Assembly (NCBI GenBank): GCA_029448655.1
Contig: JACCLO010000055.1
Span: 1 to 64,000 of the forward strand
Direction of reading: 5' to 3'
DNA length: 64,000 nucleotides
DNA from: Wolfiporia cocos
Lineage: Eukaryota; Basidiomycota; Agaricomycetes; Polyporales; Phaeolaceae
Positions 1 to 64,000 of this stretch are shown piece by piece. Every line of letters starts with the position of its first letter. Positions within the stretch are counted from its first letter, which is position 1. The notes under the pieces were generated by a model. It was not told the DNA's origin and did no database searches. It worked only from the letters and a program-made list of their open reading frames with translations. The position numbers and the translations under genes are program-made.

Positions 1-590
1 TGAGTGTGCCTACCAGAGGCGGCCGAAGCAAGCACTCATACATTCGCGCAGGAAAGCAACTGTATACCTCCTGCGGATGTTCATACCATGCATAATTCCC
101 GTGGTATTTCTCCAGTGACATTGTCGTGTGACAGGCCGTCCGAGCGTGTCAACCACCGTAACGGACGTTGCTGATGGCTCGCGTTAGCGTATATGACAAA
201 GGATGGCGTCTCTGCCAAGCTTATTTATTATTTATTTATACCTGTAATGGGGGCAGAGTTGCAGGAGCAGCCGACCAGGCTCTTCAGAGAGATGCTGACG
301 AAAGTTGAATGTCATGCTCAGGATAGCAAGGGTTCCTTTAAAGGTGAGCACGGACAGCGGTGCGTATGTATTGATTCTAAAACATTCTGTGCGTCCGCAG
401 AGGCCTATTACACCTGCTCATTCAACAATCAGATACGACAGCGGCCACGACACATGCCCCGCTCTGTATATTGCAAGCACACGCACTGCTTCAAAGCCGC
501 TTGGCCGCTGAAGGAGGGGGACAGAAATGAATACTTGGCTTGGGTTCTCCTGGCTCAAAGAAGGTGAGTTCTGAATTTACTATTCATGGC
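1..590. other. No recognisable gene
   Basis: Mixed-composition sequence with several short overlapping open frames on both strands (the longest is 124 codons from 193). None has a recognisable motif, codon bias or intron structure. I see nothing I can support as a gene, RNA or repeat. Confidence 0.5.
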
Positions 591-592
591 TT

Positions 593-1062
593 TCCCCAAG
601 ACAGAAGTTGTGCCAGAACGTGCTTGCTGCGAAAAATTCCCCTGTATACATGATGTACCTCGGCGCCGATGCAGAGTTGTCGATGCGCCCCAAATCATTA
701 GCTCCAGGTGTACAGCAGCTTCTGCCAATCACCGTCGCAGAGCGTGGATCTCCTAAGAAGGAACTCCCGCACGGAGCTAACGACTCATGCGGGCCTATGG
801 ACATAGACGATTCCGATGTCCCAGCGCCGAGTACAGTGTGAGCATTCTGGATATGCAAGTTGCTCAAATCACAGACTCCATTACGAAATCTGTCAAAAGG
901 GAGGGGCCGGTACTCCTCGTGACCCTAGAGCACGGAGATATCCTTATCTTCAACGGTGATGATTTCAAGGTACATTGTGGCACTGTCTTTGCTACCCAGC
1001 TGACATTCATTCCAACCAGTATCACTGAATCGGACCAGCATGAGCATTGGTATGCATGGTGA
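593..1062 (+). pseudogene. Possible 2OG-Fe(II) oxygenase-like C-terminal fragment
   Basis: The second half encodes a stretch with LEHGDILIFNGDDF (about 925-970). This resembles the beta-strand segment (L.HGDILV..G) near the C-terminal end of AlkB/JBP-like 2-oxoglutarate dioxygenases in Agaricomycetes, some of them in transposon-linked genes. The first half (608-841) is open in another frame and ends in an acidic MDIDDSDVP stretch. No catalytic HxD or distal His/Arg pair can be placed with confidence and the frame changes between the halves. At best this is a broken exon; the similarity is from memory of the motif only. Confidence 0.25.
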
Positions 1063-1382
1063 TGTATCTTCCTTCAAAGTACTGAGCTTCTTTCCAGTAC
1101 TCATCAGCAGTCGCTGAAGTGGAAGTGGAGCATTTCTCACTAGTATTTGCACATGAGGGCAAGCATGATCATGCTATGACTACATATTGATGTGTGCAAG
1201 GATGTTCACAGGGTGTGATCACGGTGATAGATATGTATGTTGAGACAAAGGACAACCTCATGCAGATTCCTATTTGCAAGTATGTACACCCTATACAGTC
1301 CTAAACCATCATGAAAGCATTCTGTACTCAAGCCTCAGTAAACTGCAAGCTGCTTCAATGAGAATGTAAAATGACATACATA

Positions 1383-2002
1383 CTACTTTGAGGCTTCATC
1401 TTCCCAATCTTCCAACTTGGAGGATGGTTTGCCATCACCTAGAGGCAAAAATTGAGGAAGTCTCTCCTCCACTTTTTGGCGCTTGGGACCCTGGCCTGCT
1501 TCTTCCAATTCTGAAGTAGGCCGCTTCTAGATGCAGAAATTTAAATTCAAGCCATTTTGTGCTAATCATTCACAAGACTTACTATTCCTCTGCAATCTGC
1601 ATTCTGGTCTGTAGTGTCAGTCTTGGGCCCTTCCTTCAGCTCAATCTCCAACTTGGGTAGCTGGAATGCCTCAGCATCCAGCCCAAGGTTGAATAACTTC
1701 AAGGCAAAATCAAGTTTTTGACGACCTAATAAAATCCTAGGGTCTCTGTGGAAGTTGGTTGCTAGTTCGTCGTCCTCCAATCGAAAATCTCTGATTATCT
1801 CCTCAGTATACAACTTTGCATTCATTAGTAGAGTAGCAAAAATAAAAAGAATGTAATGTACCAATGCATGCCTGCCCTTGGCATGCCATTTGTATAGTTC
1901 ACCAATCTGTGTCGGGAAAGCAGTGGATATGTGATTATGAAACATGTCTGTGTGTTCCTTCAAAAGATTCAATCCGTAAATTTGGACCTCTGTTGGCTCC
2001 AT
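1383..2002 (-). CDS. Small spliced hypothetical protein, acidic/basic C-terminus
   Basis: Read on the minus strand, exon 1 runs 2002-1583 from an ATG (MEPTEVQIYGLNLLKEH) and exon 2 runs 1526-1383. They are joined across a 56-bp intron (1527-1582) with a GTAAGT donor and a CTAG acceptor, phase 0. A second candidate intron of 48 bp (1814-1861, GTACAT donor, CTAATG branch-like site, AAAG acceptor) lies in exon 1; its removal keeps the frame and deletes an oddly hydrophobic stretch (YILFIFATLL). The unspliced product is 187 aa. The C-terminus is rich in charged residues: a KRQKVEERLPQF stretch, possibly nuclear-localising, then a KLEDWEDEASK tail. I do not recognise the family. Clean splice sites and an uninterrupted frame make this the best host-like gene in the window, but it could be a fragment of a larger or transposon-borne gene. 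The start is uncertain. Confidence 0.5.
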
Positions 2003-2382
2003 TATTATCAGATCGTTGCAGAGTGGATTGGGTGTAAGGTGACAGCGTGGCATCCCACAGCACGGATGCAGCGTGATACGCAGCACGTGCCACATCGCTG
2101 GGTGCTCATTCGCCGGCCATGTGCAATATAATGCCCGCGCTGGACCCAGTGATCGGCGCTTATTCGCTCTCCACTCAAACACTTCCCATTGCTCGATAAC
2201 GGTCTATCCGGCATTCGTGACTTGCAGCGCCCAACTTATCATTATCTTCGTGGTCATGAGCCGGCGATACACTTGGTATGTACAATTCTGTGCCCTTTAC
2301 GACGGTCAGCGACCAATTGGCTGTGGGGTCGACGTCAGCACCTCCCACCTGACCTTGCCCTTGACCGTCACCCGCCACGTGC

Positions 2383-2460
2383 AGAATATGTCTGCCCGAA
2401 GTGCGGACATTTCAACCCGTCTGCGCACTCGCTGCGCCAAGCCCGTTCCAGGTCGGTGTC
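2383..2460 (+). pseudogene. Relic of a lunapark-type zinc-ribbon motif
   Basis: The peptide EYVCPKCGHFNPSAHSLRQ reads cleanly. It matches the second CxxC half of the C-terminal zinc ribbon of the ER-junction protein lunapark (Lnp1), which in fungi contains a similar YVCPKCGHFN stretch. The first CxxC half, the transmembrane hairpin and the rest are not recognisable nearby, so this is at most a decayed exon. The surrounding open frame (2189-2746) is GC-rich and low-complexity. A chance match to a generic CPxCGH motif cannot be excluded. Confidence 0.3.
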
Positions 2461-2469
2461 GCCGACGCC

Positions 2470-5100
2470 AGACTCTCGCGTCCTCTCACGGTGCCGATAC
2501 AGCTCCCTCCAGCCTCAGCTGCCCAGCGGTGCGGCCAGTGCGGCTCCAGGCCCCGCGTTCGACGGTGTCTACGCCGAGTCAAACGAAAGCCATGAACAAC
2601 AGCTCGAAAACACAATGCAACACGGCCGTGCTCGCGATGCGACACATCCACCAGACGACGCCCTACGAATCGACCTCCATCACAGTCGGACCTTCCTCGG
2701 ACACCGTCTTATCTTCTTCCTGGTCCTGAGTCGCACGAACAGGTGATTCGGCGTGACCGCGCTGTGGTGGCACCTGTCACTAGTACTAGTGCGTCACAAG
2801 ATCTGAGCGGATCGGACGGGCGGTGGCGGCGATCGCTCCATCGTGGTCCAACACTGACCCATATGATTTAAGTGCTAGATGCAGTCCCCCCGTCGCCTCC
2901 ACAATCACTCTCGAATTAGAGGTGTTTTGCTAACAATAAAATTGACTGTGGCACGGATTTTTTGAGCTCCACTACTAAGTTTTTAAAATGGAGTGGGTAG
3001 AGCGTAGTCCTTGATCTTTGTGACGCATACCAGTAACTGTATCCAAGTACTGTTAACCCGCATCGGATGTACGAAAACACTGTAGGGTATCAATGATGCC
3101 ATACCTCGTTCTCATAATTCTTGCACAACCTCGGAAAAGGGCGAGTCATAATTATCGTTAGTAAAAAAACCTCTATTACAACACTTCGATCGTGTAGCAT
3201 GCCGTGCAAATAGCATGAACACGGATTAGCAAGCCACATTGAAGCGTGGGCGCCACCCACGCTGAGTATCTATCTACTCATCTCTGTTCTTATATTGCTT
3301 GATAATGAAGTAGCGCCGGTTCCGACATGGCCCGCTACTTTGCACTAAACGTACTGAATGCCGGACTACAGGCCCTGAAGTCAGTCATCACCTAAGTGCT
3401 CAGTTCACACATCAGCGAAAACTGCAGTTTCATCGAAGAACGAAGCGATACACGAGCGTGTTTGTGAGGCGAAGGTAAGAACAATGGGACATATTATGCC
3501 ATCTGTGCTACAGGTACACATAGCTACAACTCCTGGGAGTGCACTGGTGAGTAGCAAAGTACGCAAGAAGAGCAGAACATGTTTCGTGACAAACAACGCC
3601 ATCGGCGCATGTGTAGCGTACGTTGCGAAAGTAGATATTTATGTCTCCAGAACCCGCAAAGTCTTCCGCAGCAAGAGTGCTCTGACAAATCAAGGAGGTA
3701 GCTATTGTGCAACGGTACCGTGTCGCAAACGTTGGGAGGCGAGTGAACCAGCAAGCCTACGAACGGACAGTCACACTGGGCATGACATTAAGCAGGTGAG
3801 GGAACAGTTTAGAGCAGGACTTCTGAATCGATTAGCCTTTCTCGCGGACGATCGTCTGACTACTTGCGGTGTATTAACTTACTACTGACATGGCGAGAAT
3901 ATGCAATCTAATTGTGTGTTTCGGAATCGGGAAGGCGAGGCTCTGAAGAGCTATCCTTGCACTATAAATTCAAGGTGAACGCCCCAAATAATTGTCAGAG
4001 GCATTGGGCGCCCATTGCTACCAGCTCTGACCCATTTTATCTGTATTTAGCAACTATCGACTTGACATGATACGAAATATGCGCCCTCGCATGTTAGGAT
4101 TCTTAGGAAATTGTGTTGTACAGGAACAGTGAGATTTGGTCAATGTAGTGCAGATGAAGTAATTCACGTGGAGCCGAGAGCCTCCTGGAAGGATTGCAAG
4201 CGATGTGTTGTTGCCATATCGTTATCATACAGCCGGAACCACTTTTGTTTACCATCGGGTTAGTCTGAGCCTTTCACCGCCCGGCAGTGTCGGTATGAGC
4301 AATGCCGGACATGCTCAGCCTGGAATGGCCTGGCGGGCACGGTGGTTGGAATGTGCCAGCTCAAATGCGCAGTTGGTCCGAAATGAAAGGCTCTTCTATC
4401 ATTTCCGACGTCCATGCAGCTCCGCTCTTTTTGCCACTTGGCCACACTCGTAGGAGAAACGTCTAGATCAATCTTCAATCTCTCACTTCCAGCAGTGAGT
4501 CCTTCCGGGCGTCGAAGCCGCTGGCGGACTTTGACGAGTCACATAGCGATAGACAGGCTATGCGGGAAGATCAGTTGCCCATGCTTTACGCGTTAGTTTA
4601 TTTTGCTGCATGATACCAACTCCCCAAAATCTGACGATCGCAATCGTTGGCGGAATTCTGCGTCGGCTGTCGTGGCCGCGGGCCCCAAGGTGATGATGCT
4701 GACAGCTCTAGAATATCAGCAAGAATGTTCCGCGCCCGTCGAAGATGTACTGGGCTGCTGATTATGTCGTGCCCCTGCGTCTCAGGAAGGCTGGAGGTGC
4801 GAGGCTGTGCGGGACTCCAATCGACTAGCCTCCGATCGCTGGAGAGAACCTTCGCGGCTTTCTGCGACGATAACGAAAGGAACGCTCCGAGATCACCGCG
4901 GTCTCACATTTGGTCGGCTAACAGATGCCGAGCTCGGCCGGCCACTCTTCAGGCCTCAGGATCTAGTACGCCACACTCGATACTGACACCAGTAGACGAT
5001 TACCTACCTGCTCGGATTCATGAGGACAACTGACCCGCAGCGCACCGGCAAGCCATTCAAATATTCACCGATGGACCTTCCCGCGTCACGGGGATGGCTC
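2470..5100. other. Decayed, gene-poor sequence
   Basis: About 2.6 kb without a supported gene. Open frames at 3484-3888, 4205-4453 and 4647-5033 lack motifs, plausible introns or consistent codon use. A short stretch around 4500-4600 can be read as SESFRASKPLADFDESHSD, but no gene can be built on it. I see no LTR termini, terminal repeats or RNA genes here. Confidence 0.45.
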
Positions 5101-5110
5101 GAGAACTTCG

Positions 5111-5118
5111 TTTAAATA
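5111..5118 (+). promoter_or_regulatory. TATA-like box of the adenylate-forming reductase relic
   Basis: TTTAAATA lies 71-78 bp upstream of the ATG at 5189 and is followed by a pyrimidine-rich leader. The position is plausible for a fungal core promoter. The downstream gene is broken, so present activity is unknown. Confidence 0.35.
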
Positions 5119-5188
5119 GGCCTCATTCTCAGCACCCACATACTCCATCAGAATCATTATAATCCACTCTGTTCAGCTTCTGGCAGAT

Positions 5189-6960
5189 ATGTCTGCATCT
5201 GCATCGCCTGTACTCCCGCCCCTCAACGGTTCGCTATCTCTCATCCCTGGGCTCGTCGACTTCCATGCCGAATACAATTCCACCTCTCCGTTCTTTCTCT
5301 TCCTGTTTCCAGACTTGTCTTCTGATACGCTCGGAAGTATATCGTTCCTCGAGTTCGCTCAGGCAATTCACCGCGTTGCCCACTCCTTCAGGCCCGGACG
5401 GAAGGGCGAAGAGGGCGCCGTTGTCGCTATCATCGCGAACTGCGATACTCTGCTCTACCATGCGCTCGTCGCGGGTCTGATCCGTGCGGGGCTCGTCCCC
5501 TTCCCTATGTCCTCCCGCAACTCCGTGCCCGCAATAGCAAGCCTGATGGAGCACACGAGCTGCCATCGCATCGTCTCACAGCCCACCTTCGCCCCATTCA
5601 CTGACGCGGTCCGGGAGAGCCTGCCGAGCGGATTCGCCATGCACGTCGACGACCTGCCCGCGCTCACGGACGTCTTCCCGACGCTCGCGCCCTCCTTCGA
5701 CCCGCCGCGTGCCGTCTCGGGCCCTTACCCGCCGCCCGCGTGCGCGGCGTCGCCATCGGATGTTGTGCTCTACCTGCACTCCTCAGGCTCCACCGGCTTC
5801 CCGAAGCCGATCCCGCACACGCACACGACGATCCTACACTGGTGCAGGATGCCCATCTTCGTGGAGTCGCGCAGGAAGGCGATACGGTGGGGGTGCATGG
5901 CGCTACCGCCGTTCCACGTAATGGGACTCTGCTCGCAGCTGTACGCGCCGCTCTTGTCCGGCCAGCCGACGTCGCTGTTCCCCCCGCGCGCGATCGTGTC
6001 AGCGCCCCCGGTCGTGCCGACCCCGCAGAACACAATTGAGACGGCGCGCAAGACAGGCTGCACGGCTATCGAGAGCGTCCCTGCTTTCGTCGAGGTAGGC
6101 TCTGGTTGTGTAGTGTGCCTGTGATTGCTAAAAGTACTGTTTTCGCCAGGCGTGGTCGCAGAACGAGGATGACGCGAAGTACCTTGCGTCTCTTCAGGCT
6201 CTTGTCAGTACCTGCATCACATTGCGCTGGTCGAGGGAGCAACTCGCTTATCACTCACGTCTTAGATATTCGCCGGCGGCCCGCTCTCCAGGGCGAATGG
6301 TGAGAAGCTCGTGGATAAAGGCGTGCGCCTGTTGGCGTGCTACGGTGCAACCGAATTCGGCCTGGTGACATGCGTGTTCGATGACGGCGTCGAAGAGCCG
6401 AGCCCTATTGGCAAGAAGCGCGCCGACTGGGAATGGATGCAGCTTCCCAGAGAGTGTATGTCGCTGGGTTCCTCAGGGAGACGGGACATTCGAGCTGCAG
6501 ATGTTGGTGCGTGCCAAAATGTAACGATGTAGCCGCCCGAAGTATACTGAGGTATGGCGTGCATGTGCGTGCAGACGTGCGAGACACACCAGCCTTGCAT
6601 CGAGAATATGCCAAATGGGGAGCGTGGCTTTGCCACATCCGACCTTTGGGAACCACATCCGGCCAAGCCTGGTCTCTGGCGAATGTACGTCGCAGTCAAT
6701 ATGATTGGCAAATAAAGTCTGATGTCGCATATGAAGTGTCGGGCGTGCTGACGATGTCATCGTACTCGGATCAGGTGCGTCGCCCCTGTCATCGCCCGAG
6801 GGCGGCTGCTAACTTCGATTCAGGTGAGAAGACGGTACCAATCCTTCAGGAGAAATCACATTGGCGTGCACTCATGGGGCGGATAGTAGTCATACCTTCG
6901 CTGCACATGCAAGCACGGAGCCTGCAAGATCATGGCGTCCGATCGCTAGAATTCACATTT
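5189..6960 (+). pseudogene. NRPS-like adenylate-forming reductase (adenylation domain), broken
   Basis: Fungal adenylate-forming reductases activate a carboxylic acid with ATP (A domain), load it on a carrier (T) and reduce it with NAD(P)H (R). Exon 1 (5189-6094) gives 302 residues including the A3-type loop LHSSGSTGFPKPIPHTH. Introns at 6095-6149 (55 bp) and 6204-6265 (62 bp) join to AWSQNEDDAKYLASL and then IFAGGPLSRANGEKL...CYGATEFGLVT (A5). From about 6452 the frame shifts: GDGTFELQML lies in another frame. Then come CETHQPCIENMPNGERGFAT and SDLWEPHP (A7), an in-frame TAA near 6713, and VGRADDVIVLGS with a further intron leading to GEKTVPILQE (A8 to A10 region, about 6740-6850). The rest decays, and no T or R domain is recognisable. 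Identification is firm for the A domain; the substrate cannot be told. The exon order and motif spacing show it was once a functional gene. Confidence 0.85.
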
Positions 6961-6969
6961 TCTGAGTAA

Positions 6970-8455
6970 GCGGCCCGTCTTGGGAGTCCGCACGCGAACT
7001 GATGGTTGTACCTGACATGCTAACGCCGGCTTTGCTTGCGAGCTGCAGCACATGGATGAGAGCTGTGGAGAAGCGATCTCAAACTAGGTGACATCGTGAT
7101 GGATGATTGTCTCACTGTCAATGGCTGGCTTGTTCTCTAATCCGGCTTCAACGAGGCGGAATCCGGCCAACTTCACTGTACGGATAGCCGAACCGGTGAT
7201 TGGGGATGGTACGGTGAGACACTCTCGGCATGATGAACTAGACTCACATGCAGCATTCACATTTCAAGTATCCTCATCATCCATATCGCGAGACAAGGCA
7301 GATGGATTCCACAGATTGACCCCTGCGGATCATATGTGGTAGTTGGAAGAAACCCAGAAATAGTGTGCCCACCTTCACGATCTAGGATATCCACTTGATG
7401 GATCCAATCCTTGTTCGACCGCAGGCGCTGCTGGGAGAAAGACTCGGAGAGATATGCCAGCTGGTATAGTTCGGCGCATATAGAGACCCGACTGCTACGA
7501 CTACTATCCCCGAGTTTCTGCTTGACGCTGATCAAAGCGTCTACACGAATGGAGGATGTTGCTGTAAATAAGATCCGTGCAATTGAGCGCATATAACGTA
7601 CCCTCGATGGAACTGAAAGTATTTGATATGTCTGAAGACAGTTTGCGCTTGTTCGCCGATATTTCCAGTGAGTTATCCACATACAAGAAGAAGCCCAATG
7701 TCTACGATGCCAGCCACAGCGAGCTCCACGCGAGACTTTGACGCGCTCAGTCACGAAGTCGTGACGTCGAGCTTATGTGACGCGGGGTGATGTTAGCGCG
7801 CGCACGCCGTGTGTCAGGCAGGGGAATTATTAATTCTATTTGAGTTACTAAGTGGTGCACACGTTTATCTGTCCGCATCAAGTCCGCAAACGCATCGCGT
7901 TCCATAATTTATCACTATGCCCAACGCCGCCGACACTTCACTTGTGGCTCCCGATGATGCTGTAGCAAGATGTACAACTGTAGGGAAATCTATATCCATC
8001 CATTCCAATCTCGATAATGATGACATTCACACGCCAACCTCCACAGGAAGCTCGGAGAGACGGCCTCTTCGCTGGCCTTTCCGCTGCATTGGCAGGTGGT
8101 TAGTAACTTCGCGTATACGCATGGTCCATTGCTGTACTATTCACCCTAGCCATTCTGGGCAACAAACTATTCCGATTCAACAGGAACACCACAGTTGTGT
8201 GTGGCGTCGGTGAGCGTGCTGCAACGAGGCAGCGGTGGCTCGGATGCCGCTGGTGTCTGCGCACAGTGACGGGGGTGCTTTCTGGTTATTATTTCTACCA
8301 GGGATTTCTCGCATCTAATCTTGCTTGCCCACGTGCGGAGCAGGCCAAGATGCAACGGTCGGAGTCTGTGTTCGGCGAGGATCTGTCCACAAGCACCAAG
8401 TCAATGAATGTAATGTATTGTCATCGCAACAATTCCACAGCGGAGTATAATGCAC
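6970..8455. other. Decayed intergenic sequence with a possible membrane-segment relic
   Basis: No supported gene. Near 8110-8200 one frame reads AWSIAVLFTLAILGNKLFRF, a hydrophobic stretch followed by a basic end that resembles a membrane helix. An upstream ATG at 7917 opens 98 codons (MPNAADTSLVAPDDAVA...), but the two are not in one clean frame. It may be the N-terminus of a lost transporter; I cannot name it. Missing T and R domains of the upstream reductase might once have occupied 6970-7700, but nothing readable remains. Confidence 0.35.
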
Positions 8456-8459
8456 CGTC

Positions 8460-9311
8460 TTCTTGAAGCCCTTTCGCGCATCGAAGCCAGCGTTCGGCGC
8501 ATGGATCACGCTGCCAGGTGCTTTGAAAGCGCGCACTGCTGCGCTCGCCTCGCCCCATCTCTCATGGCTGCTCATTGATTGTGAGCATGGCATGACATCT
8601 CTTCAGCCAGGCGCTGCCGAATCCATCCAAACAATATCGGGGCTCGGAAGCTCGGCGCCCAGCACTATTGTCAGAATACCTGCAACAGGGGCGTGTGCAG
8701 ACGGTAGTGTCGGTGGCAAATCAAGTATGGGCTTGATGCCGGCGCCCGGGGAGTGCTGGTTCCAATGGTATGTAGAACACGCTGGGCTAGTCGGTCGTGG
8801 TACATATACGTCAATCTGATAGGTATCAACCGCCGCTCAAGCCAAGTCGATCGTTGCTGCGGCGCGCTTCCCCCCAAGGGGTCCAGGTATCCGTGGATTC
8901 GGCAGTCCATTTACACAGAGCACATGGGGACTGATGGCGTCAGAATACCTCGCATCTGCGAACGACTTGAGGCCGTACAGAGCATCGACGAGATCTTGAG
9001 TGTAGACGGTCTCGGTCAGTGACCGCACCATCAAAAGCTCAACTACGCACATTACTCACCGTAGTCACTATCGGCCGTCGGAATATAGATGGCGTTCTCA
9101 TCACCTCTCACTCACTCACAACTATCCAGCGCCATCGCCAAATCTCCACCCTGATGTGGAAGTCATCATCAGCTCCGCATCTGATCGCTCACTTATATGC
9201 GTAATCAGCGCCATGTACTGCACTCCGGGCACTCAATCGAACAAGCGTGCGCGGCAGAACGTCACATCAGACAGTGGGGCATTATTGAAGGCTCTTGCAG
9301 AGGATCTCTAG
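8460..9311 (+). pseudogene. HpcH/HpaI-family aldolase (2-oxo acid aldolase), broken
   Basis: Class II HpcH/HpaI aldolases reversibly cleave 2-keto-3-deoxy or 4-hydroxy-2-oxo acids using a divalent metal. Visible pieces in order: FGAWITLPGALKARTAALAS and LIDCEHGMTS (8490-8600); TIVRIPATG (8670-8700); a 1-bp frame slip near 8713; QIKYGLDAGARGVLVPM (8717-8767); a 55-bp intron 8768-8822 (GTATGT..ATAG) leading to VSTAAQAKSIVAAARFPPRG and RGFGSPFTQSTWGL; then EAVQSIDEILSVDGL in another frame after loss of about 10 residues (the family's VLVMVQIET segment); a second intron at 9015-9064; and finally PSPNLHPDVE and YCTPGTQSNKRA to a TAG at 9309-9311. There is no ATG start in the opening frame. Conserved metal-site residues around the missing VQIE segment are lost, so it is not functional. 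The match to the family is strong. Confidence 0.85.
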
Positions 9312-9587
9312 CAGCAGCTGGGGAGATCATAGGCCAGAAGGACTTCGGGTATAACTAACAGTGTACGACGTACGTGAAGTAGTCAATCCCTGATACAGGG
9401 ACCACCTTCGCTTCGTCTGAAGCCCCTCTGCATTGACAGGGCTGATTTGAAGATCTTGCAAAGACACTGATGGAACAGTGCAGGGTCCAGGCATCGAACC
9501 CATAGGTCTTAGCAAGGTATAGCCAAGTGAGATATGCGAAGGTGTCATCGAAAACTTATTGCGCCGTACAATACAATGACGCTGCGA

Positions 9588-10833
9588 CTAAGGGCGTATG
9601 TTACGGCGATCCCACCTTTTACCGATTCCGGCACGTTCTATACAATTTGCCAACGCAGGCACAGTCAACCATATGATTGCAGAGTGAATAGAATATGGTT
9701 TACTTTGTTTTTTTGCCCGACTACATCTCAAGCAAAGAAGACTGCAGTTTGAGCATGCATGCGGGGAGACATCAGGGTGACACAAACTCACAGGTTTGTG
9801 GGACCCTGGCTACAGGGGAGTCCCTAGACGTCCTACAGGGCGGTGTGCTAACCACAAGGCAGCCAGTCGGCTGTATCCCCAAGGGGGAACTCCTAAGGCG
9901 ACCAAGAGGGAAGACACACAGACAAGCAAGTCGTGGAGGGCCCCCGGGGCAGAGACGCACACAAACGCAGATGAGAAAGGAGCCTAAGCTCAGTTGTCGA
10001 GAATCCTAAAGATGGGGAAGTAAGTCCCCATCTTGTCGTACTTATACATGGGGAGCTGACCAGTAATGGTCGCCCTAAAGTCGCGGCCTGTGCGCAGTAA
10101 CTAAGAGGGCACATGATAATGTAACTACCTGTAACGACATGTGACGGTGTGACCCTAACGTGAGTACCTAAGGCGCGCGCTACCCTACAGCGCTTACCTA
10201 CAGTCATATGATCTAGACGGAGTCCTGGATAGACGCGGAGGTGGCTGAGGATCATGGAAGCGCGCGCGCACCTAGCGGCGCCTATAATACCTGCAGCGAG
10301 GGATGTTACGTATCCTCTAAGGAAAGTTTGTGACACAGGGCCCCTACAGTCACGCCGCGTTGCAGCGCATTGGGCGCATGGGGGGTCATAAACCACCTCT
10401 TCGAGTTTCTTTCGCGGTGCCGAGCGACTAGTCCTGCGCTCAGCGGTGGTTATACCCTGACTGGTGGTGGCTTCGATCGGTGGGGGCTGTGCAGGGGTAT
10501 CCGGCACTGTGCCGTTTGATGATTTCATCCGAGCAAACGCATCATCCCAAACAGACACGTAGTCGTGATAGAGGTCCAGTGTGCCGAAAGGAGATAGAAG
10601 GGGCGCTTTAAAGTGAAGCGAGTCGTAGAGATTCTTTGACAGCCTGTTAGCGCAACACAGGTTTCCAGGTAGTGAGAGCGCACCTTGCAATGATCGAGTC
10701 GTTGCACCCAATCACAAAGCTCCTCTTGGTCAGCGGCCGCGCATGGCGGGCACTGCAGCAGCTGTTTGACTTCGCGAATAAGCTTTAGAGACTCCAGGTG
10801 AACTGTGACTCCAGATATGTATCCCGGATCCAT
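9588..10833 (-). pseudogene. Cys-rich (CxxC-type) fungal hypothetical protein split by an LTR
   Basis: Minus strand: exon 1 runs 10833-10684 (MDPGYISGVTVHLESLKLI...), 50 codons. A 50-bp intron (10634-10683, GTGCGC donor, CTAAC branch site, AAAG acceptor) joins it in phase 0 to exon 2 (10633 downward: NLYDSLHFKAPLLSPFGT...). Exon 2 reaches PPCAQCAATRRDCRGP, where a 558-bp solo LTR is inserted. Across the LTR the frame continues exactly, using one copy of the CAGGG duplication, with DVSPHACSNCSLLCLRCSRA to a stop at 9588. The Cys pattern (CxxC-x5-C...CxxC...CxxC) resembles the Cys-rich motif of many Agaricomycete hypothetical proteins loosely related to zinc-cluster proteins. Without the LTR the ORF would be uninterrupted, so the insertion is the obvious inactivating event. 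Function is unknown. Confidence 0.7.
9778..10335 (-). mobile_element. Solo LTR (558 bp), TSD CAGGG
   Basis: In the forward direction it starts TGACACAAAC and ends GTTTGTGACA; on the element's own strand this is TGTCACAAAC..GTTTGTGTCA. CAGGG is duplicated exactly at 9773-9777 and 10336-10340. Inside lie an inverted repeat around GATGGGG..CCCCATC (about 10012-10034) and a reverse TATA (TTATACAT, about 10042). There is no internal region, so this is an LTR-LTR recombinant. It sits in the second exon of the CxxC gene. Confidence 0.9.
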
Positions 10834-10929
10834 TTCGGTGTGGCGACCTCTTCGTTATCGTTATCACTGATACGAGTGTTAGCTGAAGGGTAGTTAATCC
10901 TGCTACATGATGGCAGGGTCTTACACTTG

Positions 10930-11060
10930 AGTTTATAATGTCCCGTCGTCACGAGAGAACGAGAGCGAGAGATCAGGGACTTCGAGTTTGCATGGCCTTT
11001 TCGAACTCCGCTGTGGCTGACTGCGGATGGGCGCTTAGCGTGCGCCCCGTCCTCGAGCAG
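10930..11060 (-). pseudogene. Fragment of a repeated unknown coding sequence (copy 1)
   Basis: On the minus strand a degraded ...AKRPSAVS...ATAEFEKAMQTR reading is visible. It is shared with 12966-13215 (minus: ATVEYEKVMQTCWDINLK) and 18600-18700 (plus: ATAEFINAMQTRWDINLK). All three are pieces of one repeated gene, probably transposon-borne because one copy lies next to the MULE relic. I do not recognise the family. Confidence 0.4.
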
Positions 11061-11220
11061 CCCTCCTCCCCCGCCCTGCCCCCTCTCTCCTCCCAGTCTC
11101 TATTGGATGGAATAGGTGCAAGCTTCACTAGCAGGTGCCACCACTAGGACCTGGATTGTTGAAGCAAGCGTCGGGATCGCGTGAAAGAGAGCGAACGAAG
11201 TGAGCGGTGCAAGAAACAAC

Positions 11221-12079
11221 TAGTGATGTGCCAGGCCCAGCTTTGGGCCATGAGCCGGGCCGGGCCAAGCTGGGCTTTACAGCATGGCTTGAGATGGCCC
11301 AGGGCCTGGCCTGAGATACAGGCCAGGCCGGGCCAAGCTGTTGAGCCCCGGCCTAGGGATCTTAATGGCTACAATATCTGGCAGGCACAATATAAGCCCA
11401 TACAGGCCAGTTATATGCTCAACTCAATCATTGTGCACCTATCTTGTTTATTTAAAACTACAGAAAAGTCAAGTCCTCAACATTGAAGCCTGCCGCTCAC
11501 TTTCGGGTGCCTATATGATTCCCCATATGGCAGGCACGCTACTGAATGCTGCACTGGTGAGTGATTATTTCACACTTAATCCTACTATAGATTGGAGGTG
11601 TCACGGAATATCTGGGGTTGGAATCCCAGGTGGCACATATAATACCAGAAAGGCCAACCATGCCAAGTATTAAGCCAAATACTCAACGGTGCAATATAAG
11701 TGCCTAGCGTGGGAATATGAACTACACATATAGCGTGTCCTGCCTATAACAGCTGAGCTGTTATAGTGGCCCTTTTGGCTAAGGGGTGTTAGACGTATGT
11801 CTCCACAGACACTGGTCTGGGACTGCCAGTTAAATCTGTGACAGGAGGATTCAAGGTTCTATTTCATCTGGGAAAGGTTTGGCAAAGGTGAATCTCAAGC
11901 TCTGAAGCTAAAGTGATGATTATCTTAGCAGTAGTAGGCCATGGTCGAGCCGGGGCCTAGGCTGGGCCAAGCCGTGAGCCGTCAATGAGGGCCCAGCCTG
12001 AGGTTTTGAAAAGCTGTGGGCTGTCCAAGCCAGGCCAAAGCCAGGGCTTTTGAGCCAGGCTGGGCCTGGCACATCACTA
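11221..12079. mobile_element. hAT-type MITE copy 1, TSD GAAACAAC, carrying an LTR
   Basis: Terminal inverted repeats TAGTGATGTGCCAGGCCCAG / CTGGGCCTGGCACATCACTA at the ends, with an exact 8-bp duplication GAAACAAC at 11213-11220 and 12080-12087. Both an 8-bp duplication and a TAGTG-type terminus fit the hAT superfamily. Subterminal regions are packed with GGCCNAGC-like repeats. It has no transposase. Net length is about 609 bp once the 245-bp LTR insertion (11599-11843) and its 5-bp duplication are removed, matching the copies at 46737 and 49496. Confidence 0.9.
11599..11843 (+). mobile_element. Small solo LTR (245 bp) inside the MITE, TSD GGAGG
   Basis: TGTCACGGAATATC at the left and TAAATCTGTGACA at the right, with GGAGG duplicated at 11594-11598 and 11844-11848. 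The uninterrupted MITE sequence is seen at 50990-51020, which confirms the empty site. Internal text (GCGTGGGAATATGAAC.., AGCTGTTAT..GCCCTTTTGG) is shared with the TRIM LTRs at 44459 and 45125, so it belongs to that small-LTR family. Confidence 0.85.
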
Positions 12080-12087
12080 GAAACAAC

Positions 12088-12418
12088 AATGTTGGACAGT
12101 GGTTTGTCTCATCCTTGGGGCGGGGAGGCAAACATGCAAAGCATGTACAGCCTAAATTCTACAATAATAAGGGGTACCCTTATCTCTAAGGCACATCTTT
12201 CTGACTTGTTCAAGTATGCTAGTGTCACTGCATGGTATACCCAGCCGGCAATCGGATACGCACTTGCCTGGATGTTCCAACACTGGATTGCCACAGTGAA
12301 TTTATCATGCCCAGGTGCTTGCCTGCATCATATTGCACCTGCATATAGCTCAGCTAAAACAATCCTCATGAAGTGATGCTATCATTTGTATGATTGTATT
12401 GTACATTGTACTGAAATG
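12088..12418. other. Unassigned sequence between MITE and LTR
   Basis: An open frame (about 12074-12376) with no recognisable motif runs through this segment. I see no termini or structure that would identify an element. Confidence 0.35.
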
Positions 12419-12423
12419 CTGTG

Positions 12424-12891
12424 TGACACAAACTTGACTGGCATACCTCTATCCCTGTCCTACCCCTATAAGTACTAAGACCCAGGGTACAACGCCGAGT
12501 TGTTGAGACAAGGCGAGGCGGAGTCAGGCAGCATGCTGTAGTGATCAAGAGAGGAGGGCTATCACCCATACATCGAGAAGAACAAGTCTGAGGTGTAACC
12601 CTCAGATGACGTAGTATATATACATGTAGAGATGGCGTAACTACTGAGTCGCGGCCCACCCTAAAGGGGGCCATGCACGACGTCGCGATCGTCATGCCAT
12701 AAGGTGTCATCTACAACTACATCATGTGAGCGGCCCGGCGGGGAGGACGGTCCGCAATCCCTAATCAACGACTCCTTATCTAATCTCCATGTCACGTGAC
12801 TTCCTGTGCATCAGTCAATGCGTTCGACCCACGCAGAGGGCAAATCCTGAGTAAATGCCCAGCCAGGTGCCTAGCCTCAAAATTTGTGACA
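12424..12891 (-). mobile_element. Solo LTR (468 bp), TSD CTGTG
   Basis: Left end TGACACAAACTTG, right end AATTTGTGACA, with CTGTG at 12419-12423 and 12892-12896. The reverse TATA (TATATATACATG, about 12614-12625) is followed on the minus strand by a CTGAGG..CCTCAG hairpin and then AGACTTGTTCTT, about 34 nt from the TATA. This core is shared with other LTRs in the window. Confidence 0.9.
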
Positions 12892-12965
12892 CTGTGAGAC
12901 TGAGTGCACTGCCTTGTGTCCGACCTCACCTCTGCCCCCACCTCCACCCAGCACTGGAAACAAGA

Positions 12966-13215
12966 TTAAGTGTGCCTGGGCACTGCACAGGATAGTGTCT
13001 GAGACATCTCCTTGACCTTCTCTGCCGTCTCCGCCCCCACACCAGCCATTCTTGGTCCCATTGGGCAGCAAGGGTAAGGGCCACACCCACAAGTGCACCT
13101 TGACATCCAATATGAGCCAGACTTGAGGTTAATGTCCCAGCAAGTTTGCATGACCTTTTCATATTCCACTGTGGCTGGTGCACCGACACTGCAGATGGGC
13201 GCTTAGCATGCACCA
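12966..13215 (-). pseudogene. Fragment of a repeated unknown coding sequence (copy 2)
   Basis: Minus-strand reading ATVEYEKVMQTCWDINLK, continuing SGSYWMSR. The same block occurs in opposite orientation at 18600-18700 and more degraded at 10930-11060. No family is recognised; it is broken by frame changes. Confidence 0.4.
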
Positions 13216-13439
13216 TGCCGACCTTTAACTGAAAGTAATAGAGCGATAATTGTTCTCACGCTCAGAGTATTTTCTCACATTTAGATAAAAATTATAAGTG
13301 ATGAATCAGCAGGAAATTGTAAGCAGGCAAGACTTGTGGCAACATTAGCCAGTGACCTCCTTCCATCCTGCATGCCTGCATACATTACCCATGATGTCTA
13401 AGACCTGCCTAGAAGGCCATGCAAAAAAGCTGAGAGTGC

Positions 13440-13643
13440 ATGTACAAGGAAAATGAACAAAGACACACAAAGTGGAAGGCTCTCAATGATGAGGAAGATG
13501 ATGAAGCTGAGACTGATGTTATGTTGTTGAAGGAGTTTATGGAGACAGTGATGGGTAAGATTGTAGGGCCATTTGAGCTCAAGGCCCAGATCAACATTGG
13601 AGATGATGATCTTCAACTTGATGATCAGGAGCATGCATGCTGA
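13440..13643 (+). pseudogene. Acidic coding remnant
   Basis: A 67-codon frame with a highly acidic core (NDEEDDEAETD) followed by LLKEFMETVMGKIVGPFEL and INIGDDDLQLDD. Composition suggests a real coding exon, possibly of a transposon accessory protein, but no homologue is recognised. It ends against an LTR-like terminus at 13641. Confidence 0.35.
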
Positions 13644-13698
13644 TACAGATGTACCATCTGTGGGACTGGCCCATAGCCAGGGAATATCTCCAATAGAC

Positions 13699-14235
13699 TG
13701 ACACAGACTCACAAATGTCTGTGGGACTGGCCCTGCTGGGAACCCTACACACCTATCGAGGTGCCACCCAAGTTATGCAGGGTTAAACAGAGTCACCTTA
13801 TGCCTACGAAGGCAAGCCCCCAGATGAGCGAGTAGAGAACTCAGTAGTATGACTGGTGCAGACCCACAGCAAGATGCAAGAGAGGGGCCTAAGCCCATTG
13901 CTGAAAATCCAAAAGATGGGGATAAGCCCCATCTGTCATCTACTTAAGTACATGACAGGAGCATATGTAGGGATGCCCTAAAGTACAGGCCTGTGCGCCG
14001 TAACTAAGGGTGACTGTAATGCTACATGTGACTACAGTGGTGACCATGAACGTGAGTACCTGATACGTGTGCTGCCTGACTAGCACTAATCTACTGGGTC
14101 AGGTGATTCTACTGGCATCAAGGGATGATGTGAAGTAACTAAGCAGAGAGGGGCACGCGTGCACATAGCAGTGCCCATACTGTGATAGCGAGGAGTGAAT
14201 TGTCCTAGGAATGCCCCTCTGGGCATTCTGTGACA
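13699..14235 (-). mobile_element. Solo LTR (537 bp), TSD TAGAC
   Basis: Starts TGACACAGACTCACAAATG and ends GCATTCTGTGACA. TAGAC is duplicated at 13694-13698 and 14236-14240. The first 30 bp form an inverted repeat (CAGAC..GTCTG) typical of the LTR 3' end in this superfamily. It lies about 55 bp inside the older LTR that starts at 13641. Confidence 0.9.
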
Positions 14236-14822
14236 TAGACCATGACAGGTCCCAGGCCCCATGGCGTCAAGGGAAGGCAGGGCAACGAGCAGTCTTGTTG
14301 GCAGTATGGCGGGTTGGCAAGGTCTGACATCCCCAGACTAGCATGTCGTGAACTAAGAGCAGAGTGGCAGCCCAGTAGACAGCATGAAAGAGGGTGTCAT
14401 TACCCTAATGTCAAGAATGCTAGACATGAGGATGTAAGTCCTCATGCCAGTGCATAAGTACATGTGGGTGCACCAGTACCTAAGAGCTTGCCCAAAAGCC
14501 CCAGAGTCCATGCACGTAAACGTAAGCATAGGGGTAAGCATAGATGACAAGGCACCAGTAATGGTGCTGAGTCATGTGGCATAGGGATAGAGATGCCAGT
14601 AATGGCGCTCTGGCAATGACCACCTGACCCCGTAGATAGGCACTCCGGGGTAGTGCGCACCCATGCATCACTCACATTATGGTCACTCCCTGTCACTACA
14701 GTAGTTACATGCTCGCTTACATACTCTCTTACCTCAGCCGTTAGGATGGTGCTGCACACAGGCCAGCACTTAAGGGTAGACATGTTGCGCTCCCATGTAC
14801 ATACTTAAAGGGTAGAGAGATG

Positions 14823-15378
14823 TGACACAGACTTACATAGGTCTGTGGGACCAGCCCTGCCGGGGAATCCAACACATCCACAAGGGTACCATCAGAGGAA
14901 TGCAGTGGTGACCAGGGTGACCTCATTGCTGAGGTGGCGACATGTGTTGCCAATGGTGCATCCCAGATGAGCAAGTGAATAACTCAGCAGTAAGACTGGT
15001 GTGCACCCTCAGACAGTATGAAGAAAGGGGCATAGCCCAACATCGAGAATCTAAAGGATGAGGTTGTAAGACCTCATCCCGGTGTATTTATGTACATGGA
15101 TCAGTATGCTATGACTACCTTAATGTAATGGCCTGTGTGCCATAACTAAGGGATCATGTGCTACCATGACCATATGATGTACATACTGTGATGTTATAAT
15201 GCGGGTGACGGAATGTGTGCCCATCATAGGCACTATCTACCAGGTAACGTGATGTACTATGTGAGATGGTTGACGTGGAGGTAACTAGAGGTATGAGGAG
15301 ACCGTGCGCTCAGTGGAACCCCAAGAGACCTAAAGCGAGGGATGTAGGGTCAATATCTTGTGGTATAAAACCGTGACA
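14823..15378 (-). mobile_element. Solo LTR (556 bp), TSD AGATG, inside a plus-oriented LTR
   Basis: Starts TGACACAGACTTACATAGG, ends ACCGTGACA. AGATG is duplicated at 14818-14822 and 15379-15383. Without it the flanks form an uninterrupted hairpin (AGAGATGGGG..CCCCATCTCT) of the host LTR's transcription-start region, so it integrated into the 5' arm of that hairpin. Confidence 0.9.
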
Positions 15379-15785
15379 AGATGGGGCTTACTCCCCATCT
15401 CTAAGATTCTTGATGTCTGGGCTGTAGCCCCTCTCTCACCACCTCATCTGTGTGTGTGCCAGTCTGCCTGGGTCTCTCCCTCCTCACCTTGCCCGTCTGG
15501 GTGGTACCTTAGCCAAGGGCCTTGCCTGCATACCCATTGGCTTAGGATGTGCACTGATGCACTGGCTTTGGGGGATTGTCCCCGGCCTGTGGGCCGGTCC
15601 CACAGACTGGTGAGTCTGTGTCACTCTGCTAGATGTGCAAGCTGAGCCCAGCACTCAGGCAGTTGCCTTCTAAGTCACAGATTTTATTGAGGAGTGGGCC
15701 TCCAATACACAGGAGCTTGCAATGGATTCAACATGTGTGTGTGCTATGCAAGCTTGCTACGTAAGTAAATTACTGAGATTGAATC

Positions 15786-18450
15786 TGTCTAGGGAACACA
15801 AACAGGACCAATTTTGGACTGTTTGGTGCAGTTGCAGATGCACATGGGTTGGGTATTCCACTTGTGTTCTTACTGATATCGACAAACAAGGAAGCCGATA
15901 AGGGTGTCAAGCAAGTTGTGCTTGAGAGATTTCTTGGTGAGCTGAAGGACCTTGGTGTCAACCCAGAATATACATTATCAGACAAGGATTGGTCAGAAAT
16001 CAATGCAATGAGGAACACATGGCCACAGGCAAAACATCAGCTATGTTTCTGGCATGCACTCCATGCAGTGAAACAGTGCTTAGCAAAGAACAAGGAGACA
16101 CCTGCATTCTATGATGTCAATGAAGCTTGCCATGAGTTCTCTTACATCAAAGCTAACTTCATACCATACCTGCAACAGACAGGCTCAGTCGTTTGTTTAT
16201 TTCCAACATTGTGGAATGGGACTTTATTCTCATTAATTCATATTATATGTACTAGCTACCTGCCCCTCCTGTGAAGCCTCTCCATCGCATCCGGCTTCTC
16301 ATTGATGGGTATCCATCTGTCATCACCTGTCACTGCCCCCACTTAGACTCAAGCCCATCCCGGCAGGCCATCCTGCTGTGAAGAGTGAAACCGAAGATGC
16401 CAAAGACTTTGACATTGAACACCTGAGTGGCCAGGGCATACTCCCACCTGATCTACATGCAGATGAAAGTGATGAAGAAATGGGCTGGATAGGTCATAAA
16501 CATGACAATTGGAATGATGCTGAGTGGGATTGAGACCTAGATGATCTGCAGCATCAGGTTGAGGAGTTTGCAGAAGCACTTGAAGAGCTCCAAGAAAGCT
16601 CACCTTGTGATGACAGAGCAATCAGCACAATGAAGCAAGCAAAGCCTGGCTATGTCTTTTGCCTGACACCACACCGACTGCCTATCCTCTAGCTTTTCAC
16701 AAAGCATGCATCACAGCACCATTTTCTCCCTAAATGGCATGGGCAGAGCTGAACATCCAAGGACATTCGACAAGATGCTATTGATGAGATGTATCAACAC
16801 TATAAACTCAATAATCTTCATGAGGTATGAGCTTACCTCTGGAGCTCCTGGTACTCGCATGATTGCTGGTGTCTCTGGGTGCATGTGGTGTACACATCAA
16901 GCATACCATGCAAGTGTATAACAATGATGGTTGAGGTGCTCTGGCAGAATCTCAAGCAGCTAGTTCTGCACTGCTATAATCACCTGCCCATTGATCTCAC
17001 CATGCATGCAATCATCACAAAAGTGCTCCCGCCATATCAACTGACCCTTGCACAGATCATTACAAAGCATTGTGAAGGGCATTCATGATCACTTACCCAT
17101 ATGCAAGAAGCCTTCAGAAGGTCACGGGAACATCTTGCTCAGACTCCAATTAACAGCATCTACAATACAGACATTATGACGTGGACATGCAACTGTGGAG
17201 CTCAGAAATATCATGTGTACCTTCTCTACAAGCACCTTGTGCAAGAAGTTTCCACACCTATACCATCATCGTGGTGGGTCACAGTGCAGTGGCTCCATGT
17301 TCAGCCATTCTACACCGTCATGGTGAATGGCATAGTCGCACCTCCACCGGAGTCTACCAGAGATCATGCATGGATGGAGTGAATGCCCCATGTTCTGGTG
17401 CTGACACCATCTGGCAGCTGGGACGATCCAATCATGCTTCAAGATTCCGACACCAAAGAGGCCCCTGTAGTGTCATTGCCAGTACTTCAGCAGATCATTG
17501 AGCCAAAAGTGAGAGACTCACCAGTTTGTTATCACATTTCAGATACTCTCCTCGCCTCAAAAGGGCCCACCAACTGGTCGTGATGGATTGCTGCGCACAT
17601 GAGCTGGCAGCGGCAGTGGGTTTGCAGTATGTATATAACAAGTAAAATAGAGATATACTCACCTTCACATCCTAGCCTGACAATCAAGACCAAACAGACA
17701 TAGAATATGCTATACACAAGTTGCACCAGGCAGCCGAGATTATTGAGCAGCAGAGGTGACACGGGAACATACTTGTGACCATGCTACCCATGCTAGTGGG
17801 GATGCCTCTATACCTTCTAACCTAGGCCTAAAGGCTACCCATCCTTGTAGGGGAGAACAGGATGGCTTGTCTATTGAGACGACCTGCCATGAAGCCCGAG
17901 GTACTGACCCATGAGTGTACCGGTATGCCCCCAGACTAGCAGGCTAAAGACAAAACTAGGAGATGCAATAAATAGAGACCCCCATGTCCAAGTAGGATGC
18001 AGCAGGCTTGTTGCAGAGCAGTCCGCTGGCTCACACGCACATGCAGCAGAGGGTTGAGAGGTTCCCAGGGGACATGCCCCCTAGGCCGAGAAGAGTAGAA
18101 CTGAGGAGTAATCCTCAGATTCTACCTACTTATATACATGGAGATGCTACGTACTGTAGCTACAAGGCCTGACCTAATGGCGTGGCCTGTGCATACTGTG
18201 ACTGTGTCTCACATGACTAGGTAATGCTGTAACTACTCAGTGATGACATGTGACCATATTGAGATAAGATAAGTGAATGCTTATCTACCTATGCATGTGC
18301 ATCTCCCTAGCGCTAGCCTAGCATTAGCGTATATCCTAGGGGTGGAGTTTCTGGTGACAAGAGGACAATTGCAGAGCCATGTTTCATCTGATGTGCACTC
18401 CAAGTTGTGTGCTCCACAATAGAGTGGGTAGAGGACATAGAAGCTCATGT
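15786..18450 (+). pseudogene. MULE-type transposase relic
   Basis: Fragments in order match Mutator-like (MULE) transposases of Agaricomycetes: LFGAVADAHGLGIPLVFLL; TLSDKDWSEINAMRNTWPQA and KHQLCFWHALHAVKQCL (15990-16090; the conserved catalytic-core block); then frame-broken pieces; VEVLWQNLKQLVLHCYNHL (16930-16990); EAFRRSREHLAQTPINSI; and a SWIM-type Zn-finger stretch MTWTCNCGAQKYHVYLLYKH followed by LVQEV (17170-17260). The C-terminal AIHKLHQAAEIIEQQ is cut by an LTR at 17757 and resumes after it. Many stops and shifts make it non-functional. Terminal inverted repeats of the element were not found. Confidence 0.8.
17757..18359 (-). mobile_element. Solo LTR (603 bp), TSD AGAGG, inside the MULE relic
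   Basis: Starts TGACACGGGAACATAC, ends TTTCTGGTGACA, with AGAGG at 17752-17756 and 18360-18364. The MULE reading AEIIEQQRTIAEPCF is restored when the LTR and one duplication are removed. It is closely related in layout to the LTR at 45862. On the minus strand, TATATAAG is followed about 33 nt later by AGTTCTACTCTTCTCGGC. Confidence 0.9.
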
Positions 18451-18599
18451 TAGCCACCACACTATGCCAGTGACTAATGTGCGAGGTTGCTGCCAAACAC
18501 AATCCATAAATACAATTGGTTACAAGTATATATGCTAGTAATAAGACTAAAGCTTGTGCGCATACCTGCATTGCCCCTCTAGTAGTTAACTTGTGCATG

Positions 18600-18700
18600 G
18601 TGTGGTGTGCACTAAGCACCCATCCACAGCATCAGTGCACCAGCCACAGCAGAGTTTATAAATGCCATGCAAACTCGCTGGGACATTAACCTCAAGTTAT
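18600..18700 (+). pseudogene. Fragment of a repeated unknown coding sequence (copy 3)
   Basis: Plus-strand reading APATAEFINAMQTRWDINLK to a stop. The inverse copy is at 12966-13215. It lies just downstream of the MULE C-terminus, so it may be a second gene of that element or its target DNA. Confidence 0.4.
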
Positions 18701-18731
18701 GAGCCAGACCCTCTCATGTGTGAGCTCACAC

Positions 18732-19693
18732 TGACACAAAATGCCAAGGGTGTACCGTCATCTAGAGTTGTCACATAGAGCAGAACCCTTGGACTAGCAT
18801 GCATAAGACTTGGAGTAAAGAGAGGACAAGCCTCATCATCGAGAATAACAGCTCTGTGACACAGACATACCCTGTGTCTGTGGGACTGGCCCTGCTGGGG
18901 ATCTCGTATATGCCTGCTGGCGTGTCCTAGTATTGTCGTTGACTCTGGGTGCTCAGTTAGAGGGATGACAGCTAGGGGTTGTGGCATTTGTCCAGTCAAG
19001 TCAGATGAGCAGCACAGCAGAGTGGCCCATAGCCATAGAGAATGAAAGGGGCTGGTTAGGCCCAATTGCCGAAAATCCTAAGAATGAGGCATAAGGCCTC
19101 ATTTGTCATACTTTATATACATCTGCGTGTACGCTAGTGTGTCTACCCTGAAGTGCTGATCTGTGCGCAGTAACTATGAGGTCAGGCATAACAGTAACTA
19201 GTCATGAGTATGTAATGAAAGTGTGACCATGTTATGGGTAGAGGCACGTGCGCCTACCCTAAGGGCGCTGATCGACGAGTGGTGCAGGGTTGTTACAGTA
19301 ACTACAGGACGAAGGGGAGAGGAATACCATAGTGTAGAGGGGCACATGCATGTACAGCAGTGCTCATAAAGCTATAGTGAGGGTGAATTCAACAGTAATA
19401 TATCTGTGACACTCTGGGGAGTAAGCCCCAGAGTGTCACAGCTTAAGTACATGAGGAACACTGTCACTGTATACTAGAGACCCACCCTAAAGGCAGGGTC
19501 TGTGCGTATTGCTGAGTGCTACCTAAGTCATGTGCTGTAGTATCTAAGCTACTGACCATGTGACCATCTATGGGTGGGGCGACCTGTACCATTACGCTAC
19601 ACTGCTAAGTCCATACAAAGACACATGATGGGGTACTACCCAAGAACGTGGGTTTGAGACAGGGGGGGGTACCTCTTTTCAGAATCTGTGACA
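18732..19693 (-). mobile_element. Solo LTR with a younger LTR inside, TSD CACAC
   Basis: Starts TGACACAAAATGCC, ends CAGAATCTGTGACA, with CACAC at 18727-18731 and 19694-19698. The net length is about 402 bp after removing the inner LTR (18857-19411). The restored core is a hairpin CTCTGGGG..CCCCAGAG followed by a reverse TATA-like AAGTACATG. Confidence 0.9.
18857..19411 (-). mobile_element. Solo LTR (555 bp), TSD CTCTG, nested in an LTR
   Basis: Starts TGACACAGACATACC, ends ATATCTGTGACA, with CTCTG at 18852-18856 and 19412-19416. The duplication is the 5' arm of the host LTR hairpin, as in the 14823 insertion. Confidence 0.9.
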
Positions 19694-19698
19694 CACAC

Positions 19699-20036
19699 AA
19701 GCCCTCATTGAATGTGTATGAGAATGAGAGTGAGGCTGAGTATGCAAATCCCCAGAGATGCAATGGTTGACACAGGCCAGGTGTGGGAATGGAGAAGCTC
19801 AAGGTGCCAAAGTTCAACACTGTTCTGCTACCCCCATCACTGAAGGAGAATTGTCTGCAGACGCTGGGCACACTTTCTGTTGTCAATCTTGTGCCAATTA
19901 CTACAACTAACTTATCACCTGATGATGTACACTAGCCAATCAGGTGTGAGTACTGGTTTGGCATGCCAAGTGTGGTGAGCATGTCAAGCAGCACATTGGA
20001 TGTCAATTATGGAAGTGCAGGACTGATATCACAAGA
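19699..20036. other. Unassigned sequence
   Basis: Continuation of the DNA into which the 18732 LTR inserted. Minus-strand frames here are open but without motifs. No termini are recognised. Confidence 0.35.
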
Positions 20037-20260
20037 CGCACCATGGACCCAGATGCAATTTGCTCATGAGTGGCAATATAGCCACTCCCCAAAAAGGGCT
20101 ATGCATAACAGCTTGGCTGTATCAAGGTTCCGGCTATATCTGCAGGTTCATATTCCCATGCTTGGTGCCTATTGTATTCAGGTCACCACCTTAGGGGGAA
20201 ATATACCCTAGTTACTGCTCCATAACATCCTAGTATCTAGCGTGACCTAGATTTGTGACA
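20037..20260 (-). mobile_element. Small LTR of the TRIM family (224 bp)
   Basis: Starts TATCACAAGACGC and ends GATTTGTGACA, the reverse complement of the TGTCAC..CTTGTGATA ends of the TRIM LTRs at 44459/45125, with shared internal text (GCCACTCCCCAAAAAGGGC, CCGGCTATATCTGC). No matching duplication: GAATT follows and ACTGA precedes. Truncation or rearrangement is likely on the left. Confidence 0.7.
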
Positions 20261-20394
20261 GAATTTTTCGAGCGAGAGTTCATGGCAATGGCTCTTGATA
20301 CCTCCCATGTGGTGCCAGAATTGGATGAACCGATACTCCGAGAGATTTGTAAAGCATTGCTAGACAACAAGGTCACTAAGGATTACAAGGAGCT
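20261..20394 (+). pseudogene. Ty3/gypsy pol fragment (between RNase H and integrase)
   Basis: Plus-strand reading EFFEREFMAMALDTSHVVPE and LREICKALLDNKVTKDYKEL. It aligns with the EFFVNFARELAILAFEPLHQ and LQREIHKALLDNEVTKDYKG segments of the minus-strand Ty3-A pol (about 25020-24850). So this is a second, plus-oriented relative of Ty3-A, cut on both sides by LTRs. Confidence 0.75.
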
Positions 20395-20834
20395 TGTCAC
20401 AAAGTGGCATAGGCTCACTACCATCTAATATACCCCCAATACCGAATAGGTAGAGTACAACACCTAGTTGCTAAGGGGCCTTGGGGCCATAGCGAGGCGA
20501 GGTGGGCACACAAGACCAGCAAGACTAAGAATGCCAGCTAAGAGGGGAAACGCCCCCAACAACGAGATTGACAAGTCTGAGGTGTAAGCCTCAGACGACA
20601 TACTATATATACATGAGGATGAGCGCAGGTGGGCCTTAGGGCCTACCCTAACGTAAGGGTCCATGCACTATCTACACAGCCTCTGTATATGTAAGCAAGT
20701 CATGTGCCTCTAGGGTGCCACGCTATGCTAGATGTTATACCGCTATACTACCTGATGAGGGCCAAACCATCATGTGACTTCAGTACCACTAGTGCCTTGG
20801 TTTGATTACTGAAGGGGACCCAAAATCTGTGACA
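20395..20834 (-). mobile_element. Solo LTR (about 440 bp), ends partly eroded
   Basis: Left end TGTCACAAAGTGG (expected TGACACAAAG), right end CAAAATCTGTGACA. The flanks CTTG/CTTGC suggest an eroded duplication. The core hairpin CTGAGGTGTAAGCCTCAG and reverse TATA (TATATATACATG) are at about 20578-20615. It interrupts the Ty3 pol fragment at the KEL codons. Confidence 0.7.
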
Positions 20835-20869
20835 CTTGCTGCATCATTAAGACTGACTAGTCTGTGCCA

Positions 20870-21314
20870 TGTCACAGTATTTACAGGACATGGCCATTTT
20901 TCTGCTATTTATAGCAATTATTCTAGGATTTATACGTCTACCTATCAGTTATCAGGGACTTATCCCATTGCCAACCCTTATCACTTACACAAGGTACTTA
21001 CACACTATTAAGCTGATACGACACATGCGACACGCTAGTCATAGACTATTAGTCAAGCTCTTCTATCAACCACGCGGCCTATCAATCCACATGGATAACA
21101 CCAGAAGCAAGTCACGACATATGTCACCATGACAGACACGTCACCACTACGTCACCCAGTCTAGCCAGTCTAGCTAGACCACTACATCATCAAGGCACAC
21201 TGCCTATGACATCATGAGCACACCATGCTCATGCAACTATGGCACCATAGCTAAGTATAGCCAACAGGCTTTACTGCTATTGGCTGGCAACCCAATCCCG
21301 ATCACGGATCACGG
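20870..21314 (+). mobile_element. 5' part of a plus-oriented LTR related to the LARD LTR
   Basis: Begins TGTCACAGTATTTACAGG and contains the block CTATTTATAGCAATTATTC..GGATTTATACGTCTACCTA, very similar to the first 100 bp of the LARD LTRs at 26130. It stops where the 3' LTR of Ty3-A begins at 21315. The rest of the LTR is not found. Confidence 0.65.
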
Positions 21315-22702
21315 TGACACAAACCCAAACCTAATACTCACTAATAGTGTTTCTTGAGGGCGGCTTAGAGGTATACACACACAAGAAGAGATAGCAAGTA
21401 AAAGTGTATGAGCGATGAGGTTGCTTGTTAGGCAGTAGCTCAATATCGAGGAGAACAGAACTGAGTTGTAACGCTCAGACTGTTCCAGTATATATACATG
21501 CTGACACAGAACAGTCTGTGGGACTCACCACTTATCCTCCAGTGGGGAGGGAGGTAAGGTAGACTATTCTAGTGCAGCTAAGTGAGAGGATTCTTAGGCG
21601 CATAGCCTAGAAGAATAGAACTAAGACGTATAGGACGCTTAGTCCCTATCTTATATACATGTTTGGTACTACTATACAGTATGTACCTAGTATGGCGTTG
21701 TGGCTGAGTAACCATCAACGGAAGGAAGATCCATCTACGAATAGAAGGGTTAGCATGTGATACTGGTACGGTATCGGCATAAGGCATAGATGTGTGATTG
21801 TGCTAGAAATAGACCGTGGTAAGCCGGTAATGGCGAACCTATCATATTACCTGTAGACATTCACATGGGGGCGGTTGAGACCAGTATGACGACAAGGCCG
21901 AAGGCCGAGTCTTGAGGGGTAACTGCCATAGGCTGTATCCCGGGGAATGACTAAGGCGGAGCGCCGAGCCATTAGTGCCATTGGTCGTAAGCCCGAGGGC
22001 TAGACTGATGACGAGGGTATGATGCCAGTATGGTGCCATGTGTCTATACATAGGTCGGGACCTAGACATATGATGGTGGTGACATCATGATGATATCATA
22101 GTCTGGACAAGACCGTAGGTCTAGTCCATGACGTAGGTTATGACGTGGTACGGTTGCAAGCCGGACGTGTCATGGGGCATGACTAGCGTGTAAGCGCTGT
22201 GTCATTCTAGCTTAGTAGCGCATAAGCGTACGTTGAGAAGCCGTAAGGGCAATAATAACCGTAAGGTTATAGCCGTATGGGATAAGTACTGGATAACTCG
22301 TAGTTATGCGTATAAATACCGGATAAATGGCTACGGATAGCGGAAAAATAGGGCGTTTAGATAATACTGTGACACATGCAATACAAGACCCCTAATACTA
22401 CTAGGACCTACGGTACTATGGTATGAGTCAGGTTGCATGTGACCGTAAGTGATAACGTATGCGCTATGACTATGAATGAGTCAGATGGCAGGTGACTCTA
22501 CAAGTGTAATGAGTCAGCGGTCACACATATGAGCATTAACATGTGATATCTGTGGAATGGGATGGAACCTGCTAGAAGGTTCCGTCGGCATCTAGTTCTA
22601 CTGGGTCACGTGATCTACAAGTATCCGTGCTACGCTAACTATGCTACAAACTGGACTACAAGTCTAGGAAAAATAGGGAAAAATATAGGAAAATTTGTGA
22701 CA
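21315..22702 (-). mobile_element. 3' LTR of Ty3-A, with a nested LTR
   Basis: Left end TGACACAAACCCAAACC, right end AAAATTTGTGACA next to the polypurine tract. On the minus strand, TATATATA (about 21490) is followed after a CTGAG..CTCAG hairpin by AGTTCTGTTCTCCTCG, about 34 nt away. The 873-bp LTR at 21502-22374 is inserted just beside the TATA. Preceding bases CACGG are a candidate duplication with no partner found. Confidence 0.8.
21502..22374 (-). mobile_element. Solo LTR (873 bp), TSD CATGC, at the TATA of the Ty3-A LTR
   Basis: Starts TGACACAGAACAGTCTGTGG, ends GATAATACTGTGACA, with CATGC at 21497-21501 and 22375-22379. The insertion is within a few bases of the host LTR's TATATATA. On the minus strand its own core is TATATAAG, then after 35 nt AGTTCTATTCTTCTAGGC, nearly identical to the LARD start. 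Confidence 0.9.
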
Positions 22703-22715
22703 TTACCCCCTCTTC
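22703..22715 (-). promoter_or_regulatory. Polypurine tract of Ty3-A
   Basis: On the minus strand GAAGAGGGGGTAA sits directly before the LTR start TGTCACAAAT. This is the expected plus-strand primer site. The LARD (AAAGCGGGGGTAA) and the TRIM (GAAGTGGGGGTAA) have nearly the same tract at the same place. Confidence 0.8.
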
Positions 22716-22738
22716 AAGATTTGCGGTCCCTGCAAAGG

Positions 22739-23470
22739 TTACTCGGTGATCGGTGGTTCGACATCTTGCCACTTGCTCGCTGAGGGCTCCATCAGGCGGT
22801 CCCAATCCTCATAGTCATGAGGGAGTATTTTGACTTCTCCCAAGTGTCTACCAGTATGACCAAAGCCTTTGTCACCACGAGCTGTGTCCTTCAAGTATTG
22901 TTGATTGTACATGTAGGTTGTACTATGGTGGATTTCTGGTTGAGGGACAGGTTGCAGAAGTAATTGTGCTATCTTGTCCCTATGGTTAACCATGTATGGA
23001 TATCCGGTGAAGTTGTAGAGCATGACTATCACTTCTCCACAGTAATCCCAGTCTATGACTCTGCCTTGTACCTGTATGCCCTTCTTCGCCATGCTAGAAT
23101 GTGTCTCCAGTTTGCCGCTGAATCCATAAGGGAATAGGATTCTTAGGTCTGTTTTCACGAGCATGGTGGTGTGAGGGTTTATCCTGGTAGCTTCGGCTGA
23201 GTAGATGTCAAATCCGGTGGCATGTTCAGTGCCTCTTTCTGGATATGTGCCCTGGGGTCCTACTGCGAATTCGAGATATTCGTTGAAGCAAGTGCCTTCT
23301 TCTACGGAGTTGCCGAATTTGTCCCGTACTAACCACTTCCGTACTTTCTTGCATTCTTCCGGAGTAAATTCACCTCTCTGCAGTGGCCAATCATCTGGCC
23401 ATAGATAACAATCCCCAACTTTCCAGTCTGGGTTGTCATCTGGTTCGAATACTTGAATATTGTGGGTGTG
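22739..23470 (-). pseudogene. Ty3-A dUTPase domain (C-terminal to chromodomain)
   Basis: dUTPase hydrolyses dUTP to dUMP and PPi, limiting uracil in newly made DNA. After the TGA at 23471-23473 the same frame continues: a linker with W/D-rich residues (DDNPDWKVGDCYLWPDDWPL), then dUTPase motif 1 HATGFDIYSAEA, a diverged motif 2 (GKLETHSSM in place of GR.APRSG), motif 3 GRVIDWDYCGEV, motif 4 DKIAQLLLQPV and C-terminal motif 5 RGDKGFGHTG, ending WQDVEPPITE at 22739. All five are in order. The lost Arg/Ser pattern of motif 2 makes activity doubtful. It was probably expressed as a Pol fusion before the TGA arose. Confidence 0.85.
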
Positions 23471-26129
23471 TCATCTTCGCGGAGCGGTATGTGCGTTAAG
23501 GGCATGTTCTGCCTTGTATTCGTCTACCAACTCCTTAGTGTTGACGAAGTCATCTTCATATTCCCATGTGTCTTCTCCCATGGAGTACCCTAACCATCGC
23601 ACCAGGAATTGTAGTTTTCCTGAGGGTGTGAATCTGTGGTTGAGTATTTGCTCCACTTCGTATTCTCCTGACTTATCTGGTTCTGGAGCTTCTTCCTTGC
23701 CGGTATATGGTGTTAGCTTTGACGCATGGAAGACCGGGTGATAGGCTCGGTATTGGCCATCCATGTGTAGTCTGAAAGTCACGGGTGACAGTTGTTCGAC
23801 TATTTTGAACGGGCCGATGTACCTGGGGGCCAAACTTCTTTCGGATGTTTGGTAATCCCTTACGTCTATCATAACCTTGTCTCCAACCTTGAAGGGTACT
23901 TTCTGGATCGATTGATTGTAATACCACTTCATACTGTCAGCTGCTAACTGCATTGCGGCTTTGGCTTGCTCCTGAGCGTTCCAACGATCGGTTGCAATTT
24001 CATTAAGGTCTGCTTTTGCCTGAATAGCTAAATCTGCTGGCCCAGCCTTTGGGTGCCTTCCCAACTCGACGTAGAATGGTGACATCTTGGTAGTCTCTGA
24101 CGCTGCGTTGTTGTATGCAAATTCCGCCGTAGGCAGGAATTGAGACCAATTGTCTTTGCAATACGAGTTTACATAGCATCTGAGGTATTGTTCAAGTGTC
24201 TGATTCATTCTTTCCATCTGTCCATCTGCCTGTGGGTGATATGCCATAGTCATGGCATGTTCTATCCCTAGCAGTTTACACCATTCGCCGAATAGTTTGG
24301 ATGCAAACTGCACTCCGTGATCGGAAATGATACGTTTAGGTAGCCCATGTATTGGGTAAAACCTTCTGTATAGGACTCTTACGGGATCCTTTGTTCCGAA
24401 TTTGCTGGAGATGGGGAAGAAGCATGCTCGCTTGGTCAAGCAATTGACTACAACCATGATTCCGTCATACACCTTGTTGTCTATCTTCGACTTGGGTAGG
24501 TACATAATGAAATCCATGGTTATTATCTCCCATGGGGCTTCTGGTACTTCGTTAGGTATCAGGGGTCCATATGGCTTTTGCGGGCGATTCTTCATTTGCT
24601 GGCATGTGTCGCATTCCTGTATGTATTTCTTTACCGAGTTGGTTAGTCCTGGCCACCAGTAATTACGTGAGATGAGTTTGTATGTCTTCCATCTCCCCAT
24701 ATGCCCTGCAGTAGGGTGGTCATGGTGTAATTGTAAGACCTTATTTCTAAGCTCTTCTGGTGCCTTGGGAACGTAGATCTTGTTATGGTACAAGAGTAGA
24801 CCATTCTCGTAGTTCCAGTCTCTGAGAGACTTGCCGAATTCGTGAGGTCCTGACTCCAATAGGCCTTTGTAGTCCTTGGTTACCTCGTTGTCTAGCAATG
24901 CTTTGTGTATTTCTCGTTGGAGTTCGTCATCTGGGATTACCAACTGATGGAGGGGCTCGAACGCAAGGATGGCTAATTCTCGCGCAAAGTTAACAAAAAA
25001 TTCCGGTTTCAACAGAATATTGTTCCTATTGTCGAGTTCCACCCCCTCTTCATGGTCTGGTCTCCTGGACAGAGGGTCTGCAGTAAGCATGGTTTTTCCT
25101 GGTTTATGGTGCATGGAGAAGTTAAATCTTGACAGATATAATGCCCATCTTGTCACAGATCTGACATTTTTCCGCAATTAATTGCCATTTATCCGGTATT
25201 ATTACGCATACCTACGAGTTATCCTGTACTTATCAGTACAAGCCGACATGCCGGTGTAACCTAACAGTTATTACCTAAGCCCAAGAGTGCTTACGCGCTA
25301 CTAAGCATCTATGACACGGCGCTTACACGCTAGTCATCAAGCATGACATGTTACATGACACTCTGTCACAAGACTAGACCTATGGTCTATTCTAACCCAT
25401 GATACCATCATTACAAATAATGATATCATCATGACATCATATGGTCTAGCCCCTGGCTATGACATCACTATGATGTAACCCCTTCGTCATCATTACCAAT
25501 TATGACACCATTGGACCTAGGCCTACAGCCCAGTCCAATCCATAGCACGCCATCATTACACAATAATGGCATCACTATTCTAGACCCATGGTCTAGTACA
25601 TTCCATGACATCATCATTTCCAATCATGACGTCATTATGATCCAGGCCTCCGGCCCGGTAACCATGTATGCGGATCTTCTGATCCATCCCTCGTATCTTA
25701 CTGGCTAAGTCCATTACTGGCTAGCATGGTCACTATAGATACCTATGCATGATGCCTTATCGCATCATTATGATATACGGATGGTGCCATACTGACACCA
25801 TCGCCTTATGCAAGCATATGACTAACACGTTTAGGGTAGGACCATTCCCTTACTTACGTAATCAAGTATAAGCATGTATATAAGATAGGGCTTAACGCCT
25901 TTAGTCGTTAGTTCTGTTCTTCTAGGCGCTGCGCGCCCTAGAAGAACTTCACCTCTCTTCTGCGCGCCTTCTGACTGCTTGCCTGCTTATTCCCCTCACC
26001 TTGTGGATTAGGCGGTGAGTCCCACAGTTAGATCTGTGTCACATCTTGCCTGTCTCCTGGTGAGCTTCTGAGCCGTCTTGAAGTAGGTTAGGTTCAGATG
26101 ATCCGACCATACTTCGAATTTTTCCGGGT
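23471..26129 (-). pseudogene. Ty3-A RNase H end, integrase and chromodomain, split by a solo LTR
   Basis: Coding parts are 26129-26042 ([24 protein letters not shown]) and 25150-23471 (WALYLSRFNFSMHH...). The LTR between them carries a CATCT duplication and the join RRQARWALYLSRF is exact. Integrase features: zinc-binding H-H-C-C (HHDHPTAGHMGRW, ECDTCQQMK), then the DDE triad in TMDFIMYLP, IISDHGVQF and ADGQMERMNQ. The C-terminal GPFKIVEQLSPVTFRLHM core leads to the chromodomain EYEVEQILNHR, QFLVRWLGYSMGEDTWE. The frame ends ALNAHTAPRR-TGA, beyond which it continues into the dUTPase. The chromodomain probably directs integration to histone-marked chromatin, as in other chromoviruses. Confidence 0.92.
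25151..26041 (+). mobile_element. Solo LTR (891 bp), TSD CATCT, in the Ty3-A RNase H
   Basis: Starts TGTCACAGATCTGACATT and ends GTTAGATCTGTGTCA, with CATCT at 25146-25150 and 26042-26046. TATATA at 25877 is followed 33 nt later by AGTTCTGTTCTT (25910-25921), which runs into a long inverted repeat (25916-25947) whose arms are GTTCTTCTAGG and CCTAGAAGAAC. A matching PBS would read AAGAACAGAACT, but the internal region has been lost. Confidence 0.92.
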
Positions 26130-27232
26130 TGTCACAGATTTATCTGGGGCTTACAGCATTTTTCCTACGATTATAGCAATTTACCTGGGATTTATACGTC
26201 TACCTACAAGTTATCTACGGGTTTAACTCCCATTGCCACCACGACAAGCTCTTAACTGGGGCTTATCACCACATGACCAGCTTACATAACGCTACGGCAC
26301 CTTCCGGTCCAATAGCACAGCTACAGCTACGTCATACAGGTCTCGCCCGTCAGAGCAAGACCAGCCACTGTCATAGATCGTTAGATCATAATGATTAGGC
26401 CTGAGCGCGGCACGCTCGCGATAAATAATGTCCACATAGTACAAACAGTGCCTCGCGGCCTTGTACTATTGGGTCGGCCTTCCCGGCTTCCCACCGCCAT
26501 AAGATCCTTGATCACAATGGCACCTCAGGCGCGCCACGCCTTCGCATAATAATGGCAACACGGCCAAATAGCACTATATTAGCATCAAGGCAATATCGCT
26601 ATAGGCTCGGCCTTCTCGGCCATCTCACGGACTCGGCGTTCTCCAAGTCCCGGGCTTCTGCCATCACGGCGCTGCCCAAACACCGGTCCTCGCCTCACGG
26701 CTAAGACCAATACATGCCCCGGTAACCATCCGGACCGGGCTGTAACACATGCCACGGTACTACCCGTCCAATGGCATAACGACCTCGGCGTCTCGCCTTG
26801 GTCATCCAACGAAGCACGGCCAATCGCCATTATGCCGCAAGGTATCCGGCAACCGGCTTCACCTATACCCGGGCTGCGCCCGCGTTAGTATCACAGATAA
26901 GACATAATCCCTCTATTACGATTGGGTCGGCCATTAGGGCCTTCCACGGCCATTCTAGATAGAGTAACTAAACATCAGATAAGATAAAGCTTCGCCACTT
27001 GGCAAAGCCACATAACCCGGTAAGGCAACCGCTAGCTAGTAGCACGTGCCCTCCCGACACAATGTATATAAGTAGGAGCCAAGCGCTCTTTAACTTCAGT
27101 TCTATTCTTCTCGGCGTACGCCGTAGAAGAACCTCCTACCTCCTACTGCGTCTGATAACCTCTTCCTCACCTAAGTCGCCTAGTTCATCGCAGGATACTG
27201 GCTTGGTGAGTCCCACAGAGCCATCTGTGTCA
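26130..27232 (+). mobile_element. LARD LTR 1
   Basis: TGTCACAGATTTATCTGG ... GAGCCATCTGTGTCA. Its first ~325 bp differ from LTR 2 by small indels. From about 26456 onward it is identical to LTR 2 (offset 4957) as read. Confidence 0.92.
27065..27131 (+). promoter_or_regulatory. LARD core promoter, predicted transcript start and R hairpin
   Basis: TATATAAG at 27065 is followed 33 nt later by AGTTCTATTCTT (27098-27109), the predicted 5' end of the RNA. It overlaps an inverted repeat at 27105-27131, arms TTCTTC and GAAGAA, with a GGCGTACGCC palindrome between them. The same block recurs in all four LTRs with little change (LTR 4 has lost one base in the start block). The position of the start is inferred from TATA spacing. 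Confidence 0.7.
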
Positions 27233-27233
27233 T

Positions 27234-27245
27234 AAGAATAGAACT
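27234..27245 (+). promoter_or_regulatory. LARD primer-binding site, self-complementary to the transcript start
   Basis: AAGAATAGAACT begins one base after the LTR. It is the exact reverse complement of AGTTCTATTCTT at 27098-27109, the predicted first 12 nt of the RNA. No TGG (the tRNA-CCA complement) is present at this position. This is the layout of Tf1-type self-priming. The same holds at 32191-32202 and 37154-37165. Confidence 0.75.
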
Positions 27246-30200
27246 ACCTACCCCCCTGCGCCTCCTTAACTGGTGGCGCCTGGGTTTTTCCTCCAACAGG
27301 TGTCTGAGATAGCGCAGGGGCCGCTACTCTCCTGCAAAGGGGATGTATGCTCCGTGGTTGCGGATTGGGATACATCGGCGGCGGGCTTAGCGGCCTGCTG
27401 CCACCCAGTGGGGCGCTGCTTGCCTAATCAGCAGCATGCGTCCTGCGAACCCGGACTCCAGGGTTAAGGAGAGGCGCCGGCTTCCTGACAAGGTTGCTGG
27501 TGCCAGCGGTTGAGACCCGCCTATTGGGAAAAGGGGACCGTCTGCCTGTGTGCGCGCAGCCCCCTGTCTTGGCAATCCCTGTTCAGGGACCCAACACTAC
27601 CAGTAGGATCCCCATAGGGATATGCGCTTCGGCGTATTCCCTTAGTTGGGTGTGGGAATCTTCCAAAGCCGCCCCCCAGGCGTAAGGGGCCCGCTTGGGA
27701 TCTCCTTCGGGGAATCCAAGTGGTGAGGTGGTGCGGCTCGCAAGGCCAAACCAGCCGAGGTCACTCGCGGTAGCCAATAGCGTAAGTCCTACGGGCAGCT
27801 CGGTGTGCGAGCCTGGGTTAAACCGAGTTGGGGCCCCACCGGAAGCATGCGGCGTTGCCCACCATCCTTGATGTGTGGAGCGCTCGTGAATGCGCGATCT
27901 TAGATCGACGGATGGTTTTTTAGCCCTGATGTGACACCCAGGTGGCTATAGATGGCAAGCCTTACCACTAAAGCGCGGACCGGTCGCGGTGTAATACTGC
28001 GACCACTTTCCAGCTCATCTCCACGAGGAAATGGGCTGTGTATCCTATTCCCAACCATGTGACCCAGCTTATCAAGCGCTGGCAGTCACCGACTCTCTTT
28101 CTAGAAGGAAGTCGCGCGCTTCGATGAAGACACCTGTCGGCTAAATTCCGCGCGGCGTCCTGACAAGGGCGCCCCTAACCATGCCCCCGTTCTTCTTGTG
28201 TTAGACATGACCACTCAGCGTTGATCGCTGATGATGAGCTCTCTTTCAGGTACCCTGGTATCCCAGTCAATAAGTAGATAAATATGTAGTTTTAGTGGCG
28301 GCTCCTAGTAGCTTACTTACTTTGTAAAGTAGCTTAGAAACCGTCCAATAGCATTTGTATTCGCCTCTGGAAATCCTGCGTCACCTGCTGGTTCCCAGGT
28401 TATCTAGCCTGGTTAAGGTCGCTTATGTACATATAAAGCAACCTTTTACGTCTTAGGTACAATAAGTCAATCGAAAAACGATACTAGTACCTTACTCGAC
28501 GTAGGATCGCGTACGCTTGGCAAACATATGCTTATAACTATTATTACTATGGGAATGCCTAAGTACCAAGTCGATTAAGATTCCCATTAATCTATCGCGC
28601 CCGTTTGACTTCGGTCTTCGCTCCTGAAAAAGGGGATTCGGGTTATTGAGCTTAGTCCTTTGGTTCCATGTCATAAGAACCTTAGAACGGGGCACCCCTT
28701 CGGTAATGGAATCTCCTGACAAGGAAATTACCATCCGTTTGGGAAGAGACGTCTGACAAGCGTCTATAATAATTGGGTACAGCGCTGTTTCCACCAGCCA
28801 CCCATGTACAAACAGATCGCAATAGATTACTTAATTGAATCTTGCAATCTGGTTAGAGGAAAGGAAAACAAGGGACACATCGCTATTGATACGCAGTTCC
28901 CTTGAAGTGTAGCGGAGGTCGTCAAGACTTCCGAATCACACTTCATTCGGCTTTCGCACATCGCCGAATCTACACAGGTTTCCAACCGGTCCCCCCCCGA
29001 ATTGAAATCGACAATTTCGCACGCCAATCGCAAAATTCGTCACGAGGACTAGCTACCTCACTTTGATTTCACTTCGATTCAACTTTTCTCTGTGGGGAGA
29101 ATAACCGAATTCGAAAATACACCTTAGCAACTCAATGCGATCGTCCGCAAAAGGTCTCGAAGAAGCACTCGAAACTTCCAGAGATAACAAAGGGAGCCCC
29201 CCTTATTAGACAATCAAGCCGATTTGGCAATCGGTTTATCATCTAATTGCTTGGTTTACGGAACCTACAGCCTGTCGAGACGCGTAATAAATAAATCCGG
29301 ATCTGTATCCTTACGTCAAGACAAGGATTACATCTCGTCACTCCATCGAATATGGGCCTGGAAAACCCTTCGATTCCGACAACTAGGGCTTGGAAACCTT
29401 AGTATAAAAATCTGGTCGCATATGCGAGGACTACTGGATACAGCCGTATATGGATATACGTCAAGAATACCTTCGGCCCACATCCACCCACCCTTATCTG
29501 GGGTATAGAGGCGGTTTAACCTCTTTAAAAAACCAAAACCAACGGATAGGTTGATCGGGAGATCAAACGTGAAAGAGGGGGTGGAAAACCCTAATTCGCC
29601 ACCTAGGACTGTAAAACAAGTCCACTATCCCACGCTTACAACGTACCTTACGTCTTGAAAGCAAACAACGACATGCACTAAGAGGCCTGATTACCCTCAT
29701 TCATGCTCGTACTGTCCTACTTCTATATGGACCAACAACCTGTAATAGGAATATAGTAGCTATCTATCCAATAGCGAAATACTATCCCTCCCCAACGTTC
29801 ATCCAGTTCCCACGCTTACAATGTCATACTCAATCGAAGAAACGACTTTAACGACATACAAGCACATGGAAACTACCGTCATCGCACCACGTGGACTTCA
29901 GCCCTTACGGATATACCTCTACGAGACAACTCCTGACAAGGATGTATGTTCTCACGGTTAAACCATAAGGCCTCACTACCGCAACGACACTACAGTATAG
30001 GGAATACAATCATAAGCATTGACCATAATGCACAATGATTAGTACTATACTATGGGGTTTTACACGAGAAGCCTACGGTTAATAAATAGTGCATACAACA
30101 ACGAAGGCACAGCTTCATTCCGGAACTTACGACTCCGAAGAGATCGCTACTTAAAGCAATCTAACTAGGGGACACAACCCCTGTAACAAATGGGCATTGA

Positions 30201-31080
30201 CAAATGTCACACGCTTAGTACTTGCGATACTAGGGAGCGACGCCTCATAAACCGTCATAAGGCCGACGTCCTTTAATAACCGTTCAAACCGCATAAGTCG
30301 TACAAAGTAGGATTACCCCTGTACAAGCACAAAGCCTAAGACACCCGCCACGCGAACTGAAGGAACTTGCAATCCCATTCACCGCTAGCATAGACGTCGA
30401 AAAAGCACCGCTATGTACACTCATGGGTACTACGCATAAGCAACATATCCGCCCAAGGGCTCGAAGAGACACTAGAAAATCTCCAGAGCTAACAGTGAAG
30501 CCCTCACTTAAGGGAATATCCGCACAATGCTATCCGAAAAACTGTACCACGACACATATGCACCCTCTAATACGCTTGGCAAGCTATTGGAGTATAGATT
30601 TACTAGTAGACTCAAAGGCACTATATGATGAATCATTTCCATATCGCCTTCTACTACGAGTAACGTCATAAGCAAAAGCAACAATCCGACAAAGGTCGCG
30701 AAAAGGCACTAGAACACCTTCAGCGATAACAGGAAGCCCTCCTTCCTTAGGATCCGCGTGCACAATGACAATACACTCTAGTAACAAGACTATCATTCCC
30801 TAACAACGGCATTTGACCTTTCGGTCATCACGCGTTGATAATCGCTAGTAACGGCATTTAGCACCTTTCGCTATCACCGCGTTACAAATCACATAAGGAC
30901 TAAAAATCGCTATCCCATACGCTCAGGCTCCACTACAAAGTCCTGTAAACCTCATCTTATCCCTGTCATACAACATACAGTATGGCAGCACAGCCTAACG
31001 GTATTTGACACTTCGTCATCACGCGTCGCACCGCTCTTGGGACGATAAGATGAATCAGTTTCACCAGGACGGTGAAAACT

Positions 31081-31093
31081 AAAGCGGGGGTAA
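31081..31093 (+). promoter_or_regulatory. LARD polypurine tract
   Basis: AAAGCGGGGGTAA directly precedes LTR 2. The equivalents precede LTR 3 (AAAGCGGTGGTA) and LTR 4 (AAAGCGGGGGTAA). Confidence 0.75.
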
Positions 31094-32189
31094 TGTCACA
31101 GATTTATCTGGGCTTACAGCATTTTTCCTATGATTATAGCAATTACCTGGGATTTATACGTCTAACCTACAAGTTATCTACGGGTTAACTCCCATTGCCA
31201 CCACGACAAGCTCTTAACTGGGCTTATCAACCACATGACTAGCTTACGTAACGCTACGGTACAACCTCGGTCCAATAGCAACACTACAGCATACGTCATA
31301 CAGGTCTCGCCCGTCAGAGCAAGACCAGCCACGGCATAGAGCCTAGATCAAAATGATAGGCCGAGCGCGGCACGCTCGCATAATAATGTCCACATGTACA
31401 AACAGTGCCTCGCGGCCTTGTACTATTGGGTCGGCCTTCCCGGCTTCCCACCGCCATAAGATCCTTGATCACAATGGCACCTCAGGCGCGCCACGCCTTC
31501 GCATAATAATGGCAACACGGCCAAATAGCACTATATTAGCATCAAGGCAATATCGCTATAGGCTCGGCCTTCTCGGCCATCTCACGGACTCGGCGTTCTC
31601 CAAGTCCCGGGCTTCTGCCATCACGGCGCTGCCCAAACACCGGTCCTCGCCTCACGGCTAAGACCAATACATGCCCCGGTAACCATCCGGACCGGGCTGT
31701 AACACATGCCACGGTACTACCCGTCCAATGGCATAACGACCTCGGCGTCTCGCCTTGGTCATCCAACGAAGCACGGCCAATCGCCATTATGCCGCAAGGT
31801 ATCCGGCAACCGGCTTCACCTATACCCGGGCTGCGCCCGCGTTAGTATCACAGATAAGACATAATCCCTCTATTACGATTGGGTCGGCCATTAGGGCCTT
31901 CCACGGCCATTCTAGATAGAGTAACTAAACATCAGATAAGATAAAGCTTCGCCACTTGGCAAAGCCACATAACCCGGTAAGGCAACCGCTAGCTAGTAGC
32001 ACGTGCCCTCCCGACACAATGTATATAAGTAGGAGCCAAGCGCTCTTTAACTTCAGTTCTATTCTTCTCGGCGTACGCCGTAGAAGAACCTCCTACCTCC
32101 TACTGCGTCTGATAACCTCTTCCTCACCTAAGTCGCCTAGTTCATCGCAGGATACTGGCTTGGTGAGTCCCACAGAGCCATCTGTGTCA
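31094..32189 (+). mobile_element. LARD LTR 2
   Basis: Same termini as LTR 1. It differs from LTR 1 mainly in the first ~320 bp and is identical over the rest as read. Confidence 0.92.
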
Positions 32190-35100
32190 TAAGAATAGAA
32201 CTACCTACCCCCCTGCGCCTCCTTAACTGGTGGCGCCTGGGTTTTTCCTCCAACAGGTGTCTGAGATAGCGCAGGGGCCGCTACTCTCCTGCAAAGGGGA
32301 TGTATGCTCCGTGGTTGCGGATTGGGATACATCGGCGGCGGGCTTAGCGGCCTGCTGCCACCCAGTGGGGCGCTGCTTGCCTAATCAGCAGCATGCGTCC
32401 TGCGAACCCGGACTCCAGGGTTAAGGAGAGGCGCCGGCTTCCTGACAAGGTTGCTGGTGCCAGCGGTTGAGACCCGCCTATTGGGAAAAGGGGACCGTCT
32501 GCCTGTGTGCGCGCAGCCCCCTGTCTTGGCAATCCCTGTTCAGGGACCCAACACTACCAGTAGGATCCCCATAGGGATATGCGCTTCGGCGTATTCCCTT
32601 AGTTGGGTGTGGGAATCTTCCAAAGCCGCCCCCCAGGCGTAAGGGGCCCGCTTGGGATCTCCTTCGGGGAATCCAAGTGGTGAGGTGGTGCGGCTCGCAA
32701 GGCCAAACCAGCCGAGGTCACTCGCGGTAGCCAATAGCGTAAGTCCTACGGGCAGCTCGGTGTGCGAGCCTGGGTTAAACCGAGTTGGGGCCCCACCGGA
32801 AGCATGCGGCGTTGCCCACCATCCTTGATGTGTGGAGCGCTCGTGAATGCGCGATCTTAGATCGACGGATGGTTTTTTAGCCCTGATGTGACACCCAGGT
32901 GGCTATAGATGGCAAGCCTTACCACTAAAGCGCGGACCGGTCGCGGTGTAATACTGCGACCACTTTCCAGCTCATCTCCACGAGGAAATGGGCTGTGTAT
33001 CCTATTCCCAACCATGTGACCCAGCTTATCAAGCGCTGGCAGTCACCGACTCTCTTTCTAGAAGGAAGTCGCGCGCTTCGATGAAGACACCTGTCGGCTA
33101 AATTCCGCGCGGCGTCCTGACAAGGGCGCCCCTAACCATGCCCCCGTTCTTCTTGTGTTAGACATGACCACTCAGCGTTGATCGCTGATGATGAGCTCTC
33201 TTTCAGGTACCCTGGTATCCCAGTCAATAAGTAGATAAATATGTAGTTTTAGTGGCGGCTCCTAGTAGCTTACTTACTTTGTAAAGTAGCTTAGAAACCG
33301 TCCAATAGCATTTGTATTCGCCTCTGGAAATCCTGCGTCACCTGCTGGTTCCCAGGTTATCTAGCCTGGTTAAGGTCGCTTATGTACATATAAAGCAACC
33401 TTTTACGTCTTAGGTACAATAAGTCAATCGAAAAACGATACTAGTACCTTACTCGACGTAGGATCGCGTACGCTTGGCAAACATATGCTTATAACTATTA
33501 TTACTATGGGAATGCCTAAGTACCAAGTCGATTAAGATTCTTAATCTATCGGCGCCCGTTTGACTTCGGTCTTCGCTCCTGAAAAGGGGATTCGGGTTAT
33601 TGAGCATCTGTCATTTGGTCACATGTCACAAAGAACCTTAGAACGGGGGCACCCCTTTTGGTAATGGAATTCCTGACAAGGAAATTACCATCCGATTGGG
33701 AAGAGACGTCTGACAAGCGTCTATAAATAATTGGGTACAGCGCTGTTTCCACCAGCCACCCATGTACAAACAGATCGCAACAAGATTACTTCATTGAATC
33801 TTGCAATCTGGGTTAGAGGAAAGGAAAACAAGGGACACACGCTATTAATACGCGTTCCCTTGAAGTGTAGCGGAGGCCGCAAGGCTTCTAGAATCACACT
33901 TCATTCGGCATTCTCGCACAATCGCCGAATCTACACCGGTTTCCAACCGGTCCCCCCCTGTATTGAAGTCGACAATTTCGCACGCCAATCGCAAAATTCG
34001 TCACGAGGCTAGCTACCTCACTTTTGATTTCACTTCGATTCAACTTTTCTCTGTGGGGAGAATAACCGAATTCGAAAAATACACCTTAGCAACTCAATGC
34101 GATCGTCCGCAAAAGGTCTCGAAGAAGCACTCGAAAACTTCCAGAGATAACAAGGGAGTCCCCCTTATTAATTCAATCAAGCCGATTTGGCAATCGGTTA
34201 TCATTTAATTGCTTGGTTTACGGAAACCTACGCCGTCGAGACGCGTAATAAATAAATCCGGATCTGTATCCTTACGTCAAGAAAGGATTACATCTCGTCA
34301 CTACATCGAATATGGGCCTGGAAAACCCTTCGATTCCGACAAACTAGGGCTTGGAAACCTTAGTATAAAAATCTGGTCGCATATGCGAGCGACTACACTG
34401 GATACAGCCGTATATGGATATACGTCAAGAATACCTTCGGCCCACATCCACCCACCCTTATCTGGGTATAGAGGCGGTTTAACCTCTTTAAAAACCAAAA
34501 CCATCTGGATAGGTTTGATCGGGAGATCAAACGTGAAAGAGGGGGTGGAAACCCTAATTTCGCACCTAGGACCTTAACAAGTCCACTATCCCACGCTTAC
34601 AAATGAACCTTACGGTCATTAAAGCAACAAACGACATGCACTAAGAGGCCCGATTACCCTCATTCATGCTCGTACTGTCCTATTCGTATATGGACGACAA
34701 CCCTGTAATAGGAATATAGTAGCTATCTATCCAATAGCGAAATATACCCTTCCCCAACGATCATCCCAGTTCCCACGCTTACAATGTCATACTCAATCGA
34801 AGAACGACTTTAACGACATACAAGCACATTGGAAACTACCGTCATCGCCACCATGGGACTTCAGCCCTTACGGGATACACCTATACGAGACAACTCCTGA
34901 CAAGGATGTATGTTCTCACGGTTACCCAATAAGGCCTCACTACGGCAACGACACTACAGTATCAGGGAATACAATCATAAGCATTGACCATAATGCACAA
35001 TGATTAGTACTTATACTATGGGGTTTTACACGAGAAGCCTACTCGTTAATAAATAAGTGCATACAACAACGAAGGCACAGCTTCATTCCGGAACTTACGA

Positions 35101-36053
35101 CTCCGAAGAGATCGCTACGTAGAAGCAATCTAACTAGGGGACACAACCCCTGTAACAAATGGGCATTGACAAATGTCACACGCTTAGTACTTGCGATACT
35201 AGGGAGGCGACGCCTCATAAACGTTCATAAGGCGACGCCCTTTAATAACCGTTCAAACCGCATAAGTCGTACAAAGTAGGATTACCCCTGTACAAGCACA
35301 AAGCCTAAGACACCCGCCACGCGAACGAAGGAACTTGCAATCCCATTCACCGCTAGGCAATAGACGTCGAAAAAGCACCGCTATGTCACACTCAATGGGT
35401 ACTACGCATAAGCAACATATCCGCCCAAGGGCTCGAAGAGACACTAGAAAATCTCCAGAGCTAACAGTGAAGCCCTCACTCTAAGGAATATCGCACAATG
35501 CTATCCGAAATACGTACAACGACACAATGCACCCTCTAATACGCTTGGCAAGCTATTGGAGATACAGATTACAAGTAGATTCAAAGGCACTATATGATGA
35601 CCATTTCCATATCGCCTTCTACTACGAGTAACGTCATAAGCAAAAGCAATAATCCGACCAAGGTCGCGAAAAGGCACTAGAACACCTTCAGCGATAACAG
35701 GAGAGTCCCTCCTCTTAGGATCCGCATGCACAATGACAGCACACTCTAGTAACACGACTACATCTCCCTAACAACGGCATTTGACCTTTCGGTCATCACG
35801 CGTTGATAATCGCTAGTAACGGCATTTAGCACTTCGCTATCACGCGTTACAAATCACTATAAGGAATAAAATCGCCTTCCACGCTCAGGTTCCACCACAA
35901 GTCCTGAAACTCCCATTTATCCCTGTTCAATTGACAAATTGAAGCAGCACCATAACGGCATTTGACACTTCGTCATCACGCGTTATACCGCTCTTGGGAC
36001 GTACACAATGAGGAATAGTTCATCAGGGACGATGAAACCCTAAAGCGGTGGTA
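32190..36053 (+). mobile_element. LARD internal region 2 (non-coding)
   Basis: Identical to internal region 1 up to about 33533 (equivalent to 28576). Beyond that it is closer to internal region 3 than to region 1, with scattered indels. It carries the same PBS, module repeats and polypurine tract. Confidence 0.85.
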
Positions 36054-37152
36054 TGTCACAGATTTATCTGGGGCTTACAGCATTTTTCCTACGATTATAG
36101 CAATTTACCTGGGATTTATACGTCTACCTACAAGTTATCTACGGGTTAACTCCCATTGTCACCATGACAAGCTCTTAACTGGGCTTATCAACCACATGAC
36201 CTAGCTTACGTAACGCTACGGTACAACTCACGGTCCAATAGCAACACTACAGCTACGTCATACAGGTCTCGCCCGTCAGAGCAAGACCAGCCACGTCATA
36301 GATCCTAGATCATAATGATAGGCCGAGCGCGGCACGCTCGCATAATAATGTCCACATGTACAAACAGTGCCTCGCGGCCTTGTACTATTGGGTCGGCCTT
36401 CCCGGCTTCCCACCGCCATAAGATCCTTGATCACAATGGCACCTCAGGCGCGACACGCCTTCGCATAATTATGTCAACACGACCATACAGCACTATAATA
36501 GCACCAAGGCTATATCGCTATAGGTCACGGCCTTCTCGGCCTCCCACGGACTCGGTGTTCTCCAAGTCCCGGGCTTCTGCCATCACGGCGTTGCCCAAAC
36601 ACCGGACCTCGCCTCATGGCTAAGTCCAATACATGCCCCGGTAACCATCCGGTCCGGGCTGTAACACATGCCACGGTACTTCCCGTCCAATGGCATAACG
36701 ACCTCGGCTCCTCGCCTTGGTCATCACACGAAGACCGGCCAATTGCCATTATACCGCAAGGTATCCGGCAACCGGCTTCCCATATACCCGCGCTGCGCCC
36801 GCGTTCATATGATAACATACACAAATCCCTCTCCTACGATTGGTGCGGCCATTAGGGCCCATCACGGCCATTGTAGATAGAGTCCATAAACAACAGATAA
36901 GATAGCGCTTCGCCTCTTGGCAAAGCCACATAACCCGGAATGGTAGTACTAGCTAGTAGCACGTGCCATCCCCATAAAACATGTATATAAAGTAGGAGCC
37001 AAGCGCTCTTTAACTTTAGTTCTATTCTTCTCGGCGTACGCCGTAGAAGAACCTCCTACCTCCTATGGTGTCTGATAACCTCTTCCTCACCTAAGTCGCC
37101 TAGTTCATCGCAGGATACTGGCTTGGTGAGTCCCACAGAGCCATCTGTGTCA
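36054..37152 (+). mobile_element. LARD LTR 3
   Basis: Same termini and core. It carries its own set of substitutions in the 36460-36960 stretch (for example GACCATACAGCACTATAATAG), so it is the most diverged of the first three LTRs and shows that the array is not entirely recent. Confidence 0.9.
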
Positions 37153-40100
37153 TAAGAATAGAACTACCTACCCCCCTGCGCCTCCTTAACTGGTGGCGCC
37201 TGGGTTTTTCCTCCAACAGGTGTCTGAGATAGCGCAGGGGCCGCTACTCTCCTGCAAAGGGGATGTATGCTCCGTGGTTGCGGATATGGGATACATCGGC
37301 GGTGGGCTTAGCGGCCTGCTGCCACCCAGTGGGGCGCTGCTTGCCTAATCAGCAGCATGCGTCCTGCGAACCCGGACTCCAGGGTTAAGGAGAGACGGCT
37401 GCTTCCTGGCAAGGTTGCGGCTGTCAGCGGTTGAGACCCGCCTATTGGGAAAAGGGGACCGTCTGCCTGTGTGCGCGCAGCCCCCTGTCTTGGCAATCCC
37501 TGTTCAGGGACCCAACACTACCAGTAGGATCCCCATAGGGATATGCGCTTCGGCGTATTCCTTTAGTTGGGTGTGGGAATCTTCCAAAGCCGCCCCCCAG
37601 GCGTAAGGGGCCCGCTTGGGATCTCCTTCGGGGAATCCAAGTGGTGAGGTGGTGCGACTCGCAAGGTCAAACCAGCCGAGGTCACTCGCGGTAGCCAATA
37701 GCGTAAGTCCTACGGGCAGCTCGGTGTGCGAGCCTGGGTAAAACGGATTTGGGGCCCCACCGGAAGCATACGGCGTTGCCCACCATCTTTGATGTGTGGA
37801 GCGCTCGTGAATGCGCGATCTTAGATCGACGGATGGTTTTTTAGCCCTGATGTGACACCCAGGTGGCTATAGATGGCAAGCCTTACCACTAAAGCGTGGA
37901 CAGGTCGCGGTGAAATACTGCGACCACTTTCCAGCTCATCTCCGCGAGGAAATGGGCTGTGTATCCTATTCCCAACCATGTGACCCAGCCTATCAAGCGC
38001 TGGCAGTCACCGACTCTCTTCTAGAAGGAAGTCGCGCGCTTCGATGAAGACACCTGTCGGCTAAATTCCGCGCGGCGTCCTGATAAGGGCGCCTCTAACC
38101 ATGCCCCCGTTCTTCTTGTGTTAGACATGACCACTCAGTGTTGATCGCTGATGACGAGCTCTCTTTCAGGTACCCTGGTATCCCAGTCCATAAGTAGATA
38201 AATATGTAGTTTTAGTGGCGGCTCCTAGTAGCTTACTTACCTTGTAAAGTAGCTTAGAAACCGTCCAATAGCATTTGTATTCGCCTTTGGAAATCCTGCG
38301 TCACCTGCTGGTTCCCAGGTTATCTAGCCTGGTTAAGGTCGCTTATGTACATAAAAAGCAACCTTTACGTCTTACGGGTACACTTAGTCAATCGAAGAAC
38401 GATACTAGTACCTGTTCCCTTAGACGTAGGATCGCGTACGCTTGGCAAATATATGCTTATAACTATTATTACTATGGGAATGCCTAAGTACCAAGTCGAT
38501 TAGGATTCACATAATCCGTCGGCGCCCGTTTGACTTCGGTCTTCGCTCCTGAAAAGGGGATTCGGGTTATTGAGCATCTGTCATCTGGTCACATGTCATA
38601 AGAACCTTTGAACGGGGGCACCCCTTTCGGTAATGGAATTCCTGACAAGGAAATTACCGTCCGTTTGGGAAGAGACGTCTGACAAGCGTCTATAAATAAT
38701 TGGGTACAGCGCTGTTTCCACCAGCCACCCATGTACAAACAGATCACAACAAGATTACTTCATTGAATCTTGCAATCTGGGTTAGAGGAAAGGAAAACAA
38801 GGGACACACGCTATTGATACGCGTTCCCTTGAAGTGTAGCGGAGGCCGAAAGGCTTCTAGAATCACACTTCATTCGGCATTCTCGCACAATCGCCGAATT
38901 CACAACCGGTTCCAACCGGTTCCCCCCCCCCTGTATTGAAATCGACAATTTCGCACGCCAATCGCAAAATTCGTCACGAGGCTAGCTACCTCACTTTTAA
39001 TTTCACTTCGATTCAACTTTTCTCTGTGGGGAGAATAACCGAATTCGAAAAATACACCTTAGCAACTCAATGCGATCGTCCGCAAAAGGTCTCGAAGAAG
39101 CACTCGAAAACTTCCAGAGATAACAAGGGAATCCCCCTTATTAGGACAATCAAGCCGATTTGGCAATCGGTTATCATTTAATTGCTTGGTTTACGGAAAC
39201 CTACGCCGTCGAGACGCGTAATAAATAAATCCGGATCTGTATCCTTACGCCAAGAAAGGATTACATCTCGTCACTACATCGAATATGGGCCTAGGAAACC
39301 CTTCGATTCCGACAAACTAGGGCTTGGAAACCTTAGTATAAAAATCTGGTCGCATATGCGAGCGACTACTGGATACAGCCGTATATGGATATATGACAAA
39401 TAATACCTTCGGCCCACATCCACCCACCCTTATCTGGGTATAGAGGCGGTTTAACCTCTTTAAAAACCAAAACCATCTGGATAGGTTCGATCGGGAGATC
39501 AAACGTGAAAGAGGGGGTGGAAACCCTAATTTCGCACCTAGGACCTTAACAAGTCCACTATCCCACGCTTACAACAGTACCTTACGGTCTTGAAAGCACC
39601 AAACGACATGCACTAAGAGGCCTGATTACCCTCATTCATGCTCGTACTGTCCTATTCGTATATGGACGACAACCCTGTAATAGGAATATAGTAGCTATCT
39701 ATCCAATAGCGAAATATATCCTTCCCCAACGATCATCTCAGTTCCCACGCTTACAATGTCATACTTAATCGAACAACGACTTTAACGACATACAAGCACA
39801 TTGGAAACTACCGTCATCGCCACCACGTGACTTCAGCCCTTACGGGATACACCTATACGAGACAACTCCTGACAAGGATGTATGTTCTCACGGTTACCCA
39901 ATAAGGCCTCACTACGGCAACGACACTACAGTATTAGGGAATACAATCATAAGCATTGACCATAATGCACAATGATTAGTACCTATACTAGGGGTTTTAC
40001 ACGAGAAGCCTACTCGTTAATAAATAGTGCATACAACAACGAAGGCACAGCTTCATTCCGGAACTTACGACTCCGAAGAGATCGCTACTTAGAAGCAATC

Positions 40101-41032
40101 TAACTAGGGGACACAACCCCTGTAACAAATGGGCATTGACAAATGTCACACGCTTAGTACTTGCGATACTAGGGAGGCGACGCCTCATAAACGTTCATAA
40201 GGCGACGTCCTTTAATAACCGTTCAACCGCATAAGTCGTACAAAGTAGGATTACCCCTGTACAAGCACAAAGCCTAAGACACCCGCCACGCGAATGAAGG
40301 AACTTGCAATCCCATTCACCGCTAGGCAATAGACATCGAAAAAGCACCGCTATGTTACACTCAATGGGTACTACGCATAAGCAACATATCCGCCCAAGGG
40401 CTCGAAGAGACACTAGAAAATCTCCAGAGCTAACAGTGAAGCCCTCACTCTAAGGAATATCGCACAATGCTTATCCGAAATACGTACAACGACACAATGC
40501 ACCCTCTAATACGCTTGGCAAGCTATTGGAGATACAAATTACTAGTAGACTTCAAAGGCACTATATGATGAACATTTCCATATCGCCTTCTACTACGAGT
40601 AACGTCATAAGCAAAAGCAACAATCCGACAAAGGTCGCGAAAAGGCACTTGAACACCTTCAGCGATAACAGGAGAGTCCCTCCTTCTAGGATCCGCGTGC
40701 ACAATGACAATACACTCTAGTAACACGACTACACTTCCCTAACAACGGCATTTGACCTCTCGGTCATCACGCGTTGATAATCGCTAGTAACGGCATTTAG
40801 CACTTCGCTATCACGCGTTACAAATCACTATAAGGAATAAAATCGCTATCCCATTCAACGCTCAGGTTCCACTACAAAGTCCTGAAACTCCCATCTATCC
40901 CTGTTCAATTGACAAATTGAAGCAGCACCATAACGGCATTTGACACTTCGTCATCACGCGTTATACCGCTCTTGGGACGTACACAATGAGGAATAGTTTC
41001 ATCAGGGACGATGAAACCTAAAGCGGGGGTAA
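37153..41032 (+). mobile_element. LARD internal region 3 (non-coding)
   Basis: 3.88 kb, very similar to internal region 2, with the same PBS, repeats and polypurine tract. Point differences occur throughout. Confidence 0.85.
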
Positions 41033-42133
41033 TGTCACAGATTTATCTGGGGCTTACAGCATTTTTCCTACGATTATAGCAATTTACCTGGGATTTATAC
41101 GTCTAACTACAAGTTATCTACGGGTTAACTCCCATTGCCACCACGACAAGCTCTTAACTGGGCTTATCAACCACATGACCTAGCTTACATAACGCTACGG
41201 CACCTTCCGGTCCAATAGCATAGTACAGCTACGTCATACAGGTCTCGCCCGTCAGAGCAAGACCAGCCACGTCATAGATCCTAGATCATAATGATAGGCC
41301 GAGCGCGGCACGCTCGCATAATAATGTCCACATGTACAAACAGTGCCTCGCGGCCTTGTACTATTGGGTCGGCCTTCCCGGCTTCCCACCGCCATAAGAT
41401 CCTTGATCACAATGGCACCTCAGGCGCGCCACGCCTTCGCATAATAATGGCAACACGGCCAATACAGCACTATATTAGCATCAAGGCAATATCGCTATAG
41501 GCTCACGGCCTTCTCGGCCTCTCCACGGACTCGGCGTTCTCCAAGTCCCGGGCTTCTGCCATCACGGCGCTTGCCCAAACACCGGTCCTCGCCTCACGGC
41601 TAAGACCAATACATGCCCCGGAATCCCTCCGGACCGGGCTCTAACACATGCCAAGTTAATACCCTTCCAATTTCATAACGACCTCGGCGTCTCTCCTGGG
41701 TAATCCAACGAAGCACGGCCAATCTCCATTATGCCGCAATGTATCCGGCAACCGGCTTCACCTATACCCGGGCTGCGCCCCGCGTTAGTATCACAGATAA
41801 GACATAATCCCCTCTATACGATTGGGTCTGCCATTAGGGCCTTCCACGGCCATTCTAGATAGAGTAACTAAACATCAGATAAGTAAGCTTCGCCACTGGC
41901 AAAGCCACATAACCCGGTAAGGCAACCGCTAGCTAGTAGCACGTGCCCTCCCGATACACATGTACTATAAGTAGGAGCCAAGCGCTATTTAACTTCAGTC
42001 TATTCTTCTCGGCGTACGCCGTAGAAGAACCTTCCTACCTCCTCCGCGTCGTCTGATAACCTCTTCCTCACCTAGTCGCCTAGTTCATCGCAAGGATATT
42101 GGCTTGGTGAGTCCCACAGAGCCATCTGTGTCA
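41033..42133 (+). mobile_element. LARD LTR 4 (terminal)
   Basis: Ends CATCTGTGTCA followed by the CGGGT duplication. The 41600-42080 part has an unusual cluster of substitutions and 1-2 bp indels relative to LTRs 1 and 2, which could be real divergence or base-calling errors at the edge of the repeat. Confidence 0.9.
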
Positions 42134-43138
42134 CGGGTGACCTTCGAGATAATGTTGCCATTCTTCTAATGCTCGAATTATGGCTAGCATCTCTTTGTCA
42201 TAAATTTTGTAGTTCCGTTCCGGGGCAGTCATGCCTGTGGAATAGAAGGCGCAAGGATTCCATTTCCAACTATCTGGTGACCATTGCGTTAGGACTGCTC
42301 CAGTCGCAAAGTCTGATGTGTTGGCTTCTATACGGAATTTCTGAATTTTGTCCGGAATATGTAAGATGGGGGCAGTTGTAAAGGCCGCCTTGAGCTTTTG
42401 GAAAGCTTCTTCCTGTGCTTCATCCCAATGCCATTTCTCCGACTTCTTCATGAGTGTTGTCAGGGGTTTCACAATTTTCAAGAAGTCCTGAATAAACCGC
42501 CGATAGAAGTTCGCAAAGCCTAAAAAGGCTTGAACTTCCTTCACCTTGGTTGGGGTCAGCCAATCTAATACTCCTGATAGTTTCGAGGGGTCCATTTCGA
42601 CTCTGCCCTTAGAAATTATCATACCCAAATAGTCGATGCTACTTTTTTCAAAGAAGCATTTCTCGGGTTTGGCATATAGATCATTGTCCCGCAGCCTTTT
42701 CAGGACTGCCTTGGTGATTTTGCGGTGTTCCGCTAAGTCGTTGCCAAAGATCAGTATGTCGTCCAGATAGACTATGACTTTCTCGGTGGCAATGAAATCC
42801 TTTAGGACGTCGTTCATCATTGCTTGGAAAGTCCCTGGCACGTTCTTGAAACCGAAATACATAACCATGGCTTCGTACAACCCCTGTTTAGTAATGAATG
42901 CTGTTTTCCATTCATCACCTTCCTTGATACGGACGTTGTTGTAACCCCATCTCAGGTCGATCTTAGTAAAGATCGATGCACCTGAGAGTTGGTTGATAAG
43001 GTCCGATATCTGGGGTATAGGGTACTTGTTATCCACAGTTATTTCGTTCAGCTTCCTGTAATTGATTACCATGCACAAGGTTCCATCTTTCTTGGCAACG
43101 AAAAATACTGGGCTGGCCATAGGGGAGCTTGAATCTCA
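42134..43138 (-). pseudogene. Ty3-A reverse transcriptase and RNase H (N-terminal part)
   Basis: Minus strand. RT opens MASPVFFVAKKDGTLCMVIN; the catalytic YLDDILIF is at about 42775-42750; FLGFANFYRRF and the tether follow; RNase H begins FRIEANTSDFATGAVLTQ. Here the usual first Asp-containing ETDAS motif reads EANTS, a likely loss of a catalytic residue. It is cut after YLEGHP by the LARD array and resumes at 26129. An in-frame TGA (43136-43138) lies just upstream, in what is normally GYIR.S.SPMASP; the codon may originally have been CGA. Confidence 0.92.
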
Positions 43139-43172
43139 GATGTAGCCTTTTCGCTTTTCTTCAGCGATCCAG

Positions 43173-44070
43173 TCACGGAGGGAATTCTTCCTTTGGCAAG
43201 AGGGAATATGGTTTGGCCAGTGTTGGCAATGGAGTGCCTTCGATTAAATTGATGGCATGATCATATGGCTTACGTGTTGGCATCCTTTCGGATGCTTTTT
43301 GCGAAAATACCATTGGGCCGAATTCCCAATATTCCTTAGGCACAAGCTGCTTCCATTTTTCGGTTGCAGCTTCTGGTCTGTTCTGGTGGATTTCTCCTAC
43401 CATTCCCATGAGGAGTCCCAATTCCTCATTGGACAGGGTACCGATCCACTTGATAAATGGATCATCAGGGTTTCCATCTCCAATCGTGTCTAGCGCAGAA
43501 TCCCAAATGTTGCTGATGTTATTATTGTCCTCTTCGTCATCGGGTGCAACTTCTTCCGAATCAGGGGACGATTCTGAGGCTTCTGGGCATGCAGACCCAC
43601 ATCGATATACCAGACTGCCAGAGTTCCAGTCCATAGTGGGGTTATGTTTAATTAACCAGTCATATCCTAGGATAAGGTCGTGGTTGTGGATTTTCATGAT
43701 GGTAAGGAATACCTTTCCTTGTGCTCGCCATGTTGCATGAATCCTTTAACTGACTTATTGATGAGACCATTTTGTTGTATGATCCATCTGCATTATGAAT
43801 CCAAAAAGGGTCTTTCTTATCGTGGGTGACTAGACGATGTTTGTCAACAAAGTCTGAGTTGATGACTGATAACGTTGCTCCACTATCGATTAAAGCCAAG
43901 CCTTGCACTTTCTGACCATAGACCCACAAGTCAACCCAGATCTGGAAAGATCGGGACTTATCACATGCATGATTCTTGTAATAGTGATATAAATTTTCAC
44001 AATTTTTTACAAGCAGGTCAGCAGTACAGGCAACTATACTAGTACACAGCACACATAGGCAAGGATTCAC
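43173..44070 (-). pseudogene. Ty3-A aspartic protease and linker
   Basis: Two overlapping frames. 44070-43660 contains the protease active site LALIDSGATLSVINSDFVDK. 43697-43173 contains the downstream HDLILGYDWLIKHNPTMDW, an acidic linker (EEVAPDDEEDNNN), and the pre-RT segment PYDHAINLIEGTPLPTLAKP. The frame change at about 43690 and another near 43180 (KEE to SLRDWIAEEKRKGYI) are mutations or, for the first, possibly a frameshift site. No second dUTPase is seen here, unlike Ty3-B. Confidence 0.85.
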
Positions 44071-44458
44071 ATGTGCTGAAGGCGAAAATTCGACTCGCTA
44101 GCTGGATGGTCAGGAGTTTTCTGGGCAACTGAATGCCAGGGGATAAGGGTAGATACCCAATTCGGTGGCTGACCAATTGGGGCTGTTGATGGAGCCGGTG
44201 TACTGGCCAGTGGTTCCTCTACCTCCGTGATGCGCACGGATGAATGGGCGGTGGAGTTGCCCATGGAGTTGTCACTGTCATCTGGGATCCACATCTCTGT
44301 TGTGGTGACCTGGACCATGTGACCTTTGCCATGAGGTGTGGGGGGGTTGCCGCTAGTAGATTTCTGAGCCCCCTTATTGTCCACCTTGGATGCTGGCACC
44401 CTCCAATTGCATCACCCCTCCATGTTTGTGCAGTCCTTCCGGCCGCAGCTCTTGCATG
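44067..44458 (-). pseudogene. Ty3-A gag C-terminus with zinc-knuckle remnant
   Basis: Next to the TRIM, one frame reads CKSCGRKDCTNMEG, a degraded CCHC zinc knuckle. Downstream is a Ser/Thr/Pro-rich stretch (VDNKGAQKSTSGNPPTP...). The rest of gag is missing beyond 44459. Confidence 0.65.
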
Positions 44459-45378
44459 TGTCACAGATAATGCGAAAGCATAATATCATAGACGTTACGG
44501 AGCAATAACTAGGGTACATTACCCGTACGTGGCGCCGGCATACATGGCCTACACCATAGAGTGTCTAATAGGCGCCGAGCGTGGGAATATGAACTGCAGA
44601 TATAGCTGGACCCTCGATAGCAGCATGAGCTGTTATCGTAGCCCTTTTGGGGGAGTGGCTATTATGCCACTCATAAGCACGTTGCATTGGGTCCGCAGCG
44701 CGTCTTGTGATATAATAACAGCTCACCCGGTCGCCGGTTCGAACCTGGGTGGTGGCAAATATTTCCACTGCCTGGGGCGCTTCCGAACCACTGGCGGCTG
44801 AGGGAAAAGTACCCACCACGTGACCCCCTGTATCATGGGGCCCCTCTATAACCGTAAGGTATCAGGGGATAAGATTGGTCAAAGCTTGCGTGGTAAAAAC
44901 TACTATTAAATAGCCTTAACCCGCACCCAAAATCCAGGGTGTAAGTCGGGCCTTCAAGAGGTTGGCACACACGTCATAAGCCAAATGGTATAAGGGATTG
45001 GGGGTACCCTTCACCAGGCACAATGACAAAGCATAGTAGAAGTGATACTTAGTACCGGGGGCGGCTTGATGCAGCCTAAGTTATCTCCTTAACCAGAGAC
45101 GGTTAATCCTTGAAGTGGGGGTAATGTCACAGATAATGCGAAAGCATAATATCATAGACGTTACGGAGCAATAACTAGGGTACATTACCCGTACGTGGCG
45201 CCGGCATACATGGCCTACACCATAGAGTGTCTAATAGGCGCCGAGCGTGGGAATATGAACTGCAGATATAGCTGGACCCTCGATAGCAGCATGAGCTGTT
45301 ATCGTAGCCCTTTTGGGGGAGTGGCTATTATGCCACTCATAAGCACGTTGCATTGGGTCCGCAGCGCGTCTTGTGATA
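44459..45378 (+). mobile_element. TRIM with identical 254-bp LTRs, no target duplication
   Basis: LTRs at 44459-44712 and 45125-45378 are identical as read. They start TGTCACAGATAATGCG and end GCGTCTTGTGATA. A 412-bp internal region ends in the polypurine tract GAAGTGGGGGTAA. It encodes nothing. Just after LTR 1 is a CCGGTTCGAACCTGG palindrome that resembles a tRNA T-loop. The flanks (GCATG left, AGTTA right) do not match, although young LTRs normally keep their duplication. Recombination between two TRIM copies, with loss of the Ty3-A 5' end, would explain it. Confidence 0.85.
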
Positions 45379-45756
45379 AGTTATCCGTGTCATACTCGAC
45401 CACTGAGACTTATGACATGCATGGTGACCTGCATCTTATAGGCAGGACATAGCCTGCTCCTCCTCATCAGGAGTATAGGGTTATATTAGGGGGGTATTCC
45501 CCATTGCATGATACACACGGTATTCCATGTCATCCCTAGTGACATAGCCTGGTATTGGGATATTACTAAGGGGTGTGACTTCGGAGAACTAGTCCGCTGA
45601 GTAACTAGTTTGGACATGCATGTTATGTATGTGTTGTTTGTGTACATGGACGTGTCTATGGGCGGTTACAAGTGTAAGTGTAAATAAGCTCGTAGAAATG
45701 CCAGAAAAATAGGTAAAAATATAGAAAAATTCGTAGAATGTCCCAGATCTGTGACA
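45379..45756 (-). mobile_element. LTR fragment related to the 62091 LTR
   Basis: The minus strand starts TGTCACAGATCTGGGACATT and shares several blocks with the LTR at 62091 (ATTTTTACCTATTT, ACTCAGCGGACTA). It has no TATA/hairpin core and no right end before the TRIM, so it is truncated. Confidence 0.7.
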
Positions 45757-45861
45757 TAGATCAGGAATTTGATAAACCTTATGTTTAGATATTGCCTTGT
45801 GGTAGCTTTGTTTTGTTGGGAGTATTAGAACAGTTTCTTGGGCTTCTGAGATGTTGTGATA

Positions 45862-46479
45862 TGACACGGTAACCACCATGCTACCTGCCTAAGCGGGGGA
45901 ACCCCTATATATCCTATATATCCGCCCTACAGGGCCCCCATCCTCGTAAGGGGAGAACAGGAGGCTGCATCTATTGAGATGCCTCACCGAATGCCTGAGG
46001 TCACAACCCATGAGTGTACCACAATGCCCCCAGACTAGCGAGCAGAGAGTGAAGCAAGAATAATATTGAAAGAGGCCCCACCCTCAAGGAGAGAGCAGCG
46101 GGCTTGTTGCTAATGCAGTTCGCTGTTACACTCAAGCCAGGCAGCAGAGGGTTTTGAGAGGTTGCCAGGGGACACACCCCCTAGGCTGAGATACTAAGTC
46201 TGAGGAGTACCTCAGACGTCACCAAGTATATATACATGCAGCAACTCCCTAACTACCTAACTGCCTTGCCCTAAAGGTGTGGTCTGTGTGCAGTCAAGTC
46301 ATGTGCTACAATACAAGGTGACGTTGTTACCTAGTGATGACGAAAGACCGTGATGTAGCTAGATAAGATAAAGCATTTATCTACCTATGCACGTGCTGTC
46401 CTACGAGCGGCTAAAAACCAGCATTTTGGCATAAAAACATGGAAAAATGGGGAAAATGACGCCACAATTTCTTGTGACA
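45862..46479 (-). mobile_element. Solo LTR (about 618 bp)
   Basis: Starts TGACACGGTAACCACC, ends TTTCTTGTGACA. It is the same family as the LTR at 17757 (shared CATGCTACC, CCCCCAGACTAGC, GCAGAGGGTT). The core hairpin CTGAGGAGTACCTCAG and reverse TATA are at about 46199-46235. The flanks show no clear duplication. Confidence 0.75.
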
Positions 46480-46736
46480 CATTAATGTGGGGTGGTTATA
46501 GGATTTGGGTAGAACTGGTTTGTCTTTGGATTGAACTGTATGAGGTGTGAACTGATTTGAAGTGATTACAACTGGTTCTAATTCCTGACAGAGATGACTT
46601 ACCAGTGCTGGAGCAGTGCTGGAGGTACTTGCCAATCAAGGAAGGATCTGATCTCTGTAGATAAGTGCTGATAATATCAACAGCAGAGTAGCATTCAATC
46701 GCCACTCTGAAGGTATCTTATCAATGTCAGTCAAAC
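46480..46736. other. Unassigned segment
   Basis: Minus-strand frames are open without motifs. No structure recognised. Confidence 0.3.
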
Positions 46737-47362
46737 TAGGTGATGTGCCAGGCCTGGCTTGAGGCCAGAGCCAAGCTGGGCCAAGCCCTACTTGGGCTGG
46801 GGTGAGCTAGGCTTTACAACATGGCTTGAGATGGCCCAGGGCCCAGCTTGTATCTCAGGCTGAGCCAGGCTGAGCTGTTGAGCCCCAGCCTGGTGACCTT
46901 AATGGCTACAATGTCTGGCAACTACAATATAAGATTGTACAGGATAGTAGTATGCTTAACTAAACTATAGTATTATATGCTGTTCATTTCAGACTACATA
47001 AAAAGCCAATAAGTCATGTCCTTAATGTTGAAGCCTGCCACTCACCATTGGGCACCTATACAATACCCCATATGGCAGGTGCACTACTGAATGCCATGCT
47101 GGTGGAAGGTTATTTGACACTTAATACCACTATAATTTGTAGGCCTCAATGTTCCTTTTCATCAAGGAACAATTGAAAATGGTGTATTTCAAACTTTCAA
47201 GGCTATAGTGATGACTATCCTAGCAGTGGTAGGCCCCAGCTTGGCCCTGGCCCAGGCTGGGCCAAGCTGTGAGCTGTCAGTGAGGGCCCGGCCTGAGGTT
47301 TTGAAAAGCGGTGGGCCATCAAAGCCAGGGCTTTTGGGCTGGGCTGGGCCTGCACATCACTA
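46737..47362. mobile_element. hAT-type MITE copy 2
   Basis: Ends TAGGTGATGTGCCAGGCC and GGCCTGCACATCACTA, with near-matching 8-bp flanks GTCAAACT / GTCAAATT. 626 bp, no nested insertion. It is the most diverged of the three copies (one extra G in the left end, one base lost in the right). Confidence 0.85.
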
Positions 47363-47635
47363 GTCAAATTCAATGTGTGACTGGGAAACTAATCATCAGA
47401 CTGGTATAGAATTGTTGTTTGGTAGTCAGGCTGGCATATGAATTGCAAAGTGCTGTTGCAGCTTACCTATGTGGATATACTATAGCCTGTGGCATATGCC
47501 ACACAATGTGGTGCACACCTAGAGGCCTCAGAACCATCATGTAGAATCACAATGTACAAAATAAGTGGTATACATGATGTTGAGAATGCTCAAACTACAA
47601 AAATCTGAGCACATCTGAGAAGCTGTGTATATTGC

Positions 47636-47827
47636 TCAAAGTGGTGCAAAGCCATTCTTGCTGAGCAGGTCATCCAGATTGTCAACTCTGTCCTCATCCA
47701 GACCCAAATCCCCATCCTTGTCTTTATAATTTTCTGCCCTGTTTCCCTCTTCATCTTCACACTGCTCGTCCACTTCATCCTCAGCAACTTGATACCTATA
47801 GTCCAGCTCCTCCTCAATAAGCTTCAT
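47636..47827 (-). pseudogene. Very acidic C-terminal coding fragment
   Basis: Minus-strand frame MKLIEEELDYRYQVAEDEVD..., rich in Asp and Glu and ending LDDLLSKNGFAPL. The composition is that of an acidic C-terminal tail. The upstream part of the 161-codon frame is W/C/S-rich and unlikely to be coding. Unknown function, possibly a transposon gene tail. Confidence 0.3.
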
Positions 47828-48780
47828 ATCTGAAGGGATGGCGCTCCTGGACCATGCACGGGATGCCATGCACGGCCAGGAACAGGTGTCCCAAGGGACC
47901 AGACGGCCCGCACGGCCGGTGCCCTGCCTCGATTGTCTTTGGCCGTTCCAGCTCGCGCGTGGCTGCGGCTGCAATATAAATGTGCCATAGACTTTAGACA
48001 CATGTAAGAATACCAGGGCACGATCAAACACACACCAAAACGACACAGAACACACCACAGAAAGCCAGCTGGTAGGCAGAATGCCCATCTGAGGTAGTTC
48101 AGCCACAGCTTGACCGATCATGATCGGCCTCGATCATACTCGTACAGTGAACCTTCGCTGGCTCATGCACAATCTGAAATGTCGCAAAAGCCCTGCGGGC
48201 ACTATCTGGCTGCTCATCCAGTCAAAACAGGTGCCATCTGACGCTTCCCTAGGCTCTCTAGCCTAGCCAGGTCTGGCCCAACCCCAACTGCCTTCCTATA
48301 GCTTTTTCCATGTCTTTTCTCTCCAACCTCGGTGCACCACCCTAGATCTACAGGTGATCGGTCTCATAAAATAATTTGCTTGTGTTTCAGGACAGTCTTC
48401 ACCATCTCAGGGTTCGTCTCTGGATTGTCTAGCTTGTAGGGTGCACACTCGAAATTTTAGGACACTTAAAATGTTGTAGAAAATTTCGTGGCTCTCCATG
48501 TATTTAGGCGATGTGTAGATACGAGCAAATCATCGAATTCCACCCAGACGAAGTCAGACGAAGGGCTGCGCTCGAGGCGTACGCTTAGGACTTAGGAAAT
48601 CGGTCACAAACATTTTCGAGTCAATGTCTATTATTTCCACTTTATTCGACGCACCGCCGCAGTTCTAAATCGCTACAGGCTAGTTCAACCGGTAAAACTA
48701 CTCGACATCAACCCCTCGAACACCTCGCCTATCTCGGCACATCCAGACCTGCCCGGAGAACCCGAGAGAAAATATTTTTC
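47828..48780. other. Unassigned sequence
   Basis: No supported gene. GC content rises around 47830-48000. I see no termini, repeats or RNA genes. Confidence 0.35.
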
Positions 48781-49144
48781 TGACAACAGCGGTATGTGCA
48801 GTCTTGCACCACAGACTAGCGAGTATAGAATAGTAGTGTTGCCAAGACGCAGGCGGGCGCACACGCAGAGGTAGTGAGGATTGACCTGGTTGCCAAGAAT
48901 AGTAGAACTGAGGTTGTAAGACCTCAGCTCGCGCTATATGTACATACAGGGGACACACTGTGTCTACCCTAAAGAGGTGGCCTGTGCACTACCTAAGGTG
49001 AGTCACATGGGTGGCACTACTGTAAGTATGGGCGCATGACTGTTAAGGTATCAGGGAATTCTAGCTAAACCTTATCAAACCTAAGACAAACAATAACAAG
49101 TCATGTGATATCTATAAGAGCCTTACCCGAGGCAGTCTGTGACA
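48781..49144 (-). mobile_element. LTR fragment (about 364 bp)
   Basis: Starts TGACAACAGCGG, ends GGCAGTCTGTGACA. Core hairpin CTGAGGTTGTAAGACCTCAG with a reverse TATA-like ATATGTACAT at about 48911-48945. The flanks (TTTTC, CTCTC) do not match, so it is eroded or truncated. Confidence 0.65.
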
Positions 49145-49470
49145 CTCTCAACCTCCTCTCTGCTCATGGCACCCAGTATGCTTATGCCCTCCATGACATG
49201 GCCAGGGCAGCTTCACTCATATTTATCACTTCAATCATGCCTCTGCTGTCATGTCATGCCGCTTCAATTACATCACTGAACATGTGTTCATATTGAGGTT
49301 TTTCTATCAACTCCTCTGCCCCTTGTATTCCAACCAGGTCATCCTGAATGGCCAGGACAATTTCTCTTCATGGTTTTGGAGAGTTTGTCAAAGGACTAGG
49401 GATCCCCAGATTGATCGACAAAGACTTGTATTGGAATCGTATACTCACGTTGCCATCAGCAGCTCTTGAT
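49145..49470 (+). pseudogene. Degraded coding relic
   Basis: Two frames carry protein-like text: HGTQYAYALHDMARAAS, then FILRFFYQLLCPLYSNQVIL and GQDNFSSWFWRVCQRTRDPQ. They are not in one frame. Possibly a transposase fragment; the family is not recognised. Confidence 0.3.
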
Positions 49471-49495
49471 TCTTAACCCTTCATCCCATCCACTT

Positions 49496-51242
49496 TAGTG
49501 ATGTGCCAGGCCAGCTTTGGGCCATGAGCTGGGCCGGGCCAAGCTGGGCTTTACAGCACGGCTTGAGACTGACACACGCTACTAACTAGCACTCAACCAG
49601 GGGAAGGGGCTCACACAAAGGTGCCTTCCTGATTTGGGACTACTAGCCAGAAGAGGCCAAGACAAGTCTGAGGTTTATGCTCGAGACTGTCTGGCTTATA
49701 TATTACTACTGTTTGTACATGTGGGGGCTCGCGTGACTATGGGGTCATCTACTTGCTGGTATACAATTGGTCTAAGCTATGGGGCCGGTAATGGCATTGG
49801 AGCACTGGTACGTAGCGAGATGTCCATAGCAACGTAGTGTGATGGGATTGGATCAGGGGGGTTGCCAATCGATCGGGTTACGATCAGTGGTTCTTGTCGA
49901 TCGGGTGATACCAGTAATGGCGGTGGTGATCAGTGCTTCGATCGGGTGTAATGATCGGTGGTTTTCGTCGATCAGGGTATAACGACCAGTGCTCCTCATA
50001 GGTCATGTGCTGCCATCCCAGGCAGGGGGTGCACCATTCCAATGGCGTGGTTTGACAAGATGTGGTCTGAAGGTGCTTTTGGTGGCCTAGGTTCCCGAGG
50101 TTACGGTACTGAGGGTCGATCGTTCACGGCCCGGGTTCCCAGAGGTTGCGGTACTGAAGGGAAGGCGTAGGGCGTAGACTCGTAGACTGTAGGTGCATAG
50201 GTCTAGTGCTTGTATGGGATTGCTGCCATCCCACGGGCAGAAGTCTATACAGGTCGGGGCCTGCCTGTAATGGGGAATGTCTATGCCAGTAATGGCGAGT
50301 GTCTGTGGTGTAAGAGATGTGAGACATTGGGCGTAGTGTTTAGGTCACGTGCATAATATAGGTCATTCCTCTAGTTAGTGTGTAGTGTATGTGCGATGGC
50401 TGGTAACCTGGATTGTCTTGGGGTTACTGCTGTGCTAGCCACGCTGGTGGTTCCTAGAGGTGGCCCATGACTAGGTTGTATGGACTAGGCAGTATTGTAC
50501 TGACTGCCGGGGACTGGGACTGGTGTAAGGTTCGGACTGCTGGTGGTCTGCTAGTGCCCGTAGTGACTTGTGTATCGGAGGGCTTCTACTAGCATTGCCG
50601 TACGTATCCAGCTGGGCTTGGATGGAGTGCTTTAGCGTGCAAGAGGCGTGAGTGGGGTGTCAACCTAGGATGTTCTACTAGGCTTGGAAATTGGCTTGTG
50701 ACAGAGACGGCCCAGGGCCCGGCCTGAGATACAGGCCAGGCCAGGCCAAGCTGTTGAGCCCTGGCCTAGGGATCTTAATGGCTACAATATCTGGCAGGCA
50801 CAATATAAGCCCATACAGGCCAGTTATATGCTCAACTCAATCATTGTGCACCTATCTTGTTTATTTAAAACTACAGAAAAGTCAAGTCCTCAACGTTGAA
50901 GCCTGCCACTCACTTTTGGGCGCCTATATGATCCCCCATATGGCAGGCACGCTACTGAATGCTGCGCTAGTGAATGATTATTTCATGCTTAATCCTACTA
51001 TAGATCGGAGGATTAAAGGTTCTATTTCATCTGGGAAAGGTTTGGCAAAGGTGAATCTCAAGCTCTGAAGCTAAAGTGACGATTATCTTAGCAGTGGTAG
51101 GCCGCGGCCAAGCTGGGACCTAGGCCGGGCCAAGCCGTGAGCTGTCAATGAGGGCCTGGCCTGAGGTTTTGAAAAGCCATGGGCCATCCAAGCCGGGCCG
51201 AAGCCGGGGCTTTTGAGCTGGGCTGGGCCTGGCACATCACTA
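49496..51242. mobile_element. hAT-type MITE copy 3, TSD ATCCACTT, carrying an LTR
   Basis: Ends TAGTGATGTGCCAGGCC and GGGCCTGGCACATCACTA, with an exact 8-bp duplication ATCCACTT at 49488-49495 and 51243-51250. Net length is 608 bp after removing the LTR at 49570-50703 and its duplication. It is close in sequence to copy 1. Confidence 0.92.
49570..50703 (-). mobile_element. Solo LTR (1134 bp), TSD GAGAC, inside MITE copy 3
   Basis: Starts TGACACACGCTACTAAC, ends GGAAATTGGCTTGTGACA, with GAGAC at 49565-49569 and 50704-50708. Reverse TATA (TTATATATTA) at about 49697. On the minus strand AGACTTGTCTTGG follows in the expected start position. The uninterrupted MITE text GAGATGGCCCAGGGCC is seen in copies 1 and 2. 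Confidence 0.92.
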
Positions 51243-51290
51243 ATCCACTTCAGTCCGTGGCTATTTTCTCGGGCAACTCAGGTTGGGGAG

Positions 51291-51997
51291 TGTTACGGTT
51301 ATTTTGATTTTTCGAATATCGACAGAACTCACCACCGGGCGAATACGATACAGGGACTTGTTGCGCAACCAACCCCCTGGCTACTCGTGACTCTACTGGG
51401 CGCATCCCCAGTTGTATTAGCATGTAGGGCGCGTTTCACCTTTGGCAGATCCAACTCTGCCACCGTTTCACCTTCATCGTTTATTAGCTGATAGATGGTG
51501 TTCAACCACCATCATCCCTATCTATCGTTTCGGATACATCACTACATACTTATCAAACGTTTGATACTATAGCGTAGATAGTAGCGGTGGCATCTGGGAT
51601 GGACTTGACCCCTAAAACCCAGCGTAGTATAAAAGCTCATGTACTTATTGTCAAGGCTCTTCAGCTCGACCTTGTTGTATAAACAAGAAGTCTTATACTC
51701 GTTCTCAAACGTAGGAAACTACGCTCAGTATTTCTCACTCGAGCAACCGAACGACTAAGTCCTCGAAGTGCACACTGACTTCTCGGACTTAGGCGAGTCT
51801 TATATTCTATTCGACTCGCACCTGAACAGATTATATCCTCTAACGCGTATTGGATATTATACGATCTCCTAGGAACTTCACCTAGGACTTGAAGGCATCT
51901 AACGAGCATTTGCCTTGCATACGGCTATACGCCCACATGCAGAAGAACGATCTATATTCGCGACTCGAATATACGAACGGGTGTTCGACCCGTAACA
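51291..51997 (+). mobile_element. Ty3-B 5' LTR
   Basis: 707 bp. TATAAAAG at 51628; predicted transcript start at AGCTCGACCTT, 51663. It differs from the 3' LTR at about five sites, mostly transitions. Confidence 0.95.
51628..51673 (+). promoter_or_regulatory. Ty3-B core promoter and predicted transcript start
   Basis: TATAAAAG at 51628-51635, then 35 nt to AGCTCGACCTT at 51663-51673. This 11-mer is the exact reverse complement of the PBS, which independently supports it as the RNA 5' end if self-priming applies. Confidence 0.7.
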
Positions 51998-51998
51998 G

Positions 51999-52009
51999 AA
52001 GGTCGAGCT
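51999..52009 (+). promoter_or_regulatory. Ty3-B primer-binding site, self-complementary to the transcript start
   Basis: AAGGTCGAGCT lies one base after the 5' LTR and is the reverse complement of 51663-51673 over 11 nt, the same length as the Tf1 self-primer. There is no TGG at this site. Confidence 0.75.
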
Positions 52010-52043
52010 TATCACACCCTCACCTACCACGGTGTAAGGGCAC

Positions 52044-53879
52044 ATGATATTTGGACCAGAATTCCCAGCACGACTGATTGAACTCTTGCCCGAGGACATT
52101 CAGGGAGTCTACAGACTCAACCGATACGAGTGGACTGACACCATTGGAGCCTTCCGTAACCGCGGAGGAATTGTTGTCATTCCAAGAGAAGATAGGGCAT
52201 CGAAGTGGGTAGAAGTATACCCCTCCGCAAGAACGACCGCTTGGGAAATAACGCGTGAAGCGTTCGAACGATTTGGAGAACTCCCTCCGATGTCAACCGC
52301 GACGTTGACCGAAAACGAAACCGAAACCATCAACAGAACCTTCGATGCCGATGGAAATACGAATCAGCCTTCGGGCGCCACAGGAATGGCAGGAATTGAG
52401 CGCATCGGAGATGATGGGAGAAATCCTGGAAATTTTACAGGAACAGATAACAGCCAGACCGGAGGACAGGACCCTCCAGGATTTATATCTGCTTTTGCGC
52501 AGAGTGGGATTGGGCCTATGGCTGGAGGAACAGACCTCTTTGGAAACCCCCCACAGAACGCACCCGGAATGGGTAGCGGAGGAAATCCGTCTTGGACTAG
52601 CCCAAGCGGAGGAATGGGAACGACAAACCCAGGAACATGGCCTTCAGGCCTATTTGGACGAACCTCCGCAGGTACAAGCGGAGGAGGACTGGGAGGAAAC
52701 TTCGGACTCGGAGGAGGGAATGCCCCCCCTCCTGGAGGATTCGGAGGAGGAACCCCCGCGAACCCCGGAGGAGGAAACCCTGGAGGAAACCCAGGGAACC
52801 CCGGAGGAAACCCAGGAAACCCAGGTGGAGGATACCCGGGAGGAGGAGGACCTCCACCACCGAATGCGCCGCAGCCTCAACCTCCGGCGCCAAACCCGTA
52901 CTACCGACCCCCGATGATAAAGATCAATCCCCCAGACGTATTCGACGGGGAACGATCTGACATGCAGAACTTCATAAACCAGTGCAATTCCTGGTTTACG
53001 ATGTACGAAACATCATTCCAGAACGACGTTCAGAGAGTGATCTTTATCCTCTCTTATATTTCGAACAAGGGGAAAACAGGCCAGTGGAAACAAAATTACC
53101 ACCGGGTTTACACGAACCCCCAGACGAAACGATTCTTCCCACCTAGTCTTGCACAGTTTGATGCAGACTTCCAGAAAGCCTTCGGAGCCATCGAAGAGGT
53201 ACAGAAGGCGCGGAAGAAAATCCTGGACGTAACCCAGGACAGGAAGGACATTGATGATTATATCACCGAGTTCAACAACTTGGCCGGAAAGGCCCAGTAC
53301 GATCGATACAGCGCGGACGGAAACGCGTTGCTCATAACCCTCTTTGAGAAAGGGTTACCCGAACACACGACCCGATACATCATCGGTGTTCGACCGCTAC
53401 CAGCAACCATTGATGAATGGCAGTCCGCTGCCTCGTACTATGAAAATACGTACAAGATATTCTTGAAACGGGACAAACCGTTTGTCAAGAAAAAGGCTTG
53501 GCAAGCCTCGAACCAGAATAACGGACGCACTAGTGCTCCACAGACAACCGCACCGAAAGATCCGAACGCAATGGATGTAGATCGAATGACCACCCAGGAA
53601 AGGGACGATCACATCAAGAAAGGAAAATGCTTCACCTGTCATCAGCCAGGACATATGTCGCGAGACTGCCCGAAGAGGCCGAGGAAACCAGCCCGCCCTA
53701 GGCGGACTACTCGAAAAACCGAAGAAGAAGAAGCCGAGCAAGAAGCTCGCATCGAAGAAGTCTCCGAAGAAGAGACTGAATATGTCACCGCTAACAGAGC
53801 GGTCACAGCAATTAGGGCTCTGAAAGCCAAGAACCCCGAGCTCCTAGCACGGCTCGTAGAAGAACAGGATTTTGCCTAG
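52044..53879 (+). CDS. gag: Ty3-B Gag
   Basis: 611 aa, starting at the first ATG, only 46 nt after the LTR. It packages RNA and forms the virus-like particle. Residues 1-90 are a unique N-terminal domain (MIFGPEFPARLIELLPEDIQ). Residues ~115-285 form a Gly/Pro/Asn-rich low-complexity linker. Residues ~287-490 are a retrotransposon Gag capsid-type domain (PPDVFDGERSDMQNFINQCN ... GLPEHTTRYIIG). A CCHC zinc knuckle CFTCHQPGHMSRDC starts at about residue 529, then a basic patch (KRPRKPARPRR) and an acidic tail. The frame is intact. Pol is open in the -1 frame from about 53814, giving a ~65-nt overlap with the end of gag. Confidence 0.93.
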   Translation: MIFGPEFPARLIELLPEDIQGVYRLNRYEWTDTIGAFRNRGGIVVIPREDRASKWVEVYPSARTTAWEITREAFERFGELPPMSTATLTENETETINRTFDADGNTNQPSGATGMAGIERIGDDGRNPGNFTGTDNSQTGGQDPPGFISAFAQSGIGPMAGGTDLFGNPPQNAPGMGSGGNPSWTSPSGGMGTTNPGTWPSGLFGRTSAGTSGGGLGGNFGLGGGNAPPPGGFGGGTPANPGGGNPGGNPGNPGGNPGNPGGGYPGGGGPPPPNAPQPQPPAPNPYYRPPMIKINPPDVFDGERSDMQNFINQCNSWFTMYETSFQNDVQRVIFILSYISNKGKTGQWKQNYHRVYTNPQTKRFFPPSLAQFDADFQKAFGAIEEVQKARKKILDVTQDRKDIDDYITEFNNLAGKAQYDRYSADGNALLITLFEKGLPEHTTRYIIGVRPLPATIDEWQSAASYYENTYKIFLKRDKPFVKKKAWQASNQNNGRTSAPQTTAPKDPNAMDVDRMTTQERDDHIKKGKCFTCHQPGHMSRDCPKRPRKPARPRRTTRKTEEEEAEQEARIEEVSEEETEYVTANRAVTAIRALKAKNPELLARLVEEQDFA

Positions 53880-53968
53880 GAGGGAAGCCCACGGTCTTAC
53901 CCTCCGAGAAAGCAGCGCATGTAATTACCTCGTTCGAGAAGAATCGATCCCTCTTCATTCCGGTAATC

Positions 53969-56900
53969 ATGACGCTGGCAAAACCCGTGAAGTGCAATGC
54001 ACTAATCGACTCAGGAGCAATGTCAAACCTGATCCACAGCAGAGTGGTAGAAAAATACAAGGTGCCCACGCAACCCTTGAAGAACCCGATTATCGTCAAA
54101 AATGTTGACGGAACAGAAAACAAAGATGGGCGAATAGACCGAGAAGCCACCATACTACTACGATATCCGAAGACCCAGAAAACGCGAAAGGTCCGATTCT
54201 TGGTAGGATCGATCGGAACAGAGAATATGATTCTAGGGTATGGATGGCTAAAAGACGAAAACCCCACAATCGACTGGAAGGACCAAACAGTCGATGTACG
54301 ATCAATACTAGGGGCAGAAGAAAAGAAACCGGAAGCCACGATCCAAATGGATACGGTGGAAATGGTAGTTGCTCCAGAAGGGAAAATTCCGACAAGGGGA
54401 ACCCAAGAAGCCGCAGGGTATGACCTTTACGCTGCAGAAGAAACCGAGATTCCCGCCGGAGGATGGAAACTCGTCTCCACAGGAGTAAAAATGAAGATCC
54501 CGAAGGGATCGTATGGAAGGTTGGCCGGACGATCAGGCAACACCCTCAGACACGGACTGGTAGTACAGGCCGGAATCATAGACTCGGACTACCGAGGAGA
54601 CGTCGGAGCCATCGTCTTCAACTATTCAGACAAAGCACATAGAATTATCCCGGGCATGCGAATAGCCCAGATAATTTTCGAACGACACCTAACCCCCGAC
54701 ATTTTGGAGGTCGAGGACCTAGATGAAACAGAACGAGGGGAGAAAGGATTTGGATCTACGGACCAGCCAGAAGAAACAGCACAGCGGCTCTATACTCCTG
54801 AGGAGTACGAAGCGATCCGACGCTTTGCAAAAGATAACCCTAGGATCATAGGAGAGAAAGGGGAAACACGAAAGAAGTTCCGAACAAAGATACAAATCAT
54901 CAATGCTGTCAGGAAAGCGCTGACGAAGTCCCAAGAATTCGCACAGAAAACCCCTGAACCAGAACGAACAATTGAGGAAATGGTCCCGAAACACCTACTA
55001 GACTTTACCAAGGTGTTCAGTAAGGAGTCCGCAGCGGCGTTCCCCCCGTCGAGACCATGGGACCACGCAATCGAATTAAAACCCGATTTCGTGCCGAAGG
55101 ACTGCAAAGTCTATGCACTGTTGCCTAAAGAGCAACAGGCGCTGGACGAATTCCTAAAAGAAAACCTGGCCAAGGGATTCATAGTCCCTTCAAAATCCCC
55201 GATGGCGTCACCATTCTTCTTCGTCCCAAAGAAAGACAGCGGCCTACGACCCTGTCAAGATTATCGATATCTGAACGAAGGAACGATAAAGAACGTCTAT
55301 CCCTTGCCATTAATCTCGGAGCTCCTGGAAAAGCTAAAAGGAGCAAAGATTTTCACGAAAATGGACCTTAGAGCGGGGTACAACAACGTGCGAATCAAGA
55401 AAGGAGACGAATGGAAAGCGGCCTTCAAAACAAACCGAAGGTTGTACGAACCCACGGTTATGTTTTTCGGATTGTGCAATGCACCCGGGACCTTTCAGGC
55501 AATGATGAACGAAATCCTGAAAGAAGAAATCTTCGAAGGATGGGTGCTTGTTTACATGGACGATATCCTCATTTTCTCAGAAGACGAGAAAACACACAAG
55601 GAACGGGAACGGCGAATCCTTCAGAGATTGGTGGATAACCATCTCTTTGTGAAACCCGAGAAATGCGCCTTCGGTGTCGACAGAGTCGAATTTCTAGGAC
55701 TAGTCATCACCCCAGGAAACATCCAGATGGACCCAGCGAAACTCAATAGGATTAAAGAGTGGCCGACTCCCCGAAATCTCAAGGAAGTCAGATCCTTCCT
55801 AGGATTTGCAAACTTCTATCGGAAATTTATCGATCACTACTCAACGCACGCCCGACCCCTGGTGGATCTCACGAAAACGGTCACAGGGACAGGATTCCAG
55901 TGGACGGATAAAGAACAAAAGGCGTTCGACTTCATGAAGCAGGCATTCACAACGGCGCCCGCACTAGGAACGCCAGACAAGGAGAAACCATTCATCCTCG
56001 AAACAGACGCATCTCAGTTTGCCACAGGGGCAGTGCTAAAACAGACAGATGAAACGGGGCGTGAACGGCCAGTGGGATATCTCTCACAATCCCTGACATC
56101 CACAGAACGGAACTACGAAATCTATGATCGCGAACTACTCGGAATAGTCCGAGCACTAGAAGAATGGCGGCACCTGTTAGAAGGAGCACCGCATCGGATC
56201 TTGATCCGAAGCGATCATCAGAACCTGACGTACTGGAGAAGCGCACAGCGCCTAAATCGGCGACAAGCGAGATGGCATCTATTCCTCTCGCAATTCGACC
56301 TGAAATTACAACACATCCCCGGGAGGAAACTAGTCATGGCCGACACATTGTCCAGGTTGTATCACCTAGACGAAAGCAACGAAGACAACGAGGGAATCAC
56401 CATGATTCCAAATGAACTCGTCGTCCACGCAATCCAGATCCCGATCATCGATCGAATCAAGAACGCCAACGATCGAGATGAATCTGCGGAACAGGCGATC
56501 CGTGCTCTAGGGGGCACAGACGAATTCCCCGCAAGAACCACCGCAGATGAATGGCAACAAACGGATGGGATACTGCTCTACAGGGGCAGGATGTACGTGC
56601 CAAAAGATGAGGGCCTTCGACGGGACGTCATTTCAAAATACCACGACACGATCCCGGCCGGACACCCTGGGATCTGGGGTACAACAGTACAGGTTAAGAC
56701 CCACTTTTGGTGGCCTGACATGGGAACAATGATACCGGAATACGTCCGAGGCTGTGCAATCTGTCAACAGATGAAACCTGATAGGAACCCGCTAAAACCC
56801 CCTTTACAGCCAATACCGACACGGGAGGACGCCCTTCCCTTCTCACAGTGCTCGGTCGATTTTGTCACCGACCTGCCAAGAGTCGGAAAATATGACTCCA

Positions 56901-57271
56901 TGATGGTGATTGTCGACCATGGCCTATCCAAGGCCATCTCTCTCACCCCATGCGACAAAACAATCACGAGCGAAGGGGCCGCAGAAATATTCCATCGAAA
57001 GATATACTCACAATACGGCATTCCCCGAAAGATCATTTCAGACAGGGGACCACAGTTCGCATCGAAACTGTTCAAGGAATTATGCAAGCTGCAGGGAACG
57101 GAATCTGCGATGAGTACGGCGTACCATCCACAGACCGACGGACAAACGGAAAGGATGAATCAACAAATCGAAGTGTACCTTCGTATCTATTGCATGAACG
57201 ACCCTTTCCAATGGGTACAACGACTACCCGACGTCGAATTTGCGCACAACACCAAGCGAACCGAAAACTGA
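53969..57271 (+). CDS. pol: Ty3-B Pol: protease, dUTPase, RT, RNase H, integrase core
   Basis: 1100 residues from the first ATG, but the frame is open from about 53814, so Pol is probably made by -1 frameshifting or reinitiation from gag. Protease: ALIDSGAMSNLI (residues ~11-22). dUTPase (~130-270) with all five motifs: AAGYDLYAAEE, GRLAGRSG, GIIDSDYRGDV, GMRIAQIIF, RGEKGFGSTD. RT: PLPLISELLEKLKGAKIFTK, catalytic YMDDILIF at ~residue 529, FLGFANFYRKF. RNase H: LETDASQFATGAVL. Integrase: zinc-binding HPGIWG...GCAICQQMK, then DDE residues in SVDFVTD, IISDRGPQF and TDGQTERMN. The frame ends at TGA 57269-57271 (HNTKRTEN-stop), 45 codons after the catalytic Glu; the same frame reopens straight after. 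A CGA-to-TGA change is the simplest explanation. Confidence 0.95.
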   Translation: MTLAKPVKCNALIDSGAMSNLIHSRVVEKYKVPTQPLKNPIIVKNVDGTENKDGRIDREATILLRYPKTQKTRKVRFLVGSIGTENMILGYGWLKDENPTIDWKDQTVDVRSILGAEEKKPEATIQMDTVEMVVAPEGKIPTRGTQEAAGYDLYAAEETEIPAGGWKLVSTGVKMKIPKGSYGRLAGRSGNTLRHGLVVQAGIIDSDYRGDVGAIVFNYSDKAHRIIPGMRIAQIIFERHLTPDILEVEDLDETERGEKGFGSTDQPEETAQRLYTPEEYEAIRRFAKDNPRIIGEKGETRKKFRTKIQIINAVRKALTKSQEFAQKTPEPERTIEEMVPKHLLDFTKVFSKESAAAFPPSRPWDHAIELKPDFVPKDCKVYALLPKEQQALDEFLKENLAKGFIVPSKSPMASPFFFVPKKDSGLRPCQDYRYLNEGTIKNVYPLPLISELLEKLKGAKIFTKMDLRAGYNNVRIKKGDEWKAAFKTNRRLYEPTVMFFGLCNAPGTFQAMMNEILKEEIFEGWVLVYMDDILIFSEDEKTHKERERRILQRLVDNHLFVKPEKCAFGVDRVEFLGLVITPGNIQMDPAKLNRIKEWPTPRNLKEVRSFLGFANFYRKFIDHYSTHARPLVDLTKTVTGTGFQWTDKEQKAFDFMKQAFTTAPALGTPDKEKPFILETDASQFATGAVLKQTDETGRERPVGYLSQSLTSTERNYEIYDRELLGIVRALEEWRHLLEGAPHRILIRSDHQNLTYWRSAQRLNRRQARWHLFLSQFDLKLQHIPGRKLVMADTLSRLYHLDESNEDNEGITMIPNELVVHAIQIPIIDRIKNANDRDESAEQAIRALGGTDEFPARTTADEWQQTDGILLYRGRMYVPKDEGLRRDVISKYHDTIPAGHPGIWGTTVQVKTHFWWPDMGTMIPEYVRGCAICQQMKPDRNPLKPPLQPIPTREDALPFSQCSVDFVTDLPRVGKYDSMMVIVDHGLSKAISLTPCDKTITSEGAAEIFHRKIYSQYGIPRKIISDRGPQFASKLFKELCKLQGTESAMSTAYHPQTDGQTERMNQQIEVYLRIYCMNDPFQWVQRLPDVEFAHNTKRTEN

Positions 57272-57292
57272 CCTGCGCCCCTTGAAATAATC

Positions 57293-59020
57293 TTGGGTTA
57301 TATTCCAAGGGGATTCCCAGACTACGACAGGGTAGGAAACGTCCTGGCAGCAGTTGACAGGATCAAAAAGATCAAAGAGGCGCGAAAGATGGCATTCATC
57401 GCGCACGAACTAGCTCAGAAAAGAATGGCGGGACGTTTCCTCCGAGAATTACCGAAGCTCGAGAAAGGAGACAAGGTTTGGCTCGACGCAAAGAACCTAA
57501 CCATCCCCTACGAATCTAACAAGCTAGCACCAAAAAGGGAAGGACCCTTCACCATCACAGAAAAGATGGGACCCACGACATACCGGCTGCAGTTACCGGC
57601 GAACTGGAAAATTCATCCGGTATTCCATGCTGCCTTACTAAAACCATTCAAAGAAACAAGGGTGCACGGACCCAATTACCTACGGCCGCCACCTGATATC
57701 ATCAAGGGACAGGAGGAATACGAAGTCGAAGCCATCTTGGCTGACAGATGGAAAGGAAAGAAGCATCAATACTTCGTCAAGTGGAAAGGCTATGCCACGG
57801 CCGACAATTCATGGGAAGACGAGGCGAACTTGGAGCACTCCAAGGAGCTGATAAAAGACTACCACAGGACGAGAGTCAGGACAACCCCGACACTCGAAAA
57901 CAGGACAGTAATAGTATGTCGACGACTCGCCACCAGCTCCCCCGCCGAACCACGACCCCCGGCGATGCAGATCGTCGAGAAGGCCGACCGCGAGGTACGC
58001 CACCAAGAAGGTACTCCCCCCAGCATCTGCAGAGTAGACACGCCCTCCTCTGGTACAGGGCCGAGGGACCTTTTGCTGGCCGAGCCGATGGCTGGTCGGC
58101 CCTCTTCGACATCGCGCAGGACCTCACACACGTCTACAGCTCGTACCAGAACATCACCGAGGACCTTGTCCGAATGGAGGGGCAGATCAGAGCGCAGAGA
58201 GAGGGACTCGAATTACTCACCAACAGACTTATCGACAGATTGGCCGCCACCACGACGGCCCGACTACGACACGCGCTCAACGACTTCGAGGATCGCGAGC
58301 ACGTTACTCCCGGTCGACCCGAATACACACCACGACCCGCCTGCTTTTTCACCCCCGACGAACGACGCCGAGTTGCAAGGCCGTTTGATTTTATGGAGGG
58401 CGATAGAGTATTATTTCCACTGCCTACCAAGACTCAGAGAGCCCGCCGAACAGGAGTTAGAGACCCGACGCCACGTATTCCTGGTATGGGAGGCAACGGG
58501 AGACGTGAACCACCTGCACGCCCGACGAGCCCTAGGGCTACCCCAGAACGACAGCGAAGAGCGAATAGCACGCCGCCTATTCGACGATCTCCATCGGTGC
58601 AGAGCATTACCCGCGAGGAGTTCGAGCGAGGTGCGAGGGAGCACGAACGAGACACCGCCTCCTTACCCACATGGGCGCAACGGAACCTCCACCGCGCCGC
58701 TCACCACTGGAGATACCGACACAACGAATATCTCAGAGATATCCCTTTTCCTACGGGTACCAGCAAGGCCCTCGCCTGAACAACCCTGTCGGCAGTGCGG
58801 ATCCGCTAGCCACTGGATCCTCGACTGCCCCGACTATATTTGCAGAGCTTGTGGGCTCAATCAACCAGGTCATGACAGAATGAATGCCGCCAACACTTCG
58901 TATGGCGAACTCCTACGACCCCGTCCCTCAGCGGGAACGGCGACATCTACAATGAACAGGACGCCGAGGCACTCTGAAGAGAGGAACTTGGAAAATTCGT
59001 CGAGGCCGACGAATGCCTAG
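57293..59020 (+). CDS. Ty3-B Pol C-terminus: integrase tail, chromodomain, zinc-knuckle extension
   Basis: Same frame as the preceding pol ORF (continuing PAPLEIILGYIPRGFPDY after the TGA). It contains the integrase C-terminal fold (KLAPKREGPFTITEKMGPTT, IHPVFHAALLKPF) and a chromodomain at residues ~141-190 (EEYEVEAILADRWKG, YFVKWKGYATADNSWED). After a low-complexity stretch comes a well-structured-looking segment (LILWRAIEYYFHCLPRLREP, ARRALGLPQNDSEERIARRL), then a zinc knuckle CRQCGSASHWILDC (58787-58828) and a further CRACGLNQPGH. The middle part (about 57900-58350) looks like the shadow of the overlapping frame. Translation of this segment now depends on reading past the TGA. Confidence 0.85.
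   Translation: MGYIPRGFPDYDRVGNVLAAVDRIKKIKEARKMAFIAHELAQKRMAGRFLRELPKLEKGDKVWLDAKNLTIPYESNKLAPKREGPFTITEKMGPTTYRLQLPANWKIHPVFHAALLKPFKETRVHGPNYLRPPPDIIKGQEEYEVEAILADRWKGKKHQYFVKWKGYATADNSWEDEANLEHSKELIKDYHRTRVRTTPTLENRTVIVCRRLATSSPAEPRPPAMQIVEKADREVRHQEGTPPSICRVDTPSSGTGPRDLLLAEPMAGRPSSTSRRTSHTSTARTRTSPRTLSEWRGRSERRERDSNYSPTDLSTDWPPPRRPDYDTRSTTSRIASTLLPVDPNTHHDPPAFSPPTNDAELQGRLILWRAIEYYFHCLPRLREPAEQELETRRHVFLVWEATGDVNHLHARRALGLPQNDSEERIARRLFDDLHRCRALPARSSSEVRGSTNETPPPYPHGRNGTSTAPLTTGDTDTTNISEISLFLRVPARPSPEQPCRQCGSASHWILDCPDYICRACGLNQPGHDRMNAANTSYGELLRPRPSAGTATSTMNRTPRHSEERNLENSSRPTNA
57916..58779 (+). CDS. Ty3-B overlapping third ORF
   Basis: 287 codons in another frame, starting MSTTRHQLPRRTTTPG. 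Residues ~33-150 look like genuine protein (HALLWYRAEGPFAGRADGWS; DLVRMEGQIRAQREGLELL; LATTTARLRHALNDFEDRE-like helix). I recall hypothetical proteins of this type, with a C-terminal zinc knuckle, in basidiomycete retrotransposons, but this is from memory. Coding signal is strong here until about 58350 and then moves to the chromodomain frame. So the original ORF3 probably ran through both, and a 1-nt indel near 58320-58400 split it; alternatively the two frames truly overlap. The start at 57916 follows the chromodomain directly. Function is unknown. Confidence 0.6.
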   Translation: MSTTRHQLPRRTTTPGDADRREGRPRGTPPRRYSPQHLQSRHALLWYRAEGPFAGRADGWSALFDIAQDLTHVYSSYQNITEDLVRMEGQIRAQREGLELLTNRLIDRLAATTTARLRHALNDFEDREHVTPGRPEYTPRPACFFTPDERRRVARPFDFMEGDRVLFPLPTKTQRARRTGVRDPTPRIPGMGGNGRREPPARPTSPRATPERQRRANSTPPIRRSPSVQSITREEFERGAREHERDTASLPTWAQRNLHRAAHHWRYRHNEYLRDIPFPTGTSKALA

Positions 59021-59031
59021 GGAGGGGCTGA

Positions 59032-59738
59032 TGTTACGGTTATTTTAATTTTTCGAATATCGACAGAACTCACCACCGGGCGAATACGATACAGGGACTT
59101 GTTGCGCAACCAACCCCCTGGCTACTCGTGACTCTACTGGGCGCATCCCCAGTTGTATTAGCATGTAGGGCGCGTTTCACCTTTGGCAGATCCAACTCTG
59201 CCACCGTTTCACCTTCATCGTTTATTAGCTTATAGATGGTGTTCAACCACCATCATCCCTATCTATCGTTTCGGATACATCACTACATACTTATCAAACG
59301 TTTGATACTATAGCGTAGATAGTAGCGGTGGCATCTGGGATGGACTTGACCCCTAAAACCCAGCGTAGTATAAAAGCTCATGTACTTATTGTCAAGGCTC
59401 TTCAGCTCGACCTTGTTGTATAAACAAGAAGTCTTATACTTGTTCTCAAACGTAGGAAACTACGCTCAGTATTTCTCACTCGAGCAACCAAACGACTAAG
59501 TCCTCGAAGTGCACACTGACTTCTCGGACTTAGGCGAGTCTTATATTCTATTCGACTCGCACCTGAACAGATTATATCCTCTAACGCGTATTGGATATTA
59601 TACGATCTCCTAGGAACTTCACCTAGGACTTGAAGGCATCTAACGAGCATTTGCCTTGCATACGGCTATACGCCCACGTGCAGAAGAACGATCTATATTC
59701 GCGACTCGAATATACGAACGGGTGTTCGACCCGTAACA
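59032..59738 (+). mobile_element. Ty3-B 3' LTR
   Basis: 707 bp, preceded by the purine-rich GGGAGGGGCTGA and followed by the GGGAG duplication. Confidence 0.95.
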
Positions 59739-59743
59739 GGGAG

Positions 59744-60405
59744 GGGCTGCTGATCTACTGGTGTCTGCTGCCTGAGAATTGGCACCTGACTCAGGGGGAT
59801 TCTAACAGTACTCCTCCCTCATCGTGGTGCAAGAGGAAAGGGTCTGCATGCAACTATACGTTGAGTCTCACACTGCATGGGCAAGCACGCGGAGATGACG
59901 CTGACAGCTCTTCCATGGCCGTTGAGGACTCTGGTGCGACGGATGTGTCGGCCGAGCGGACGGGTGCGGACCAAGTCAAACGCATCATTATCAAGGAGCA
60001 GTATTGCTAGACTGTCATGAGCATGTCACGACCATGTGCCATAATAGCTTAAGTACTGAGACCCACCGATGCCAACAGAGTTGGCATTGTGCCCTTTTGG
60101 TGCAATGGTTATTGCATTACGGCTGGAGAATTGTATTGGGTCCACACCAGCACGTGATATAGACCAAATGCATCAATGAAATCGTTCACTACATCAAGAT
60201 CAATGCCTACCTCGAGAAGCACAATATCCCCCACTATGCTTTGGCTAAGATGCTGTACGGCGAGGACCTGGGGGAGACGTCCATTTTCCACGTCACCATA
60301 TCTGCAACAGCCAAGTATATTAAGAATGGACCGCAGAATGAGCGAAGCCACATGCAAATCGTTCTCGACATTGTCAGAGAGCCAACATATCCATACAATA
60401 TATGA
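59744..60405 (+). pseudogene. Host coding relic hit by Ty3-B and a small LTR
   Basis: After the Ty3-B duplication a frame runs CLLPENWHLTQGDSNSTPPS ... HGQARGDDADSSSMAVED ... TGADQVKRIIIKEQY. It reaches a TAG that lies in the duplication of a 147-bp element (60013-60159), then continues in the same frame as TKCINEIVHYIKINAYLEKH, NIPHYALAKMLYGEDLGETS, FHVTISATAKYIKNG to a TGA at 60403-60405. A CAG-to-TAG change would account for the stop. The conserved look of the second half suggests a real exon. I do not recognise the family. Confidence 0.5.
60013..60159 (+). mobile_element. Small TRIM-family LTR (147 bp), TSD TAGAC
   Basis: Starts TGTCATGAGCATGTC, ends CCAGCACGTGATA, with TAGAC at 60008-60012 and 60160-60164. 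It shares GTGCCCTTTTGG and TATTGGGTCC..GTGATA with the TRIM LTRs, which fixes TGTCA..GTGATA as the true family termini. Confidence 0.85.
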
Positions 60406-60409
60406 GGAA

Positions 60410-60990
60410 TCATCAACCTGTGGTGACCCGTTAAAACCATGCTTAGAGACATGTGAGCTGGGGTCATGCAATCCATACCGCTGACCACTGTGGCATATTG
60501 CTCGAGATTGTATTTGCATCGTGATACACAAGTTGCAATCATATGACTGCTCGGATCTCAAGCCGGTGTATACCGCCTTTCGATGCAGCACACAGCGTCA
60601 GATTTCAATGTGCAATATTACAATCTGGCCTTGCAGCTTGTTGCACCATCGAACATCTGCAAGTGTTGCTGCCCATATAATCACGACAAAGGTACATAAT
60701 TCAAAACAGGTGCAAGGGAGTCATACATGTCTAATGCAAAAAAAGGAAAGCACGGACCACCGCCAGTGTCTGGATTTAATTTAACTGGGCTGTGGCTGAT
60801 CTGATGCCTCCGTATGCGACTTCAGACTGTCTGCATGGTGTCCAGCGCGCAACAATGCATCGCTTGCAAATCACCGAAACCATGATCAGCCGTAGTATTT
60901 TTGGTTGTATGCATTGCTGGTATAGTCACATCGAGAATGGAAACTACATACAAATGTAGCGAGAGAAGGAGGAGTGAAGCATTCTTTGAA
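60410..60990. other. Unassigned sequence
   Basis: Degraded frames only; I cannot name or connect them. No termini or repeats are seen. Confidence 0.35.
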
Positions 60991-60997
60991 ACAACGA

Positions 60998-63664
60998 TCA
61001 GACATGGGTTTCTCGTGGCCACCACGAATCAAGCAGTTCGCGGTCATCCTCAGCTTCAATTGGACCACAGGGCCGACCAGGCCAACCGATGGACTCGTTG
61101 CGCATCGCAGGGTAGAATACCTGACTGGCTTTGCCCGCCCAATCAAAGTCGACAACCTTGATCTCCGCTTTTTCTTCGTCAACGATCCGCGCCATGATAT
61201 TGCTCGACCTAAGGTCGCCGTGTACGAAGCCCTTTTTCTTGAGCAATTTCAGAACATTCTCCAATGATTCCCGTATAGCCTTACGGCACAGAGGGGTTAA
61301 ATCACGTAAGAGGTCGTGTAAGCGCTTCCAATCCCCATCCAAGTGGTCCATGATGTAGGCAACAGGAGCACCTTCCAAGCAGACACACCCATGGAGGGTA
61401 GGCACGAGGCCTTCCTTCGCCAGAAGTCGATGTATGTCTTCGCCATAGGAACCGCTGACAAGCTTGACAACCACAGGTGTCTGCTCCGGCAACTTCTCCC
61501 GTGCAGAGGTCGTCGACAACGTTGCTGTGAACAGCACTCGGTTGTTGAGATCGACGACAAGAGGCTTCTTGAATGTGAGGGTCCCAGTGCTTGGTTTGTC
61601 GGCAGCGGTGTCGGCAGCGGTGTCGGCATACAGCGTGCAGGATGAGTAGATTTGAGGGGTGCCACAAGGGAATGAGGGTGGTTCAGCGGTTGATGAAGCC
61701 AGCCTGTAGGACGACATTAACCTGATCCCACAGTGGCATTATTGTGTTGGGCAACGTACTCCTTCAGCTCCTCTACTCCTTTAGCGAGCGCATACAGCAA
61801 CCGTGCGAGCTGATTCTGTCGCTCTTTGGTGACGTCTGGTAGCATACAATACATTGCACTTAGTGGTTCCACTATGTAATCCTCTCCATCATAAAAACCG
61901 CCCTGCATGGACAGATGGGGTCCTGTGTGATAATCATAAGGGCGCCCAAGAACATGTATGTTTGGTTCAAAGTACATACCCAACAAGCATGGGAGAAACA
62001 TTGGTGCACCCGCCTTCATGCACATCGAAGAGTTTTGACCACAATCGAGTAGTCGTGCGCCACTTGCATGTAGACGTCATAGCCAGTTTCTGTCACAGAT
62101 TTGGGACATGCCACTATTTTTCCCGTATTTTTACCTATTTATCTGGTATTTCTACAACCTTGTAGACATTTACGCTGCTAAGCGCCCGTCTACACGTACA
62201 CGCAACCAAACAACACGTACACAACGCGGTATACGTCCACTTGTCATAACAACACGTACATAACACGCTTGTACGCGTCAATGACTCAGCGGACTAACCT
62301 CCGGTGTCACGCGCCTTACTCATATCCCGATACCGGGCTATGTCAGTACAATTGGATAAGCGGCCCGCTCGTTATCACATGCCAATGACCTTACGATTAC
62401 TCATATCCCGATCCCGGAATATAATAATCACATGCATGGCTTACTAACGTAGCTACAGCCACTTCCACAACATGGACCTACGGTCCAAACAAACGATCTT
62501 ACTGGTGCGGCCATTACCGGCGCACATGGTCTATGGTAGTTTACGACTAAACCATATTAGTTATGTCTGCGCACAGACCACCTTCATGTTTGGCTCCCTT
62601 ACCGGTAACCAAACAAAACATGTATATAAGTAGGGCTATCACTGCGGATAAGCCTTAGATTTGTTCTCTGCATTCGCACAGTTACATACCATCTCTGCTT
62701 GCGCCCACTAGCCTCCTCACCAACCTTCTGCAACATCTTCAAGTCGTCTATAAGGTTATAGTGTGAGTCCCACAGTCTAGTCTGTGTCAGTTTCGCCCGC
62801 CTCACGCTTGTCCTCACGCAGGCAAACTGGGAAGATCTCCTCCTCGTCCATGAACAACGTTGCATCCGGTTTGCATACGGCACGGTCGAGTTTGGGAAAA
62901 AATTTGTGGTTGAGCCTAAAGTTAGGGAGCAGTCCTTGAACACATTCGTTAAATTTCGCTGTGCGTGCGTTCTCATCGTCGAACGGGTTTCCCATCTCGT
63001 TGCACAATAAGGCGGCAGCACGGATGGAGGCAACCGCGATAGGGTCATCGGTGGCTGAAGAAAGGTCTGTGCCAAGTCGAATTCGGAAAAGACGAAAGAC
63101 ATCGTGGAGCGTGCATATCGGCACACCGCTCTTTTCAACGGGACGCATACATAAGATGGCTGCGCGGGTTCTTTGTACGTCTGCCCACACGTCCGTCTTG
63201 GCAAATTCTGATGGTGCAGGGAGGGAGTTGAGCAGTACCCTGAAATAAAAGGCAAGGTTCGCATATTGTGTATTCAAATCATTCAGTTGTAACTCTTTTG
63301 AGTGCATGTCAGCTTGGGACTAGGGACGTCAGGAATAGATAGCAAGCCTACTTGCCATATCTGGGTAATCATCTGGGATGTTGATATGTACTTCCAAGTA
63401 CTGCATTTCACCCAACTCCTTCTCTCCAGGAGCAGAAGCTGCACTGACCACAAGTCCCATAATACTCATAGCGAGCTTAGCACCAACTGTACCAAGACCC
63501 TCCTCCTGCAGAAGCGGCAATATCTCTTTTTTTACATGTTCAATCAAGCGGTTGACCTTTTTGGCTGCCTCCTCGACTAAGCTCTTTAGAGTTTTGTATT
63601 GAGGACGCGGCTTCTTGCGTGGTGATGATGGGGTGTCACTGGGACGTTTCAAACCCGATGACAT
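60998..63664 (-). pseudogene. Fungal protein-kinase-like gene, split by an LTR and frame-shifted
   Basis: Minus strand. Exon 1 63664-63352 (MSSGLKRPSDTPSSPRKKPR, then a helical EEAAKKVNRLIEHVKKEIL). A 57-bp intron (63295-63351, GTAGGC..AAAG) joins in phase 1 to LQLNDLNTQYANLAFYFRVL and so on. At 62790 an LTR interrupts EAGET; past it the frame continues exactly as GYDVYMQVAHDYSIVVKTLR. Frame slips follow near 62025 (before KAGAPMFLPCLLGMYFEP) and near 61720. The C-terminal kinase-like domain shows PVVVKLVSG (ATP-site Lys), the catalytic loop FVHGDLRSSNIM, the metal-binding VVDFDWAG (DFD in place of DFG), and the typical end ESIGWPGRPCGPIEAEDDRE ... LLDSWW. Such proteins are abundant in Agaricomycetes; substrates are unknown. 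It is non-functional here. Confidence 0.85.
62091..62789 (+). mobile_element. Solo LTR (699 bp), TSD GTTTC, inside the kinase-like gene
   Basis: Starts TGTCACAGATTTGGGACATG, ends CAGTCTAGTCTGTGTCA, with GTTTC at 62086-62090 and 62790-62794. TATATAAG at about 62623 is followed 34 nt later by AGATTTGTTCT. It is the same family as the fragment ending at 45756. Confidence 0.92.
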
Positions 63665-64000
63665 GACACCGTGCTTGGGCTTGGGAGGGGGAGGGCTGTG
63701 GTGGTGGCAGTCAATAGGAGAGATGCGAGTCTACCTATCAGTAAGCAAGAGTCACCACGCTGCACTGGACGGCAACCAGTGCTCCGGTGACCATATATGC
63801 ATGGTGTCCAGGGTCCCATGCTGACAAACCAGTGTGCCGACTCGCGGCATCGGTGGCGCTGGGCGTTTACGATCCATATTAATCCCTTCCAATTCACGGC
63901 AAGCTAGTACGCGATCACGAAGTCGACTCTCACTCGCACTCAGAGTGAGAAGTCCGTTCATCTCGCGATCCCCGTCACCCAAATGCATCTGCACTAGCGA
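63665..64000. other. Upstream region of the kinase-like gene
   Basis: Presumed promoter side of the broken kinase-like gene. A minus-strand frame (63994-63752) has no motif I recognise. No clear TATA within 100 bp of the ATG at 63664. Confidence 0.35.

What the first reader, a model, noticed from the sequence alone, without database searches (positions are those of the whole stretch)
26130..42133. A 16-kb head-to-tail array of a non-coding LTR element formed at one integration site
Four LTRs and three complete internal regions, all in one orientation, are enclosed by a single 5-bp duplication (CGGGT). The disrupted Ty3-A frame is restored exactly on removal. Known LTR integration gives LTR-internal-LTR; this LTR-int-LTR-int-LTR-int-LTR form needs later unequal exchange or conversion between copies, or integration of a concatemer. 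LTR 3 and LTR 4 carry private changes, so at least part of the array is old enough to have diverged. Tandem LTR elements sharing LTRs are seldom described in fungi.
Basis: partly seen in the sequence, partly recalled or inferred. Interest (0 to 1): 0.8.

Follow-up and report, generated by a model that had tools for sequence, protein, structure and literature searches.

The report
Variable-length tandem LTR-element array in mushroom
A non-coding mobile element in a mushroom genome sits as three head-to-tail copies at one insertion site; many repeats of the same stretch carry one, two or three copies there, which fits a known but poorly understood way in which such elements grow in place, although the exact count read in this stretch may be unreliable.

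Summary
The array is in the sequence as described: four LTRs, three internals, one orientation, one CGGGT duplication. But the window is one copy of a 67-78 kb macro-repeat (insertion junctions on 47 of 76 contigs), and the site is an allelic series. Of 37 closed arrays, 24 hold one unit (LTR-internal-LTR), 4 two, 7 three, 2 odd lengths; none is a solo LTR, and no empty site matched. A second three-unit array (TSD GTAAT) lies on a 5.3-Mb contig, so tandem formation recurs in this family. Both arrays mix lineages: unit 3 here shares an exact 2,406-bp tract with an element on another contig, though no other contig showed that unit. Many private changes in this contig's array look like residual PacBio noise (indels per mismatch 0.32-0.53 in divergent units, 0.10-0.12 between dispersed copies), so they cannot date it, and the count of three in C51 needs spanning reads. 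The element is non-coding and carries a Tf1-type self-priming signature. Tandem LTR structures are known from plants, yeast and Drosophila; this is a basidiomycete member with an unusually rich allelic series in one genome. Unequal exchange versus cDNA recombination stays open.

The parts
26125..26129 (.). target-site duplication CGGGT, left copy
26130..27232 (+). LTR 1 (1,103 bp)
   Evidence: 98.7% to the type-A LTR of single-unit alleles
27098..27109 (+). predicted transcript start of LTR 1 (AGTTCTATTCTT), 12-nt complement of the PBS
   Evidence: prediction from sequence only
27233..31093 (+). internal region 1; type A to about unit position 2,400, then divergent and noisy; PBS at 27234-27245, PPT side at 31081-31093
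31094..32189 (+). LTR 2 (1,096 bp), shared; predicted transcript start 32055-32066
32190..36053 (+). internal region 2; no mismatch to the single-unit allele of C65 except near its end; PBS at 32191-32202
36054..37152 (+). LTR 3 (1,099 bp), shared, C34-like lineage; predicted transcript start 37018-37029
36233..38638 (+). exact 2,406-bp tract shared with the element at C34:2045603-2060053
37153..41032 (+). internal region 3; PBS at 37154-37165, PPT side at 41020-41032
41033..42133 (+). LTR 4 (1,101 bp); 4% from type A, largely with an error-like profile
42134..42138 (.). target-site duplication CGGGT, right copy
42131..43120 (-). host Ty3-A: reverse transcriptase and RNase H up to the insertion
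23471..25177 (-). host Ty3-A: integrase and chromodomain
1..64000 (.). one copy (most of it) of the 67-78 kb macro-repeat

Best explanation
One non-coding, self-priming LTR element with Ty3-type features integrated once (5-bp TSD) into an already degenerate Ty3 copy. That stretch is now part of a 67-78 kb segment repeated many times, in tandem at least where it reaches contig C7. At this site the number of LTR-internal units then changed in place by homologous recombination through the 1.1-kb LTRs, giving alleles with 1, 2, 3 and odd unit numbers, and some arrays took in sequence of other family copies. Shown: single TSD, a series of array lengths at identical junctions, a second array elsewhere, mosaic tracts. 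Inferred: the order of events, that exchange ran through the LTRs, and whether the partner was a sister repeat, a dispersed copy or a cDNA. The three-unit array of this contig is one allele; its inner letters, and possibly its unit count, are limited by the PacBio consensus.
For: 37 closed arrays at the same junctions: 24 one-unit, 4 two-unit, 1 of 12,889, 7 three-unit, 1 of 17,826 bp. Single-unit alleles C65, C26, C73 have identical units; both LTRs are identical in C65 and C26, and all three LTRs of two-unit C49 are identical. A clean three-unit array at C1:4741023-4757011 with GTAAT on both sides, its last LTR a mosaic. Exact 2,406-bp tract of unit 3 shared with C34. Macro-repeat. Self-primer; no Pfam in 8 of 8 frames.
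Against: Unequal exchange should leave solo LTRs; 0 of 37 closed arrays is one, and no empty site matched. The C34-like unit appears in this contig only among the 42 matches shown, which a chimeric join would also give. The inner parts of C51, C52 and C59 arrays are noisy. Contigs may be redundant, so counts are places, not independent alleles.
Confidence: 0.7

Rival explanations
1. Plain unequal exchange only: mispaired LTRs of sister or neighbouring macro-repeat copies duplicate a unit and leave a solo LTR on the other product; no foreign sequence is needed, and the mosaic is assembly error.
For: Identical units in C49 and in units 1-2 of C1; the macro-repeat offers many mispairing partners.
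Against: 0 solo LTRs in 37 closed arrays. On the 5.3-Mb contig C1 the last LTR and the last 68 bp of unit 3 are of another lineage than units 1-2, with few gaps; unit 3 here is C34-like.
Confidence: 0.3
2. cDNA recombination (Tf2/Ty1-like): new units are added when self-primed cDNA recombines with the LTRs of the resident element instead of being integrated, so arrays grow without reciprocal loss and take in other lineages.
For: Gains without solo LTRs; mixed lineages; self-priming signature as in Tf1-type elements; for Tf2 this route is reported as the main one (PMC7175516, passages).
Against: No expression or cDNA evidence; gene conversion from dispersed copies would look alike; the single-unit and C49 arrays show no foreign sequence.
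Confidence: 0.3
3. The extra units of C51 are an assembly artefact: reads of about 14 kb cannot span 16 kb, and the assembler joined noisy or foreign reads inside a shorter array.
For: Noise profile in the inner array of C51, C52 and C59; mean read length about 14 kb from the published figures; the C34-like unit is seen in this contig only.
Against: Clean two-unit C49 (11,009 bp) and the C1 array; 12 of the 36 other closed arrays also exceed one unit.
Confidence: 0.2
4. Integration of a ready-made concatemer (read-through tandem RNA or circular DNA).
For: A single TSD around the whole array; proposed for TRIMs and rice tandems (PMC7215508 and PMC11899658, Discussions read).
Against: Reverse transcription should make the outermost LTRs identical; at C1 they differ at 28 sites. 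Most closed arrays here are single units with, where read (C65, C26), identical LTRs.
Confidence: 0.07

Closest known systems
Tandem LTR-retrotransposon structures of rice and other plants (TLI1, TLI2; PMC11899658; abstract, passages, sections 9 and 13 read)
   Same: Shared inner LTRs, one orientation, one TSD around the whole, insertion inside another transposon, unit number varies between haplotypes (tandem, single, solo LTR)
   Different: Fungal, non-coding, self-priming element; the series lies within one genome in a macro-repeat; no solo LTR seen in 37 closed arrays
Cassandra TRIM arrays and BARE1 three-LTR structures (PMC7215508; passages and Discussion read)
   Same: Non-autonomous (Cassandra) elements in tandem with alternating LTR and internal region
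   Different: Cassandra is very short and carries 5S sequence; here 1.1-kb LTRs and 3.9-kb internals
Tf2 of S. pombe and Ty1 of S. cerevisiae: entry of cDNA by homologous recombination (PMC7175516 and PMC5911963, passages read)
   Same: Fungal LTR elements for which homologous recombination of cDNA with resident copies is reported; Tf1-type self-priming arrangement
   Different: cDNA route not shown here; element is non-coding and in a basidiomycete
LARD-type large non-autonomous LTR elements (definition recalled, named in PMC7215508)
   Same: Long LTRs and a long non-coding internal region with PBS and PPT
   Different: Self-primer instead of a tRNA site; autonomous partner not established, although Ty3-A shares the PPT-LTR start (3 mismatches)

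Membership tests
tandem LTR-retrotransposon structure | alternating LTRs and internals in one orientation, inner LTRs shared | tested here: met
   also C1
tandem LTR-retrotransposon structure | one TSD around the whole array | tested here: met
   CGGGT, GTAAT at C1
tandem LTR-retrotransposon structure | unit number varies between alleles | tested here: met
   (37 closed arrays); contigs, not reads
tandem LTR-retrotransposon structure | confirmed by spanning reads | not testable with these tools
   no reads held
Tf1-type self-priming LTR element | PBS complementary to the 5' end of the transcript | tested here: inconclusive
   12-nt match 33 nt after the start of TATATAAG, kept in the A, C34 and C1 lineages, 0 of 2,000 shuffles reach 12; the transcript start itself is predicted, not mapped
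Tf2-like cDNA recombination | entry of cDNA into resident copies by homologous recombination | not testable with these tools
   only indirect signs
non-autonomous (LARD-like) LTR element | LTR, PBS and PPT present, no coding capacity | tested here: met
non-autonomous (LARD-like) LTR element | mobilised by an autonomous partner | not tested
   Ty3-A shares the PPT-LTR start with 3 mismatches; no further test

The most novel reading that the evidence does not exclude
A non-coding self-priming LTR element grows in place by repeated cDNA recombination, a one-way ratchet that adds units of other lineages without solo-LTR loss, and does so inside a macro-repeat, so that one haploid genome holds a series of array states of a single insertion.
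Probability: 0.22. Interest if true: 0.65.

Novelty: new member of a known kind. Interest (0 to 1): 0.42.

Why it matters
How tandem LTR elements arise is left undecided in the 2025 rice study (PMC11899658, Discussion read). Here dozens of copies of one insertion with the same junctions lie in one assembly, with different unit numbers and lineage markers. Long reads of this material could separate unequal exchange (solo LTRs expected) from cDNA recombination (gains only, foreign units). It also warns that consensus noise inside repeats can imitate old divergence.

Tried and rejected
Age from LTR 1 against LTR 4 was rejected: much of the difference has an error profile, while outside the array C51 and C65 differ by only 39 mismatches and 59 gaps over about 63 kb. 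Separate nested insertions were rejected: no TSD at the inner LTRs. An rDNA or mitochondrial origin of the macro-repeat was rejected: no Rfam match at gathering threshold in the window or the rest of C51, no tRNA in the ten sources scanned. A source for the unit-1 patch was sought: among the 41 matches shown none but itself is above 93%, and the 93% one is a 900-bp piece. Sharing of patch variants with other copies (8-42% for eight units or LTRs, 68% of 19 sites for unit 2, 90% for unit 3; controls 28% and 39%) is above what random error would give and so speaks against pure noise; I weighed it against the indel ratio and conclude noise over a real mosaic. C2:3.158-3.168 Mb, first taken for an array, is not resolved. 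A 3,049-bp piece of C1 unit 3 could not be fetched.

Full report
What was checked. The window holds four LTRs and three internals in one orientation between two copies of CGGGT. Each LTR is about 1.1 kb with ends TGTCACAGAT and ATCTGTGTCA. Unit lengths are 4,964, 4,960 and 4,979 bp. The longest stop-to-stop frame overlapping unit 2 is 126 aa, and 8 of 8 tested frames had no Pfam match up to E 0.1. The host is a Ty3-type chromodomain element on the minus strand.

Where it lies. The window is part of contig C51 (79,348 bp) of a 64.43-Mb genome in 76 contigs. An AMP-binding frame of the window is 95% identical to a protein of Wolfiporia cocos MD-104 SS10. Assembly size, longest contig seen (C1, 5,289,744 bp) and telomere repeat fit the published W. 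hoelen SS20 assembly: 64.44 Mb, 78 contigs, longest 5.29 Mb, (CCCCTAA)n (PMC9503964, abstract, passages and sections 8 and 15; PMC11354754, passages). That this is SS20 is my inference. SS20 was assembled with Falcon from 1,497,235 PacBio reads (21.02 G, thus about 14 kb on average), and 22 contigs (58.26 Mb) were anchored.

The window is one copy of a macro-repeat. C51 aligns with C65 (67,068 bp) over its whole length in circularly permuted order, and the start of C51 matches again at its position 76,998 onwards. Left junctions in one contig are 67,069 bp apart in C26, 68,150 in C22, 78,017 in C24 and 77,990 in C21 (recomputed). C7 (1,265,936 bp) begins inside the repeat, covers more than one period, leaves it between 92.4 and 100.0 kb, and ends in (TTAGGGG)n. 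So there at least the repeat is chromosomal. A 1.5-kb marker was matched at 100% in all 40 scored places, of 66 candidates. Insertion junctions lie on 47 of 76 contigs. Contigs may be redundant samples of the same copies, so the true copy number is unknown. The published k-mer estimate for SS20, 70.2-77.3 Mb, exceeds the assembly, which fits unresolved repeats.

The site is an allelic series. Patterns across the two junctions (up to 3 mismatches) gave 43 left and 50 right places. Of the 43 left junctions, 37 close with a right junction on the same contig and 6 are open; 13 right junctions have no partner. The 37 closed arrays are 24 single units (6,046-6,096 bp, 15 of them exactly 6,053), 4 of two units (11,007-11,111), one of 12,889, 7 of three units (15,867-16,055, this window among them) and one of 17,826 bp. 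C54 is a further three-unit array of 15,994 bp by flank similarity, outside the 37 because its left junction did not match. None of the 37 is a solo LTR, and a flank-to-flank pattern had no match at up to 3 mismatches. The units of C65, C26 and C73 are identical; the two LTRs are identical in C65 and in C26, and all three LTRs of two-unit C49 are identical.

A second array elsewhere. On C1 the family forms LTR-internal-LTR-internal-LTR-internal-LTR from 4,741,023 to 4,757,011 with GTAAT on both sides. The part read is 99.97% identical to itself when shifted by one unit, over 6.8 kb; 3,049 bp of the third unit were not read. LTRs 1-3 differ by 0-1 mismatches; the fourth differs from the first at 28 sites, all within alignment columns 121-580, and is nearer type A than the first is (136 against 164 mismatches). 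The last 68 bp of unit 3 also differ from units 1-2. Among 41 exact 5'-type LTR ends on 12 other contigs, 34 have a complete internal region and 3 are shared LTRs: two in this array and one at C3 near 43 kb. These come from the first 100 printed places; two listed places on C56 were left out because the second list ended before it, so this is a lower bound.

Mosaic and noise. Against type A, unit 2 here is clean except its first 200-300 and last roughly 100 bp; unit 1 is type A to position about 2,400 and then departs by 8-9%; unit 3 differs by about 4% throughout. Unit 3 with LTR 3 shares an exact 2,406-bp tract with a single element on C34; among the 42 matches shown, no other macro-repeat contig has this type above 93%, so a chimeric join is not excluded. 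In unit 1 here, three units of C52 and one of C59, indels per mismatch are 0.32-0.53, against 0.10-0.12 between C1, C34, C67 copies and type A and 0.13 for unit 3; the LTRs of these arrays give 0.19-0.37, unit 2 gives 0.42 on 19 mismatches, and unit 3 against C34 gives 0.27 on 15. The patches show garbled short runs. At sites where two other copies agree against type A they nevertheless carry runs of one state or the other, and 8-42% of their differences recur in other copies (controls 28% and 39%). So a real mosaic lies beneath the noise. The private changes cannot date the array, and the count of three in C51 needs spanning reads; multi-unit arrays as such rest on the clean C49 and C1 arrays.

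How it may work. The LTR holds TATATAAG, and 33 nt after the start of that box (type A and C1; 34 in the C34 lineage) lies AGTTCTATTCTT. This 12-mer is the exact complement of AAGAATAGAACT one base after the LTR. The pair is kept in the A, C34 and C1 lineages, and 0 of 2,000 mononucleotide shuffles of the LTR reach 12 (best 11, once). This is the arrangement expected of Tf1-type self-priming (mechanism mentioned in PMC2864245 and PMC10085805, passages). The coding Ty3 element at 51.3-59.7 kb has an 11-nt pair of the same kind. After one insertion, recombination through LTRs changed unit number. Plain unequal exchange explains identical units but not the foreign lineage, nor the lack of solo LTRs. 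cDNA recombination, reported as the main route for Tf2 (PMC7175516, passages) and possible for Ty1 (PMC5911963, passages), explains both but is not shown.

Comparison with the literature. Tandem LTR structures with one TSD and variable unit number are described in rice and other plants, with the mechanism left open (PMC11899658; abstract, passages, sections 9 and 13); that paper also mentions Drosophila, kangaroo and yeast cases. Cassandra arrays and BARE1 structures are described in PMC7215508 (passages and Discussion). Multimeric Ty arrays are the title of a 1990 paper seen only in a reference list. Searches for fungal cases listed no basidiomycete report among the titles and abstract openings shown; this is limited to the open library searched.

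Noticed in passing
whole window; insertion junctions on 47 of 76 contigs: A 67-78 kb macro-repeat with host-gene fragments (for example an AMP-binding frame at 5189-6124), reaching chromosomal sequence in contig C7; copy number unknown.
   Followed up: partly
window 51291-59739: A Ty3-type element with gag, dUTPase, RT, RNase H, integrase and chromodomain, 708-bp LTRs 99.3% identical, and an 11-nt self-primer pair.
   Followed up: partly
G000:C31 and C37: Arrays longer by about 1.86-1.88 kb than whole numbers of units (17,826 and 12,889 bp); unexplained.
   Followed up: no
G000:C28 near 44.8-48.7 kb: An extra element of the same family at another place of the macro-repeat; marker-to-junction distances also differ in C24, C26 and C7.
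   Followed up: no
G000:C34 2045603-2060053: Single element with LTRs 99.9% identical, TSD CCGCC, carrying another LTR element (711-bp LTRs) inside its internal region.
   Followed up: partly
window 44459-44712 and 45125-45378: A 254-bp exact direct duplication 666 bp apart, right of the array.
   Followed up: no
genome-wide: The PPT with LTR start occurs 569 times (up to 2 mismatches) but the LTR end with PBS only 142 times: a larger set of elements, Ty3-A among them with 3 mismatches, shares these ends.
   Followed up: no
window 25178-26040: The left flank loses the host reading frame and holds a fragment similar to the family's LTR promoter region (25874-25964, + strand); probably another old insertion in Ty3-A.
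   Followed up: no
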